A stretch of DNA of 64,000 nt, from the NCBI GenBank assembly GCA_037447655.1, contig JBBHKE010002609.1, forward strand, positions 299,350 through 363,349, in the 5' to 3' direction. The notes beneath the pieces are model-generated. The model was given only the letters and a program-made list of their open reading frames with translations, had not been told where the DNA came from and did no database searches. Numbering within the stretch: position 1 is the stretch's first letter; each line of letters opens with the position of its first letter. Shown piece by piece: positions 1 through 64,000 of this stretch. A program made the position numbers and the translations under genes. Origin of the DNA: Zygnema cylindricum. Its lineage: Eukaryota > Streptophyta > Zygnematophyceae > Zygnematales > Zygnemataceae.

Positions 1-360
1 TTGCGGCGGAGATAGGCAACCTCACACGATTGAAAGACTTGTGAGTGGAAAGGGGATGGGATGCGCAAAAGTAATCATATTAGTGAAACGTATCATTAAT
101 TAGAAGGAAAAGCCTAAGATTTCATTTTACATTAGTTTCTCCATTTCATGTTCTAATTTTGGTCATCAAATTGAACACCATATTCATTTATGCTTTTACC
201 TATTTTTGTGGGGTGATTTTTTCATTGATTTTGCAAATTAATATGTTTTTGTCATAGAGGAAAGAGGTGGGAGGGTGGGATTGTGACAAAAGCCATTTGG
301 TGGCAAAACAATGTATGTTGTGAATATGTTTTTTTCTTTTTTTAGATTTTATTTGGCGGG
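1..360. other. unassigned AT-rich sequence
   Basis: No coding signal, tRNA or recognisable repeat was found here. It is ordinary A+T-rich DNA that passes into the purine tract at about 358. It could be intron of the LRR gene further right, since the purine tract it borders continues into that gene's first visible exon, but nothing proves it. Confidence 0.4.
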
Positions 361-722
361 GGATGAGGGGTGGGGGGTGGGGGGAGGGGGAGGGGGAGGG
401 AGAGGGGGGGGGAAGGGGAGGGGGAGGGGGAGGGGGGAGGGGGAGGTTGAGGGAGGGAAAGAGGGGGAGGTGGAGGGGGGAGAGGGAGAGGGGGTGAAGG
501 GGGAGGGTAGGGTGAGGAGAGGGGTGAAGGGAAGGTTGATGTGGAGGGGAAATGGGAAGGGAAGGGAGAGGGGGAGAGAGAGAGTTAGAGGGGGAGGAGG
601 GGTAAAGGGAGGGAGAGGGGGGGAAACGAGAGGGGGGGTGGGCAGTGGGGGGGAAGGGATTGGGAGGGAGGGAGAGAGGGAGAGTGGGGAGAGGGGAAAA
701 AGGGGAGTGAAGGAGCGATAGG
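358..722 (+). repeat. polypurine (GGGAGA-type) tract, left part
   Basis: Nearly pure G/A on the plus strand, made of irregular GGGGA, GGGAGAG and GGAGG runs without a fixed period. It is cut by Copia A1, whose target duplication ATAGG lies at 718-722, and resumes at 6826 after the element. The two parts were therefore probably one tract before the insertion. Long open frames on both strands here only reflect the lack of stop codons in such composition. Confidence 0.85.
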
Positions 723-1240
723 TGTCATGGTTCACTGTGGAAAGGACTAGTTGTGTTATGTTTTGGCGTCCTGTTGCAGTTACGGATCTAGTCTTGGTCC
801 ATTGTTTGGTTTCAGTTGGCGTCTTGTGAGTTGTTTTGTGTTTCGTCCGTTGCGTATTGTCTTGTATGGCATTTGATGTCATTTAGTGCGACGTACTTGT
901 AACGTTCGGTTCAGTGCGCACCACTCAATTTCGGCGCACACTGTTTGATTAGGCGCACGTTCGCCTAACTTTTGTCACGTCCTTATGTTCACTTTTATCA
1001 CTAGGTGTTAGTGGTAGTTATAAGTTGGTTAGGTATAAGTATTTTAGTAAAGAGAGGTGAACAGTTTAGTAGCAAAAAAGGAGAAGGAAGAAAACATTGT
1101 AAAGAGAAAAGATCTCCAATAAAATAAATCTTTTGTTGGAGAATTCTTTGGGCTCCTATCATGACTGCATGCTTTCGCATGCTCTTTGAGATAATGTAAT
1201 GTAATGTTCTTCCATTTCTGGCCGTGCTCCTTTTCTATCA
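723..1240 (+). repeat. 5' LTR of Copia A1
   Basis: 518 bp, colinear with the repeat at 6302-6825. Shared landmarks include CTGTGGAAAGGACT near the start, GGCGTCCTG, GCGCACC, and GAGAATTCTTTGGGCTCCT near the end. Boundaries follow from the TG...CA termini and the adjacent ATAGG duplication. Confidence 0.92.
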
Positions 1241-1819
1241 CTTCGTATCGGAACAGGTAGAAGTACTTTGTATCCGCTATCGGCAATTCAGCAGTGACCA
1301 GTAGTGTTAAAATGGGAGGAAAGAAGAAAAATGGTGTAGCTCCACAGTTTGCACCTGTGTAATCTGGGAGGAAAGAAGAAGGGTGGATCAAGAAGGATGC
1401 AGCTCCACAGTTTGCACCTGTGCAATCAGACACTCCAGTGACACTCAACTTCAATGACACTCTAGTGACACTCCAAAGATGAGTCATAGGGGCTTCAGTG
1501 CTGCCCAATTGGAAAAAGAAGACACTTTACCTACACATACGTTTATACAGAAGGAGGAACTAGGAGTAAAGGTGTTCTTGACATAGTAGAGATTTTAGAC
1601 ATTGTGATTGAGTTTTCGAGGTGTTTCATCGCCCTGGCGGTGCCAGTCGTCAGTTGAGGTAGCGGATAAAAAGAAGGAGAAACTAAAAATGACTGGAGAG
1701 AAAAAATTCGAAAAGGGAAATTGGAGGCAAAAGATGAGTCTAATTTGGAGGAGAGAAAAAATTCGGAAAGGGAAATTGGAGGCAGAAGATGAGTCAATTT
1801 TGGAGGAGGACTGATGAGA

Positions 1820-2930
1820 AAGAATAGAAACTGCCCGACAAAGTCGTTCTCTTCAATGGAAGAACTACTTTATTTGGAAGAGATACATTAAAGGACAACT
1901 TAAACTTCAGCGTCTTTGGAAAATTGTTACTGGAGAGGAGCCCATGCCGATTTTTGATCGAAAGGTAAGGAATAAATTGAGGCGAAAGAATGTTGCCGTC
2001 TTCACCGGATTGATGCAAACTTACACGCCCGCAGTTCATGAGTATTTTTTCACACATGATTCTGCACATGAATGTTGGCGGGCCATTGAAAACGAATTCG
2101 AAAAAAGAAATCAAAATCGCGGCCAACATGCATATACCGAATTTCTCAATTTTAAGATGAATCCGAATGAATCGATCGGATATACGTCGAACCGGTTCAA
2201 TATTATTGTGGAACGACTTGCGGCTATCGGTCGGTTTATTATTGAGGCGGATAAAGTAAAGTGACTGGCTTTCTGAATGCCTTGCCGGATAGGCTTGTCC
2301 ATCTCAAAGAAATTTTGATAGTGAAAAAGAGTTTGACTTACGAATTCATTTTATCATATTTAAAAGATAACGAAGATAATGCAGTGAGTTCTTCTCAAAG
2401 TACTCCTCCACCGGTTCTTTAAATACTACCAATTCTAACTCAGCTGACTTATCTTATCTTCGTGGTGGCGGAAGAGGAGGAAGGGGAGGAGGCTTGAGAG
2501 GTATACGATGGGGACAAATGAAAAATGGAAATCCAAAGGCCTTTCTGTCGGCCCCCGATCTGAATTTTGTCTTATGTTTTCATTGCAACAAACTTGGACA
2601 TTTGGCGATGTCATGTCCCGATCGACATTGTTACTTTTGCGGCAAGTAGGGGCACCTAAGTTCTCAATGTTATGCAAAAACAGAAGGCGAAAGTGGAGGT
2701 GGTAGAGGTTGATTTAATGGCAGCCGTGGTGGCTTTAATGGCGGTCGTAGAGGAGGTCGCATAGGAGGTTGAGGAGGAGAACATTTTGGAGGCTGTGGTG
2801 GTGGCCGTTTTGGCGATCAAAGACATTTTTTCAAAGACAGTGGATATGAAGAAGAGGAGGGATCATGTTCTGAGATATTTACTTGTCTCACCCTCTCGGT
2901 TGATTTATCGACAAAAAATGGAAATGTGGA
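1820..2930 (+). pseudogene. Copia A1 gag pseudogene
   Basis: This codes for remnants of the capsid/nucleocapsid protein that packages the element RNA. The capsid part, about 1840-2265, carries the Copia gag pattern WKRYIKGQ, LWKIVTGEE, then HECWRAIENEFEK and FKMNPNESIG. It is followed by two CCHC zinc knuckles at about 2573-2670: the first (CFHCNKLGHLAMSC) is complete, the second has an in-frame TAG between its Cys pair and His. A Gly/Arg-rich RGG-like stretch follows at 2690-2810, also with stops. No intact start was found. The frame is lost at about 2264 and several times later. It is identified by similarity of layout to the better preserved gag at 32725. Confidence 0.75.
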
Positions 2931-5900
2931 GGAGTGGGTGATTGATACGGGAGCATCACATCATGTTTGCACTAATGCGACATTATTTGACGACTTGCGA
3001 CGGTTGGCAATTCCAAAGAAAATCACGGTTGCAAGCGGAAAAATCATTTCTGTCACCAATGTGGTAACCGGTCCGTTTAGACATTCCCACATTTAATGTC
3101 GAAGGGAGAGAGCCCGTAACTCCAACCCTTTTGGTCAATGTACTTCACATTTTTGGTGGTTTGGTTAATTTATTGAGTGTCCCGCAGATCCAACGTGCGG
3201 GTGGTAGTGTATATGACTTTGGAGATTCGACAATTCACAATGTTAATGAAAAGGGAGTCGTCATTGGTGAAGGGGAAGTCACGAAAAATATGCATAGTCA
3301 ATTAGTATGGCAGCGGACTAAGGTTGATTCATATCCGGATATGATCTTATATCATATTTCAAAATTTAGAGGGGGTTTAAGTCTTTGGCATCGCCGAATG
3401 TGCCACACATCCGAGGGGAGTCTAAGGAAGATGTTAAAACCCGGTTGTGTGAGAGGTTAGATTTGGCCTCGGGCGAAACGTCAATGGATGTGAGGGGTGT
3501 AGTCACGGGAATCAAATCCAAAAACCTCATCCACCGAAAAATACGAAGTTTTGATCCTCACATCCTCTTGAATTAGTCCACATCAATTTGTGTCGAAATG
3601 TGAAACCGGAGTGTTTGAGGAAATTGGTACATCATGGTTATTGTTGATGATTACTCTCGTTTCTCGTGGGTAATTCTTCTAAAACACAAATCTAAAGCAT
3701 TTGAGAGGTTTAAGGAGTGGCACATCATGGCGGAACGACAATGTGAGAGGAAATTGAAGTCCATTCGATTGGATAATGGTGGCGATTATGTTGCTTTTGA
3801 TGGATATTGTCGAGAATGGGGAATAAAACATCAAAATACGGCACCTTACTCCCTAGAACCAAATGGAGTGGCTAAAATCAATATTGGACACTCTTAGAAA
3901 TGGTCTGAGCTATGGTTCATGCATCCGGTCGATCTAGTCACTTTGGGGAGATGCACTCTTAACCGCTAATTATATATGTAATCATCGACTTACTTCCATT
4001 TCGGGCGATAAAACACTTTATGAGTTGTGGTACGGGCGGAAACCAACTCTACATTACATGCGGATATAGGGATGTCGTGTTACCATATAGGTAGAATCAC
4101 AAAATCAGCGAGGAAAATTTTCATCGAGAAGTTGGTCCAAAATTTTTGTTGGATATAGCTCGTGAGGGAATCTTTAACGAATTTATGATCCCTCACGGCA
4201 CACAATTATTGAATCACGAAACGTGAACTTCCATGAGCAGCTGAAATCCGCAATCGAAGGATCGGCGAAATTGCGGAGAAATTTGGATTTTCATGACGAA
4301 GCAAAAATTTCTACCATCTCGGACATTGAGGAGTCCAATGATGACATTGAACCTGATCCGGCTATCAATGTTACGATCGGGAAACAAAAATCGGACATTG
4401 AAGAAAAAATTAAGAACATTGACGTAGAATTGCGACATTCAAATTCTCAAATGTCATCCGAATCTCAGAATTCCACAAATTCAAAATCATTCTTTTAAAG
4501 TCATACCGAATTGGATAAATAAAAAGAGTCGGATGTTACTTTAAGGAGTACACAAGAATCTAATGGGAGAAAATCGGCGAGATTATCTTTTCACAGGAAA
4601 AGAGGAAATGTTGAAAATTCACATTACTTCATTTTGACGACTAAGGGAGAGGATTTCCTCCCCTAGCAATCACTTTGTAAAAAATACGTCGGTGACCCCT
4701 GATCTTACTCTGAATCACGAAATTCGGGTGATTGGGAGTCAAAATGGCAACCGGCTTGGGAGAAAGAATATAAGTCTATAGTAGAGAAACGAACATTTGA
4801 AGGAGTTGATTTACCCAAGAGGAAAAAGGCGATCGATGCGCAGTGGGTCTTCAAGAAAAAAACTGGTGCTTGTGGAGAAGTAATTAAGTTTAAAGCTAGA
4901 CTAGTATGCAAAGGTTTACAACAATAGGAAAGAAATGATTTTACAGAGACATATGCGCCAATTGAAAATTTTGACTCTTTACGAATGATTATGGTGATTG
5001 CAACAGTTGAAAAGAAACACATCCTTCAAATGGATGTTGAAACCGCGCTATTGAATGGAGAACTCGAGGAAGAAGTGTACATGAAGATCCTTGAGGGAGT
5101 TGACTCGAAAGAAGGGAAGGTGAGCGAAGCCTTTATACGGGTTAAAGCTAGTCTCTGTACGGGTTAAAGAAAGTCTTTGTTTGGGGTAAAGCAAGCGCCT
5201 TGTACTTCTTACTTATGGTAGCATTCGTTTTTAACCAATTTCGGATTTAAACGGACTACTTCACATGTGGGCGTTTACATTAAGGAGAAGACCAAATAAT
5301 GTTCCAAGTTTACAGTGACGATTTTTGATGACGTCGGATACTCTAGACATAATCAACAAATTGAAGGCCTTTCTATGCCTTTATTTTAAGGTAACAGACC
5401 TTGGAGACGTCCGTTACATTTTGGGGATCAAAGTGATTAGATATCCTAATGGAGGTAACAAACTGAGTCAAGCTCAGTATTGCAGAGACGTATTAGCGCG
5501 GTTAGGCATGTCGAATGCAAAACCACTTTCTACGCCTATGGATCCTAAGTGTCATTTAAGGAAGTTTGAGGATGAATCGTTGGTCGACATTCCATATCAA
5601 GAAGCCATTTGAAGTCTTATGTACTTGAGTGTGGGCACTCGTTTGGATATGCGGCGGCATTTTCAACTTTGAATCGATTCTGTCATGAACCAAAGAAATC
5701 GCATTGGGAGGCCGTCAAACATAACTTTTGATATTTTGCCGGTACGATTGATATGGGATTGACGTACAAATCGGCAAGTTGCATTGGTTACTCCAATTCC
5801 GACTGGGCAAGAGATTACTATTCTGGAAAGTCAACGTCCGGATACGCATTCATGTTCGGCGGTGCAATAGTTTCGTGGAGTTCACGTCTGCAACCGACAG

Positions 5901-6240
5901 TTGCATTAAGTTCAACGATAGCTGCATTAAGTTCAACGGAGGCTGAGTACATGGCGGCTTGCCATGTCGCTAAAGCATCAATTTGGTTAAAAGAGATGCT
6001 CGGTGAATTGAAGATTTCGAATGTGTATTTGCAAATTTTTAGAGATAGCATGAGTTCTATAGCACTTGTTAAAAATCGCGTATTTCACAAGCGTACGAAG
6101 CACATCTATATTTAATGGCATTTTGTGCATGATTTGGTCACCTTGAAAGAGGTGGAGTTTGTATTCTTGTCGATTTTGGAAGATGCCGCAGATTTACTTA
6201 GTACGTTGACTTCCTATGATGTGTTTGTCGGAGGCCGTCC
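2931..6240 (+). pseudogene. Copia A1 pol pseudogene (PR-IN-RT-RH)
   Basis: Protease is visible at about 2931-2975 (EEWVIDTGASHHVC, active D-T-G). The integrase zinc region is at about 3385 (LWHRRMCHTSEGS) and the integrase core at 3634-3890 (MVIVDDYSRFSW, RLDNGGDY, and EPNGVAK where the catalytic Glu has become Lys). Reverse transcriptase runs from about 4780 to 5720, with KAIDAQWVFKKK, LQMDVETALLNGELEEEVY and a YSDD variant of the YVDD active site followed by stops. RNase H occupies 5753-6115 (SNSDWA, STEAEYMAA). A 21-bp tandem duplication at about 5905-5946 repeats ALSST inside RNase H. Many stops and frameshifts make the whole region non-functional. Confidence 0.85.
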
Positions 6241-6301
6241 AAAGTTAAGGTTAGCATGAAATGCATTCTTGTTTGCAATTTTCCACATCAAAGAGTAGGA
6301 T

Positions 6302-6825
6302 TGTTATGGTTCGCTGTGGAAAGGACTGGTGTTGCATTTTGGCGTCCTGTCGCAGTTACCGTTACAGATTTGGTCTTGGTTCATTGTTTGGTTTCAATTG
6401 GCGTCTTGTGAGTTGTTTTGTGTTTCGTCCGTTGCCTATTGTCCGGTACGGTATTTGATGTCATTTAGGGCAACGTACTTATAACGTTCGGTTTAGTGCG
6501 CACCATTCAGTTTCGGCGCACAATGTTTGATTAGGCCCATATTCGCCTACCTTTTGTCATGTCCTTATGTTCAGTTTTACACTAAGTGTTACTGATAGTT
6601 TAAGTCTGTTAGGCAAAAGTATTTTAGAAAAGAGAGGTGAAAAGGTTAGTATACCAAAAGGAGAAGGCAGAAAATACATTATAAAGAGGAAAGATCTCCA
6701 ATTAAATGAAATCTTTTGTTGGAGAATTCTTTGGGCTCCTATCATGACTGAATGCTTCTGCATGCTCTTTGAACTAATGTAATGTAATGTTCTGTCCCAT
6801 TTCTGGCCGTGCTTCTTTTCTATCA
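6302..6825 (+). repeat. 3' LTR of Copia A1
   Basis: 524 bp, starting TGTTATGG after the short purine run AAAGAGTAGGA, a weak polypurine primer, and ending TTTCTATCA. It is followed directly by the ATAGG target duplication at 6826-6830. It differs from the 5' LTR by scattered substitutions and small indels, indicating an old insertion. Confidence 0.92.
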
Positions 6826-6886
6826 ATAGGGAGTGAGACTGTCCCATTTCTGGCCATGCTCCTTTTCTATCAATAGGGAGTGAGAC
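6794..6886 (+). repeat. 47-bp tandem duplication across LTR end and target site
   Basis: The last 32 bp of the 3' LTR plus ATAGGGAGTGAGACT (6794-6840) are followed immediately by a second copy (6841-6886) differing at two or three positions, among them GCCGTGCTT versus GCCATGCTC. The second copy includes both the LTR terminus and the target-duplication bases, so it arose after insertion. Confidence 0.85.
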
Positions 6887-8315
6887 AGGGAGAGAGATAT
6901 GGAGAGAGGGAGAGAGCGAGGGCGAGAGATAAAGGGAGAGAGAAGAGAGGGAGAGGAAAAGGGCGTGGGAGTGCGAGAGGGAGAGGCAGAGAGGAAAGGG
7001 GAGAGGGGGGGAGGGAGATGTTGGGAGGGAGAGAGGGAGAGAGAGGGAGAGAGGGAGAGAGGGAGGGAAAGAGGGAGAGCGGGAGTGAGTGGGTGAGAGG
7101 GAAAGGGGGAGGGGAAGAAAGAGAGAGAGATAGGGAGAGAAAAGAGGGAGAGGGAGAGGGTGGGTGGGGAGAGGGGGGAGAGGGGGGAGGGGAGGAGGGG
7201 AGGGGGAGGGGAGCGAGAGAGGGGGACAGGAGGAGCGGGAGAGGGGGAAAGGGGGAGTGGGAGTGAGGGGAAGAGGCAAAGAAGGGGAGAGAGGGAGACA
7301 AGGAGAGGAATTGGGGGAGAGAGTAAAGGAGGGAAAGAGGGGAGAGAGTGAGAGGGATAGGGGAAGAGGTAGAGGGAGACGAAAGGAGGGAGGGACGGAG
7401 GTGGAATAGAGGGAGGGAGGGAGAAAAAGAGGGGGAATATAGGGAGGGAAAGGGGAGAGGGAGAGGCAGGGTGGAAAAGGGAGGGGGGAAGAGGGAGGGG
7501 GGAAGAGGGAGGGGGGAAGAGGGAGGGGGGAAGAGGGAGGGGGGGAGGGGGAGAAGGGGAGAGAGGGAGAGAGGGAAAGAGAGAGGGAGAGAGTGGGTGA
7601 GGAGGAGATGGGGAAAGGGGGAGGAAAGGAGAGAGGGAGAGAAAGGAGAAAGGGAGTGGGAGAGGTTGAGGGAGGGACGGAGGGTGGGTGGGGAGGGGGA
7701 CGGGTGAGGGGGTTGGAGGGGCGGTGGGAAGGGGAAGCGGGGGAGTGGGAGAGGGGGAGAGGTGGAGAGGGTAAGAGGGGAAGAGGGGGAGAAGGGGAGA
7801 GAGGGAGACAAAGAGAGAGATTGGGGGAGAGAGAGGTATAGGAAGAGGGGGAGAGGGGAAGAGGTAGAGGGAGCCGGAAGGGAGGAGGGACAGAGGAGGC
7901 GGAGCGGGGGGAGGGGAGGGGTAGGGGGATGGAGGATAGAGGGAGGGAGGGGGAAGGGGAGGGGATTGTAGGGATGGAAAAGGGAGGGAAGAGTGAGGGG
8001 GAGGGGGAAAAGAAGGGGTAGGAGGGTGATGGGAAGGGAGGGAGAGGGGGAGGCGGAGGCGGGGGAAGGGGAAAGGGGAGGTGGATGGGGGAGAAGGAAG
8101 AGGGAGAGGGCGGCAGAGGGGGAGGGGAGAGCGAAAGGTTAGAGAGAGAGTGAGGGAATGGGGAGGGGGATCTACGGGTGGGCGGAGGGGGATGTGGAGG
8201 GGAAAGGCGAGGGGAGGGGGAGGGGGCAGGGGAAGGGAGGGAGGGAGGGAGAGAAGTTGTGGGCGAGGGGATTAAGGGGAGAGACGATGGAGAAATGGGA
8301 GAGAGGGAGATAGAT
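6826..8315 (+). repeat. polypurine tract, right part (1.5 kb)
   Basis: The plus strand is almost exclusively G and A, built from GGGAGAGA, GGGGAGGGG and GGGAAGAGGGA units; a short local tandem GGGGGGAAGAGGGAG occurs near 7490-7540. It is the continuation of the tract at 358-722. It lies upstream of the first visible LRR exon on the same strand, so it may be intronic. Translated frames (E/R/G on one strand, P/S/L on the other) are composition artefacts. Confidence 0.88.
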
Positions 8316-8585
8316 GGAGAAATAATAAAATAAAGTAGTAATAACTGATAATAACAATAAATATTACTATGTGGTGTTAAAAAATAGTAATAATAACAAT
8401 ATTAATTTATAGTAACAAGTAATGTTTAAAGTATATATAGAACTTATTTATTAATGAAATATAATCTATTATAGATATTGGTGACAATACAGTGGCAACA
8501 ATAAAAAAATAATAATTAAAAAGTTTCATGGGGGTTTGAAAGCTAGCGCAATGAATTAAGAGTCCATTTGAGTGTTTGATGACAG
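8316..8585 (+). other. AT-rich intron end upstream of LRR exon 1
   Basis: No gene was found. From 8521 the sequence TTCATGGGGG-TTTGAAAGCTAGC matches the conserved 3' intron segment found before LRR exons 2, 3 and 4, and it ends in the acceptor GATGACAG at 8578-8585. Confidence 0.6.
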
Positions 8586-8657
8586 AGGTCTACAATACAA
8601 CCAGTTGAGTGGAAGCATTCCATCGTCCATCGGTCAACTCACATCCCTCCAATACTT
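8586..8657 (+). CDS. LRR exon 1 (72 nt, one leucine-rich repeat)
   Basis: This exon encodes one 24-residue plant-type extracellular leucine-rich repeat, GLQYNQLSGSIPSSIGQLTS followed by LQY and a split codon. It starts after acceptor ACAG (8582-8585) and stops at donor GTAAGA (8658). It contributes one base to its first codon and two (TT) to its last, so both introns are phase 2 and copies can be joined end to end in frame. The consensus LxxLxLxxNxLSGxIPxxIG is fully met. Such repeats form the ligand-binding solenoid of receptor-like kinases and receptor-like proteins. No upstream exon was found, because the region before it is purine tract and a retroelement. The splice sites and repeat identity are seen directly; that the parts make one gene is inferred. 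Confidence 0.8.
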
Positions 8658-8934
8658 GTAAGACACGTGACACTAATGATTAACATTTAATAAATATGTA
8701 ATGAGAACTAAGAAACTAATTGCAAAAAATAGCATTATCAAGAAAAATAATTACTTAACGTATTAATGTTTAAACCATAAACAAAAATAACCACCAATAA
8801 TAACCACACATTGTAATAATTATATGACAGGCAATTATGTCAATGAGGCAAATAATGATCAAAAAGCAATAATGGTAAATTAAAAAAAGTGAAAAATGAA
8901 AATAAATATAAAAAAAATAATAAATATAAGTAAT

Positions 8935-10389
8935 CTTATATTTATGAATATGAATATAAACATAAGTATAAATATGAACATAAATATAAATATGAATATG
9001 AACGTGAACGGGAATGTGAATGTGAACGTGAATGTGAATGTCAACGTGAACGTGAAAGTGAATGTAAACGTGTCTATGAAAGTGAACGTGAAAGTGAAAG
9101 TGAATGTGAAGTGTACGTGAACATGAATGTGAACGTGAGTGAATGCGGACGTGAATGTGAACGTGAATGTGGAGGTGAATGCTAATGTGAATGTGAACGT
9201 GAATGTGAACGTGAATGCGAACGTGAACGTGATCGTTTATGTGAATGTAAACGTAACCGTGAACGCGAACGTGAACGCGAACGTGAACGCGAACGTGAAC
9301 GTGAACTTGAACGTGAATGTCAATGTGAACGTCAACGTGAACGTCAACGTGAAGGTCAATGTGAACGTGAACGTGAATGTCAACGTGAACGCGAATGTGA
9401 ATGTCAATGTGAACGTCAACGTGAACGTCAACGTGAATGTCAACGTGAACATCAACGAGAACGTCAACGTGAACGTCAACGTGAATGTCAATGTGAACGT
9501 CAACGTCAACGTCAATGCGAACGTGAATGCGAATGTGAACGCGAATGTGAACGTCAATGTGAATGTGAATGTCAATGTGAACGTGAACGTGAATGTTTAT
9601 GTGAATGTGAATGTGATCGAAATGTGAACGTGAATGTGAACGTGAATTTGAACGTGAACGTGAATGTGAATGTGAATGTGAAAGTGAAGGTGAACGTGAA
9701 TGTGAACGTCAACGTGAACGTGAATGCGAATGTGAATGCGAACGTGAATGCGAATTTGAACGCGAATGTGATCGTGAATGTGAATGTGAACGTGAACGTC
9801 AACGTGAACGTCAATGTGAATGTCAATGCGAACGTGAATGCGAATGTGAATGCAGTGTGAATTCGAACGTGAATGCGAATGTGAATGCAATGTGAACGTC
9901 AATGTGAAAGTCAATGTGAATGTGAACGTAACCGTGAATGTGAATGTGAATGTGAAAGTGAAGGTGAACGTGAAGGTGAACGTCAACGTGAACGTCAACG
10001 TGAATGTCAATGCGAACGTGAATGTGAATGTGAACGTAACCGTTAACGTAACCGTGAACGTGAATTTGAATTTGAATGTGAACGTGAATGGGAACGTGAA
10101 TGTGAATGTGAACGTGAAGGTGAACGTGAATGTGATTGTTAGTGTGAACATGAATGTGAACGTGAATGTGAACGTTAATTTGAACTTTAATATGAAGGTG
10201 AATGTTTATTTGAATGTGATTGTGAATGTGAACGTGAATGTCTATGTGAACGTGAATGGGAAGGTGAATGTGAATGTGAATGTGAACGTGAACGTGAACG
10301 TGATTGTGCTTATTAATGGGAACATGAATGTGAACGTGAATGTGAACGTTAATGGGAACGTGAAAGTGAATGTGAATGTTAATATATAA
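8935..10389 (+). repeat. hexamer minisatellite (GTGAAY)n, 1.45 kb, intronic
   Basis: A degenerate array of 6-bp units GTGAAC/GTGAAT, with GTCAAY variants between about 9310 and 9560 and an AT-rich entry of ATGAATAT-type units at 8935-9000. Stops are rare on both strands, so long frames reading (Asn-Val)n on plus and (Phe-Thr)n on minus appear. These are artefacts. The array lies between LRR exon 1 and LRR exon 2, in a predicted intron of 2.9 kb. Confidence 0.9.
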
Positions 10390-11445
10390 TAATAGTTTTA
10401 TACTAAATAATAAATAAAGTTAAAATTAATGAATAACAATGATAATATTTCATCATAAAAAAGTGTAATAAACAATAAATAATAACAAACAATGATAATA
10501 ATAATTGACAGTAATATAGATAATAATAATAAGAATAACAATAACAATGTATATTAGTAAAAATATTTTTTAATAATCATAATAGATAAAATCATAATGA
10601 TTAGTAGTATTAATAATAACGATAATAAGTGTAGGTGTATGATGATCGTGACCTGATAAGAACAATTTCTAGAGACAATTAGTAATATTTAATAGTCATG
10701 AGTATTTATGTAAATAATCATTTTGAAAATAACGACTAACATTATTTGTATTCCTAATTAATAGTAATAATTAGTAATAGTAATTATTCAATAAAAATAA
10801 TCCGTTATAATAATTAGTAATAGTAATTCACAATAATAACAACATTTTTTATTAGTTTCACATCATGGTTTTCAATATTCTTCTATGAAACAATAGTAAA
10901 AATATAGAATAAATTTTCAAGTAGACTCACTATTTAATTAACAGAATCATTAATGTAAAAGTAAATAACATTTATAGATAAAAATAATAATAATATTTAT
11001 ATTTAATACATATTTTAGGTAATAACAAAATTAGAACTAATTTTATTCAAATATAATATGTATAATACCAAGTAAAAATTATATTGAATGATAAATTAAT
11101 ATTTATTCTACTATCAATAATAACAAGCAATACTTGTGATTAATAATAATGATAATTAATAATGAGCAATAATAAATTATAGTAAGAAAAGTAATGAAAA
11201 TAAGTAATAGTAGCAAAAGAATAAAAATGACAGAAATAATAAAAAATTATTGTAATAACATTAGTGATAAAATAAAACAAATACCTATAAAGTTTTATGA
11301 AATAACGGCAATAAGAAAAATAATGGTCATGATTGTAGTAACTATTGTAACCACTTCGGCTTGATGAGAGAGCGTGCTTCTAGAGTACACAGAGAGAGGG
11401 AAAAATGGGTGGTGGAAGGAATTTATTATGATGATTTTTTTAAGG
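10390..11445 (+). other. AT-rich intron sequence rich in TAATAA runs
   Basis: About 1 kb of very A+T-rich DNA with many AATAATAA-like runs. No coding potential, repeat unit or RNA gene was recognised. It lies within the predicted intron between LRR exons 1 and 2. Confidence 0.5.
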
Positions 11446-11560
11446 CGGGTTAAAGGGTTTATTCTGGGGATCTCATGAAGTGTTTGAAAGCTAGCTTGGC
11501 TAATTACGAGACTGTTTCGGAGGGTGGGTGTTGGTTGAATGTGAATGTTCGATGCCATAG
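11446..11560 (+). repeat. conserved intron 3' segment preceding LRR exon 2
   Basis: This segment runs from GGGTTAAAGGGTTTATTCTGG through TTTGAAAGCTAGCTTGGCTAAT and GGGTGTTGGT to acceptor GCCATAG. Closely similar segments lie at 11662-11769 and 13986-14112, and a shorter one at 8521-8585. The exon was therefore duplicated together with flanking intron. Confidence 0.75.
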
Positions 11561-11632
11561 AGGTCTATCTACCAACCAGTTGAGCGGAAGTATTCCATCG
11601 TCCATCGGTCAACTCACATCCCTCAAAGAATT
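11561..11632 (+). CDS. LRR exon 2 (72 nt)
   Basis: A second 72-nt exon encoding GLSTNQLSGSIPSSIGQLTS followed by LKE and a split codon. The acceptor is CATAG at 11560 and the donor GTAAGA at 11633, again phase 2 at both ends. It differs from LRR exon 1 mainly in the solvent-exposed residues (QY to ST, QY to KE), while the structural positions and the SGSIPSSIGQLTSL core are unchanged. Only 137 bp separate it from LRR exon 3. Confidence 0.82.
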
Positions 11633-11769
11633 GTAAGACACATGACACTAATGATAAACCTTTAAAGGGTTTATTCTGGAGGTTTCATGGGGTGTTTGAA
11701 AGCTAGCTTGGCTAATTAAGACGTCTTGGGGGATGGGTGTTGGAGGGGTGTGAATGTTCGATGCCACAG

Positions 11770-11841
11770 AAGTCTATATAACAACCAATTGAGTGGAAGC
11801 ATTCCATCGTCCATCGGTCAACTCACATCCCTTTGGAACTT
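11770..11841 (+). CDS. LRR exon 3 (72 nt)
   Basis: This encodes SLYNNQLSGSIPSSIGQLTS followed by LWN and a split codon. The acceptor is CCACAG ending at 11769 and the donor GTAAGA at 11842, phase 2 at both ends. The exon and about 110 bp of preceding intron are a tandem copy of the exon 2 unit. After the donor, GACATATGACACTAATGATAAAC is shared with the starts of all the other introns in the set. Confidence 0.82.
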
Positions 11842-12037
11842 GTAAGACATATGACACTAATGATAAACCTTTAATAAATATGTAATGAGAACAAAGAAAA
11901 ATAATTACAAAAAAATAAAAAATTATGACTATTTAAAAAAAAAAAAATTACAATCTTAATAGCTTTTAATAAATACAAAAGTATACTAAATGATTTTAAT
12001 ATTATGGTAGTGATAATTAATAATAATAAAAGTAAAC

Positions 12038-12480
12038 GGATAGGGAGAGGGTGAGGGAATGGGGTAATGGGACACAGAAGGGCAAAAGAGTGGAGAAGGA
12101 GAGGAGAAAAGGATGAAAGGAGCAAAGGGCAGGAGGAGCAGAGGAAAAAAGAAAAAGGAAAGAGAAGGAGAGAAGGATGAAGAGGAAACGAGATAAAGAT
12201 GTAGAGGGAGGTGAAAGGAAATCTGAGGAGAGATTAAACAGAAGAGAGAGAGAGAGGAGAGATGGAGGAGGAGGAGAGAGGGAGAGGGAGAGAGAGAGGG
12301 GAGAGGGGATGAGAGAGGGATGGAGGAGGAGAGAGAGAGGAGGAGAGAGAGGGGAGAGGGGAAAGAGAGGGGAGGGGGAGATGTGTGGGAGGGGAGAGAG
12401 AGGGGGAAGGGGATGGGGAGTGGGGAGGGGAGAGAGTGGGGAGAGAGAAGAGGAGGAGGGGGAAGGAGAGGGAGAGGACA
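12038..12480 (+). repeat. polypurine tract (0.45 kb)
   Basis: G/A-rich on the plus strand, with irregular GAGAGAGG, GGAGGAGAG and GGGGAGAGGGG runs. It lies in the predicted intron between LRR exons 3 and 4 and ends almost exactly where a relic LRR unit begins at 12491. Confidence 0.85.
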
Positions 12481-12490
12481 CAAGACCTTT

Positions 12491-12560
12491 TCCAATAATT
12501 TAAGACACATGACACTAATGATAAACTTGTGTAAGCAACTAAGTAACGAGAACTAAGAAT
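12491..12560 (+). pseudogene. relic LRR unit: intron start without its exon
   Basis: AATTTAAGACACATGACACTAATGATAAAC, followed by AACGAGAACTAAGAAT, matches the exon end and intron start found after LRR exons 1, 3 and 4. The donor GT has become TT and the 72-nt exon itself is missing; the purine tract lies where it should be. This looks like a fifth repeat unit whose exon was deleted or overrun. Confidence 0.6.
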
Positions 12561-12744
12561 GAAAATCACAACAAGGGTGATTATTAAAAGAAAAATTGCT
12601 AAAAACCAAAATTACTGGGAATACTTATTAATAAAATATACACTAACAATTAAAATAATTATTCTTAAATACTTATTCCAAAAAAATCATTGTAAAAAAT
12701 AAAAGTATTATTTTATATTAGTGATAACTAATGATGATTTTAAT

Positions 12745-13735
12745 GGAAGAATAGGGAGAAGGTGAGGGATAATGGGAGTGGGAAAGAGAAGGGCAAAGGG
12801 ATGGAGGGGGAGAGGAGGAAAGAAGGGAAGGGGCAAAGAGGCAGAGCTTGAAAAAAATAGAGGGAGAGGGAGAAGGAGAGGGAGAGGGAGAGGGGGAGGA
12901 GGGGGAGGGAAGAGGGAGGGGGTGGGGGTGGGGTAGGGAGAGGGGGAAGAGAGGGGGAGGGGGAGGTGAAAGGGGAGGGGGAGGGGGAGGGGTAGGGAGA
13001 GGGAGAGTGAGGGGGGGACGGATATGGGGAGAGACTGGGAGATAAAGGGAGAGGGGGAAAGATAGGATGAGAGATACGGAGACCGGGAGAGGGATAGATG
13101 GCGAGCGGGGGAGAGAGGGAGAGGGGGAGAGGGAGGCGGAAAGGGAGGGGGTGGGCGAAAGGGAAGAGAGGGAGAGAGGGGTGAGGGAGAGGGAGAAAGA
13201 GCGGGGAGAGAGGTGGAGAGAGGGAAAAATAGGTGGTGAGAAAGGGAGAGAGGGAGAGCGATAGGAAGAGATTGGGAGAGAGGAAGTGAGGAGGAATGGG
13301 GGAGAGAGAAAGAGTGAGGAAAGGAGTGGGAGTTGGAGAGGGAGAGGGACAGGAGAGGGAGAAAGAGGGCGGGAGGATCGGGAGTTGAAGGGGGGTAAGG
13401 CGGAGGGATAGAGAGGGAGAGGGAGAGAGAGAGGGAGAGTGAAAGGGAGAGTGATAGGGAGAGGGAGAGGGAGAGGAAGAGGGAGAGAGAGAGAGAAAAG
13501 GGAACGGACGGAGGGAAGGAGGGGGAGGAGTGGGAGGGAAGGGGAGGAAGCGAGAGGGAGGGAGAGAGGGGGAGGAAGGGAGAGGGAGGCGGAGGGAGGA
13601 GAGTAGTGGATAGGGGAAGTGGCAGAGTGGGAGGGAGGGGGGAAGGGAGGGGAGGATAGGGGAGGAATGGGGGGATGGGGAGCGAGGGTGAGGGGAGAGT
13701 GGAAGAGGGAGAGAGGGAGAGAGGGGGAAGATATG
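12745..13735 (+). repeat. polypurine tract (1.0 kb)
   Basis: A plus-strand G/A tract of GGGAGAGGGAGAG and GGGGGAGGGG units with a few interspersed C/T. It is bounded by AT-rich DNA on both sides and lies in the predicted intron between LRR exons 3 and 4. The long minus-strand Pro/Ser/Leu frame here is a composition artefact. Confidence 0.87.
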
Positions 13736-13985
13736 GATAAATCGTAATAAATGATAATAAGTAATATAATAAGCTAGTATTAATCGCTTTAAATAAGAAT
13801 AACATTAAATAGTTATAGATCAATTTAGATGATAATAACAGTATTTTAAATGAATAATAGTTAATATCTGTTATTCTTAATAAAACCATAACAAAAATCA
13901 TAGTAAATTATTGTAAAAAGTAATTATAATAAAACGGTTTTTTGAGAGAGATGGAGAAAAGGGTGGAGGAAGGAATTTATTATGG

Positions 13986-14112
13986 TGATTTATGAAGGGG
14001 GCTTAAAGGGTTTATTCTGGAGGTTTCATGGGTTGTTTGAAAACTAGCTTGGCTAATTACAAGACCGTTTGGGGGGTGGGTGTTGGTGGGGTGTGAATGT
14101 TTGATGCCACAG
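13986..14112 (+). repeat. conserved intron 3' segment preceding LRR exon 4
   Basis: A third full copy of the block seen at 11446-11560 and 11662-11769: TTAAAGGGTTTATTCTGGAG, GTTTCATGGG, CTAGCTTGGCTAATTAC, GGGTGTTGG, ending in acceptor CCACAG. Confidence 0.75.
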
Positions 14113-14184
14113 AGAGCTATTTACCAACGAGTTGAGTGGAAGCATTCCGTCGTCCATCGGTCAACTCACATCTCTTCAAGAATT
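14113..14184 (+). CDS. LRR exon 4 (72 nt)
   Basis: This encodes ELFTNELSGSIPSSIGQLTS followed by LQE and a split codon. The acceptor is ACAG at 14112 and the donor GTAAGA at 14185, phase 2 at both ends. Its TT overhang joins in frame to the single-base overhang of the next exon at 15552, giving Phe followed by DISNN, a normal LRR continuation. It is the last of the near-identical repeat exons in the window. Confidence 0.82.
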
Positions 14185-14324
14185 GTAAGACACGTGACAC
14201 TAATGATAAAGTTTTATGAATTATGTAATGAGAACTAAGAATACTAATTACAAAAAATAGTATTAGTATGAAAAATAATTACTAAATCTTATTATTAATA
14301 TTTGATGCTAATTACTTCCACACT

Positions 14325-14435
14325 ATATTTATATACATATATATACATATATATATATATTTCTATATGTATAGACATTTAAATACATATTTAAGTATAT
14401 ATATCATATATATATATAGTATTTATATATAAATG
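14325..14435 (+). repeat. TA-rich microsatellite
   Basis: ATATACATATATATATAT-type dinucleotide runs in the predicted intron after LRR exon 4. No other feature is visible. Confidence 0.7.
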
Positions 14436-14639
14436 TGTAAGTTTTTCGTAACAATATAGTCACAACAATAAAAAAAGAATAATAGAAAAGTCTCATGGGG
14501 GATTGAAAGCTAATGCAGCTGTACGGTGACCCCGTTGTACTGAACTTACGTTCTTCCGTTTTACAGAGTGTGGAACAAGTTGACATACATGGCATGCCAT
14601 GCTATATGCAGTGAAAAATATAATACAGTATATTATAAG

Positions 14640-14795
14640 TTATTATGATATAGCGAACTAGATTTTTTCCGTGTATCGCCGATAAAGAATTTGCTGGTCT
14701 CGAAGCGATGTATCGGGACCCCTCACCGTTCAATAAGCAATAAATATCGGTATCGGTTTTATCGCGATAAGTTTTTTCCCGATGCATGACACTAG
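14640..14795. repeat. CGATA-rich short interspersed segment
   Basis: Contains GTGTATCGCCGATAAAG, GCGATGTATCGGG, AAATATCGGTATCGG and CGATGCATGACACTA within 150 bp. Segments with similar motifs occur at 18955-19045, 25115-25206 and 27118-27258, suggesting a short non-autonomous transposon family. Ends are not defined. Confidence 0.35.
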
Positions 14796-15551
14796 AAGAG
14801 GGGATGGGGTTTGAGGAAGAAGGGGAATGTGGACAAAAGCGTTGTTTTGTGTAGATATTGCAGTATGCCATTGTCCTTGTTTTCCATCTATGTTTTTGGG
14901 GGTTCATTTTTTTGAATGGGCTTAAGTATTGATTTTTTGTTTACCATTTTTGTTTGTTTAGTATGCTTCAAAAGCGTGATCAAAACACAAATATTTTGTT
15001 GCAAAACTAATGCACCACTTTGTATATGAAAATGATTTTGATTCTCTACTAAAGACTTGCAAATCGTAACCAATATTTATAAAAATATTTCTATCCCTTC
15101 ACGTTTTAGTTTCAGAAATGAAATTTAATCTTTTAAATAATCAGATCTTAACATTTGTATCGCAAGAGTTCAAAAATTCAGATAATATTCATTTTCAAGA
15201 ATTTCTATGTGCATATCGGCTACAAACTATGTGCATATCGACTAAAATGATATCATTTGTTGATTAGTTTTCCTTGCAAAAGAGCTTTTTATGTGTAGTA
15301 GACATGTGTAGTTAAAGAAAAAATCCCGTTTCAAATTCTTGTTTAGTTAACACGTTTATCTCCAAACAGAGCCTAGATTCAAAATCTTCTCAGTGACATT
15401 AGTTTTTTACCACGCATATCTTTCTTATGATTTGTTTTTTATGTATAAAGGTTCATTCCTTTATACACATTTTATTTTTCTGACTTGTTGTTATGGATTT
15501 TCATAGCTTATCGAGTTCTTTCTCTTTTACAAATGTGGTCCATATTTACAG

Positions 15552-15835
15552 TGATATTTCAAACAATTACTTCACCGGGCCGATTAAAAGAGCCAGGGGA
15601 CACCCAAACTGTGGAGAGTTGGGTGCCAATTGCTTGTTTGGCTCCAACCTTCCATCCGGGTGCGTATCCAAATATCAGCGAAGCAAAAGTGTTTGTAAAG
15701 CGTTTTGCAACGCGACCCAAGTAGGAGGGCCTTGCGGGGGAAGGGGTATTTGCTCCAATGGCACGAACGGAATTTCACGTACGTGTGCATGCAATGACGG
15801 GTACAAAAATCAAGCGGACAAATTCCTTTGCCAAT
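15552..15835 (+). CDS. LRR cap plus EGF-like, Cys-rich exon
   Basis: A 284-nt exon between acceptor TTTACAG (ends 15551) and donor GTAAGT (15836), entering in phase 2 and leaving in phase 1. It begins with the last LRR (DISNNYFTGPI) and then a Cys-rich part with 11 Cys. This includes an EGF-like signature, CGGRGICSN..., then CACNDGY (C-x-G-x-G-x-C ... C-x-C-x2-G-Y), and the possible N-glycosylation sites NAT and NGT. LRR plus EGF-like ectodomains belong to extracellular or receptor proteins that bind ligands at the cell surface. It follows LRR exon 4 by 1.37 kb and fits its phase. The frame is open throughout. What the full protein does cannot be told, as no membrane or kinase exon was found. 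Confidence 0.72.
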
Positions 15836-17231
15836 GTAAGTCTTCTTTTGGCAAGATTCACGAGAAATGTGTTCTATAAAGAAATAAAAGCAGATTTTTG
15901 GTTTTTTCTATTATTCTCATGCTCATTTCTTACGAGTAAATATTCACGTTATTTTTTTGACGCACGACACTAATTTTTAGTCAATGAAGTATTCGAGAAT
16001 TAAAAAACGCAGCATGTTCTTGTGATTCATGTGTTTATTTTTAATGAATGAGACACTTTTATTTGTCTAAAATGCAAAATATACTTACTTGAGGATAAGT
16101 AATATGCCTTTTATGTTTATAACACATTCACATCAATGTTTTAGCATGCGTGCAAAGTTTGGAACCTTTTCTTACTGTGTAAAGCAAATGCAAACAAGTA
16201 GGAATTTTTTATTTTTTTCCTATACACTTTTTTGCTTCCGCTTCTTTGTGGACAACAGAAATAGCGTTTTAAAAAACATTTCAGGGTCCATTTTCAAAAA
16301 AAATGTTTCATTTACTAATAGATAATCTCGTGTCTGCTTTTTGATTTTGTCAAAATAATACATAATAGCTTGAAAAGGAAATGAATTGCCAAAACGCTAT
16401 AGCCGCTATTAAATATGTTAAAACATTAAAACAGATGGATGGAATGTCGAATATTCTCCACTCACAGACGGTAATGCTTTCCTGCAAAGTAAACTTTCAC
16501 TTGCTATTTTTATAGACGAAAAACTTTTGAGGTTTGTGTTTAATAGATTTTGTCATGTCAATTCTGGATCTAAAACCCGACTTTTGGATAATTTATTGAT
16601 GGAAAAACTTACAGTTATTAGAATCAAATTGTATTGCCGAATATGTTTTTGCGAATCGATATTTGCAATATTGTTGCTAAATGGATGTTGCCTCACCGTT
16701 GTTGCAAGTATTAGGGCAGGAAAATATTCAACAACCAACGTGGTGATGAAAGTTTGAAGTTATCGTTGCTATTGCATTGAAAACATCAAGGAAAAAACCA
16801 AGAGAATAAGAAATAGTTCAAAAAATTTCATTGTGTGCCGAATATATGAGATTTTTGGTGATTGTCAATTTCCAAATTTAGTAGTCAATTGCAGTTGCGA
16901 CAAATATTGCAATTTTGTACCCTTTATTGAACAAATGTACCTCGGATCAATTTGTATCCAGTTTTATAATTTTTGTCAGTCTTTCTATATTTTTTATTAC
17001 ATCATGGTTTTGTAATTCCTTTTGGATTTTTTGGTGTCATTTTGTCCAAAATATTCAACAATATTTAATAAACATGCAAAAACTCCCTTTTTCCACATTT
17101 TGTAGGAAGACAACCAATCGCATTTTTAACCTGATGTAGACAAAAATATTAAGAAGCTTTTGTAGAACGAGAAAAGAACCGGTTGCTTGATATGACTGAC
17201 ATCAAATATTCTTCTCTAAATGGTTTTGTAG
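15836..17231 (+). other. predicted intron, no features
   Basis: 1.4 kb of A+T-rich sequence between the Cys-rich exon and the Pro-rich exon. Short open frames here lack conserved motifs. No repeat or RNA gene was recognised. Confidence 0.45.
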
Positions 17232-17451
17232 TGGTGAAGTCACAACCGCCTCCTCATTCCTCTCAATTACCTTCTCCTCCTTCAAAATCCCCACCTCGTC
17301 CCATTCTTTCTCCCTCGCCTCCTTCAAAATCCCCACATCGTCTCCCCCCTCCAACCTCACATCCTTCAAAATCTCCACCTCCTCGTCGATCCCCTCCTCC
17401 CTTACCTCTTTTAAAGTCTCCACCACCTCGTGCGCGTGCTTTGTTGAGGAA
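17232..17451 (+). CDS. Pro-rich (extensin-like) exon
   Basis: A probable exon after acceptor TTTGTAG (17225-17231), entering in phase 1, which is the phase left by the Cys-rich exon, and ending at donor GTAAGA (17452). It reads VKSQPPPHSSQLPSPPSKSP and continues with repeated SPPPSKSP, SPPPRRSP and LKSPPPR motifs for about 70 residues. Ser-Pro3-type repeats are hallmarks of plant extensin-like and PERK-type cell-wall-associated domains, normally hydroxyproline-glycosylated. In a receptor it would act as a wall-spanning stalk between ectodomain and membrane. The join to the LRR gene rests on matching phase and strand and is inferred; it could instead be a separate Pro-rich gene. Confidence 0.5.
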
Positions 17452-18600
17452 GTAAGAATTTGAACGTGAAAGAAATAGAAGTTGTTTTTGTTGGAACCAA
17501 TACCGGCTGGACAACACAACAAATGGAGACGAAGATAACTTAACCATAATTAAATTATAAGGATTTGGGTCGACAGATGATTGGGGAGATTCATATGCCC
17601 GTTGTAGGTATGGCTTTGAATTCAAAAAGCCGTCTTTATTTTGATTGCTTACAACGTTTCAAGTTAGTCAAAAACCTGTGTTTGGCAATTTTCTGTTATT
17701 TTTTTCTGCAAAGTTTTGCTTGTTTGTTTGTGTTGTTTTTTTTATTCTGTGACGATAGTTGCAAGAGTATTTTCCGATATAATCCTGTTAACGATATTTA
17801 TCGAAGACCCCTCCAAGTACTTTTTTCCAGGTTTTTATTAGTTTAATTGTATTAAGCTTCAATTAAAGGATATTTGTCGAATGGCGTGAGCTTGACCCTT
17901 TTGTTTTTGTTTATCTAGTCTCTACATTTTTTTTTTATGTGCTTATATGTGTGCCTTCGAGTATTGATCGTGATCAAACAACAATATCCCAAATGATGAT
18001 GGAGAAATGTTTACCTTTGGCCTTACAATACGTAAGCAGATTTTATTACAATGCGGAACGCGGAAATGGAGCGACAGTAAGAATACAACACTCTATATTC
18101 TGTTGTTATCCACCTTGAGACAAAAATTGGATGACAATATTGAATATAAAGGAAACACATGCTAAACAAAATTATGAATGACTTCTTGATAGTACAAGCA
18201 TACTTCTAACTATAAGTATTGTAGTAGACAAATAATTTGAAGGATTCATGGTATGTCTTTTACGATAGAAGGTCAATCATATTTCTACTACTGATATTGT
18301 TTCAGTTTAGTCAAGTGTTTATGAAACGTTTTGCTTATGTTTTTTTGATGTTTTTAATTGTGTGTACGACATTTTTAAAGCATTACTTAAAGCACAGGAT
18401 CAAAAACCAACGCCCCCAAATACAATAAGCATTTTTTTTTACCGCTTAGCCTTCTATTGCATAAGCCAATTCGGACCAATGTGATGGACTCCCAAATTGG
18501 TCAGAAAACTCACAACATTTTAATCCCAATTTCTACCCCTGTATACCCTATTTTCCTCAATTTGATAATCGGTAGGTCCATTGAGAAAGATCTACCAGCC
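17452..18600. other. no recognised gene
   Basis: A+T-rich. Short frames at 17565-17846 and 18237-18428 have no recognisable motif. If the LRR gene continues, a membrane-spanning exon could be here, but none could be defined with splice sites and an open frame. Confidence 0.35.
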
Positions 18601-18604
18601 TCAA

Positions 18605-18895
18605 GATCGGAGGAGGGAGAAGACAGAGAAAAACGAGAGGATGGACAAGAGAGAGAAGAGGGAGAGGAGAGGAGGGAGAGAAGCAAGAGGGATAAGAGGG
18701 AGAGGAGAGGGAGGATAGAAAGTTTGGAGAGGGAGGGGGAAAGGAGCGGGATGGGGGAGAAATGAGTGTGAGAGGAACAAAAAAGAGAGGACAAAGGAGA
18801 AGAGGAGAAAGGCGAAAGAGAGAAGAGAGAGGAGGGAGAGAAAAGAGACAAAGGAGAGAAGAGAGAGAAAGGAGAAAAAGGAGAGATAGGGGTCA
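18605..18895 (+). repeat. polypurine tract (0.29 kb)
   Basis: A plus-strand G/A tract of GAGGGAGAGAAG and GAGAGGAGAGG units, purine on the same strand as the tracts at 358-13735. The frames across it are composition artefacts. Confidence 0.85.
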
Positions 18896-18954
18896 AGCGG
18901 AATCATATCAATGGCCACTTTTTGCGGCCATTCAAATCAATGGGATGGGTGCAA

Positions 18955-19045
18955 ACGATGTATCGCCAATTTAGGTGACGTGACGGTCGACAATACTGTA
19001 GTGACCGACGACTCGATGTATCGGTCAATGATACCCTTCTAAGAG
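18955..19045. repeat. CGATA-rich short interspersed segment
   Basis: Contains GATGTATCGCCAATTTAGGTG and GATGTATCGGTCAATGATACC, recalling the segments at 14640 and 27118. Boundaries are uncertain. Confidence 0.3.
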
Positions 19046-19409
19046 GTGCACATCGTTTACGCACAAATATTGCACGGTGTACACCACAAAAAATACAGGT
19101 TATGTTTCACGAAGATCATATTGAGATTTTTAGATAGCCGTATGTAATGATATTGACAACATCATTTCTCCAATGTGTCAATGCCATGCGACGCTACACT
19201 CGTCTATTTTGGCCGCGTAGGCGTGACGCGATCATAAATGGGCTACTATGGTGGATCCTATTAAAAATTTGCCTCTGTCTGAGTTACAACTGCTGTAGGA
19301 ACATATCCTATACTTGGTGGTGTAGCTTTCTCCTTTCCTTTCTCCTTGTCACTGTCGAGAACGATGCCCTCTCTCTCCTCGATCTTTTCTTCCTTCGTTT
19401 ACTCAAATA

Positions 19410-19650
19410 TCGTGCATGTTAGGGCTATGTGAACTGCATGCATTAGACCTAGCTTGCGTCGCCAAAAAACACCAAAATGTAGTCGATCAACATTATATGT
19501 ACAGTATTTGTGACAACCACCAGCATACAAAGCATTTATACAGCGAGAAAACAATAAATGAATCTGCCGGGAAAAACAAACATGTTGAACATATGGACTG
19601 GGAAAAAACAAAAGATAAAGCAAGGTCAGGTAAGTAAGGTTGGAATTCCC
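19410..19650 (-). repeat. dispersed repeat R2, copy 1
   Basis: About 240 bp nearly identical to 21373-21613: TCGTGCATG, GCATGCATTAGACCTAG, ACAACCACCA, TGAATCTGCCG, AAAGCAAGGT, GGTTGGAATTCCC. Copy 2 directly abuts the 3' end of the gypsy integrase/PHD region after a poly-G (minus strand) run, so R2 may be the start of that element's 3' LTR. Copy 1 lies beyond R1, in the position of a second, truncated LTR. Confidence 0.8.
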
Positions 19651-19653
19651 TCC

Positions 19654-21368
19654 CAATAGCCACTAGGCCCTGAAGTCTTTGATATTCCCTACAGGAGTCC
19701 AATCAGCAGAAGATAAACCTCCTCCAACCAGACGAAGAAGCCGAGATAGCCGGCGTTCCCCGAGATTAGACTTAAAAGAAAAGTTGGACAGCAAGGTAAG
19801 CGCTCTAACAACAAGAAACGCTAAATCCACACAACATAATTCATACACCACAGCAAGTAGCCAGCAGTCTGGAGGGAAACCTTGCAGGCTGGCTTGCGCT
19901 AGTAGATTAGGTAAGGACTTGATACGGGAGAAGATGGGAAATTAGAGATGCTGTTTTTAGAAAGCTTTAGTCCTCTCTATGCCTCAGCTGTGAGAGAGAG
20001 AGCTGTTCAGGACTTAAGCTATTTTTGGTTGAGTTCGGTTCAGTACTTACCAAAATTAGTGTGACAGTGAAGTTGGGAGTTCACGGTTCATTCACACTTG
20101 GTGAAATTCTATGGGCTCCATTGCCACACAGAATTCGCAGGTCCAAAGGAAGCTAATCTAGATAGTGCCGACTCCAACTTGATATAAACCCACGGGACTT
20201 CGTGAAGTCAGTTCTACGGTGCCAAATCCTCTAATCGGACCGTTGACAGCCGCCGCCAACAAATAGTGACGAGGCGTGACTAGATCATTATCACTTTACG
20301 TTGTCTAAACTTCGGTGTAAATATTTGTGATAGAATGTTAGATGTACGGCTGGAATGCATCCGTACAGCTTAGCGTAGTTTCGGTGTATAGAAGTAGGAC
20401 TTAGTGAATTTGATTTTTAGGAACAAATGATATGAAAACTGTACACTCAGTTTTATGTAATTTCATTTCTACATATCTCACAGATCTGTGAGCGGAATTG
20501 ATTAAAATTTTGTGTGTGTGTTCTTTTGTATGTTATCTAAACTCTGGTACATTTGCAAGACGATTGAAGAGTTTTTCTGAAAGTTATAGTCTGTCAACGT
20601 TGCTGTTCAGCCATCGGTATTTGTAGAAGCTTTCTCTCTTGATTTGTTCTACGATGACTACTGCTGCATCTTCTTCATCTTCAGTGCCAGCAGTTGTCTC
20701 AGAAAAACAAGAGAAATTTACTAGCATAAACTATTGTCCGGAAAAAAAAACCTAACTCAAAACTAGCCTGTGACCAATATTAAGGTGAAAAGCCCTAAGT
20801 CTCACAAGTTCGACGAATCTCGAGGAAAAGCTTGTTAGAAAACGACAAATTCACAATGTTAAATTCCCGTGTTAAATTTTCAATTGGTTCTAACATGCCA
20901 TTTGGCATTTATCGTATGCTTTGTGCTAACCGTAGAGCTACACTGATTCCCATGTGTCTCTGAGCGTGCAGGTTTCTATGCTCAAACGCTGCCAGTTTTT
21001 AGAGACAGCCGCTGCGTGGCCGCCTCGGGATGCCATACATCTACACCTCGAGGATAAAAACCCTCCCTACATTAAACAAAGATAAATGCGTAAAAAGCAA
21101 AAATAAATGCATGAACCTCCGAGGGTCCACGACTTCAACATCCGTCAAGTTCAGAGCCGTTGAGTTCTGGACATCCAATGCCGTACCGCAGTCTGGTTCC
21201 ATGTTGATTCCGTATAGCGTTCACTCTGTACCGTACATGAGTACATAATTTGGTCCTTGTCCTGTCCGTATTTTGTGTTGTATGCTCTTGTCCAGGCTTG
21301 TTACGTCACCAAGGCATAATTAGTATAGGTCGGCTTAATAATACCCGCCAACGTCTTACAATATGACA
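19654..21368 (-). repeat. dispersed repeat R1, copy 1 (interrupted), possible gypsy LTR
   Basis: Colinear with 62699-63679. It runs from CAATAGCCACTAGGCCCTGAAG through CCGAGATTAGACTTAAA, AATCGCTAAATCC-type sequence, ACTAGCATAAACTAT, AGTCTCACAAGTTCGACGAA and CCGTACCGCAGTC to ACAATATGACA. A solo Copia LTR (19949-20709) splits it. R1 occurs at both ends of the gypsy backbone, beyond the integrase/PHD end here and beyond the gag leader at 62.7 kb. On the minus strand it begins TGTCAT. It is therefore a candidate for the main part of the gypsy LTR. No host duplication was found to confirm this. Confidence 0.6.
19949..20709 (+). mobile_element. solo LTR of a Copia B-type element
   Basis: A 761-bp LTR starting TGCTGTTTTTAGAAAGCTTT and ending GAAAAACA. 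It is similar along its length to the LTRs of Copia B (44825-45663, 49745-50583), for example AAGCTTTAGTCCTCTCTATG and GTGTTCTTTTGTATG-type sequence. It is flanked by a perfect 5-bp duplication AGAGA (19944-19948, 20710-20714). The empty site is preserved in the other R1 copy near 63095 (CTCAGAGAAAGTTACTAGC). Near its end an ATG opens MTTAASSSSSVPAVVSEKQ, the counterpart of the gag start in Copia B. It is the product of LTR-LTR recombination that removed the internal region. Confidence 0.92.
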
Positions 21369-21372
21369 GCTG

Positions 21373-21613
21373 TCGTGCATGGTAGGGCTACTGTGAACGG
21401 CATGCATTAGACCTAGATATTGTCGCCTAAAATACCAAAATGTAGTCAATCAACATTATATGTACAGTATTTGTGACAACCACCAACATACAAATCATTT
21501 ATACAGCGAGAAAACAATAAATGAATCTGCCGAGAAAAACAAACATGCTAAACATATGGACTAGGAAAAAACAAAAGATAAAGCAAGGTCTGGTAAGTAA
21601 GGTTGGAATTCCC
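21373..21613 (-). repeat. dispersed repeat R2, copy 2, next to gypsy 3' end
   Basis: A near-identical partner of 19410-19650. Its high-coordinate end meets a run of C at 21609-21620 (poly-G on the minus strand), which could be the element's polypurine primer just before the 3' LTR. Confidence 0.75.
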
Positions 21614-21628
21614 CCCCCCCTTAGCTGC

Positions 21629-22156
21629 TTAGTTTGCAGGGGAGCTGGGAAGGACAGCTGGCAGGTCGTGACATCGTTGGCAGAACCACGGTCTAGCTGG
21701 GATAGCGTGCAAAGGTGGAACCAAACACTCCATATGAAATCCCAAGTTGCAATAGTCACAAAGAAGCATTGATGTTTCTCCATCGGACAGCCGGCATAAC
21801 TGACACTCGAGGTCCTTCCTAATTGGCATCCGCCACAAGTCCATGCAATGGGAAAGATCGGGCAAGTAGCAAAGGGCACAATTCTTTGAATGCTCTCGTA
21901 AAGTTCGCGTGTTTGCCCCTTGTAGGCTCAATAATCCATTGAAATCGATTCTCGTAATCCTCAAAATGTGAGGTGAAACATCCGTGTTGAGGGTGTCAAA
22001 GGTTTGTCGTCGCAAACAAACATAATCTCCCATCGGGAAGGGTTTTTGTTGAGGACGGTAACTGCCACTGCGGGTTGTTGCGAACCGTAAGGAGTCGCGG
22101 TGTTGAGCAATCTGCAAATTTTCAAATGCCATTGGCATTTCCATAGCAAAGAGCAA
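21629..22156 (-). pseudogene. Ty3/gypsy integrase C-terminus fused to a PHD finger
   Basis: An open frame of 175 codons on the minus strand. Residues 43-100 (GDYVCLRRQTFDTL..., then VSPHILRITRI and LREHSKNCALCYLPDL) are the SH3-like C-terminal domain of a Ty3/gypsy integrase. Residues 118-162 form a complete PHD zinc finger with ligands C118, C121, C133, C136, H141, C144, C159 and C162 (spacing 2-11-2-4-2-14-2) and the typical WFCQRC end. PHD fingers usually read the histone H3 N-terminal tail. At this position, where chromoviruses carry a chromodomain, it would be expected to steer integration. The frame breaks between this part and the core upstream, and the ATG is internal, so this is the tail of a broken polyprotein. 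The PHD assignment is strong; the targeting role is inferred. Confidence 0.82.
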
Positions 22157-22960
22157 TGCTCGGTTAGTCAGTTATTCCAGAAAAAGAGCATCTGACATAA
22201 GAGGTAAACTAGTGGCTTTCTGTACATTTCTACCTAGCAATGGTTTTCGACCAAATAACACATAATAGGGGCTGATATTTACCAAACTCGCCTGTACAGA
22301 CATTCGATAACCCATGAAAATATACCCCAATGATTCATCCCACACGGTAATCTGTTTTTCTAGGCAATGGTTACGCAAAGCAGGCTTAAAGGTTTGGACA
22401 GCTCTCTCTGCCAAACCGTCTGCTTGAGGATGATCTGATCTCGACTTGTCCACCAGTGATCGATTAACGCCTCGTCAAGCATCTCCTGAAATTCGCCGCG
22501 GAACTCGGTTCCTTGGTCAGTAAGTACTTTTGCGGAGGCCCCGTATCGGAGGAGAACATGCTATTTGAAAGCCGCGGTGGTGAGTTTGGCGGTTTTTCTG
22601 TAGGAGAGCCACCACTTCCACCCATTTCCTGAAATTTTCGATCACAATGATAATGTGTTGTTTGCCCTCTAAAGAAATTGGAAAGGGACCTCCAAGGTCA
22701 CATGACCATCCGTAGAAGAGCCCTCAAATCGGCAGGGGTTGAAGGGTGGATTGCCGGTTTGAAAACAAGGTTCGTAGCCGGTCACATGTGCTGCATTCCT
22801 GCAACATAGCCGCCACATCAGCCTGCATGCCCGACCACCAATACCTTGCCTGTACCAAGCTTAAAGTCCATTTGGTTCCATAATGTCCGAGGTCGGTATC
22901 AATATGGTTGATAAGTGATTTCCGTCGGCTGACGAACTTGCCGATGACTTCCATCTGCAA
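22157..22960 (-). pseudogene. Ty3/gypsy integrase core and zinc domain, frameshifted
   Basis: 22724-22960 carries the HHCC zinc-binding region (LINHIDTDLGHYGTKWT, then CSTCDRLR) that binds element DNA ends. 22172-22453 carries the end of the catalytic core (DHPQADGLAERAVQTFK, with the catalytic Glu) and the segment SPYYVLFGRKPLL. The stretch between, with the two catalytic Asp, is present but out of frame. Order and orientation continue from RNase H at 23064 and lead into the PHD-tailed C-terminus. The integrase inserts cDNA into the host chromosome. This copy cannot be functional because of the shifts. Confidence 0.85.
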
Positions 22961-23063
22961 TAAGACGGATAAGTGAGACCCCCATCCACAAGTAGCTTTG
23001 GGCTCTCTTTCGCACGCGCTCCTCTTTCCTCGCTAGGGTGCCCGCTTGAAAAAATTGAGTTGA

Positions 23064-23616
23064 TTAAAATAGGATCAAATCCCTGTCCCGCCATGGATCG
23101 TGTTTGGTTATGTGGTATGTAAGTGCTAAAAAACTGTAGATCAGATGCGCTCCCGCCGATATGGAGGCAACTTCTTCGCGATCAAAATCCTGTTGTACAC
23201 CATCATCAATGGAGTTGGGCAAAGGGTTCCTGGAGAGCCCGTCGGCATTCAAGCTGAGGAGCCCGAGTTGATGAATGATTTCCATATCATATTCTTGTAA
23301 AATAAGAGCCCAACCGGCTAATTTGCCAAATAGTTTGTCATTGGTCATAAGCCAATGCAATGGTTGATAGCCAATAAAAAGGGTAAAAGGCTTGCCATAG
23401 AGATAATGTCGGGAGTGCACAATACCCCAAACAGCGGCAAGACATTCTCCCTCGTAACTACTGTAATTTGATTCCGCTTGATTGTTTCTACTGGCGTAGG
23501 CCCCCACATATTCCTCACTTGTGAGTTCGCGTTGAGTTAGGAAGGCAACAATACCGAGCTTACCAAAGTCGGTTTGTAGACAAAATGGTAATCTATGATT
23601 TGGGGGACGAAGGATG
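23064..23616 (-). pseudogene. Ty3/gypsy RNase H (copy 1)
   Basis: The frame contains GAYASRNNQAESNYSSYEGE, CLAAVWGIVHSRHYLYG, FTLFIGYQPLHWLM and LSLNADGLSRNP, typical of the RNase H plus connection domain that degrades RNA in RNA-DNA hybrids. In the canonical TDHQPL motif this copy has IGYQPL, so an active-site Asp is Gly. The part from 23149 upward is repeated nearly exactly at 31633-32101. At 23616 the domain is cut by a Copia LTR at the same base (after GGATG) as at 32101. Confidence 0.87.
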
Positions 23617-24200
23617 TGTTAGGATTAAGTACTGAGCACTCACTTAGCAACGAGATATTTTCGTAGCTAAAGAACCGACGACTAGCGACGAAGGAGTTTC
23701 GTCGCTGGATGTTATTTGAAGTGACGTAGTAAATTTGATTGTTTGTTTCGTTTCATGCAAGTACTATACTTTGTCGCTGGATGTTTTTTGAAGTGACGTA
23801 ATAAATTTGATTGTTTGTTTCGTTTCATGCAAGTACTATAGAAGTAACGTAGAAGTTGTTTGGTAGTTTTGGTTCACTTAAGTCTTGTTGTACCGCGTGA
23901 TTCAAGTTGATTCGTGGTTGACTTTTCTAGTCATACAGTGTAGTTCAAGTCGGTTCGTAATTTTCGGTCGTTTTTTTCGGCACGTTGACTCTTACGCGTT
24001 TTTAGTCGTGCACATATATATTCTTGTTATGACTTAGTATTAGATTATCTTTTGGAGGCGTAGCTTGTTAAGGAGGCGTAGAAAGGTCAAGAGTAAAAGG
24101 AAGGAAGAAAGGAGTTGTATTTGCATTGTGCTTAATATATTGAATGTTTTGGAGGAACACCATTGTTGTATGTGTATTTTATTTGGTTTATAATCTTTCA
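23617..24200 (+). repeat. 5' LTR of Copia A2 (duplicate, left copy)
   Basis: Starts TGTTAGGATTAAGTACTGAGC and ends ATAATCTTTCA. It includes two 72-bp direct units (from 23702 and 23774), as in the LTR at 32102. It is followed by TTAGTATCGGAGCACG, resembling a primer site for the 3' end of tRNA-iMet. Confidence 0.92.
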
Positions 24201-24238
24201 ATTAGTATCGGAGCACGTTACTGGCAACATTTGCTGGT

Positions 24239-24754
24239 ATGGCGGAGATTGGAAAATCCCTGGCGGAACCTAGTGGAGTAGCTAGTGGGGGAGTTAGTGG
24301 AGGAGGAGTTACAAGGACACAATATGATGAGTATGACGAATGGGGGGAGAACAAAATATATATGGACGAGGGAACGTTTGAACGCTTTCAAGAGTTTCTC
24401 AAAACACAAGAAAATGATGGAGATGGAGGAGTAAGTGGAGACTCACGCAACTCCAAGAAAATAAAGAAAAAGAAGGGAAAATCTAAACTTTATGAGGAAG
24501 AGGAGGAGAGCGAAGATGATGATTATAAAGTGTTTAATAAAACCATCGTCTTCACGGGATCCAACTATGCAATTTGGAAGAGATACATTCGAGGAGCATT
24601 CACACCGAAAAAACTTTGGGACATCGTTATCGGGGAAGAAACCCGACCGGATCCTTCCGTGGATCCAGCCGGAGCACATAAGTGGGACAAGAAAGATATG
24701 GCGGCCTCCACCGCACTTATACAAAGTTGTGCTAGTTGTATGCATGAACACCTT
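24239..24754 (+). pseudogene. Copia A2 gag, 5' fragment
   Basis: The first 172 codons of A2 gag, starting at the same ATG as the copy at 32725 and nearly identical to it (MAEIGKSLAEPSG, a Lys-rich then Glu/Asp-rich stretch at residues 60-90, and IWKRYIRGAFTPKKLWDIV). It stops abruptly at 24754, where unrelated sequence and then an LTR fragment begin. No pol follows, so this copy is dead. Confidence 0.88.
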
Positions 24755-24758
24755 CTAA

Positions 24759-24870
24759 TGAAACTCTAAGACCTCCATAAGTCCTCAGAGTGGACAGCTT
24801 CCAAGAAGCCTCTAGGATAACCCTCACCACTTTGTGTTTCTAAGAAAAACTGTTTTTTCAGCTGAGTTTC
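24759..24870 (-). repeat. Copia D-type LTR fragment
   Basis: TGAAACTCTAAGACCTCCATAAG, AGTGGACAGCTTCCAAGAAGCC and GGATAACCCTCACC match the LTR end at 63739-63830 and more distantly the LTRs of Copia D (54235, 59585). Homology fades at about 24870. It directly abuts the end of the 1.6-kb repeat. Confidence 0.75.
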
Positions 24871-27117
24871 GCAACCATCTTTGCAACACCCTCGTGAGGC
24901 GATTCGCTAAATAGAAATGAGATGCCTCATTTATCACAAACATTTCTTTTTTTCCAAATGAAGCAGACATCGAAAGGTCGGCAGTAAACGGCAACTAATT
25001 TTGATTGGGCTACTAAGATAATACCAAATGGATTTTTTGGGCTTTTGCAATCTTATCATGTTGTGTGTTGGACTCCTTCCGGAATTTTAAAACTTTAAAT
25101 TGAAATTGCTGTGAGTGTTGGTATCGGTAACGGCGACGCGCGATTTCGAGATTGCTATATCGAATATCGACTAGTGATCGCCGATATATATCGTGAGACC
25201 AACATAAATTATCATATATATAAGTATTTTAAAATTATATATTTTATTTTTTATATATTATGCTATTCTAGCCAAATGTCAAATTGTTAATCGCCGTCGC
25301 CGTGGATTTTCGCTCCGTGGACTTAATGTAGACCTTACGAAACGTAACCTACAAAAAGTACTAATCAAATTTAATGATTAATTATTTGGGGTATGGTTAC
25401 ACGAGGAGGTCTCTGAATAGTACTGGACAAGAAGATTTATGTATTTCATAGATAAGTCCGCGGCGCGATATACGGCGCAAATAGCTATACTACATCGGAC
25501 GATCAAACGGCTGGCGTTAATAAAATCGCATCTTTGCTTTGCACCGCATTATTTCTACCGGGCGTCGGGCCTTCCATGTTCGCACATTTTAGGTTATTTT
25601 AGGGGATTTTAGGTTTCAAAAACGCTGTGCATTTCCTTTATATTTCATGCGGGCGAAGAGATATTCCTCGTACTAGGTTTTTAGGGTACACTTTCATACA
25701 CTTTGTACATTTGTTTTAAATTTCCGTCTTTAAGATTTTAAGGATTTTTAAGATTCGCTTTCGCATAATTTTGTACATCACAGCAATAAATTTACCTAAT
25801 TATAATGACAAGTATGGAAAAAACCTAATACTACGTAGTTTAAGAAAAGTTGAAACCGATTTAATCGGACATCTATGTTTCAAGGCCTCGTGGTAATATC
25901 ACGATCTTTGTGAACAAGTTTACATCTGTTTTGATATGAGTGGTTCCGCGTAGCCACCACCAAATCTCAAAATCACCAATATCAGCCCACCTGGATGGAA
26001 AATCGTGATTTTGAGTATGACGTGCGGTACTTCACAAGTGTACTTGGCCAATATGCCTCGACTCTTCTTGTTCCATTTTTTTCCGGCAGATTTCCATATA
26101 CTTTGTCCCATAGTTCAAAAGTAGGCTTTTATGGTAGGCCTTCGTACGCACAAAACTCGAACAAAACTTCACAAGCGAGTATTTGGATGTGGCCGCGGCA
26201 CACTGGTAAGGCGGCCGAATCTGACGTAGATCAAGTCAGCCCGCCGCCGGACGAATTTTTTTTGCGAACTGACACGACGTAGGATGACATTCCGTGGGAA
26301 AAAAAACCGGGAAAATTCTCAAATAGCGTAGTTTATTCTATATTTTTCATTACTCTAATTAAGGCTATTTTCCAAGTACCGTAAAAAATGAAAGTACGTT
26401 GTCTCTTAAATAGAGTGGTGTACGGTCAGTGTCAGACCGTACATAAATGTACAATTTTAAGTTAAAAAGTACAATAAATTAGTTTTAGTAACCGCGGACG
26501 CATGAGAATGTGCGTTCTAAAAAGGGAAAAAAACCATGTCGTAAAAAATCCCGTTCACACATATTCGTCTGACAGCCCCGTTTCGACCGTGTGAACGCCA
26601 ACGGGGTTGGTCAGTAGGTTTTGGTAATTTTTTTGGCAGTGTGGTAATTTTTATTTTTTATCGTCCCATACTGCGTGGTTGGTCAATTTGAGGCTTTATT
26701 TAGTGTGGCCCTCAAAATTGCAGACCCTAATATGACAGATTGTCCTTTCGTAAGTTTTGTTATGGGCTTTTCATGTGATCTTCTTAAATCGCCTACTTTG
26801 ATCAAAGACCGTCCGATCGCCCAAATCAGACGGTTTAAATTAAAAGTCCCTGAAAACTCACAGAAATGTTTTTTTTTGTCCGATTTTTTTTCAAAATTTA
26901 GTCATGTCGTTTAATTCTCTATCGATCAATGTGCAACTCAACCCTGGTCCTATTTTATTTCATTTTGCGGCCAATACAATATGGGTCTTAAGGGCATATT
27001 GTATGTTTTGCGTACAATAGGCATATTGTATGGGCGTACGGACACCTACTTTTGAACTATGTTTTGTCCGAAGTCATAAGACTTTGAAAACGTGTAGGAT
27101 TTTTTTTTTTTTAGCTT
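24870..27117. other. spacer, no recognised gene
   Basis: Apart from the small CGATA-rich element at 25115-25206, nothing coding or structural was recognised. 26370-26470 (GTACGGTCAGTGTCAGACCGTAC and nearby) weakly resembles the arms of the palindromic element at 27453, so a diverged relative may lie here. Frames such as 25995-26282 have no known motif. Confidence 0.4.
25115..25206. repeat. CGATA-rich mini-element with short inverted ends
   Basis: Begins TGTTGGTATCGG and ends CGTGAGACCAACA, so the terminal TGTTGGT/ACCAACA can pair. The interior carries TATATCGAATATCG and CGCCGATATATATCG. The size suggests a miniature non-autonomous DNA transposon. No target duplication was confirmed. Confidence 0.4.
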
Positions 27118-27258
27118 CTATATATCGATGATACGATATATCGGCGATATATCGCGATAATTTGGAATTCGAAATATCGAAGCGATATATCGATTATCGG
27201 GTACCTGAAATTCGATATATATCGAATATCGTCAAACAGTCCTCGATACCCAACACTA
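27118..27258. repeat. CGATA-rich short interspersed segment
   Basis: A dense run of ATATCG/CGATAT motifs (TATATCGATGATACGATAT and similar) ending CGATACCCAACACTA. The end, read in reverse as TAGTGTTGGGTATCG, is of the type seen at hAT transposon ends. This is suggestive only. Confidence 0.4.
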
Positions 27259-27452
27259 GCTGTCAGCTTGGCGAATATCTTATGAGGACAACTGGACAAC
27301 AGTATCTACCAGGTTCGACAATTGTCGTAGGTGCAGGCGACGGTTGCCTTTTACGTGCCGTATGATAGTAAATATTTATATGCATCCTACATGATATCTT
27401 ACTAGAGCTGCAGATTGTATCGCAAAACTCGCCATACTTCCGATACACGACA

Positions 27453-28418
27453 CTACACCGCGAATCGTAATTAGAGTAAAGAAATAATTATAGGAAAAAA
27501 CGAAAAAATAATAATTAGAGTTATTAACTCTATTTTGGGTAATCAACCCTTTCAAAAAAAAAATTACTCTGATTTATCAATATCTCTAATTTGGGCATAA
27601 ATTTGGGCGCTGAATATATCTACTGTAAATAAAGTATTTTTATAGAATCTGACAAAACGTACAGTTTCACTTCATTATGACGTTTGCACTACGCGGTTTG
27701 TTAAAACGCAGTTACATGATAACGGTCTGTATTAAATCATTGTTTGTACTTTTTTACTTAATAAAGTACAATTTTGCACTGTCCGACACCGACCGTACGC
27801 CACGCTATTTTAAACGGCACTGTATTAGAGTTATTAACGCTCATTCAAAAAGTACCTTAAATAACGTAAAGTATAATTTCGAATAATGTACTCTGTTTAT
27901 GGTGATAGAGTCAAAATTTGGGGTGACAGAGATAGTGTATATTACTCTAATTCCGTCACCCCAAATTTTGACTCTATCACCATAAATAGCGTACATTATT
28001 CTAAGTTATTCTTTACGTTATTTAAGGTACTTTTTGAATGAGCGTTAATAACTTTAATACAGTGCCGTTTAAAATAGTGTTGCGTACGGTCGGTGTCTGA
28101 CCGTGCAAAATTGTACTTCATTAAGTAAAAAAATACAAACAATGATTTAATACAGGCCGTTATCATGTAACTTCGTTTTAACAATCCGCGTAGCGCAAAC
28201 GTCATAGTGACGATAAACTGTTTGTTTTGTCAGATTCTGTAAGAATACCTATTTGACTGTAGAGATATTCAGCGCGTCAAATTAGAATACTTGAATAAAT
28301 TAGAGTAAATTCCTTTTTGAAAAAGTTATATCACACAAATTAGAGTTCATAACTCTAATTTTTTTTTCTCTTTTTTTACTCTAATTTTTTATTACTCTAA
28401 TTACGATTCGCGGTGTAG
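27453..28418. mobile_element. 966-bp palindromic (fold-back) DNA element
   Basis: The two halves are inverted copies. CTACACCGCGAATCGTAATT at 27453 is mirrored by its complement ending at 28418, and the match continues through the arms to the centre near 27942. There GGTGATAGAGTCAAAATTTG faces its own complement across a short loop. Each arm contains the same 69-codon frame reading outward-in (27677-27886 plus, 27996-28205 minus; both start MTFALRGLLKRS), so the frame is a by-product of the symmetry. TA next to each CACCGCG end could be a TA target duplication as in Tc1/mariner-type MITEs. No transposase is present, so it would depend on one elsewhere. Which superfamily it belongs to is open. 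Confidence 0.8.
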
Positions 28419-29715
28419 TTCGAGTTATTTGTTGGATGTTTCGATTGTCAAATATAGACAATAATAACATTTTCCTAGTATTTGGTGGTGGTTAGTAATA
28501 CAAGTGTCAAATTTTGTATCATCATCACCAAATATCGTTTTTTTTGTTCCGGATCCGTCCTAAAAAACATTGGCCACTTTCCATGTTAAAATCCATACAT
28601 TGTCTCAATAGTGAGTGACCAATTTAAATGTTATGTTCTAATGCCACCTTTTTAATTTACTTGTAATAACTTCACGTGCGTTTTACATAGAATTTGAGGT
28701 GACTTTTATGTATGAATCCTCTCGTTTTCATATATACCATGAATTTCACTTTCGTCTCCAGTTGCACCCTAAAATGAATGCAACAACTTGTCAATTTTTA
28801 TTCCATTTCCATTTTATTTTTAACAACAATTTAAGTCAGGATGATACAAATGCTTAACTCAAATAAAAGACCTTGAAGTTTAAACTCCCTTTGCATTATT
28901 TTGTTTTCTTTACCCAACAACATATACCAATGTCACATGCAAGTTTGAACGTACATAGCTATATAGAAGACCGCAAATAAATGTTTGTCCCCTTCCCATG
29001 TGAAATGGTAAATGTTGTCGATTGGTCTTGAACTTTGTGGAGCTTGGAATTACTTGTTTATTTTGGGAAAATGGAGGAAATGGATTGGTCAATTGTCAAA
29101 ATAAGTGGCTTTCGGGTTAATCTTTTTCCTAGGGTGTGACGAAAGAGACATATTAGGGGTATACGAAGATTTTGATGTGGTGCTAACTTTTTTTTTTGAG
29201 AAAGACCGAGTTTTTTCCCTTTTATTGGGCAAAAATGCTATCTCAATACACTATGTTGATATGTTTTGTACCTTTTTTTGAAAAAATGGGGAAATGGGAT
29301 GGTGGAAAAAATAAAGTCACGACATGGCAGAAAAGAGAGGGGCGGTTTGTTGAGTAACTGAGCAAGTACGGCAGTGTGGTGAAAGCTTCCACGTCGACAA
29401 TGTGGCGTATAGACATTACGAAGTCACAAAAACTCTCTCAAATTGAAGCCGAGTGGAAGTTTCGCCTCATTTTGTGTACCACTTCATCTGTCACATGCTT
29501 CGTACACGTTCACGTAAATCACTTTTTGAACTTAACAATAAATTGCGTTACATCGGAATGCTCTGAAAGTATACGGCGAATCTTCGCAAAGAAACAAAGT
29601 AGCAAGACTAAGTTTCGACTACACGGGAAACTGCCCTAAGGTTTATAGGAAAACGAAAAAAAAAACTCTTTTCTTTGGCACATGAGGACATACCCTTAGG
29701 ATGTGCATTTCTCGT
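28419..29715. other. no recognised gene
   Basis: A+T-rich, apparently single-copy sequence within the window. Short frames (28910-29092 minus, 29376-29639 plus) lack motifs. No repeat match elsewhere in the window was noticed. Confidence 0.4.
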
Positions 29716-29719
29716 TCAG

Positions 29720-29938
29720 TTTAGTTGCTTTTCCCCGTTTCTTTCCCTTTCTCTCTCTCCTTTGCTTTCTCCCCACTTTGTCTCTCCCTCTCCCTCTCTC
29801 TGTCTCTCTCCCTCTGTCTCTCACCCTCTCTTTCTCTTCCCTCACTCTGTCCTTATCCCTCTGTTTATTTCCCTCTGTATCTATTCACTCTCTCTCTCCC
29901 TCTTTTCCTCTTCCCTCTCTCTCTCTCCCTTTCTTCTT
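29720..29938 (-). repeat. polypyrimidine tract
   Basis: A C/T-rich plus strand (TTTCCCTTTCTCTCTCTCC, CTCTCTCTGTCTCTCTCCC), i.e. polypurine on the minus strand. It is opposite in orientation to the tracts at 358-18895. The frames here are artefacts. Confidence 0.85.
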
Positions 29939-30015
29939 AGCTTGCCATGTGAGATAGAGATGGCTCGTTTTAAGCGGCAACAATCGTTTGTGGCGGCTGC
30001 CATCCGCAGACCACA

Positions 30016-30127
30016 GGTTGGCAGCTTTCGCATATCATAGACTTCTTGGTTCCTGAACCCTGAGGTTAAGGCAGGTTGGCAGCTTTCGCATGTCATAGAC
30101 TTCTTGGTTCCTGAACCCTGAGGTTGC
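30016..30127 (+). repeat. 58-bp tandem duplication
   Basis: GGTTGGCAGCTTTCGCATAT...CCCTGAGGTT at 30016-30073 is followed by a second copy from 30074 with one clear change (ATATC to ATGTC). No known element is attached. Confidence 0.85.
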
Positions 30128-30180
30128 TTGCATTTATCTTGCTAAGGCGCTTAAGCATATTAGTGGTGTTATTTAGTGAG

Positions 30181-30331
30181 AAAGCATTTCAATATCCTTT
30201 GACTTCTTTGTCAGCAGATTATAGAAGCTCTGACTCTAACCCTGACCTATATTTAAAAGGTCATTACTCATTAGATTCTCAAGTCTTGTTACTGTGGCTT
30301 AGGAGCTCGGAAAATCATGCAAGAAATTTTT
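30181..30331 (+). CDS. possible exon, unknown protein
   Basis: An open stretch of 50 codons between a possible acceptor (AGTGAG, 30180) and donor GTAAGC (30332). It reads KAFQYPLTSLSADYRSSDS, and later LYLKGHYSLDSQVLLLWLR. It is less biased than the surrounding A+T-rich DNA, but no domain is recognised and no partner exon was found. The acceptor lacks a good pyrimidine tract. This may well be chance. Confidence 0.2.
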
Positions 30332-30390
30332 GTAAGCACCTTTTTTTTTTTTTTTTTTTTAATAATTTTTTAGCAAATTTTTCTTTTTGT

Positions 30391-30423
<33 letters not shown>

Positions 30424-31632
30424 AGTTTTCAGCCAATTTTTCATTATGGCTATTTTTCTTCGAGTTGCAATTTGTAAGACTGTTTCATCTGATAAGGGTT
30501 TCAAACAATTTCTTTGAACCAAGTTGCTAGTCACTGATCATTTTTAGGACATAGTATCTCATTGTAAGTCAAGTTCTTTGTTTCAAACCATATAGGAATT
30601 AATGTGGATGAAACTAGATCAAGATACCCTGCCTATCGCTGTTAGATTTAGTAATACTGTTTCGATGCTTACATTTTTGACCCGGAACCATTAATTTGTG
30701 TTAGTAATACTATTTAGTTAAGTGGCCCATGATGAGCCACTTAGCGAAACATTCCTCATATTAAGAAGCTATATTGGGGAGAAAGAACTCAAGGGCAGTT
30801 CTGTCTCCTTTGGCCCTAGACTACATAGAGGTGTACTGGCTATTTTAACACTATGCTTCACTAATTTATACTTCCTGAACCACAAAAAAGCCTGACACAT
30901 ATACTTTGCCTAGAGACCTCTGTGGTTGAGCGAATGGCAACTTTCAAAAGTCAATTTGTAATGATTCATGCCCAAAAGTATAGTTTTGCAAGCGGACTGC
31001 ATGTCTCTGCAAATACTACTCCAAGTCCAGTGATCTAACATTGTCAGTGTAAGCTATTCCCTAATCCAACGAGCTATCAAACGCTTCAAATCGAGCTTTC
31101 TGGATTTCGCTACAGCCGATCAAACATCACTACCCTGACACATTTTGCTATCTGTGACCAACCATAACTTCCTAAAGAAATATCCACATGAACTAAACCA
31201 AAGCTGGTCCTGTTCATATTGGACGTCTAAAATCAGCTGTTGGATCCAAAGGATCGCTCCGCATTGTTTTCACAATACGCCTCTCCGTGGTGGTTGGTAT
31301 TTGTCATCTCGGGGTAGTAAGCTGTCGCGAGTTCTCTCCGGTTCTCCAACTGATTATGGACAGTGTCACCGCACAGTTAGGCATGACAGCTGCACTACAT
31401 GACACTAATGCAATTTACGGAGCGAATGGGATAACACGTACCCTCCCCCCCTCTCTCTCCCTCTCTCTCTCTCTCTCTCCCTCTCTCTCTCTCTCCATAT
31501 GGTCTACTTCACTGTTCGTAATGATTAGTGAAGATGTTATTAGTGTACACACAAGCCCTCTCAGTCTAACATTGCATATTTTTTTGGTGCTTTTTGTTTT
31601 GCCTTGTTTCCTCTCCTCTCCCACTCCACCTG
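30332..31632. other. poly-T runs, then unassigned sequence
   Basis: Two long T runs at about 30341-30360 and 30392-30419, then sequence without recognisable genes up to a CT microsatellite at 31441-31498. At 31633 the right copy of the 1.6-kb repeat starts abruptly. Confidence 0.4.
31441..31498 (+). repeat. CT microsatellite
   Basis: CCCCCCCTCTCTCTCCCTC followed by (CT)n with occasional CCC. Short, with no wider context. Confidence 0.8.
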
Positions 31633-32101
31633 CGCTCCCGCCGATATGGAGGCAACTTCTTCGCGATCAAAATCCTGTTGTACACCATCATCAATGGAGT
31701 TGGGCAAAGGGTTCCTGGAGAGCCCGTCGGCATTCAAGCTGAGGAGCCCGAGTTGATGAATGATTTCCATATCATATTCTTGTAAAATAAGAGCCCAACC
31801 GGCTAATTTGCCAAATAGTTTGTCATTGGTCATAAGCCAATGCAATGGTTGATAGCCAATAAAAAGGGTAAAAGGCTTGCCATAGAGATAATGTCGGGAG
31901 TGCACAATACCCCAAACAGCGGCAAGACATTCTCCCTCGTAACTACTGTAATTTGATTCCGCTTGATTGTTTCTACTGGCGTAGGCCCCCACATATTCCT
32001 CACCACTGAGTTCGCGTTGAGTTAGGAAGGCAACAATACCGAGCTTACCAAAGTCGGTTTGTAGACAAAATGGTAATCTATGATTTGGGGGTCGAAGGAT
32101 G
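31633..32101 (-). pseudogene. Ty3/gypsy RNase H (copy 2, truncated)
   Basis: Identical in protein to 23149-23507 (from the GAYASRNN start to the DFDREEVASISAGA region) and then truncated at 31633. Its 5' continuation, the reverse transcriptase, resumes at 37925 on the far side of Copia A2, which inserted here with GGATG duplicated (32097-32101 and 37925-37929). It carries the same IGYQPL change as copy 1. Confidence 0.88.
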
Positions 32102-32686
32102 TGTTAGGATTAAGTACTGAGCACTCACTTAGCAACGAGATATTTTCGTAGCTAAAGAACCGACGACTAGCGACGAAGGAGTTTCGTCGCTGGATGTTTT
32201 TTGAAGTGACGTAGTAAATTTGATTGTTTGTTTCGTTTCATGCAAGTACTATACTTTGTCGCTGGATGTTTTTTGAAGTGACGTAATAAATTTGATTGTT
32301 TGTTTCGTTTCATGCAAGTACTATAGAAGTAACGTAGAAGTTGTTTGGTAGTTTTGGTTCACTTAAGTCTTGTTGTAACGCGTGATTCAAGTTGATTCGT
32401 GGTTGACTTTTCTAGTCATACAGTGTAGTTCAAGTCGGTTCGTAATTTTCGGTCGTTTTTTTTCGGCACGTTGACTCTTACGCGTTTTTAGTCGTGCACA
32501 TATATATTCTTGTTATGACTTAGTATTAGATTATTTTTTGGAGGCGTAGCTTTTTAAGGAGGCGTAGAAAGGTCAAGAGTAAAAGGAAGGAAGAAAGGAG
32601 TTGTATTTGCATTGTGCTTAATATATTGAATGTTTTGGAGGAACACCATTGTTGTATGTGTATTTTATTTGGTTTATAATCTTTCA
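32102..32686 (+). repeat. 5' LTR of Copia A2
   Basis: 585 bp. It is longer than the 3' LTR because a 72-bp segment beginning TCGCTGGATGTTTTTTGAAG occurs twice (from 32187 and 32259) here but once in the 3' LTR. Confidence 0.93.
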
Positions 32687-32724
32687 ATTAGTATCGGAGC
32701 ACGTTACTGGCAACATTTGCTGGT

Positions 32725-33960
32725 ATGGCTGAGATTGGAAAATCCCTGGCGGAACCTAGTGGAGTAGCTAGTGGGGGAGTTAGTGGAGGAGGAGTTACAA
32801 GGACACAATATGATGAGTATGACGAATGGGGGGAGAACAAAATATATATGGACGAGGGAACGTTTGAACGCTTTCAAAAGTTTCTCAAAACACAAGAAAA
32901 TGATGGAGATGGAGGAGTAAGTGGAGACTCACGCAACTCCAAGAAAATAAAGAAAAAGAAGGGAAAATCTAAACTTTATGAGGAAGAGGAGGAGAGCGAA
33001 GATGATGATTATAAAGTGTTTAATAAAACCATCGTCTTCACGGGATCCAACTATGCAATTTGGAAGAGATACATTCGAGGAGCATTCACACCGAAAAAAC
33101 TTTGGGACATCGTTATCGGGGAAGAAACCCGACCGGATCCTTCCGTGAATCCAGCTAGAGCACATAAGTGGGACAAGAAAGATATGGCGGCCTCCACCGC
33201 ACTTATACAAAGTTGTGCTAGTTCTATGCATGAACACCTTCGGACTCATGATAGGGCTTTTGATTGTTGGATCGCATTGCAAAATGCGTTTGGAAAGGGG
33301 TTTGAGGCAAATGAAAATTATCTCTTTGAAGAATATATTGGGTTTAAAATGAAGGAGAATGATTCCATTGATGATGGAGTCAAAAGGTTTAATGTCAACT
33401 TAACTCACTCAATAACTTTCCTACAGAAATAGAAAGGTTGTTAGTCTTTATGAGGAGTCTTCCAAGCAAGTTTGCGGTAGCAAAAGAGGTTATCAAGGGG
33501 CGAGAGAAACCAACAATAGCATACGCTATCAATCACTTGAAGAGTACGAAGAAGGAGAAAGCAACACCGAAAGAGGAAAACAAGGGGTCATCCTATTAGA
33601 GTTATCAAGAGGAGGATGACGGAGGAGCTTACAACTTTAGGGGATCTAGGGGGAGAGGATGTGGATATCGTGGACGAGGAGGCAGGTCACAGGGCCCAGG
33701 GAGAGGTTTATATCAACGTGATACCTCTCAGATGACTTGTTACAATTGTAACGAGATTGGGCATTGCTCTTTTGAATCCCCAGACAAAAGTAAACACTGT
33801 AAGGTTTGTCATAAATGGGGACACACTGGTCGCGGTTGTTATCAAAACAAGGGAAATAATCGCGGAGGGGGACAATTTAGAGGCGGGGGAAGTGGAGGAA
33901 TTGGTTCATCAAGTAGAGGGGATTTTGTTGGGGATGGGCCAGTGGGATAGGATCAAGAAT
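32725..33960 (+). pseudogene. Copia A2 gag
   Basis: Capsid/nucleocapsid precursor. The ATG at 32725 is 38 bp past the LTR. Residues 60-90 hold a Lys-rich block next to a Glu/Asp-rich block, possibly a nuclear or nucleic-acid-binding patch. Then come the Copia gag pattern IWKRYIRGAF, LWDIVIGEET, FDCWIALQNAFGKGF and FKMKENDSI. The frame is lost at about 33430 (TAG) and stops again near 33598 and 33948. RGG-type repeats follow at about 33650-33700. Zinc knuckles follow at 33732-33830: the first lacks its last Cys (CYNCNEIGHCSFES), the second is complete (CKVCHKWGHTGRGC). Confidence 0.85.
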
Positions 33961-36900
33961 TCTTCATTTCACTTATGGAGGAATCACAGGAAAAAGAGGA
34001 TATCCTATTTCACACACGGGGCAAAGAGAGTAAAGGAAAGTTTAACAATTGGATCATAGACTCAGGTGCTACCCATCACATGTGTTCAGACCCAAGACTA
34101 TTCAGTGATATTAAAAAACTCACTATACCAAAATCCATCATAGTGGCTAACGGTTCGATGATGGTTATTGATACAGTGGGAACAGTACGATTGGATCTAC
34201 CGACACAAGATAGGGAAGGGAAAACTAGAGTCAATAGAGTACGTTCTAATAATGTGCTTTATAATCCGGAGGAGTGCATCAATCTCTTAAGTGTCCCACA
34301 ACTTCAGAGGAAAGGTGGAAGAGCCACATGCATGGAAGGGGGAAGAATCATTTTGAGTAGTAAAACAGGACCATTTGTAGAGGGGGTTGTAACTGAAAAT
34401 ATGCAAAGTCGGCTGATTTGGAGAAAACCAAAAAATAGGACGGCGGACGAAGAAGGGCACCTTCATTCGGCTGATGTCAACAAGCATGACCTCACGTTGT
34501 GGCATCATCGTATGTGTCACACTTCAGAGAGTAATATCAAAGAGGTGATTCATCATGGTGCGGTTCGGGGACTACACGTGACGACAAGAGAAAAGGTTAT
34601 CAGATATGTAGGATGCACAAAAGGGAAGCATAAAAGGAAGCCTCATCCGGTGAAAGACCTTTAGTTCAAAGCGAATACCCCTTTAGACCTAGTTCATGTA
34701 GACCTTTGTGGTGACATTCATCTAGAAACCATTGGAAAAAATAAATACATTATGGTGATAGTTGATGATTTCAGCAGGAAGACATGGGTGTACGTTTTGA
34801 AGGCAAAATAAGAAGCATTAGATACATTTAAAGATTTTGTGGTCATGGCTGAGAGGGAAAGTGGGAGGCAGGTAAAAGCAGTGCGATCGGACCGTGGAGA
34901 TGAATTTCTTGCCTTCGCCGAATATTGTAAGGAGACGGGGATTAAGCAGGAGTTCACGGCTCTTTATTCCCCACAATCAAATAGAATAGCAGAGAGGAAA
35001 AATCGGACATTGCAAGAGATGGTGAGGGCCATGCTCCATAGGACAAAACTCACTCATCGACTTTGGGGAAAGGCAATCAAGGCGGCTAATCATGTTACTA
35101 ACCGGAGAATAAACTCGCCTTTAGATAACAAAATTTCGGAGGAACTTTGGAGTGGACAAGTGCCTACGGTAAAACATTTAAGGATTTGGGGATGTGAGGC
35201 TATAGGGTATGTAGAGGAAAGAAATCGGGAGGGGAAGTTTGCAGCACGTTCATGGGAAGGATACTTTGTGGGATATAGTGAAAACTCGATGCAGTATCGG
35301 ATTTATAATCCCGTTACTAGGAGGGTCCGAGAGTCTAGAAATGTAGAGTTCAATGAAAATTTGGAAAGGATGGTAAAAGGAGCTAATGAGTCTAAACGGG
35401 CCCAAGATTACGAGGAGGATAGTCATTATGAAAAATTCACAAGAGAGGAGGAGGAAGAAGAAAAATTCTTGATGGAGGTAGGGACAAAGAAAAAGGTGCG
35501 ATTTGTAGAGGAGGCTTTAGAGAAAGTTCCAAAACCTAAGTCCACCAGCAACGAAGCACAGGGAGACAAGGTCATTAGAGAATCATCCACTCACACAAAC
35601 AATGTCACACCAGAAAAGACACCTTCTGAGAAAGAGGGTGATGACAAGATTGAGAGCAATGATTCGGATCAAAGAATTTGCAGAAAACAAACGGAGAAGC
35701 AAGAGATCATCGAAAGGGAAGGCACCGAAACGATTCTCACCAAGGCAGTCTTATAAAAAGCAAACCACTTATCAGAGGGCAATTTCTGAGCTTAGAGAAG
35801 GAAGGGCAAAATCCTTTCTCTTATGAAGGGCAATTACAAAAAATCGTCCGGCGGATCCTCAATCATATCAAGAGGCTAGAGACTCGGACGTATGGGAGGA
35901 GAAGTGAAAACCGGCATTTATAAAGGAGTATAACTTTGTGAAAGCAAATGGGTGTTTTGAAGAAGTAGACTTACCAGTTGGTAAAAAGGCGATAGACTCA
36001 AAGTGGGTTTTCAGACAAAGACGGGTGCCTCATGAGAAATTCTTAAGTAAAAGGCGCGGTTAGTATGTAAAAGCTTTTAGCAAAAGGAGGGTATTGATTA
36101 TTCAAAGACTTTTGCTCCAGTGGTAAAGTTTGATTCTTTGCGAGCAATTATTGCAATGGCGGCGGTGGAAGGAATGCATATCCAACAGATGGATGTAGAG
36201 ACAGCTTTCTTACATAGAGAATTAGAAGAGGAGGTGTATATTAAAAGTCATGAAGGAGTTCCTAGAAAGAAAGGAAAAGTATGGAGGTTGTGGAAGGCTT
36301 TGTATGGTTTGAAGCAGGCACGAAGAACATGGAAACATAAGCTTCACAAGGTCTTACTAATTTTGGGATTTAGGAGGCTTACAGCAGATTGTGCAGTATA
36401 TATTCAGGGAGAAGGTAGGGACATGGCAATTTTCAGTGTTTACGTAGATGATTTCATTTCTATCTCTCACAACTTGGATTTACTTCGAGAATTAAAGATT
36501 GAATTTCAAAAGTATTTTAGAATCACACACTTAGGAGATGCACAATACATTGTGGGAATTCAGATTCAGAGGAGGAGGAACGGAGATATTAAGTTGAGCC
36601 AAGAACAATATGCAAAAGAGGTATTGGAAAGATTTGGGTTTTTAGATTGTAAGCCACTTAGAACTCCCGTTGATCCTCGTGATAAGCTTTCTAATTTTGT
36701 TAAAAGTCTTGAGGTTGATGTTCCGTATAGGGAGGCGGTCGGTAGCTTGATGTATTTAAGTGTCGGAACTATACCTCACATTAGTGCCGCAGTGAGTGTT
36801 GTTAGTCGGTATTGTGGCAATCCGAAAAAAGTACATTGGGAGGCGGTGAAGAGAATGTTTAGGTATTTGGCGGGAACACTTAGTCTTGGAATAGCATATA

Positions 36901-37377
36901 AAAAAGATGAAAGCTTGAGTTGATATGGATATTGTGATGTCAACAATGGAGGGGACCATGATTCAGGAAGGTCTACGTCAAAATATGTGTTTCTACTTGC
37001 TGGAGGAGCCATTTCGTGGAATTCCCGTTTGCAACCTACCGTGGCACTTTCATTAACCGAGGCTGAGTATATGGCTGCATGTCATGCTGCGAAAAATTCA
37101 CTGTGGATTAAAGAATTTCTATCGGAGGTTGGAGTGGAAAAAAAATGTATGCAAATACTAAGTGATAATGTCTTCCATTGCGCTTAGTAGAAATCCTATT
37201 TTGCATAAGCGCACTAAACATATTAAAATTCAGTGGCATTTTGTTCGAGATTTAGTTTTGAAAAAAGAAGTTGAATTTGTGTTTGTTCCTACAGAAGAAC
37301 AAGTTGTTGATATGTTAACCAAAGTAGCATTCAATGAAGTTTATGAAATGGGAAAGAGGTTAGTGGGCATGGAGTAA
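33960..37377 (+). pseudogene. Copia A2 pol (PR-IN-RT-RH)
   Basis: Protease at about 34045-34085 (NWIIDSGATHHMC). The GAG-pre-integrase zinc motif is at about 34495 (LWHHRMCHTSES). The integrase core runs from about 34700 to 35060 (IVDDFSRKTWV, RSDRGDEF, and NRIAERKNRTLQ with the catalytic Glu), broken by TAG at 34662 and TAA near 34809. A long Glu/Lys-rich linker runs to 35756. Reverse transcriptase, about 35970-36700, has MDVETAFLHRELEEEVY and an intact YVDD at 36441-36452. RNase H follows (RNase H motif LTEAEYMAACHAAK at about 37050; KRTKHIKIQWHFVRD to 37377). The lesions fall on different amino acids, consistent with random decay. Confidence 0.88.
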
Positions 37378-37411
37378 GACGGGGCTTTGAGTGTCTCAGT
37401 AAGAGGGGAAA

Positions 37412-37924
37412 TGTTAGGATTGAGTATTGAGCACTCACTTAGCGACGAGATATTTTCGTAGCTACGGAAGGGACGACCAGCGACGAAAGAGTTTCGTCGC
37501 TTGATATTTTTTGAAGTGACGTAGTAAATTTGAATGTTTGTTTCGTTTCACACAAGTACTATAGAAGTGACGTAGAAGTTGTTTGGTAGTTTCGGTTCAC
37601 TTAAGTCTTGTTGTACCGCGTGATTCAAGTTGATTCGTGGTTGACTTTTCTAGTCATACAGTCTAGTTCAAGTCGGTTCGCAGTTTTTGGTCATTTGTTT
37701 TCGGCACATTGACTCTTACGCGTTTTTAGTCGTGCACATATATATTCTTGTTATGACTTAGTATTAGATTATCTTTTGGAGGTGTAGCTATTTAAGGAGG
37801 CGTAGAAAGGTCAAGAGTAAAAGGAAGGAAGAAAGGAGTTGTATTTGCATTGTGCTTAATATATTGAATGTTTTGGAGGAACACCATTGTTAAATGTGTA
37901 TTTTATTTGGTTTATAATCTTTCA
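37412..37924 (+). repeat. 3' LTR of Copia A2
   Basis: 513 bp, carrying a single copy of the 72-bp segment duplicated in the 5' LTR. It is preceded by a purine-rich primer and followed by GGATG. Confidence 0.93.
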
Positions 37925-38099
37925 GGATGGGAGCGGTGGACAGTGTGTCCTTTAATCCTTGAAATGCGCCGATCTGAGAGGGTCCCCACGTGAACGGGAC
38001 TGATTTCTTCAAGAGTTCATTTAGTGGAGATGCAAGTGTGCTACAACTTGGAACAAACCACCGGTAATAATTGGCTAACCCCAGGAATGCACGCAGGCT

Positions 38100-38830
38100 A
38101 GTTAAATCAATTTAAGCCGGAAGTTTACTAATTGCTTCCACTTAGACTTCTAGCGGAGTAATTCCCTCATAAAAGATAAAATGCCCAAGGTATGGGACCC
38201 TTTCGGCCCCAAAGGTACATTTGTCAAGATGACATTTAAGTCCTACCTTTTTTAATTCCTTCAACACCCACTCTATATGAACTGCATGTTCCTCTATGAT
38301 AGTCGAAGCGATGATCAAATCATCGATATAGCAACGAGCAAGCTTACACCCCCCCAAGACTGAGTCCATGACCTTTTTATAATACGCGTTGCATTTTTCA
38401 GTCCAAAAGGCATAACCGCCCATTCCCAACGTCCGTCACTACCCCAAAATGCAGTCTTGTGTTGATCCTTTTCCTCTATCTTGATTTGGTAAAACCTGTG
38501 TAGCAGATCTAGGATACTAAAATATTTAGCTCCTCCGACATGATCAAAAATGTCCTCTGCCAACGGTATAGGATGTCTGTCCTGGATCGTACGTGAGTTT
38601 AGTTCTCTTTAGTCCCCACACATACGACGTTCTGTAAAATTACCATCGGTGTCAATTTACGAGGCATGACGGTGGGCGCCACGAAGGTGGAATCGCACCT
38701 ATAAATCAGAACCGCTTACTCTAATTCTGCGCATCGTTTGGCCACGGATTCCCATTCCGTTTTTTATTGACGATGTTTGGGTTTAAATATGGGTTTGTTG
38801 TCCTCTAGGTCGATGGACATTTTCTAAGTG
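38100..38830 (-). pseudogene. Ty3/gypsy reverse transcriptase
   Basis: Read on the minus strand from about 38830 (MSIDLEDNKPIFKPKHRQ, the usual RT entry) through HPIPLAEDIFDHVGGAKYFS, LDLLHRFYQI, KTAFWGSDGRWEWAVMPFGL and GCKLARCYIDDLIIAS (catalytic YIDD at about 38319-38330) to GLKCHLDKCTFGAERVPYLG. This is the classic Ty3/gypsy polymerase order, which copies element RNA to DNA. Stops and at least one frameshift (near 38430) break it. It is cut at 37925 by Copia A2 and continues as RNase H at 32101. Upstream (higher coordinates) lies the methyltransferase in the same orientation. Confidence 0.9.
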
Positions 38831-39349
38831 GAGTGCCGACCTAAGTCTTTCATAGAGAAAGCCAACGCGTCCCTATGTCGGTTAATGACTCCATCTAACA
38901 GTTTGTGTTCAGTTTTTGTTAGACGAGTTCCGTATTTCCATGTCGTATTTTTCAAGCTTCCATGGCTTGTGCAAATGCTAGCTGTTCATCTACTATCAAG
39001 GAGTGCCCCAACTCATACTCGACTAGGAGGTGAAGCAAACAGTTTACTGCGTGATGCCAACTTCTAGCAAGAAATGCAGCTGTCCACTGTGGGGAAACTT
39101 GGGCCGATGCCTAAGACCTAACGGTTTTGTATGATGGGAGAGACCAACCTATATGACTACAGACCAAGAAATCATAAATAGTGTGAGATGTTTCTGACTT
39201 GGCAGCGGAAGGAAAGAGGAAGAGCTAAAAAGTTGTTCCTCGGAGAGAAGGTGCGGACTTAGATGCTATATGTTTAAATGGTGTATGAAATGGTGAATGC
39301 CCCCTCTTAGCTGATTTAGAAGGATTGTTCTGTGCGTATCGACCAATTG

Positions 39350-40383
39350 GAAACCCCATGCCCAAGAAGAATGAAAATGTTTGCGGATCCATGACCCGAC
39401 CAAGTAAGGTGCAGTGCTGCCGCTCGGTGAGTCCCGGGGCGGCAGTAGTGCCTGGAATGAAATGTAAAAGATGTTGTTGTTCTGCAGCAGTTGGTTCTTC
39501 TAAGCTGCCTGTAAGAGTATTCTAAAGTATACCCCGTCAATTATGTGAGTATGCGTTAGAGTGTGGATATGCAACTAGTGTAGACAATGCTCGTAGTGGC
39601 TGGTTCGGAATGTTAAGACCAAATGCAGGAGGATAGTCTGTCTGTATACATGTCTGGACCTTATGAAATGGAAGGAGTGCATCCTGAATTGAGAGGTTAG
39701 GTGGTCGGACAGCGAGGAAAGCTTCTCGGAGCTGACCCATGTCCACCAAGTTAGTCCACTTGGAACGAACCCGAGTGGCCAGTGAACCGTGGCGTGCAGC
39801 ATCGATGATCAACGGTGGTCCAATCAATGATTCATTGCGTTTATAATTAGCGAGAACCGTGGGTCAGGGATCATTATAAGCCGCGATATTTTCAAAGATG
39901 TATATGAAAGGACGGTTTAGTGTTTAAAAGATATGGATAAGACGCACTACCTCAAAGAACACCTTAGTACGCAGTTCTGCAAGACCAAAACCTTTTTCGG
40001 CCCTAGACATACCGTGAGATTCCCATCCGGCAAAGAGGATGTCAATTGGTTCTAATTCCAACAAATGGTGAAATCGTATTAGTTGGATATCCTGTGGTAA
40101 AGCCAAATGCATGTCGTAAAAAGCAAATATGGGTAAGAGGTGAGGATATTATTCATGCAAGATATGACAGTGGTGAAACTGGGAGCTTCTAGCGAAGGGG
40201 TGAATATCTACAAAATAGTAATGATTTACAATAAGACCGTTCCGAAGGCAAGAGAGGAGTGAAGTTTCGATTTTTGCCAAAAGGTCTAAGATAACGAGAC
40301 CGTTTTGGTGAGGTTGCAAATTGACCGGTTTCCAATTAATGGGCAAAAACCCGGACAGATCCTTTGTAATGGAGGGTGGATCC
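39350..40383 (-). pseudogene. cytosine-C5 DNA methyltransferase domain inside the Ty3/gypsy element
   Basis: The minus strand from 40383 shows the ordered motifs of C5 cytosine DNA methyltransferases. Motif I is decayed (NGLVILDLLAKIETSLLSCL, about 40250-40305), then VDIHPFA (motif II region). LALPQDIQLI and PIDILFAGWESHGMSRAEKG correspond to the motif IV loop, where (P/E)C is expected; here it reads ES, so the nucleophilic Cys appears replaced by Ser (about 40010-40040). Next are FENIAA (motif VI ENV, about 39880-39896), and IDAARHGSLATRVRSKWTNL (motif VIII region, about 39765-39825). Finally come FIPGTTAAPGLTERQH and LLGRVMDPQTFSFFLG (motifs IX-X, about 39361-39450). These enzymes transfer methyl from S-adenosylmethionine to cytosine. 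At least three stops (near 40147, 39927, 39865) make it a pseudogene. It lies between protease and reverse transcriptase of the gypsy element on the same strand. DNMT-bearing gypsy elements are known from charophytes; whether this is that family cannot be checked here. Confidence 0.8.
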
Positions 40384-41421
40384 TGCAATTATGTGTCCTC
40401 CATTGGACCACAGAATACAAGAAGCCTCTAGATAGTATTTAACTAACCCACTTTAAGCCACAACCACTGCTGTCTAGGAAGGCAAAATGATAGTTTGACT
40501 GCACCCCTGTGCATTCTGGACTCCCGTGAGTCCATACCAAAAAGAATCAGTGAAAACGGCTAACCGGCCGATAAGTTATAAGGCAGTAAAAATGCTAATT
40601 TGTACAAACTCTCAAAGGGAAAGGTGACTTCCTACCAAAATTTTCTAAGTCATGATTCCCTTTAATAACTTCTATCTACTGAAGTATGGACCAATCAGAT
40701 TACTGTACTGTACCAAAAAGTACTACTGTCGGTGTACATTTTGTACGAACTATGTAGGACAAGGCTATTAAGCGGACGCGTGTCTGCTTTTCACTCGTCC
40801 GTACATTCCTCGGAATTCCCATGACCGAATGTCATATCTCCACGTGGCTCCAGGTCATGCCACGTCACAAAACACCAAAGTGATCACTTTGGGATTCCGG
40901 CGATGATGTGCGCTGTTGGATTTGCGGCGAGACGCAATCTTAGCAGTTATAAATACTTGCGCGACATTTGTTTTGCTCCGAAACAAAATGCGTGGTATCT
41001 GTTTTGAAATAGTGTCGTACTTCGTACTTTCATAAAACTGTATCTTTGCACGCCGTATACAGTTTTAGTTAAATGGATTTGTTCCTTCCTAAATATATAT
41101 ATATATCTATCACATACTATAGCACTTAGCATTGGTCTTAGTCTAACAAGATAAAGCTGACGGCTATCAGCCAACTTGACGAACCGCAGGTACCGGGATC
41201 AAATCCCGGGTCCGTCAAGTATATTTTTAGTAACCTACTGAAAATAACTGCCTGTTGAACTAAGGCAGCCATGGATCAACCACCGTCTCTATCCTTCAGT
41301 GACTACAACAAGTATGGGTGTAGAGAGAGGAGGTGGAGGCAGGCTGTCCGTCCATTTTCTTTTTCTTTCATACTAACATATTAAACCTAGAAAATACTAT
41401 AGAAATCTATTAATTTCAACA
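40384..41421 (-). repeat. 3' LTR of Copia C
   Basis: 1,038 bp. On the minus strand it begins TGTTGAAATTAATAG and ends ACATAATTGCA. It contains the hairpin CTTGACG...CGTCAAG at 41175-41219. Near its end ATGGAGGACACA corresponds to the gag start codon, followed by a stop in this copy. Confidence 0.9.
41175..41219. other. tRNA T-arm-like hairpin in the Copia C 3' LTR
   Basis: Outer stem CTTGACG/CGTCAAG and inner stem CCGGGA/TCCCGG around loop TCAAA. The inner part resembles a tRNA T-arm, but no D-arm or anticodon arm was fitted. The same structure recurs at 52319-52363, 54981-55023 and 60331-60373. Confidence 0.55.
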
Positions 41422-41499
41422 ATCCCCTTATTTTCTAGTCTAATTTTAATTTTTCTTTCAACCCGCATTTTTCCCCACAATATTTTAATTTAGGAGAGG

Positions 41500-44400
41500 G
41501 CACAGGTTTGGTCATCATATCAGCCACCATTTCCTAATCAGGTCTATACACAAGATTTAAAATTTTATTTTCAACTTTTTCTCTAACGAAGCTTAATCTC
41601 ATGTCTATATGTTTTGCTTTGAAATGGTGTTTTGGATTGACTGCAATTGCGATTGCAGCTTGATTATCGCAAAAGATTTCATGCACTCCCTCTTTCATAT
41701 ATCCCAGTTCTTGCAACAATGACTTCACCCACATTAGTTTTTTTACAGAATAAGATGCCATATACTCAGCCTCCATAGTAGACTGAGCAACCACCTTTTG
41801 TTGCTTACTGCTCCAACAGCAAGCACCTTTCCCCACATACAAAACATATCCAGAAGTGCATCTTCTCATAGGTGCATCGGTATAACTGGCATCACTCCAA
41901 GTTGTGATATCAGTGTGCTCCCCTCCCAAATGCAACCATAATTCTCTGGTTCCAACCAGATATCTCACGACTCTCTTGGCTGCCTCACTATCAATCTTCC
42001 TAGGATCATTAAGACTTCTACTGAGTACTCAAACTGTTGCTGCTATGTCCAGCCTAGTAAAGTTCATAAAGTAGATTAAACTTCCTACGACCTGTCTATA
42101 AGGGATAGACTTCATAAACTCTCTCTCCTCTGGACTCATCTGATCGTCTAAGATCATCACTCCTCCTTCTACACTCCCATCACTTATTTTTTTCAAGTCC
42201 ATGGGAGTGGTACAACTGTTAGCATTTTCCATCTGGAATTTCTCAAGCATATTACCTATTGCTTCTTTCTAAGTAAGTCTGATAATCTTCTTCCCCCTAT
42301 CTCTCTCCATTTGGATCCCCAAAATATATTTTGCCTCCCCTAAATCCTTCATATCAAATCTGCCCCTAAGATCTTTCTTTAGCCTATTGATCTTCTCCAA
42401 AGACTTACTCAACAAAAGCAGATCATCCACATAAATTGCAATAAAAATGACACTATTCTCATGTTCAAACATACAGATAGAATGGTCAGAGCTGATCCGG
42501 ATATATCCCAGATCGGTGAGAAACTCATCTAGTTTCTTATTCCATTGTCGGGGAGCCTGCTTCAGTCCATATAAGGACTTTATGAGCCTATAGACTTTGC
42601 TCTCTTCTCCTTCTTCCACGAACCCCTCGGGTTGCCTCATGAAAATTTCTTCCTCTAACTCACCATTAAGAAAAGCAGTCTTAATGTCCATCTTAATGGT
42701 GTATTTCCATGTCTTTTGCTGCTGCCAAACTAAGGAGAATCCTTACTGATGGGAACCAAAAAACTGGAGCAAAGGTCTCCTCATAGTCAATTCCCTCATT
42801 TTGGGTGAACCCCTTCGCTACCAATTGAGCCTTATATCTCTCAATGGTATTATCTGGGTTCAGTTTTAGTTTCAATACCCATTTACACCAAATAGGTTAT
42901 CTATCTGGAGGATAATCTGCTAGTTCCCAAGTATTTGCTTCCATGATAGAAGCCATCTCATCATTTACGGCTCTAATCCATCTTTCTTTCTCTGGACTAT
43001 TAACAGCCTCCGAGAAAGACTGAGGCTCATCTGGGTGAGATAGCTAAGTTACCTTATGAGCAGTTTGTTTTTCTTGTATCCTTTTGCTGCTCCTCTTTCC
43101 TCCCTCAAACTCTGAAGCTGGAATGGATGGAAGTCTTGGATTTCTTCTCACTGTCTCATCGGCTCCCCTGTCCATGGAAGCCGATTCTTGTACCGCTTCT
43201 TCTATCTCCTCGAAGTCCATAGGAGTATGTGAGGTTTCCTGTGAGTCTTCGTATCTTGGATCTCCCCTAAATCTGCAATCACGATTTCACTCATGTCCCT
43301 TTCGGGAACGACCGAGTTCTCCTCACTTTCGGACTCAAATCTGATTTTTATCTTCTTTGTATATTTGAAGGGGTCAAATGACTTCCCTTCATCCATGACA
43401 ACTAAGTGTTTGACCAGAATGATATCTTTCTTTGCTAAGTCATAGACTCTATATCCCTTAACATCTTCATCATATCCCACAAAGTATCCAAGTTTTCCTT
43501 TAGCATCTAGTTTCCAGTTTTTCCTATCCGTGTCAAGACTGTAAACTTGGCTACCGAATACTTTAAGGTGTGAGATATCTGGTTTCCTTCCAACCCATCT
43601 CTCATAAGGTGTCACTCCCTTTATTGCTGAGGTATGGACTCTATTCTTAATGTAGTTGGCACAGTTCATTGCTTGTGCCCAAAATCTCTTTCCTATTTTC
43701 TTATCTGCCAACATACTGCATGAACTATCTTCTAGTTTTCGATTCAACCTCTCAGCTACCCCATTTTGTTCCACGTTATATGGTACAGTTTTCTGGTGCT
43801 GCACTCCCTCATCTCTCAGATATTCTTCAAACTGGTTAGAGGTATATTCCCCCCCATTATCACTCGTTATCCTCTTAATGGGGGTTTCATGCAACTTCTC
43901 ACTCCAGGCTTTATATTCTTTGAAGTAAGTTGATGCTTCAGACTTTGTTTTCAGAAAGTAGACTCTAGAGTATCTAGACCATTCATCAGTTATTGTCATC
44001 ATAAACCTCTTTCCTCCAACCGAAGGTACTTTTGCTGGTCCCCAATTTCTGTGTGGACCAAATCTAACACTTTCTCACTTCTATATGTGGCGGCTTTGGG
44101 AAAGGGAAGTCTGTGAGCCTTACCTTGAGCACAACCACTACAATCATCCATCATTTCATTATCCCCAAACTGAATGCCTTCTACTACCCCAAGCTTTTTC
44201 ATTTCCCTCAACCTATCAAAATGCACATGCCCCAACCGCTTATGCCAAATCATCAACTTAGGAACACCAACATAATAAACATTCTTCTTTTCATTACTCA
44301 GGTTAAGCCTAAACATTCCTTGGCTACCCTTATCTGCCGTGAAGTAAACTTTATTCCCATACTTAGCTGTAAAGACTCCCTTTCTAGTGAAGGTGTCAAA

Positions 44401-44819
44401 CTCCTTGTCATCTAGCACAGACGTAGAGACAAGATTTTTACTCAGCTGAGGAATGTAGAGTACATCTGAGAATGTAAGTATAGAAGTCTTACCCTCCACT
44501 AAGACTTTCAGATCTACTGATCCCACTAGATTTGTAGTAAACACTCTCCCATCCCCATACTTTATCTCTATTATAGGGATCTTTCTTAGCTTAGTGAAGA
44601 GTTCTTTATCACGACACATATGCATGGATGCACCTGAGTCGATAATCCATCCTTCCTGCGGAGCTTCCCGAATTGCTCCAAGGGCACACTTCTATCTCCG
44701 AGGGATCTCCTTCTCCTCCAGACTCTCGTCAAGAAGTATCTCCCCATCCTCCTCAGAGGACTCATCCTCGGTTTCTCCTGTCACTTTTGTAACCACAAGT
44801 GCATTTTTCTTCCCTCCAG
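41500..44819 (-). pseudogene. Copia C protease, integrase, RT and RNase H
   Basis: From high to low coordinates: protease (WIIDSGASMHMCRD, about 44615-44660), GAG-pre-integrase (MIWHKRLGHVHFDRL...CSGCAQGKAHRLP, about 44090-44250), and integrase 44002-43202 (DEWSRYSRVYF, TSDNGGEY, EQNGVAERL: all three acidic residues present). Then come the RT N-terminus (42875-42693), the RT core (42691-42269: MDIKTAFLNGELEEEIF, and [10 protein letters not shown] with the YVDD site) and RNase H (41968-41534: [33 protein letters not shown]). Frames are separated by a few stops and shifts; each block is otherwise well preserved. It is separated from its gag by Copia B at 44820. Confidence 0.9.
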
Positions 44820-44824
44820 AAGAA

Positions 44825-45663
44825 TGTTGTTTTGGAAAGCTTTAGTCCTCTCTATGCCTCGATTGTGAGAGAGAGAGAGTTTCACGACTTAGCATATGTT
44901 TGGTTGTAAGTTCGTTTCATTACACACCAGATTGATGTTCCACTAGATCGGTAGGGAGTACACCTTTGTATACACTCCCAAGACACAAGTCACTACAAGA
45001 AAAAAGACACTCTAGAATATCCGATTGTTTGTGCATAGATATACTTGAGGACAAAATGGCACATGGAGATTTGTCTACGGTGCCGAATGTGATATGTACG
45101 CGGCTGAGGGAGACCACCGACAAATGCTGGTCCGTGTGAACCACATACACGACAAATGACGTGGCATATAGAATTCTACTCCTTTGTAAAAATCTAGTTA
45201 AGTATATTTTTGTCTTTGTGTGGTTAGTTGATTAGTAAAGGAATCTTTTTGTGTGACGTACCTTGTTCGGTTTGAGCCGTAGGTATTTATTGTACGGCTG
45301 GTATGCCTCCGTACGTTCAGCAGCATAGGCTTCAGTGTATATTAGTAGGACTTAGATAACTTTGAAGTTATGAACATTTTGTAGTCAGAAACTGTACAGC
45401 CTGTTTTTGGCATTTTCATCTGTAGATATCTCACAGATCTGTTGGCTGAATTACTTGAAATTTTGTGTATGTGTTTATCCGGATATTATCTACTTTTTGG
45501 TGTATTTGCAGAGCTATTGTGTCTCTGGTTTGGGTTTTATCAACTGTTGAAGTTGCTGTTTTTCAGACCGGTTTTTGTGAAAGTTTCTTGCTTGGTTTGG
45601 TTCCGAGATGACTACACCGGCATCCTCATCGTCTTCGGTTCAGGTTGTTGTCTCAGAACAACA
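44825..45663 (+). repeat. 5' LTR of Copia B, containing the gag start codon
   Basis: 839 bp. The ATG at 45608 opens gag 56 bp before the LTR ends, so the first 18-19 codons are LTR sequence. The boundary is fixed by the identical end of the 3' LTR followed by the AAGAA duplication. Confidence 0.93.
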
Positions 45664-47362
45664 GGTTATGGGCCCACCTTCACGAATTCCGGTTTTTGAT
45701 GGGATAGAATATCTGTATTGGGCAGATCTTGTAAGGTCTTATTTTGTACAAGTGAAGCTTTTTGATGTTGTTAATGGATCTATGGTAGAAACTGATGTAA
45801 ACTATGATCAAAAGAATGAGCAGGCTCTTCATTTGATAAAGTTAATGATATCTAAGGAGCTGCATATGACATACATTCAGGCTTCTAAAGCATCAGAGAT
45901 TTGGGATGCTTTGAAAAAGACATATTCTAGGGCTAATGCACAACATGAGATTATAACTGCTGGGCAGATCTGGGAATATAAGTATACATGCGGAAGCATG
46001 GCAGAATATTGCAATAAATTCAGACTTCTAGTTGCAGAAAATGCATGTTCAGGTGGTTCATTTCCTGAGTATCACCAAGCAATGATTTTAGTGAGAGGGC
46101 TTCCTAGAGAGTATAATGGTGCCTATGATGAACTGAAAAAATTGGATAAGACACAGTGGAATCTAGCTAGAGCTATAGAGTATGTGCTAGAAGAAGAAGC
46201 AAATCAGTTGGCATTCAATTCTGGAAAGCCAGCTGTAGCATACAATGCTCAGTTTCAGAGAGATAATAGATTTCAAGGAAATCAGTCCTTTCAGCAATAT
46301 GAACGGTGTGTCTATTGCTATAATAATGGTCATTTGTACAAGTCTTGTCCTTTGTATATAAAAGCGTGTGAAACAGGTTCTTACCGCAAAGGATGGAAGG
46401 TGAGAGGAGCTCCATTTACACCGAAACCTCCGAGCAAAACCGCAGCTTTTTCAGCGGAGGAAGAGGAACCGGTGAAGGAGATGGAGAAGGAGAAATCAGA
46501 GGTTGTTAGTTTTCCTAAAACTGACGACACCGAGTTCTTTGCAATGGCAAAGATGATGGAGGGAGAGAAAGATCTCGGGTGGATTATGGACTCTGGAAGT
46601 TCCTCCCATATGTGTTCGAACAAATCCTATTTCAAGGATATGACACCTATCCCTACTCGTCAAATCTTTTATGCTTGTGGTGCCACGGTGGAAGCTAATG
46701 CTAAGGGTAGCATAGATCTGAATTGTGAGATAGATGGCAAAGCTGTAAAAAGAACTTTGCATGATGTGTTATATGTGCCTAAATTTAAGAAAAATTTGTT
46801 TTCTACCTCAGTTGCAAAGAGTAAAGGTTTTGATGTTCTTCAGAGCAAAGGCAAAAAGATAGTAAGCAAGGATGGGAGAGTAGCCTTAGTGGGAACTAGA
46901 GGCCCAAACATGTTGTATCGGATGGACCTGGTTAATAAAGTTGATTTTGTGTACTCCAGTGTCCTATCTGAAAATGTTTTGTGGCATAAAAGGCTTGGGC
47001 ATGTTCATAATGAGAGGCTTGAAAAGATGGTGAAGACTTATATGATAGATGGTGTCAAGCTTGGTGAAAAGGAATCCCATGTTTGTGATGGTTGTGCTCT
47101 AGGAAAGCTTCATAAGCTTCCCCTACCACAAACTTCAGATTATCGAGCAAAGGATCTTCTCGGCCTTATCCACTCGGATGTATGGGGACCGGCCAAAGTT
47201 CCTTCTCTTGGTGGAAGGAAATACCTTGTTACCTTCACTGATGACCACTCACGTTTCAACCGAGTGTACTTTATGAAGAAGAAGAGCGAGGTCTTCACAC
47301 ATTTCAAGCATTTCCGGATCTTTGCTGAGAAACTTCACGGGAAATCGATCCTTGCTTTGTGA
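45608..47362 (+). CDS. Copia B gag-protease-integrase (N-terminal part of the polyprotein)
   Basis: An open frame of 584 codons. Residues 1-19 lie within the LTR (Ser-rich MTTPASSSSS) and residues 20-24 (VMGPP) are encoded by the primer-binding site. The gag capsid follows (PVFDGIEYLYWADLVRSYF, then IWDALKKTYSRAN), and a CCHC knuckle at about residues 236-249 (CVYCYNNGHLYKSC). Protease is at about residue 320 (GWIMDSGSSSHMC). GAG-pre-integrase is at about 457 (LWHKRLGHVHNERL, then CDGCALGKLHKLP), followed by the start of the integrase core (TFTDDHSRFNRVYF, first catalytic Asp). It ends at a TGA at 47360 where an Arg before SDNGGEY would be expected, a single-base nonsense change. The product would package RNA, cleave the polyprotein and begin integration. 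It shares a frame with 47408-48340 apart from the stop. Confidence 0.92.
   Translation: MTTPASSSSSVQVVVSEQQVMGPPSRIPVFDGIEYLYWADLVRSYFVQVKLFDVVNGSMVETDVNYDQKNEQALHLIKLMISKELHMTYIQASKASEIWDALKKTYSRANAQHEIITAGQIWEYKYTCGSMAEYCNKFRLLVAENACSGGSFPEYHQAMILVRGLPREYNGAYDELKKLDKTQWNLARAIEYVLEEEANQLAFNSGKPAVAYNAQFQRDNRFQGNQSFQQYERCVYCYNNGHLYKSCPLYIKACETGSYRKGWKVRGAPFTPKPPSKTAAFSAEEEEPVKEMEKEKSEVVSFPKTDDTEFFAMAKMMEGEKDLGWIMDSGSSSHMCSNKSYFKDMTPIPTRQIFYACGATVEANAKGSIDLNCEIDGKAVKRTLHDVLYVPKFKKNLFSTSVAKSKGFDVLQSKGKKIVSKDGRVALVGTRGPNMLYRMDLVNKVDFVYSSVLSENVLWHKRLGHVHNERLEKMVKTYMIDGVKLGEKESHVCDGCALGKLHKLPLPQTSDYRAKDLLGLIHSDVWGPAKVPSLGGRKYLVTFTDDHSRFNRVYFMKKKSEVFTHFKHFRIFAEKLHGKSILAL
45664..45678 (+). promoter_or_regulatory. 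primer-binding site of Copia B (internal tRNA-iMet type)
   Basis: GGTTATGGGCCCACC starts immediately after the LTR. Its complement, GGTGGGCCCATAACC, contains CAT flanked as in the anticodon arm of plant initiator tRNA-Met, and is not a tRNA 3' end with CCA. The Drosophila copia element primes from a half tRNA-iMet with a similar site. Here it also encodes gag residues. Confidence 0.8.
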
Positions 47363-48340
47363 TCTGACAACGGTGGAGAGTATGTATCAAATGCCTTTGC
47401 TGAATACTTGAAAGAAAATAGAATTTCTCATGAGTTTACTGTTCCTTACACTCCGGAACAGAATGGTGTGGCTGAAAGACTCATTAGGACCTTGACTGAA
47501 TGTGCTATGCTTATGATGATGGATAAAGGTGAAGATCCGAAATTTTGGGGGGAAGCTTTTCAGTGTGCTTCTTACATTAGAAATAGAATAGAAACCAGAT
47601 TTGTGAAGGATAAAACACCTTATGAAATGTGGACAGGAAGAAAGCCAAATGTTAGTCACTTTAGAGTATTTGGGAGTAAGTGTTTTATGTTGGATAACCT
47701 TCCAAATTGGAAATTAAGTCCGAAATCTGTACCTGGGATATTTTTGGGCTATGATGATGAGTCCGTAGGATATAGAGTGTATAATCCTCAGAAAAATACA
47801 ATTCAGATTGCTAGGAATATTCAGATCAAAGAAGAAAGTCAATCTGTTGATGTTTTTAGCATGAATGAGGCAGAGAAGGCAGAAAAATTGCAGGAATATG
47901 TCATCCTTGAGCAGATTCCTTTCAAGCAAACAACGGTTTCTTCCTCTCCATCTGAACTACCACATGTTTTGGGGCTGCCTGATCCACCTACTATTACAAC
48001 TACTACCGGACCTCCTCCTCCTCCTCCTCCTCCAAGACTGCCTCGGCAACCAACAATTCTCGCTTCAGATTTTCCGGAGGGAAGAAGACAAAGCAGCCGG
48101 CTGAGAGGTGACCGAGTGGATCATGCTTATTCTGCAATCACAAGGGAGCCTCTTACCATTCAAGAAGCTTTCTCCGTTCCGGAAAAAGATCTGTGGATTG
48201 CTGCGGCGAATGACGAGATAAAGTCAATTATGGAGGCTCAAACTTGGGAGTTTGTGGAACTTCCACCGGATCAAAAAGCGATTGGTTGTAAGTGGGTATT
48301 CAAGTTAAAACTGAATCCCGATAATACCATTGAAAGATAA
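47363..48340 (+). CDS. Copia B integrase C-terminal half to RT start
   Basis: Continues the polyprotein after the TGA: SDNGGEY (second catalytic Asp, upstream of the first ATG in this stretch), then FTVPYTPEQNGVAERLIRTL (catalytic Glu), PNVSHFRVFGSKCF and FLGYDDESVGYRVYNP. A variable linker follows with eight consecutive Pro at about 48009-48032. The RT entry is AIGCKWVFKLKLNPDNTIER. It ends at TAA (about 48338) where Tyr is expected before [14 protein letters not shown]. Apart from the two stops the frame is intact. Confidence 0.9.
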   Translation, partial: SDNGGEYVSNAFAEYLKENRISHEFTVPYTPEQNGVAERLIRTLTECAMLMMMDKGEDPKFWGEAFQCASYIRNRIETRFVKDKTPYEMWTGRKPNVSHFRVFGSKCFMLDNLPNWKLSPKSVPGIFLGYDDESVGYRVYNPQKNTIQIARNIQIKEESQSVDVFSMNEAEKAEKLQEYVILEQIPFKQTTVSSSPSELPHVLGLPDPPTITTTTGPPPPPPPPRLPRQPTILASDFPEGRRQSSRLRGDRVDHAYSAITREPLTIQEAFSVPEKDLWIAAANDEIKSIMEAQTWEFVELPPDQKAIGCKWVFKLKLNPDNTIER

Positions 48341-49721
48341 AAGGCTAGGCTTGTTGCTAAGGGGTATAGCCAGAAAGAGGGCATTGATTATGAAGAGACG
48401 TTCTCACCTGTAGTTCGTTTTCCTACTGTTAGGATTCTCTTATCTTTAGCAGCAATAGAGGATATGGAATTGCATCAAATGGATGTGAAAATAGCTTTCT
48501 TGCATGGGGATTTGGAGGAAGTTATATATATGAAGCAACCAGAGGGATATGTAGAAAAAGGGAAAGAAAATCTGGTCTGTAAATTGTTGAAGTCCCTTTA
48601 TGGTCTGAAGCAGGCTCCACGACAGTGGAACCTAAAACTGGATGAATTTTTGACAAATCTTGGCTTTACTAGAATCAGTTCAGATCATTCAGTTTATGTT
48701 ATGGAAGGGGAAGATGGAGTGATATATATTGCTGTTTATGTTGATGATTTGCTGTTGCTAAGCAAATCCATTAATGAAATCAACAAAATAAAATCAGCTC
48801 TAAATTCCCGGTTCGAAATGAAAGATTTAGGGGAGGCTAAGTATATTTTGGGAATTCAGGTAGAAAGGGATAGAAAACAAAGACTAATTTTTTTGACACA
48901 GAAGGAAGCCATTGGAAACATGCTTGAAAGGTTCGGCATGTCAGAGGCAAAAGGAAGTGTTACTCCCATGGAGTTCAGACAGAAAATAGAAGGGAAAGAA
49001 TCACATGGTGGGGTTGTGATTGATGACTCTTTGGAGTCAGGGGAGGCAGATTTTATGTCCTCCATTCCTTACAGGCAGATCGTCGGAAGCCTCATCTACT
49101 TCATGAACTGTACCCGTCCGGATATTGCAGCAGCTGTTGGAGCCTTAAGCCGAATTTTGCAAAATCCAAAGAAGTCAGATTGGGAGGCAGCAAAGAGAGT
49201 TCTTCGATATCTTGCAGGAACTCGAAACCTCCGACTCTCTCTCGGTGGAGAGGAAGTAAAAATTCAGACATGGAGCGATGCGAGCTAGGAGATATGCCAA
49301 GCCGACGCTCTACTAGTGGATACATTCTCAAGATTGGAAGTGGGACATGCTGCTGGAGCAGCAAACTTCAGAAGGTGACAGCTCAGTCTACTATGGAGGC
49401 TGAGTACATGGCGGCTAGCGCAGCCGTCAAAGAGTTACTTTGGGTAAAGTCTCTCCTTCAAGAGATTTTGTTTATGCAACCAGACCTCAGGTAGTGTGGT
49501 GTGACAATCAGGCTGCCATTGCTATTGCATCTAACCCTAGCCATCACTTTAAGAGCAAACACATTGATATCAAGCTACACTTTGTGAGAGAGAAGGTTAT
49601 GGGAAGAGTTCTGAAACTCAGTTATTTACCAGATGAGGAGATGGTTGCTGACATGATGACTAAACCATTGCCTGCACCTAAATTAGAGTTTTGCAGAGAG
49701 GCATGTGGCTTAAGTGGCTAG
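48341..49721 (+). CDS. Copia B reverse transcriptase and RNase H
   Basis: RT continues [49 protein letters not shown] and an intact YVDD at 48737-48748, to [20 protein letters not shown]. RNase H begins with TWSDAS at about 49285. A one-base loss there shifts the frame (CTSGYILK-like [38 protein letters not shown]), and a second shift near 49490 leads to [17 protein letters not shown] and [14 protein letters not shown], ending at 49721. RT makes cDNA and RNase H removes the RNA. The catalytic residues are present but the polyprotein is broken by two shifts. Confidence 0.9.
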
Positions 49722-49744
49722 CAGAGTCTAAAGCTTTAGGGGAG

Positions 49745-50583
49745 TGTTGTTTTGGAAAGCTTTAGTCCTCTCTATGCCTCGATTGTGAGAGAGAGAGAGT
49801 TTCACGACTTATCATATGTTTGGTTGTAATTTCGTTTCATTACACACCAGAATTGATGTTCCACTAGATCGGTAGGGAGTACACCTTTGTATACACTCCC
49901 AAGACATAAGTCACTACAAGAAAGAAGACACTCCAGAATATCCGATTGTTTGTGCATAGATATACTTGAGGACAAAATGGCACATGGAGATTTGTCTACG
50001 GTGCCGAATGTGATATGTACGCGGCTGAGGGAGACCACCGACAAATGCTGGTCCGTGTGAACCACATACACGACAAATGACGTGGCATATAGAATTCTAC
50101 TCCTTTGTAAAAATCTAGTTAAGTATATTTTTGTCTTTGTGTGGTTAGTTGATTAGTAAAGGAATCTTTTTGTGTGACGTACCTTGTTCGGTTTGAGCCG
50201 TAGGTATTTATTGTACGGCTGGTATGCCTCCGTACGTTCAGCAGCATAGGCTTCAGTGTATATTAGTAGGACTTAGATAACTTTGAAGTTATGAACATTT
50301 TGTAGTCAGAAACTGTACAGCCTGTTTTTGGCATTTTCATCTGTGGATATCTCACAGATCTGTTGCATAATTATTTGAAATTTTGTATAGGTGTTCATCC
50401 TGATATTATCTACTATGTGGTAGATTTGCAGAGTTATTGTGTTTCTGGTTTGGGTTTTATCAACTGTTGAAGTTGCTGTTTTTCAGACTGGTTTTTGCGA
50501 AAGTTTCTTGCTTGGTTTGGTTCCGAGATGACTACACCGGCATCCTCATCGTCTTCGGTTCCGGTTGTTGTCTCAGAACAACA
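49745..50583 (+). repeat. 3' LTR of Copia B
   Basis: 839 bp, with scattered differences from the 5' LTR. It keeps the ATG at 50528 and the MTTPASSSSSVP frame, which would run out of the LTR into Copia C gag DNA and soon stop. It is followed by AAGAA. Confidence 0.94.
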
Positions 50584-50588
50584 AAGAA

Positions 50589-51505
50589 CCCCCTCCACGG
50601 TTCTCTTGGAGCCTCAGCTCTGACAGCTTGACACAATCTGCGATGAAGTGTCCTGGTTTTTTGCAAAAATGACAAAGACCCTTTAGGGGCCTCGGTCCCC
50701 CAAAATGATCTCTTTCCCCTTTGTAAGGTTTCTTTGGTTCCTTCCCCCATCGGTCCCCTCTTGCTAATAGAGCTTGAATGCTCTTTCCTCCTCTCTTAAT
50801 CTCCATTGTGTTTTCTTGCACAAGTATCATCCTGACCACTGTGTTTCATTTCTGTAAACTATCAGGCATTTCCAGTACTCTGTACACTACGTTCTCGAAC
50901 TCATTTGGTAACTTCATGATGAGGGTGTTAACTTTCATTTTTATTGTACGTGTCCACCCTGCACTTTCCATCTCCATATACAAACAAGAAAGATCATTAC
51001 AGTAATCTAACATCTTTCCTTCTTTGTAAGTGTAACTCATTAGCTTTTACTCAGCCAACTAGAGCTCTTGAATGGTTCCAGCTCTATAAGTCTCAACCAA
51101 ACTCACCCACAACTCCTCAGCCTTTTAAATATGAAGATGAGGGGTGGCCAAAGCTTGAGTGAGGTGCCTCAGAATAAAGTTCTTGGCAGCCATGTTTACA
51201 TCCTCCCACATTTGAGTATCGTTCTTTGCTATCTTCACGGTCGCCGCTCCTGGTACAGTGGCAATAGGAGTAAGGGGCGTCTCCTTCCGTTTCCCCTTTT
51301 CGGACACACTGTTATCCCCATCATTTGCCTCCTCTGCTGAGGCACGTGTTGCTGGAGGAAACCTTACTCCTCCAAATTCTGATGGAGTTCCCGAAGGTGG
51401 ACGTTTCACTTGTCCACTAACGATACCCCAGTATCGTTTTTCGTACAAAGCTCCCATCATCATGGCTTCCCAATAGATGAACCCAGATCTATTGATTGTG
51501 GGCAT
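50589..51505 (-). pseudogene. Copia C gag
   Basis: From 51505 on the minus strand: MPTINRSGFIYWEAMMMGAL, YEKRYWGIVSGQVKRP, then capsid (51040-50846: MLDYCNDLSCLYMEMESAGW, KVNTLIMKLPNEFENVV) and nucleocapsid with CCHC knuckle CHFCKKPGHFIADC (about 50640-50690). Three frames are used because of shifts near 51100 and 50845. The frame is open upstream through the primer site (QVISPPSR) into the LTR, as in Copia B, although the LTR start codon has decayed to CTA in this copy. It is cut at 50588 by Copia B. Confidence 0.87.
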
Positions 51506-51512
51506 CCTAGAG

Positions 51513-51527
51513 GGTGGGCTTATAACC
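51513..51527 (-). promoter_or_regulatory. primer-binding site of Copia C (internal tRNA-iMet type)
   Basis: On the minus strand GGTTATAAGCCCACC, adjoining the 5' LTR end. It has two changes from the perfect GGTTATGGGCCCACC of Copia B and D. Confidence 0.75.
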
Positions 51528-52566
51528 TGAAACTCTGTGTCCTCTAGTGGACTACAGAATACAGGAAGCCTCTAGATAGTATTTAACTAACCGACTTCAA
51601 GCCACAACCACTGCTGTCTAGGAAGGCGAAATAATAGTTTGATTTGACCTTTGTGCAGCGTAGACTTGCGTGAGTCCGTTGCAAAAAGAATCATTGAAAA
51701 CGGCCAACCAGCCGATAAGTTATAAGGCAGTAAAAATGCTAATTTGTACAAACTCTCAAAGGGAGAGGTGACTACCTACCAAAACTTTCTAAGTCATGAT
51801 TCCCTCTAATAACTTCTATCCACTGAAGTATGGACTAATCAGATTACTGTACCGTACCAAAAAGTACTACTGTCGGTGAACCTTTTGTACAAACTATGTA
51901 CGACAAGGCTATTAAGCGGACGCGTGTCTTTTTTTCACTCGTCCGTACATTCCTCGGAATCCCCATGACCGAATGTCATCTCTTCACGTGGCTCCAGGTC
52001 ATGCCACGTCACAAAACGCCAAAATTATCACTCTCGGATTTCGGCGATGATGTGCGCCGTTGGATTTGCAGGGAGACGCAATCTAAGCCGTTATAAATAC
52101 TTGCGCGACATTTGTTTCGCTATCGAAAAAAATTGCGTGGTATTCGTTTTGAAATAGTGTCGTACTTCGTGCTTTCAAAAAAACGTATCTATGCACGCCG
52201 TATACAATTTAGTTAAATGGATTTGTTCCTTCCTAAATATATATATATATCTATCACATACTATAGCACTTAGCATTGGTCATAGTCTAACAGGATAAAG
52301 CTGACCGCTATTGACCACCTTGACGAACCGCAGGTACCGGGATCAAATCCCGGGTCCGTTAGGTATATTTTTAGTAACCTACTAAAAATAACTGTTGGTT
52401 GAACTAAGGCAGCCATGGATCAACTACCCTCTCTATCCTTCAGTGACTACATTAAGTATGGGGGATAGAGAGAGGAGGTGGAGGCAGGCAATCCGTCCTT
52501 TTTCTTTTTCTTTCATACTAACATATTAAACCTAGAAATTACTCTAGAAATCTATTAATTTTAACA
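51528..52566 (-). repeat. 5' LTR of Copia C
   Basis: 1,039 bp, a close match to 40384-41421 along its whole length, with a run of TA (about 52237-52250) and the T-arm-like hairpin at 52319-52363 in common. Confidence 0.9.
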
Positions 52567-53300
52567 AATCCGGAATAGAAGATAAACGAATTGGTATAGT
52601 AAATTTATAAAGTTGGCTGAAATCTGATGATTTTATGATAAATCCGGGTTGACTAAATAATTATGGTATTCACAAAGGGTCTAATGAGATTACTTCCGTT
52701 GTTAATGATTCAAAAATGTCCGCCCCTATGTTAACTGCGGCATAGGCATGCAAGATCAGCGCGGAATGAGCCGTAGTAGGCATAGGTTGCAGGGCCAAGA
52801 TAAGAGGTAAGCAGATTTTGCGTTCCAAAAAATTGTTTGGTCTGTAAGAAAATGTTTGATCGTGCACATCAACCCCCCCCCCTACGCGGAAAATCACGTC
52901 TTCGCCAACAAGGCATTCATAATCACTACACTTGGTGACCAAGTCGTGGGCATATATTTTTTCAAAATTTGTCTCTGATCAACTCTAAAAACTGGAAGCA
53001 GACTGGTTCCTATGTAAATCCGAGGATTGGTTCTGTGGTGCGTGCGCAGGTCAAAAGATGTGTGGTTGTAGGTCGTAATTTCTCTGCTGTAAGACCTATT
53101 TTGACTGCATAATCTGACCCAAGAATAATCGGTTTAGCCCCTGTGTCCATGAGAGGTAATGCCGAGCAAACACATTAACAGTTAATACTCTTAGTTTGTT
53201 ATCCAAAAACTTTTGTGCGGTGTAAGACTGGCTCGCTCTTCAAGAGTGATTGCTTTAAGAGAGAGTGAGTTTTGATTATTCTGAAGGGCATGTAATGCAT
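52567..53300 (-). pseudogene. Ty3/gypsy protease and linker to the methyltransferase
   Basis: The protease motif LPLMDTGAKPIILGSDYAVK lies at about 53105-53160 (catalytic D-T-G at 53139-53147). Downstream a 90-codon frame (52942-52670: GEDVIFRVGGGVDVHDQTFS, LERKICLPLILALQP) has no recognised domain; a C run at 52869-52878 may have shifted the frame. The sequence continues to 52567, where Copia C is inserted, and resumes at 40383 with the methyltransferase. It is broken by stops. The protease cuts the polyprotein; the role of the linker is unknown. Confidence 0.75.
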
Positions 53301-53307
53301 GTGCAAA

Positions 53308-54234
53308 TTACTCAAATTGAGTTGGATCCGCGGATTTGGTGTCCCGCACCAGATCCAAAAGCATGGGAGACAATATTGATAACCGCTCTTGGACCTTATA
53401 GGTGTCCTGGATACTTTTCTCTAGGATTGTTAGTGCCTCAACTGTGATGCTGGAGGCGGTTTGCGAAATAGGTGAGAGAGTTTCTTTAGCAAATGATAAT
53501 GGGATACAAGTGTTAATAGACTTTGAATCGCGGTTATGATCGGGAGTCCCTTTAAATTGAGCTGCCCGCTGTTGAATAGTGGACTCCCGTAGAGATCCGC
53601 CTGCGAAAGAGGGCATGTGAACCACGGTTTGAGCCATCCCATATAATTGCGGTTTGACCTGCGCCATAAGCGCTGCAAACTGCTCCTTCGTCATGGCCGC
53701 AATGGTAGCCTACATCTCATCTTTATTTCAATCCCTCTGGCTGATTTTGGGAGGTGTGTCATTCTCTACCTCTTTAGGCGGAGTGACCAATTTCGCTAAG
53801 CGGGCAGGTATACCCCCATTTTTGATTTGATTTTGACAACTGAAATCGAGGTTTTTAATGTGACATTGGTGAATGTAATGACCTGTTTGATTACAATGAG
53901 TACACGTGGCTGTCTTATCCGGACAGCTGCGTGCGTCGTGACCACTACTACCCAACCGGAAGCAAAAACGCACCTCGAGGGTTGTTGGGAAAGATCACAT
54001 GGCCGCAGTCCTTGGAGGTCTAGGATTTGGCCATGGGCGTGGGTTAGGATTTAGGTATGGATTCGGATTTGTATGATCCCTTAGGAAAGGCTTAGGCCGC
54101 TCGTGAGCGTCCCACAAGTTGGTCTGCATTTCATACCGTACGGCATATTCTGCAGCCTGCTCGAAGGTGAATTTTAGACCATATGTTTCAATTAAATGAT
54201 TTTGAATGAACCGCCAAGATTGGGTGGGAAATTA
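53308..54234 (-). pseudogene. Ty3/gypsy gag, C-terminal half
   Basis: From 54234 downward: PTQSWRFIQNHLIETYGLKF (capsid), then nucleocapsid with two CCHC-type knuckles (53973-53840), the first altered (CFRLGSSGHDARSC), the second complete (CTHCNQTGHYIHQC), and a Ser/Thr-rich tail (53694-53308). Its N-terminal half lies at 60576-61260. The join across Copia D is in frame if the element and one copy of its AATTR duplication are removed, which confirms a single original gag. Confidence 0.82.
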
Positions 54235-55225
54235 TGAAACTCTGAGACCTCCATTGGTACTCAGAGTAGGCAACTTGCTAAAAGCCTCTAGGATAACCTC
54301 AGTTCTTTAAGCTTTGTCTGAATATTGCTGACACTTCGACAGAATACAAACTGACCGAACTGCACCCCTTGGAAGGGCTAACTCCCCTGAGTCTGCCACA
54401 AAAAGAATCCTTGAATTTGCTCCCCTGAACAGATAATTATCAATGGTCAAAGATGACCCTTTTATACTAGAGCTCTCTGAGAGAGAGGCGGCTACCTCTA
54501 ATTTTCTAAGTCCTAAACCCCTCTCTAAACCCTCTCCTACTGATAAACAAAGCCAATCAATTGAGTGTACAGTACAAAAAGGTATTTGGTCCATAGTACT
54601 TTTTGTACGGCCATTGTACGACATGGCCAGAAAGACGACGCCTGCCATATCCGGTTTCGCCATAGTAAGTCCCGGAAATACCGTCATCCAATGTCATGCT
54701 GCAACGTGTCACCCGTTGTGGTTATGACCGCCAACCGCCAAATCGACCATTCCGCGATGCCGGCTTCTTTCTCCGTTGTTAGATTGATGTCGACTTTAAT
54801 TTATAGCCGTTAAATTACAAGTAGTACATTTCCAGTGTAATTCTATTTTAACTGTGTTTGTGTGATTGTGGTCCGTTTGTCAGTAAATCAAACTTCTCTA
54901 TATCGTCATATCTAAGTAGCTATCGTACCCTATATACTTCAGCACTGGTCTTAGACTACAAGGTAAGACTAACGGCTACTTTGACGGATGGTAGGTACCA
55001 CGATTAAATCCTGGGTCCGTCAATCCTTTTGGTAAGTCTACCAAGAATCTGCCTTCTGACTCTAGAAGTAGCATAGGCTGCCATGGCTCTAGCTTCCTCT
55101 CCAGCCTTTAGTGACTACGACAAGTACGAGGGCTAGAGAGAGAAGCTAGAAGCAGGCTGCCTCTGCTTTTTCCTATTCCTATTTAAATCATTTGAATAAC
55201 CTAGAAAATACCTTTAATTTGAACA
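54235..55225 (-). repeat. 3' LTR of Copia D
   Basis: 991 bp, TGTTCAAATTAAAGG to AGAGTTTCA on the minus strand. It contains the hairpin TTGACGGA...TCCGTCAA at 54981-55023. Confidence 0.92.
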
Positions 55226-55238
55226 CTCCCCTTATTTT

Positions 55239-57032
55239 CTAGTCACTTTTAATTTTAAGTCCACATCTCTCTCTGCAAAAAAATAATTTAGGAGAAGGTA
55301 GATGCTTAGTCATCATGTCTACCACCATCTCACTGTTTGGTATGTATTCTAGACATATTATTTTGTTCTCCACCTTTTCCCTAACAAAGCTAAGTCTGAT
55401 GTCCATGTGTTTTGCTTTAAAATGATGTGTCGAATTAGCAGCAATTGCAATTGCTGCTTGATTATCACATAATATTTTCAAAATTCCACTCTTAAGATGC
55501 CCCAATTCACCAAGCAATGATTTGACCCACATCAATTCCTTCACAGCAGAGGAAGATGCCATATACTCTGCCTCCATGGTAGACTGATCAATGACCTTTT
55601 GCTGCTTACTGCTCCAGCAACAAGCACCATTTCCCACATACAACACATATCCAGATGTACATCTTCTCATCGGAGCATCCCCATAGCTGGCATCACTCCC
55701 AGTGGTGATGTCAGTGTTTTCCCAACCCAGATGCAGCCATAGATCCCTAGTTCCTATGAGATATCTAAGGACCTTTTTTGCTGCTTCCCAATCCCTTTTG
55801 GTAGGAGCATTTAGACTCCTAGTTAACACTCCTACAGCTGCTGCCAAATTCGGTCTGGTACAATTCATAAAATATATCAGACTGCCCACTACCTGACTGT
55901 ATGGAATAGTTTGCATAAACTTCTTTTCTTCTGGACCTAGTTCATTATCTAGAATTAGGATGTCTCCTTCCTCACTCCCCTCACTTCCCTTCTTTAGATC
56001 CATGGGAGTCATGCAACTGTTGGTTTTGTTCATCTGAAATTTTTCCAGCATGTTTCCAATTGCCTCTTTCTTAGTTAGTCTAATTATCCTCTTTTTCCTA
56101 TCTCTCTCTACTTGTAATCCCATAATATATCTAGCCTCCCCCATATCCTTCATTTCGAATCTTCCCTTAAGATCTGTTTTTAGTTTGTTAATTTTCTTTA
56201 ATGACTTACTTAGAACAAGAAGATCATCAACGTAAATTGCAATAAAGATGACACCTTCCTCATCTTCAAAAACATAAATTGAATGGTCTGAACTGATGCG
56301 AAAGTATCCTAGACTGGTAAGGAACTCATCAAGTTTCTTGTTCCACTGTCTGGGCGCCTGTTTCAAACCATAGAGAGATTTGATTAGCCAGCATACCTTA
56401 CTTTCCTCTCCTTGTTCCACGAATCCTTCCGGTTGTCGCATGAAGATCTCCTCCTCTAGTTCTCCATGTAGGAACGTTGTCTTTATGTCCATCTGGTGTA
56501 CTTCCATGTCTTTTACAGCTGCCAGACTGAGAAGTATTTGGGCCGAGGGAAATCTGACGACCGAAGCGAAGGTTTCTTCGTAGTCTATTCCCTCTTTCTG
56601 AGTAAAACCTTTTGCCACTAACTGAGCCTTATACCGCTCAATTGTATTGTCCGGATTCAGTTTTAGTTTGAAAACCCACTTACATCCAATTGGTTTTCTA
56701 TCGGGTGGACAGTCCACCAGCTCCCATGTATCAGACGCTATGATTGAAGCCATTTCTTCATTGATGGTCATCTTCCACCGGTTCCTTTCCGAACAGTTCA
56801 TTGCCTCTTCATATGTTTGAGGTTCATCCGGGTGAGATAGTTTAGTTACCTTGTTATTAACTTGTTTCTCTTTAAGCCTTTTGCTGCTTCTTCTCCCTCC
56901 CTCAAAATCTGCGGCTAGAATAGATGGTTTTCGTGGATTCTTTCGATTCACCACGGCTTCTCCCCTGTCCCTATGAACCATATCCGTTTCCACCACGTCT
57001 TTCGCTTGTGTCATTGGAGTTTCCAAGTTCAA
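55239..57032 (-). CDS. Copia D reverse transcriptase-RNase H, intact 597-codon frame
   Basis: The longest intact frame in the window. The N-terminal 100 residues are a charged linker. RT begins near KPIGCKWVFKLKLNPDNTIE and shows [62 protein letters not shown] (catalytic YVDD) and [19 protein letters not shown]. RNase H follows with [57 protein letters not shown] and KHMDIRLSFVREKVENK, ending SEMVVDMMTKHLPSPKL near the C-terminus. All usual catalytic residues of RT and RNase H appear present. It is detached from integrase by a frameshift near 57050-57160. It copies element RNA into DNA; activity would require the upstream frame. Confidence 0.93.
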   Translation of the reverse strand: MNLETPMTQAKDVVETDMVHRDRGEAVVNRKNPRKPSILAADFEGGRRSSKRLKEKQVNNKVTKLSHPDEPQTYEEAMNCSERNRWKMTINEEMASIIASDTWELVDCPPDRKPIGCKWVFKLKLNPDNTIERYKAQLVAKGFTQKEGIDYEETFASVVRFPSAQILLSLAAVKDMEVHQMDIKTTFLHGELEEEIFMRQPEGFVEQGEESKVCWLIKSLYGLKQAPRQWNKKLDEFLTSLGYFRISSDHSIYVFEDEEGVIFIAIYVDDLLVLSKSLKKINKLKTDLKGRFEMKDMGEARYIMGLQVERDRKKRIIRLTKKEAIGNMLEKFQMNKTNSCMTPMDLKKGSEGSEEGDILILDNELGPEEKKFMQTIPYSQVVGSLIYFMNCTRPNLAAAVGVLTRSLNAPTKRDWEAAKKVLRYLIGTRDLWLHLGWENTDITTGSDASYGDAPMRRCTSGYVLYVGNGACCWSSKQQKVIDQSTMEAEYMASSSAVKELMWVKSLLGELGHLKSGILKILCDNQAAIAIAANSTHHFKAKHMDIRLSFVREKVENKIICLEYIPNSEMVVDMMTKHLPSPKLFFCRERCGLKIKSD

Positions 57033-57160
57033 GTCTTTCTCTGTCTGTTTGAAACTGCAAGGATATCATCCGAACCTGCAAGAGTATCGTCTTCTTAAAA
57101 ACCTAGATAGTTAGAGAGATGAAAGTCATCAGAATTGTCTGACTCAAACCTGATTCTGAC

Positions 57161-58107
57161 TCATTTTGAGGATTTAAAGGGATCTACTGACTTCCATTCA
57201 TCCATAGCTACCAGATGTTTTACTAAAATTATATCTTCTCTCTTTAGATCATACACTCTATACCCTTTTACATCCTCATCATATCCTAGCAAGTATCCGG
57301 GTTTGCCTTTAGGATCTAGTTTCCAGTTTGATTTATCTGTATCTAAACTGAAGACTTTACTACCAAAAACCTTTAAGTGAGATAGATCTGGTTTTAGGCC
57401 GGTCCATTTCTCATATGGAGTTTGGCCTTTCACCGCCAAAGTTAGAACTGTGTTTCTCAAATAATTAGCACAATTCATAGCTTCTGCCCAAAATCTTTTT
57501 CCTATCCTTTTATCTGACGACATACTCCGAGCACTATCATTTAGTGTCCTATTCAATCTCTCGGCAACACCATTCTGTTCCGGGTTTTCTGGAACTGTCT
57601 TTTGATGTTGAACACCATCCTCATTTAAGAACTCCTCAAACTGATTAGAGGTATATTCCCCTCCATTATCATTTTTTACTCTCTTTATTGAGGTCTCGTG
57701 AAGTTTCTTGACCCATGCCTTATATTGTTTGAAATACTCCGGAGTTTCTGATTTATTTTTCAGAAAATATACACGGGAGTACCGGGACCAATCATCAGTA
57801 ATGGTTAGCATAAATATTTTGCCTCCAGGTGATGGCACTCTCGCCAGTCCTCAAATTTCTGTGTGTACCAAATCAAGAACTTTTTTTCTTTTATAAGTTG
57901 CTTCCTTTGGGAATGGTAATGTGTGTGCTTTACCTTGAGCACACCCACTGCAATCACTCACATTATCATTTTCCCCAAAGCGTATCCCTTCAACTACTCC
58001 CTATTTTTTCATTTCTTTTAACTTTTCTAGATTCACATGCCCAAGTCTCTTATGCGACAACGTAATATCATTGACACCAGCATAGTAAAGTTTGAGTTTT
58101 TCATTAC
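57161..58107 (-). pseudogene. Copia D integrase
   Basis: 57838-57161 reads LTITDDWSRYSRVYFLKNKS (first catalytic Asp), KNDNGGEYTSNQFEEF (second; Asn replaces the usual Ser before D), PENPEQNGVAERLNRTL (Glu), and KPDLSHLKVFGSKVFSLDTD. The GAG-pre-integrase zinc region lies above it at about 57845-58107 in another frame (CSGCAQGKAHTLPFP-like). Stops at about 57840 and a shift near 58105 separate it from gag-protease. Confidence 0.87.
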
Positions 58108-59520
58108 TTAAAGCAAGCCTTGGCCACCTTTCTCAGCAGTGAAATACACATCTTCCTCAAAGCTAGCAGTAAAGACACCTTTCCTGGTGCTAGTTTCAAA
58201 TCCTTTATTATCTAATACAGACGTAGAGATAAGATTTTTTTTTAACTCTGGAATAAGCAATACATCGGAGAACGTAACTATTGAGGTTTTTCCGTCCACT
58301 ACGACTTTCAGATCATCCGATCCTACATAAGTAGTGGTCACTACCCTCCCATCCCCATATTCAATCTCTACTGTTGGGATCTTTCTCAGCTTAGTAAACA
58401 GATGCTTATCTTTGCACATGTGCATGGATGCACCAGAATCCACAATCCAGCCTTGTTCACCTTTCAGTCCGCCGAAAGCACATTTCTGCTTTCGTGGAAT
58501 TTCGACTTCTCTTTTTGCCTCCAACTCCTCATCCAAAAGAAGTTCGTCGTCCTCCTCATCGAATTCTTCCTCGAGTACTTGTGTGACAAATGCCTTTTTC
58601 TTCCCTCGTGTTTGACCCCCGGTATGCCCCTCCTTTATCCGAAGCTCGGTCAGTTTGGTACATTCTGCCATGTAATGCCCGGGTTTCTTACAAAAATGAC
58701 AAAGCCCCTTTGGTCCCCTTGTTCCGGATTCATCAGATTGATTTTTTAGGTCTTTCCCTCCATGACTTCCAAGGGGTTTCCATGAATCTTTGTTTCTCCA
58801 ACTTGCTCCAACCGCCAAGGCTTGTCCATTTTTAACTCCCTTCCAGATTTCGATTGTATTCTCTCGGACGAGAATCATACCAACTACTGAATTCCATATC
58901 CACCTGGAGTCCGGTAGATCCTGTACCCGGTTTACAATGTTCTCATACTCATCGGGTAGTTTCATGAGTAAGCAGTGTACCTTTGGCTTCTCGGTTTCTA
59001 CTTTTCCGGCACACTCTAACTCCATGAAGAGTATAGTCAACTCATTACAGAAATCGAGCATCTTCTCTCCTTTGAGAAAGTATCCATTGATCCTTTGGTC
59101 TGCAAGCTTCTGTTCCTGAATATTACCGCTACGGTACATCTCTATAAGCGCATCCCACAGATCGGATGCTTTTTCCACCTGCAAATGAGGCCTTGCGAGT
59201 CCTTGTGTGAGATGATGGAGGACAAAATGCTTGGCTGCCGTGTTGCTGTAGTCCCAGGTATCGATATCATTCTCCTCATTTCTTAGAATAGGAGACATGA
59301 AAGTAGATCCGGTTGCTATAGGTGTGGTTTTCTCTTTTTCTTTCCTTTTTTCCATCACGATGCTTTCTCCGTCTTCAAACTCCTCTGATGACGGTAGATG
59401 TGATTTCCTACCAAATCTGCTTCCTCCAAACCCTGGAGGAGTAGGTGGACCGGATGGGCGCTTCACTCGCCCACTCACTATTCCCCAAAATCTTTTCTCA
59501 CATAGGGCTCCTATCATCAT
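58108..59520 (-). CDS. Copia D gag-protease, 470-codon frame
   Basis: The frame starts at an internal ATG (MMIGALCEKRFWGIVSGRVK). The true start is likely upstream in the LTR, where ATGGAGGTCTTAGAGTTG leads in frame through the primer site (QVMGPP) to FNGTGFI, but a TAG just before WESMMIG breaks it. Capsid motifs are MLDFCNELTILFMELECAGK and LLMKLPDEYENIVNRV. The CCHC knuckle is CHFCKKPGHYMAEC at about residue 290, followed by an acidic stretch (EEEFDEEDDELLLDEELE), then protease GWIVDSGASMHMC at about residue 362 and the region LRKIPTVEIEYGDGRVVTT. Gag packages RNA; the protease matures the polyprotein. Confidence 0.9.
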   Translation of the reverse strand: MMIGALCEKRFWGIVSGRVKRPSGPPTPPGFGGSRFGRKSHLPSSEEFEDGESIVMEKRKEKEKTTPIATGSTFMSPILRNEENDIDTWDYSNTAAKHFVLHHLTQGLARPHLQVEKASDLWDALIEMYRSGNIQEQKLADQRINGYFLKGEKMLDFCNELTILFMELECAGKVETEKPKVHCLLMKLPDEYENIVNRVQDLPDSRWIWNSVVGMILVRENTIEIWKGVKNGQALAVGASWRNKDSWKPLGSHGGKDLKNQSDESGTRGPKGLCHFCKKPGHYMAECTKLTELRIKEGHTGGQTRGKKKAFVTQVLEEEFDEEDDELLLDEELEAKREVEIPRKQKCAFGGLKGEQGWIVDSGASMHMCKDKHLFTKLRKIPTVEIEYGDGRVVTTTYVGSDDLKVVVDGKTSIVTFSDVLLIPELKKNLISTSVLDNKGFETSTRKGVFTASFEEDVYFTAEKGGQGLL

Positions 59521-59569
59521 ACTCTCCCACTAGATGAACCCAGTCCCATTGAATATGGGCACCGTAAAG

Positions 59570-59584
59570 GGTGGGCCCATAACC
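59570..59584 (-). promoter_or_regulatory. primer-binding site of Copia D (internal tRNA-iMet type)
   Basis: On the minus strand GGTTATGGGCCCACC, identical to that of Copia B, directly adjoining the 5' LTR end (AGAGTTGCA). It also encodes VMGPP in the gag frame. Confidence 0.8.
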
Positions 59585-60575
59585 TGCAACTCTAAGACCT
59601 CCATTGGTACTCAGAGTAGGCAGCTTGCTAGAAGCCTCTAAGATAACCTCAATTCTTTCAGCTTTGTCTGAATATTGCTGACACCTTAACAGAATACAGA
59701 CTGACGGAATTGCACCCCTTGGAAGGGCTGACTCCCTTGAGTCAGCCAAATAAAGAATCCTTGAATTTGCTCCCTTGTGCAATTAATTATAAATGGTCAA
59801 AGATGACCTTTTTATACAATAGCTCTCTAAGAGAGAGGCGGCTACCTCTAATTTTTGAAGTCCTAAACCCCTCTCTAAACCCTCTCCTACTGATGTACGA
59901 AGACAATCAATTGAGTGTAGAGTACAGAAAGGTACTTGGTCCGCAGTAATTTATGTACGGCCATTGTACGACATGGCAAGAAAGACGACGCCTGCCATAT
60001 CCGGGTTCGCCATAGTATGTCCCGGAGATACCGTCATCCAATGTCATGCTGCCACGTGTCACCCGTTGTGGTTATGATCGCAAACCGCCAAATCGATCAT
60101 TCCGCGATACCGGCTTCTTTCTCCGTCATTAGTTTGATGTCGGCTTTAATTTATAGCCGATAAAATACAAGTAGTACATTTCTAGTGTAATTCTATTTTA
60201 GCTGTGTCTTTGTGATTGTGGTCCGTTTGTCACTAAATCAAACTTCTCTATATCGTCATGTTTATGTAGCTATCGTACCCTATATACTTCAACACTGGTG
60301 TTAGACTACAGGGTAAGACTAACGGCTACTTTGACGGATGGTAGGTACCAGTATTAAATCCTGGGTCCGTTAATCCTTTTGGTAAGTTTACCAAGAATCT
60401 GCCTTCTGACTCTAGAAGGAGCAAAGGCAGCCATGGCTCTAGCTTCCTCTCCAGCCTTCAGTGACTACAACAAGTATGGGGGCTAGAGAGAGAAGCTAGA
60501 AGCAGACTACCTCTGCTTTTTCCTGTTTCTATTTAAATCGTTTGAACAACCTAGAAAATCCCTTTAATTTCAACA
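59585..60575 (-). repeat. 5' LTR of Copia D
   Basis: 991 bp, highly similar to the 3' LTR. The hairpin is at 60331-60373. Near its end ATGGAGGTCTTAGAGTTG is the presumed gag start. Confidence 0.92.
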
Positions 60576-61260
60576 AATTGTTCCAGAAATTTTTGAGCTA
60601 CCTCTGTATATGACATTAGGTCAGGCAGGGCTTCTCGTAAGGTCTCTATACGTGCTCGCAACGCCAGGGCAATTTCGCCCGGTCTGCGCTCAAAATTCAT
60701 TAGTTCTTTGACCTGATCGCGGTTTTGCATTCTGTATTCATCTTGAAGCAAACCAAAAACAAAGGATACCGGATTCCGTAAGGGAACCAGCATAGTTGCT
60801 CGGGCAAGTATTGCTGCTCGAGCTGCTACTATGAATTGATGAGAGACCTTCAGTTTTTCTGGTGAGATTTCATTACTTGAGGAGTCATAAACGGCGGGAA
60901 CCGCAGCTAGGAAAAGAACCTCTGGGCTACCACTTATGGCTAGTGAGTCGGAATAGGCGGGTGCCATTTCAGTCATGGCACAAATTGCCGCATATTTCCG
61001 AGTATAGAGAGATAAGGCATATCCCCTTAGGTATCGTTCAGCAAAGTAAAAGCCACACGCAAATCATAACGGTCTTGATACCAGAATGCGAGATCGCTCA
61101 TCTCAGTATCAAAAAACATGCAAAAATGTGACAAGGACATAGTGTCCTTGAGACCCGAAAAACAAAACTGATTTTTACCTCCTCTGGTGTCCATGGACGG
61201 GGCCATGTCCACGCTAAAGGGACTCGAGTTAGTGTGTATAGTCCCGCCCAACAGAAAAGG
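60576..61260 (-). pseudogene. Ty3/gypsy gag, N-terminal half
   Basis: From about 61251: MGGTIHTNSSPFSVDMAPSM, FWYQDRYDLRVAFTLLND, then in another frame (60976-60576) MTEMAPAYSDSLAISGSPEV, VVAARAAILARA-like IVAARAAILARATMLVPLRN, FERRPGEIALALRARIETL and VAQKFLEQF. The last part reads on into 54234 (PTQSWRF) across Copia D. It resembles a Ty3/gypsy capsid by position and by its knuckle-bearing continuation, though no signature residue proves it alone. One frameshift falls near 61020. Confidence 0.7.
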
Positions 61261-62698
61261 TGAAAGGGGTAAGTTTAGATCCCTGATATTAAGGGAGTCT
61301 ATGTCACAATCTTCCCCCTAACCGTGGGAAGAAGACGAGGAGACAGACGATGTAGTTATATGTGTGAGAGAGATACCAGATCTGGATCTGGGTGAACTTG
61401 TAAGCTAAGATTGCCCTGTATGGTAGGGAGACTGTAACGGAGAGGAACCGACAGGAATGGAATCCTCGGCCGGTCTACGGTAAAGACTCGCGCTTCTAGT
61501 GGTACTCGTCAGAAACTCTAAGTTATTCCAGTTTGTTGGCATGTAACCAACCAATCGGACTATCCGGATGCAACTATATAACACACACTAATCAAGGTCA
61601 GTGTGCAAATGCCCACTGCCAGATCTACCAATCAATTATACCAAAAGTAAATAAATCCACGCAAATAGACACCACCCCCACAATTCAGTGTATTCTGTAT
61701 CACCAGGGTTAGTCTAACTACGAACCCTCCCTAACAAGGCCGTTCACAGCCAAATCTAGGCAGACTTCAAGAATTCACTTCAAACCACACCAAGAAGAAA
61801 ACATGTCACCTATGCAGGGCCACTAGTGGCCAGATTTAATAGAAACAGGAAACTATCAGGGCCAACAAGGCCAAATGTAAAGAAAATCAGGAAACTATTA
61901 GGGCCAACAAGGCCAAATGTAAAGAAAAACAGGAAGGCGCTATCCAAGACCAATCACGGTCAGATCTAAGAAAATGTGACAAAATGCCCTATACAAATAG
62001 AAGGCTCAGCCTTTGGTTGTAAATAAATCCCTCTAAACGGCTGCACGTAACTACCTACTTCACGCCTGCACCCACAAAGAACTGACTACTCACCAGAGAG
62101 CGATAGCACCAAGTATGGTATGGCGAGCTCCAATCCCTCTCCAATTCTTGATTGTCGAGAAACACCACAGCTTAATGACCAACTTAGTTAGTAGCCTATT
62201 AGGGCACGCGTATCAGCCTTAGGCCACGCTCTGCCCGACTATAAAGCAATGATAATTTTCCCGAAAACTCGTGCAACCTTATTTATATAAATATATGTAT
62301 ATATGTTTTTAGGTTTATTTTTTCTCTTCTAAGTTTTAAGTTTACTAAGTGTTATGAGTGAGTTAATCCGGTAGAAGAGTGAGGAGAAAACGATACCGGA
62401 TTATTCAACACTCTCAAATCCAACAACTCAACAAAAACTAGACAATGAATAGAATGAAAACAAGCAAGTATTGTAAAATGCCAACAATTCAACCATAAAC
62501 TGAACTTCAAACACAATTAAACAAGCAGTTAAGAAAATTCAAAAAGAACCAAGCAAATTGAAAAGCAACAGATTAAAGAAACAACAAATTGAAGAAACTA
62601 GAAAATTTAAGAGACTGCAAATTTAAGAAACTGAAACAACAATTTGCAGACACAACAAATTGAAGAGATTTGAAATATTAACACGGGAATATTTGCGA
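61261..62698 (-). other. gypsy leader, non-coding
   Basis: 1.4 kb between gag and the R1 repeat, without a convincing frame. It contains a 42-bp tandem repeat (about 61846-61930, GGGCCAACAAGGCCAAATG repeated) and A-rich runs at 62430-62660. If R1 is the 5' LTR, this is the untranslated leader; the start of R1 at 62699 would then mark the primer-site region. Confidence 0.5.
61846..61930. repeat. 42-bp tandem repeat in the gypsy leader
   Basis: Two units of CAGGAAACTATCAGGGCCAA followed by CAAGGCCAAATGTAAAGAAA, with one or two differences. Confidence 0.8.
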
Positions 62699-63679
62699 CA
62701 ATAGCCACTAGGCCCTGAAGTCTTTGATATTCCCTACATGAGTCTAACCAGTAGAAGATAACCCTCCTCCAACTAGACGAAAAAGCCCAGATAGTCGGCG
62801 TTCCCCGAGATTAGACTTAAAGGAGAGCTGGACCGCAAGGTCAACGCTCTGACAACAAAAATCGCTAAATCCACACAACACAATTCATACACCACGGCAA
62901 GTAGCCAGCAGTCTGGAGGGAAACCTTGCAGGCTGGCATGCACTAGTAGACTAGGTAAGGACTTGACCTTGCAGGCTAGCTTGAGCCGGTAGATTAGGTG
63001 GCATGCACTAGTAGATTAGGTAAGGACTTGACCTTGCAGGCTAGCTTGAGCCGGTAGATTAGGTAAGGACTTGATACAGGAGAAGATGAGAAGCTCAGAG
63101 AAAGTTACTAGCATAAACTATGGTCCGGAAAAAAAACCCTAACTCAAAACTAGCATGTGACCAATATTGAGGTGAAAAACCCTAAGTCTCACAAGTTCGA
63201 CGAACCTCGAGGAAAAGCTTGTCAAAAAACGACAACTTCACAATGTTGGATTCCCGTGTTAAATTTTTAAATGGTTATAACATGCCATTTGGCATTTATC
63301 CTATGCTTTGTGCTAACCGTACAGCTACACTAATTCCCAATTGTCTCCCATCTACGCCTCGAGGATAAAAACCCTCCCTACACTTAGCAGAAATAAATGC
63401 ATAAATAGCAAAAAAAAATGCATGAACCTCGGAGGGTCCACGACTTCGATATCTGTCAAGTTTGGAGCCGTTGAGTTATGGGCATCCAATGTCGTACCGC
63501 AGTCCGGTTCCATGTTGATTATGTATAGCGTTCACTTTATACCGTATATGAGTACATAATTCGGTCCTTGTCTTGTTCGTATTTCGTGTTGTACGCTACT
63601 GTCCAAACCTGTTACGTCACCAATGCATAATTAGTATGGGTGGGCTCAATAATACACACCAACATCCTACGCCATGACA
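62699..63679 (-). repeat. dispersed repeat R1, copy 2, possible gypsy 5' LTR
   Basis: Colinear with 19654-21368 but without the solo LTR. It preserves the empty target site at about 63095. It holds an extra 65-bp tandem duplication (62935-62999, 63000-63064). It lies just beyond the gypsy leader, matching R1 at the opposite end of the element. Confidence 0.65.
62935..63064. repeat. 65-bp tandem duplication in R1
   Basis: Two units starting GGCATGCACTAGTAGA and ending GGTAGATTAGGT, differing at one position. They are absent from the R1 copy at 19.6 kb. Confidence 0.85.
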
Positions 63680-63738
63680 CAGAACCTCGAGAGAATTTGA
63701 TATCTCCAAATCCTAGCGATACTCCCATATTTGTTGAT

Positions 63739-64000
63739 TGAAACTCTGAGACCTCCATAAGTCCTCAGAGTGGACAGCTTCCAAGAAGCCTCTAGGATAA
63801 TCCTGACCCCTTTGTGTTTAAGCAAAAATAACTGCCACCCTGGCAGACAAAAACTCTCACCAACTTCACCCCTGTGAAGACAAGACTCCCCTGAGTCGAT
63901 AGCAAAAAGAATCTCTGAATTTGCTCCCTGAGCAGTAAGTTATGGAGGGTCAAAGTTGACCTTTTGTACAGAAGCTCTCTGGGAGAGGGGGTCCTATCTT
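63739..64000 (-). mobile_element. start of another Copia D-type LTR, cut by the window end
   Basis: TGAAACTCTGAGACCTCCATAAG matches the inner end of the Copia D LTRs and the fragment at 24759. Later landmarks (GACTCCCCTGAGTC, AAAAAGAATC, TCAAAGTTGACCTTTT) follow the Copia D LTR order. The element orientation is minus, and its remaining part lies outside the window. Confidence 0.8.

Follow-up and report, generated by a model that had tools for sequence, protein, structure and literature searches.

A decayed Ty3/gypsy-type retrotransposon of Zygnema cylindricum with a probable DNMT3-type methyltransferase domain, and its relatives in the host genome

It is asked here whether a cytosine-C5 DNA methyltransferase (DNMT) sequence on the minus strand of a 64,000-nucleotide stretch of Zygnema cylindricum DNA (the window, i.e. 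the whole stretch analysed) belongs to the gypsy retrotransposon remains on either side of it, and if so, what kind of enzyme it is. On the whole, with a probability of about 0.8, we read the feature as a DNMT3-type domain belonging to a Ty3/gypsy-type retrotransposon that codes, in this order, for gag, protease, DNMT3, reverse transcriptase (RT), RNase H, DDE integrase and a PHD finger. In the window this element occupies the minus strand between 63679 and 19408, in a nested arrangement with other elements, and the parts are as follows.

62699..63679, minus strand: repeat A1, the 5' end of the gypsy element, starting TGTCATGG; 86-92% identical to A2 in three pieces, its end mapping to the B1|A2 junction
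60576..61063, minus strand: N-terminal part of gag, in frame with 54234 after removal of copia3; 46-80% identical to relatives where matched, with no Pfam match
54235..60575, minus strand: insertion of copia3 into gag, with LTRs at 54235-55225 and 59585-60575 that are 91% identical; Pfam RVT_2 and Retrotran_gag_2; target duplication AATTA/AATTG
53731..54234, minus strand: C-terminal part of gag with zinc knuckle; zf-CCHC E 0.0045, below the cut-off
53013..53174, minus strand: aspartic protease with D-T-G; Asp_protease_2 E 0.027, below the cut-off; 58-82% identical to relatives where matched
40384..52566, minus strand: copia1, between the protease and DNMT parts; LTRs 91% identical; target duplication GATCC/AATCC
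44825-50583: LTR element nested inside copia1; target duplication AAGAA
39228..40383, minus strand: probable DNMT3-type C5-methyltransferase domain, decayed, recognised by motifs, PDB matches and shuffles
37930..38970, minus strand: reverse transcriptase, frameshifted; RVT_1 6.3e-7 and 1.1e-10 in two pieces; PDB Ty3 RT 1.3e-7
32102..37924, plus strand: copia2, between RT and RNase H; target duplication GGATG/GGATG
31631..32096, minus strand: start of RNase H adjoining copia2; second copy at 23618-23067
23067..23618, minus strand: RNase H; RT_RNaseH 1.2e-23
22175..23032, minus strand: frameshifted integrase comprising an H2C2 zinc domain and the core; Integrase_H2C2 2.3e-12; the C-terminal piece of the core shares 59-81% identity with family-1 relatives
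21671..21805, minus strand: PHD finger at the integrase C-terminus; PF00628 8.2e-11
21373..21617, minus strand: repeat B1, 92% identical to B2
19654..21368, minus strand: repeat A2, broken at about 19950-20709 by an LTR-like piece
19408..19654, minus strand: repeat B2, the 3' end of the element, ending CACGATA; flank TTTG, against TCTG at the 5' end

The list shows the order gag, protease, RT, RNase H, integrase of Ty3/gypsy elements together with a Ty3-like RT, and the integrase is of the DDE type with an H2C2 zinc domain. Its D, D and E motifs stand at 22708, 22524 and 22420, and the core pieces of the window copy have no integrase match in Pfam. The sequence-only reading had placed the methyltransferase between a D-T-G protease and a gypsy RT and had paired it with a PHD-tailed integrase. 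Both neighbours are indeed there, the protease as a weak match (0.027) and the RT at RVT_1 1.1e-10, and the PHD finger is found downstream of the integrase at PF00628 8.2e-11. As for the rest of the window, the zinc-knuckle piece of the gypsy gag has a further gag-like match at 2560-2679, weak at 40% over 42 aa, and Rfam and tRNA scans of the window gave nothing.

The six motif strings from which the domain was originally recognised, including LVILDLL, FENIA and LLGRVMD, all fall in one minus-strand frame (40298-39387) in the right order, as had been claimed. Over 40388-39228 this frame has 5 stops in 387 codons, the remaining two frames having 12 and 23, and as few as 5 stops were reached by none of 2000 shuffles (mean 18.2). 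All 29 PDB sequences matched by the window domain at E<=10 are DNMT3A, 3B or 3C, the best at 7.3e-6, and its Smith-Waterman score against human DNMT3A is 136, shuffles giving 37 ± 6 and none of 1000 scoring as high. Taken alone, the part with motifs IV-VIII is significant in this comparison (0/1000 shuffles), and the motif I part (91/1000) and the IX/X part (141/1000) are not. The motifs are separated by 89, 45, 41, 35 and 87 residues, the corresponding distances in DNMT3A being 72, 49, 35, 37 and 61. The domain span first proposed, 40383-39350, is right at its upper end, 40383 being the last base before the copia1 LTR, and too short at the other, where the domain frame extends to 39228. Profile searches of the decayed copy stay under the cut-offs (PF00145 in Pfam at E 0.2-0.3; NCBIfam dcm at E 0.0056), so that the PF00145 check proposed for this locus fails on the window copy itself and succeeds on an intact relative described below (4.6e-12, above the cut-off). 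In addition, structure prediction from the window copy alone reaches a mean pLDDT of only 35.6, and no relative turned up when IMG/VR was scanned with the RNase H and with a single DNMT piece. The catalytic Cys of DNMT3A is replaced by Ser (codon TCT, 40019-40017), and since motif IV reads G-W-E-S-H-G the nucleophile is gone; with the 5 stops in the DNMT part and the loss of this Cys, the window copy is dead.

The methyltransferase part is separated from the protease part by copia1. Each of the three copia elements has a 5-bp target duplication, and when any of them is removed in silico the gypsy frame is open for 75 bases to the left and to the right of the site. The three empty sites with an open frame mean that gag, protease, DNMT, RT and RNase H belong to one element, which is older than the insertions. 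The divergences of the repeats fit this order of events, K2P distances being 0.07-0.15 for the gypsy repeats, 0.094 for copia1, 0.093 for copia3, 0.053 for copia2 (432 columns only) and 0.028 for the element nested in copia1. Further repeats are also seen in the window. A 1611-bp direct duplication (99%) joins 23146-24755 and 31631-33241, 8.5 kb apart, and covers the gypsy RNase H and part of copia2; it may have arisen by rearrangement in the genome or only in the assembly, and the 6.9 kb between the duplicates start with the end of a copia3-family LTR. A large palindrome lies at 27452-28419, matching its own reverse complement over 985 columns at 85%, and long purine-rich and (AATGTG)n-like tandem arrays occupy 6875-8000, 8989-10383 and 12243-13730, with GC skew up to 0.83. 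The piece in A2 (19955-20709) is related to the LTR of the 44825-50583 element and is perhaps a solo LTR; within A1, a 65-bp unit occurs twice at 62934-63064, close to the position at which A2 has its interruption.

By chance, a piece of a host DNMT3 gene, or a processed pseudogene of one, could have come to lie beside gypsy debris. For such an origin speak the decay of the window copy, its nesting among other elements, and two in-frame stops that separate the protease part from the site of copia1; against it speaks the open frame that runs across the copia1 empty site into the DNMT. The relatives in the host genome (352,776,454 bases in 2689 contigs) speak against it as well. A PF00145 search of the genome gives 123 scored places among 782 candidates, and a search with the window DNMT frame gives 107 matches of 1825 candidates including the window copy, all at E<=7e-132. 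The 107 are a lower bound, so that there are at least 106 further close matches beyond the window copy; 19 of the 107 have no stop inside the match. From the 123 PF00145 places we fetched 20 stretches, picked for long frames and for both match types and hence not a random sample. All 20 have DNMT, RT and RNase H matches, 19 have the integrase (the exception being L022), and 16 have the PHD finger, its C4HC3 pattern being present in nine. The DNMT stands upstream of the RT, within one copy and in one orientation, in 19 of the 20; the other, L025 (G000:C46:188500-198400), has two facing copies in part, with RT-to-PHD of one beside protease-DNMT of another. The intact relative that had been sought was found in L009, where one open frame of 2395 aa runs from gag to PHD with the whole domain order. 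Its pieces match PF00145 at 4.6e-12, RVT_1 at 1.7e-30, RNase H at 3.9e-35, Integrase_H2C2 at 1.5e-15, rve at 1.5e-12 and PHD at 2e-10, the zinc knuckle (8e-4) and the protease (0.0038) being below their cut-offs. With the arrangement repeated in 19 of 20 fetched loci, one relative in a single open frame and at least 106 further matches, the chance neighbourhood of a host gene fragment is hardly credible, and the outcome that would have refuted the sequence-only reading, intact relatives tracing the domain to an unrelated host gene fragment, was not observed. The methyltransferase is thus an unpermuted, DNMT3-type C5 domain within the gypsy polyprotein, as the sequence-only reading held for its place in a gypsy element, and the window copy is a real though decayed representative of a large group of retrotransposons that have captured a DNMT3 and in part still have open frames.

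The group falls into two families. The second (L019-L023 and others) is 31-35% identical to the first in the DNMT and 41-55% in the RT, and has the same order from DNMT to PHD; no match to its gag and protease is obtained from the window pieces. Trees of DNMT and RT show the same families and subclades, the placement of the short window RT piece being poorly supported. Because the families share their order and their trees are congruent, the capture of the DNMT most likely predates the split of the two families, and it looks old. Other sequences were met in the searches besides these elements. On the G000 contigs C519, C2590 and C1116, numerous LHC exons of similar sequence lie in clusters, some in each orientation. 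For one LHC exon (L047) the best PDB match is 9vfj, a protein of two domains, the better of which scores 304 bits; the best matches with a single domain are 8htu_U and 7xqp_a (460 bits; 199 of 216 residues identical in 8htu_U), and further ones are 8c29 at 434 bits, others near 430 and 6kac at 402. We take 8htu_U and 7xqp_a to be moss proteins, 6kac to be from Chlamydomonas, and some of those near 430 bits to be from seed plants. Together with a chromomethylase-like exon in L007, described below, this exon indicates a green-lineage host, probably a streptophyte, and neither exon tells a land plant from an alga. In the assembly no match was obtained for the Rubisco large subunit, nor for dirigent, whose search was equally silent in the control genomes and so shows nothing firm.

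As for the type of the enzyme, a profile of 20 DNMT domains places 29 DNMT3A/B/C sequences at the top of 85 in the PDB, the best at 1.3e-19, followed by bacterial enzymes (1e-8), DRM2 (5e-7, its match being confined to the I-IV part), DNMT2 and DNMT1; an intact copy likewise finds DNMT3 best, at 1.6e-10. The model built from the family alignment has a mean pLDDT of 57 and a pTM of 0.64, with 164 of 354 residues under pLDDT 50, and in a structure search with it all of the best 50 of 651 matches are DNMT3 entries. In some DNMT3A chains a single profile stretch spans motif I to motif VIII. Where motif I and motif X of the family profile are matched as separate stretches, their independent E-values are 1.5 and 340. 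For motif I the relatives add support, the PF00145 match of L009 starting at position 3 and family 1 reading DLFAGIGT; motif X is placed by co-linearity only. The elements thus share with DNMT3A and DNMT3B, their best match by sequence and by fold, an unpermuted catalytic domain, and differ from them in the ADD and PWWP domains, neither of which is found in the L009 pieces (Pfam, E<=0.01), and in having, in family 1, Glu for Pro before the catalytic Cys. In passing, the search also met a host-gene exon like a plant chromomethylase (L007, 1501-1749), whose best PDB matches are 9mvy, 7ubu and 4fsx at about 3e-28, the next being at 2e-12, and whose PDB matches are all labelled DNA methyltransferase 1. 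We take 4fsx to be maize ZMET2, a chromomethylase, and 9mvy and 7ubu to be plant chromomethylases as well. Chromomethylases have been identified exclusively in plants according to the text of PMC9861306. A DRM gene was considered as the identity of the element domain and rejected, for motif IV precedes VI and VIII here; plant DRM methyltransferases are likewise related to DNMT3, but the element domain keeps the unpermuted order, and in DRM the motifs are rearranged with VI-X ahead of I-V, as described in the same text.

Motif IV divides the two families. Family 1 reads E-C-Q-G in every one of the 15 distinct places fetched, its Glu being encoded by GAA in some and by GAG in others, and the residue preceding the Glu-Cys pair is Trp in 13, Ser in one and a stop in one. 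Family 2 reads G-W-P-C-Q-G in nine of nine places. The Pro-Cys pair is a signature of the C5-methyltransferase class; it is present in family 2, absent from family 1, and Glu-Ser in the window copy. Across the 20 aligned domains the Cys, the Gln, the Glu-Asn of motif VI and one Arg of motif VIII are invariant. The Glu-Cys of family 1 could mean a reduced or changed activity, and compared with Pro-Cys it may be a form apparently unreported for a DNMT, to judge from the parts of the literature searched.

Rates were computed for family 1 in 12 of the 15 fetched loci (all except L016, L017 and L026), with pieces having stops or less than 60% coverage dropped, so that 10 of the 12 were kept for the DNMT; since a sequence can enter several pairs, the pairs are not independent. 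In comparisons between family-1 subclades pN/pS is, for the DNMT, 0.19 with pS 0.80 (35 pairs, 10 copies), for the RT 0.07 (27 pairs) and for the PHD 0.14 (35 pairs). The dN/dS values, from pairs with dS of 0.05-1.5, are in family 1 0.29 for the DNMT (8 pairs) and 0.15 for the RT (5 pairs); in family 2 they are 0.26 (20 pairs) and 0.23 (3 pairs). The DNMT domain is under codon-level constraint, weaker than that of the RT. These data bear on the idea that the domain of the Glu-Cys family has been kept for a non-catalytic job, such as DNA binding or particle assembly. The lower constraint on the DNMT than on the RT would agree with such a job, as would the Glu in place of Pro at 15 of 15 family-1 places in two codons, but the Cys, the Gln and the residues of motifs VI and VIII are invariant, Pro-Cys-Gln stands in nine of nine family-2 places and the domain evolves under constraint, which makes us regard it as unlikely. 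The retained enzyme is still preferred. The element may have methylated its own or host DNA, as the sequence-only reading supposed, the window copy itself having lost the catalytic Cys and acquired stops. CpG observed/expected is 0.79-0.90 in the window copy, 0.89 in L009 and 0.94 in L012; it is 0.62 in L019 and 0.31-0.67 in the copia elements of the window. CpG is thus not depleted in family 1, and heavy self-methylation over time is not suggested.

It is also of interest how these elements end and insert. The repeat order in the window on the minus strand is A1, coding region, B1, A2, B2, and both outer ends of the element map to the internal B1|A2 junction within a few bases. Two full LTRs directly flanking the coding region are not what is found; the arrangement A-coding-B-A-B is that of split direct repeats of the DIRS type. 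Among nine genomic places inspected besides the window, the full arrangement is present in five (C1344, C829, C449, C1374, which has an extra B-like stretch further upstream, and C2602), two are partial (C1407 with B-A-B only and C1915 without the far end), and in the other two (C544 and C2577) no split repeats are found within 5 kb. The element ends can be read in six copies. TGTCATG opens five of them and CACGACA closes them, the window having the variant CACGATA; in C1374, of family 2, the two ends are TGTCAAG and CTCGACA. The internal junction CACGACA-GC-TGTCATG is exact in seven of the 22 loci searched. The 4-bp flanks are identical in three of the six copies (TTGG, AAGG and CCCC), agree at three of four letters in two (C449 and the window), and do not match in C1374, so that a short target duplication with TG...CA ends is found for family 1 only; the TG...CA ends for this reading were fixed after the first copies had been seen. 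A G-run precedes B1, and by eye no TGG primer site follows A1. Identity between the repeats of C1344 is 100% for A and 99.6% for B, and in C2602 the A repeats are 99.5% (552 columns seen) and the B repeats 100% identical (191 columns seen); these near-identical repeats point to recent movement. The ends and duplications can be read as DDE-type joining of a linear TG...CA product, and the two bases between CA and TG at the internal junction may be those lost at integration. The tyrosine recombinase and missing target duplication of DIRS elements are not what is seen; there is a DDE integrase, with duplications in part of the copies.

Capture of a DNMT by retrotransposons is known in charophytes, as the sequence-only reading had stated, a DNMT3 in a gypsy pol having been published in 2018 (de Mendoza et al., PMC5890265). 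That paper describes KnitGypsy-Dnmt3 of Klebsormidium nitens, with Dnmt3 within the LTR gypsy pol frame, a DIRS-like repeat arrangement, several copies, purifying selection on the DNMT and conserved key amino acids; when tried in yeast its DNMT was not active, which the authors deem inconclusive. The text of PMC12344493 repeats the streptophyte and dinoflagellate cases and labels the LTR ones Copia, and that of PMC6338049 gives DNA-methylase transposons as absent from land plants, which a land-plant host would have contradicted. The Zygnema elements have in common with KnitGypsy-Dnmt3 the Dnmt3 in the gypsy pol frame and the DIRS-like repeats, the latter not found in two of nine places. They are set apart, in a comparison of texts only, by the PHD after the integrase, the Glu-Cys in one family and the 4-bp target duplications, features that may yet be shared. 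The place of the domain between protease and RT, which along with the PHD pairing the sequence-only reading thought possibly new, may be new or shared as well. The elements could therefore be plain members of the published family with no new feature, as a green-lineage host and a gypsy pol with Dnmt3 and DIRS-like repeats as in PMC5890265 would suggest. Set against this are the main text of that paper, in which, figures and supplements aside, PHD does not occur, and its compared sections, which have neither target duplications nor Glu-Cys and report key amino acids as conserved. We consider such plain membership a real possibility, if a somewhat less than even one, and take the element as the published kind of DNMT3-carrying gypsy with features that may be new.

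Other known elements share single features. SymbioDIRS-Dnmt3 is alike in its Dnmt3 in pol and its split repeats but has a tyrosine recombinase, in place of the DDE integrase with H2C2 found here (main text of PMC5890265). In chromoviruses a Ty3-type pol likewise has a chromatin reader at the integrase C-terminus, there a chromodomain, while the Zygnema elements have a PHD finger, a DNMT domain and split repeats; PHD and methyltransferase are absent from the main text of PMC6317226. A plain chromovirus was also rejected as the identity, with no chromodomain match in the scanned pieces and a PHD instead. The LTR elements Juno, Vesta and TelKA of bdelloids have an extra enzyme between protease and RT as well, a dUTPase where the Zygnema elements have the DNMT (text of PMC5408684). 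In the portions of the literature searched, including PMC3286476, PMC10538959 and PMC12477816, no PHD-tailed DNMT gypsy, Glu-Cys DNMT or target duplications on a split-repeat gypsy were found.

From these parts a way of working can be proposed. The polyprotein would be cut and packaged, and the DNMT would methylate either the new cDNA or the DNA at the insertion site. As the DNMT travels in pol with the RT, cDNA methylation is a natural idea, and one already proposed for the Symbiodinium elements by the 2018 authors (PMC5890265, main text). Similar PHD fingers occur in KDM5, UHRF1 and BAZ2. Several of these bind the histone H3 tail with unmodified K4. The PHD finger would thus tie the integrase to histone H3 tails and may guide integration, by analogy with chromoviruses, and the DDE integrase would join the linear TG...CA product to its target. 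New copies would probably benefit by bearing the same marks as the chromatin of the host or by being protected against damage to their cDNA, as has been suggested for the cases already published. DNMT3 acts as a de novo silencer in other systems. From this general knowledge the domain may instead be thought to restrain the element or aid the host by silencing new copies and so cutting their carrying cost, a view raised in the 2018 discussion (PMC5890265). Copies with A repeats 99.5-100% identical have moved recently despite the domain, and we doubt the silencing role accordingly, preferring a benefit to the element.

Finally, we come to what these elements may mean. We put forward, tentatively and as a reading rather less probable than its alternatives together, that each of them is a complete insertion unit able both to write and to read marks on chromatin, in which the DNMT3 would mark, the PHD would read H3 and the DDE integrase would insert a split-repeat element with a 4-bp duplication, the Glu-Cys enzyme of family 1 being catalytically distinct, perhaps with a different substrate, RNA:DNA hybrids for instance. 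The Glu-Cys pair has been kept while synonymous sites are near saturation, and either the Pro-Cys pair is dispensable or the function has changed. The occurrence of split repeats along with target duplications suggests that a tyrosine recombinase is no necessary companion of DIRS-like repeats. The elements also pose the puzzle of why a retrotransposon carries an enzyme that usually silences it, and with two diverged families, more than 100 stretches in Zygnema that carry a DNMT and differ in age, and frames that are still open in some of them, this puzzle becomes testable by comparison of copies and by assays of the domains.
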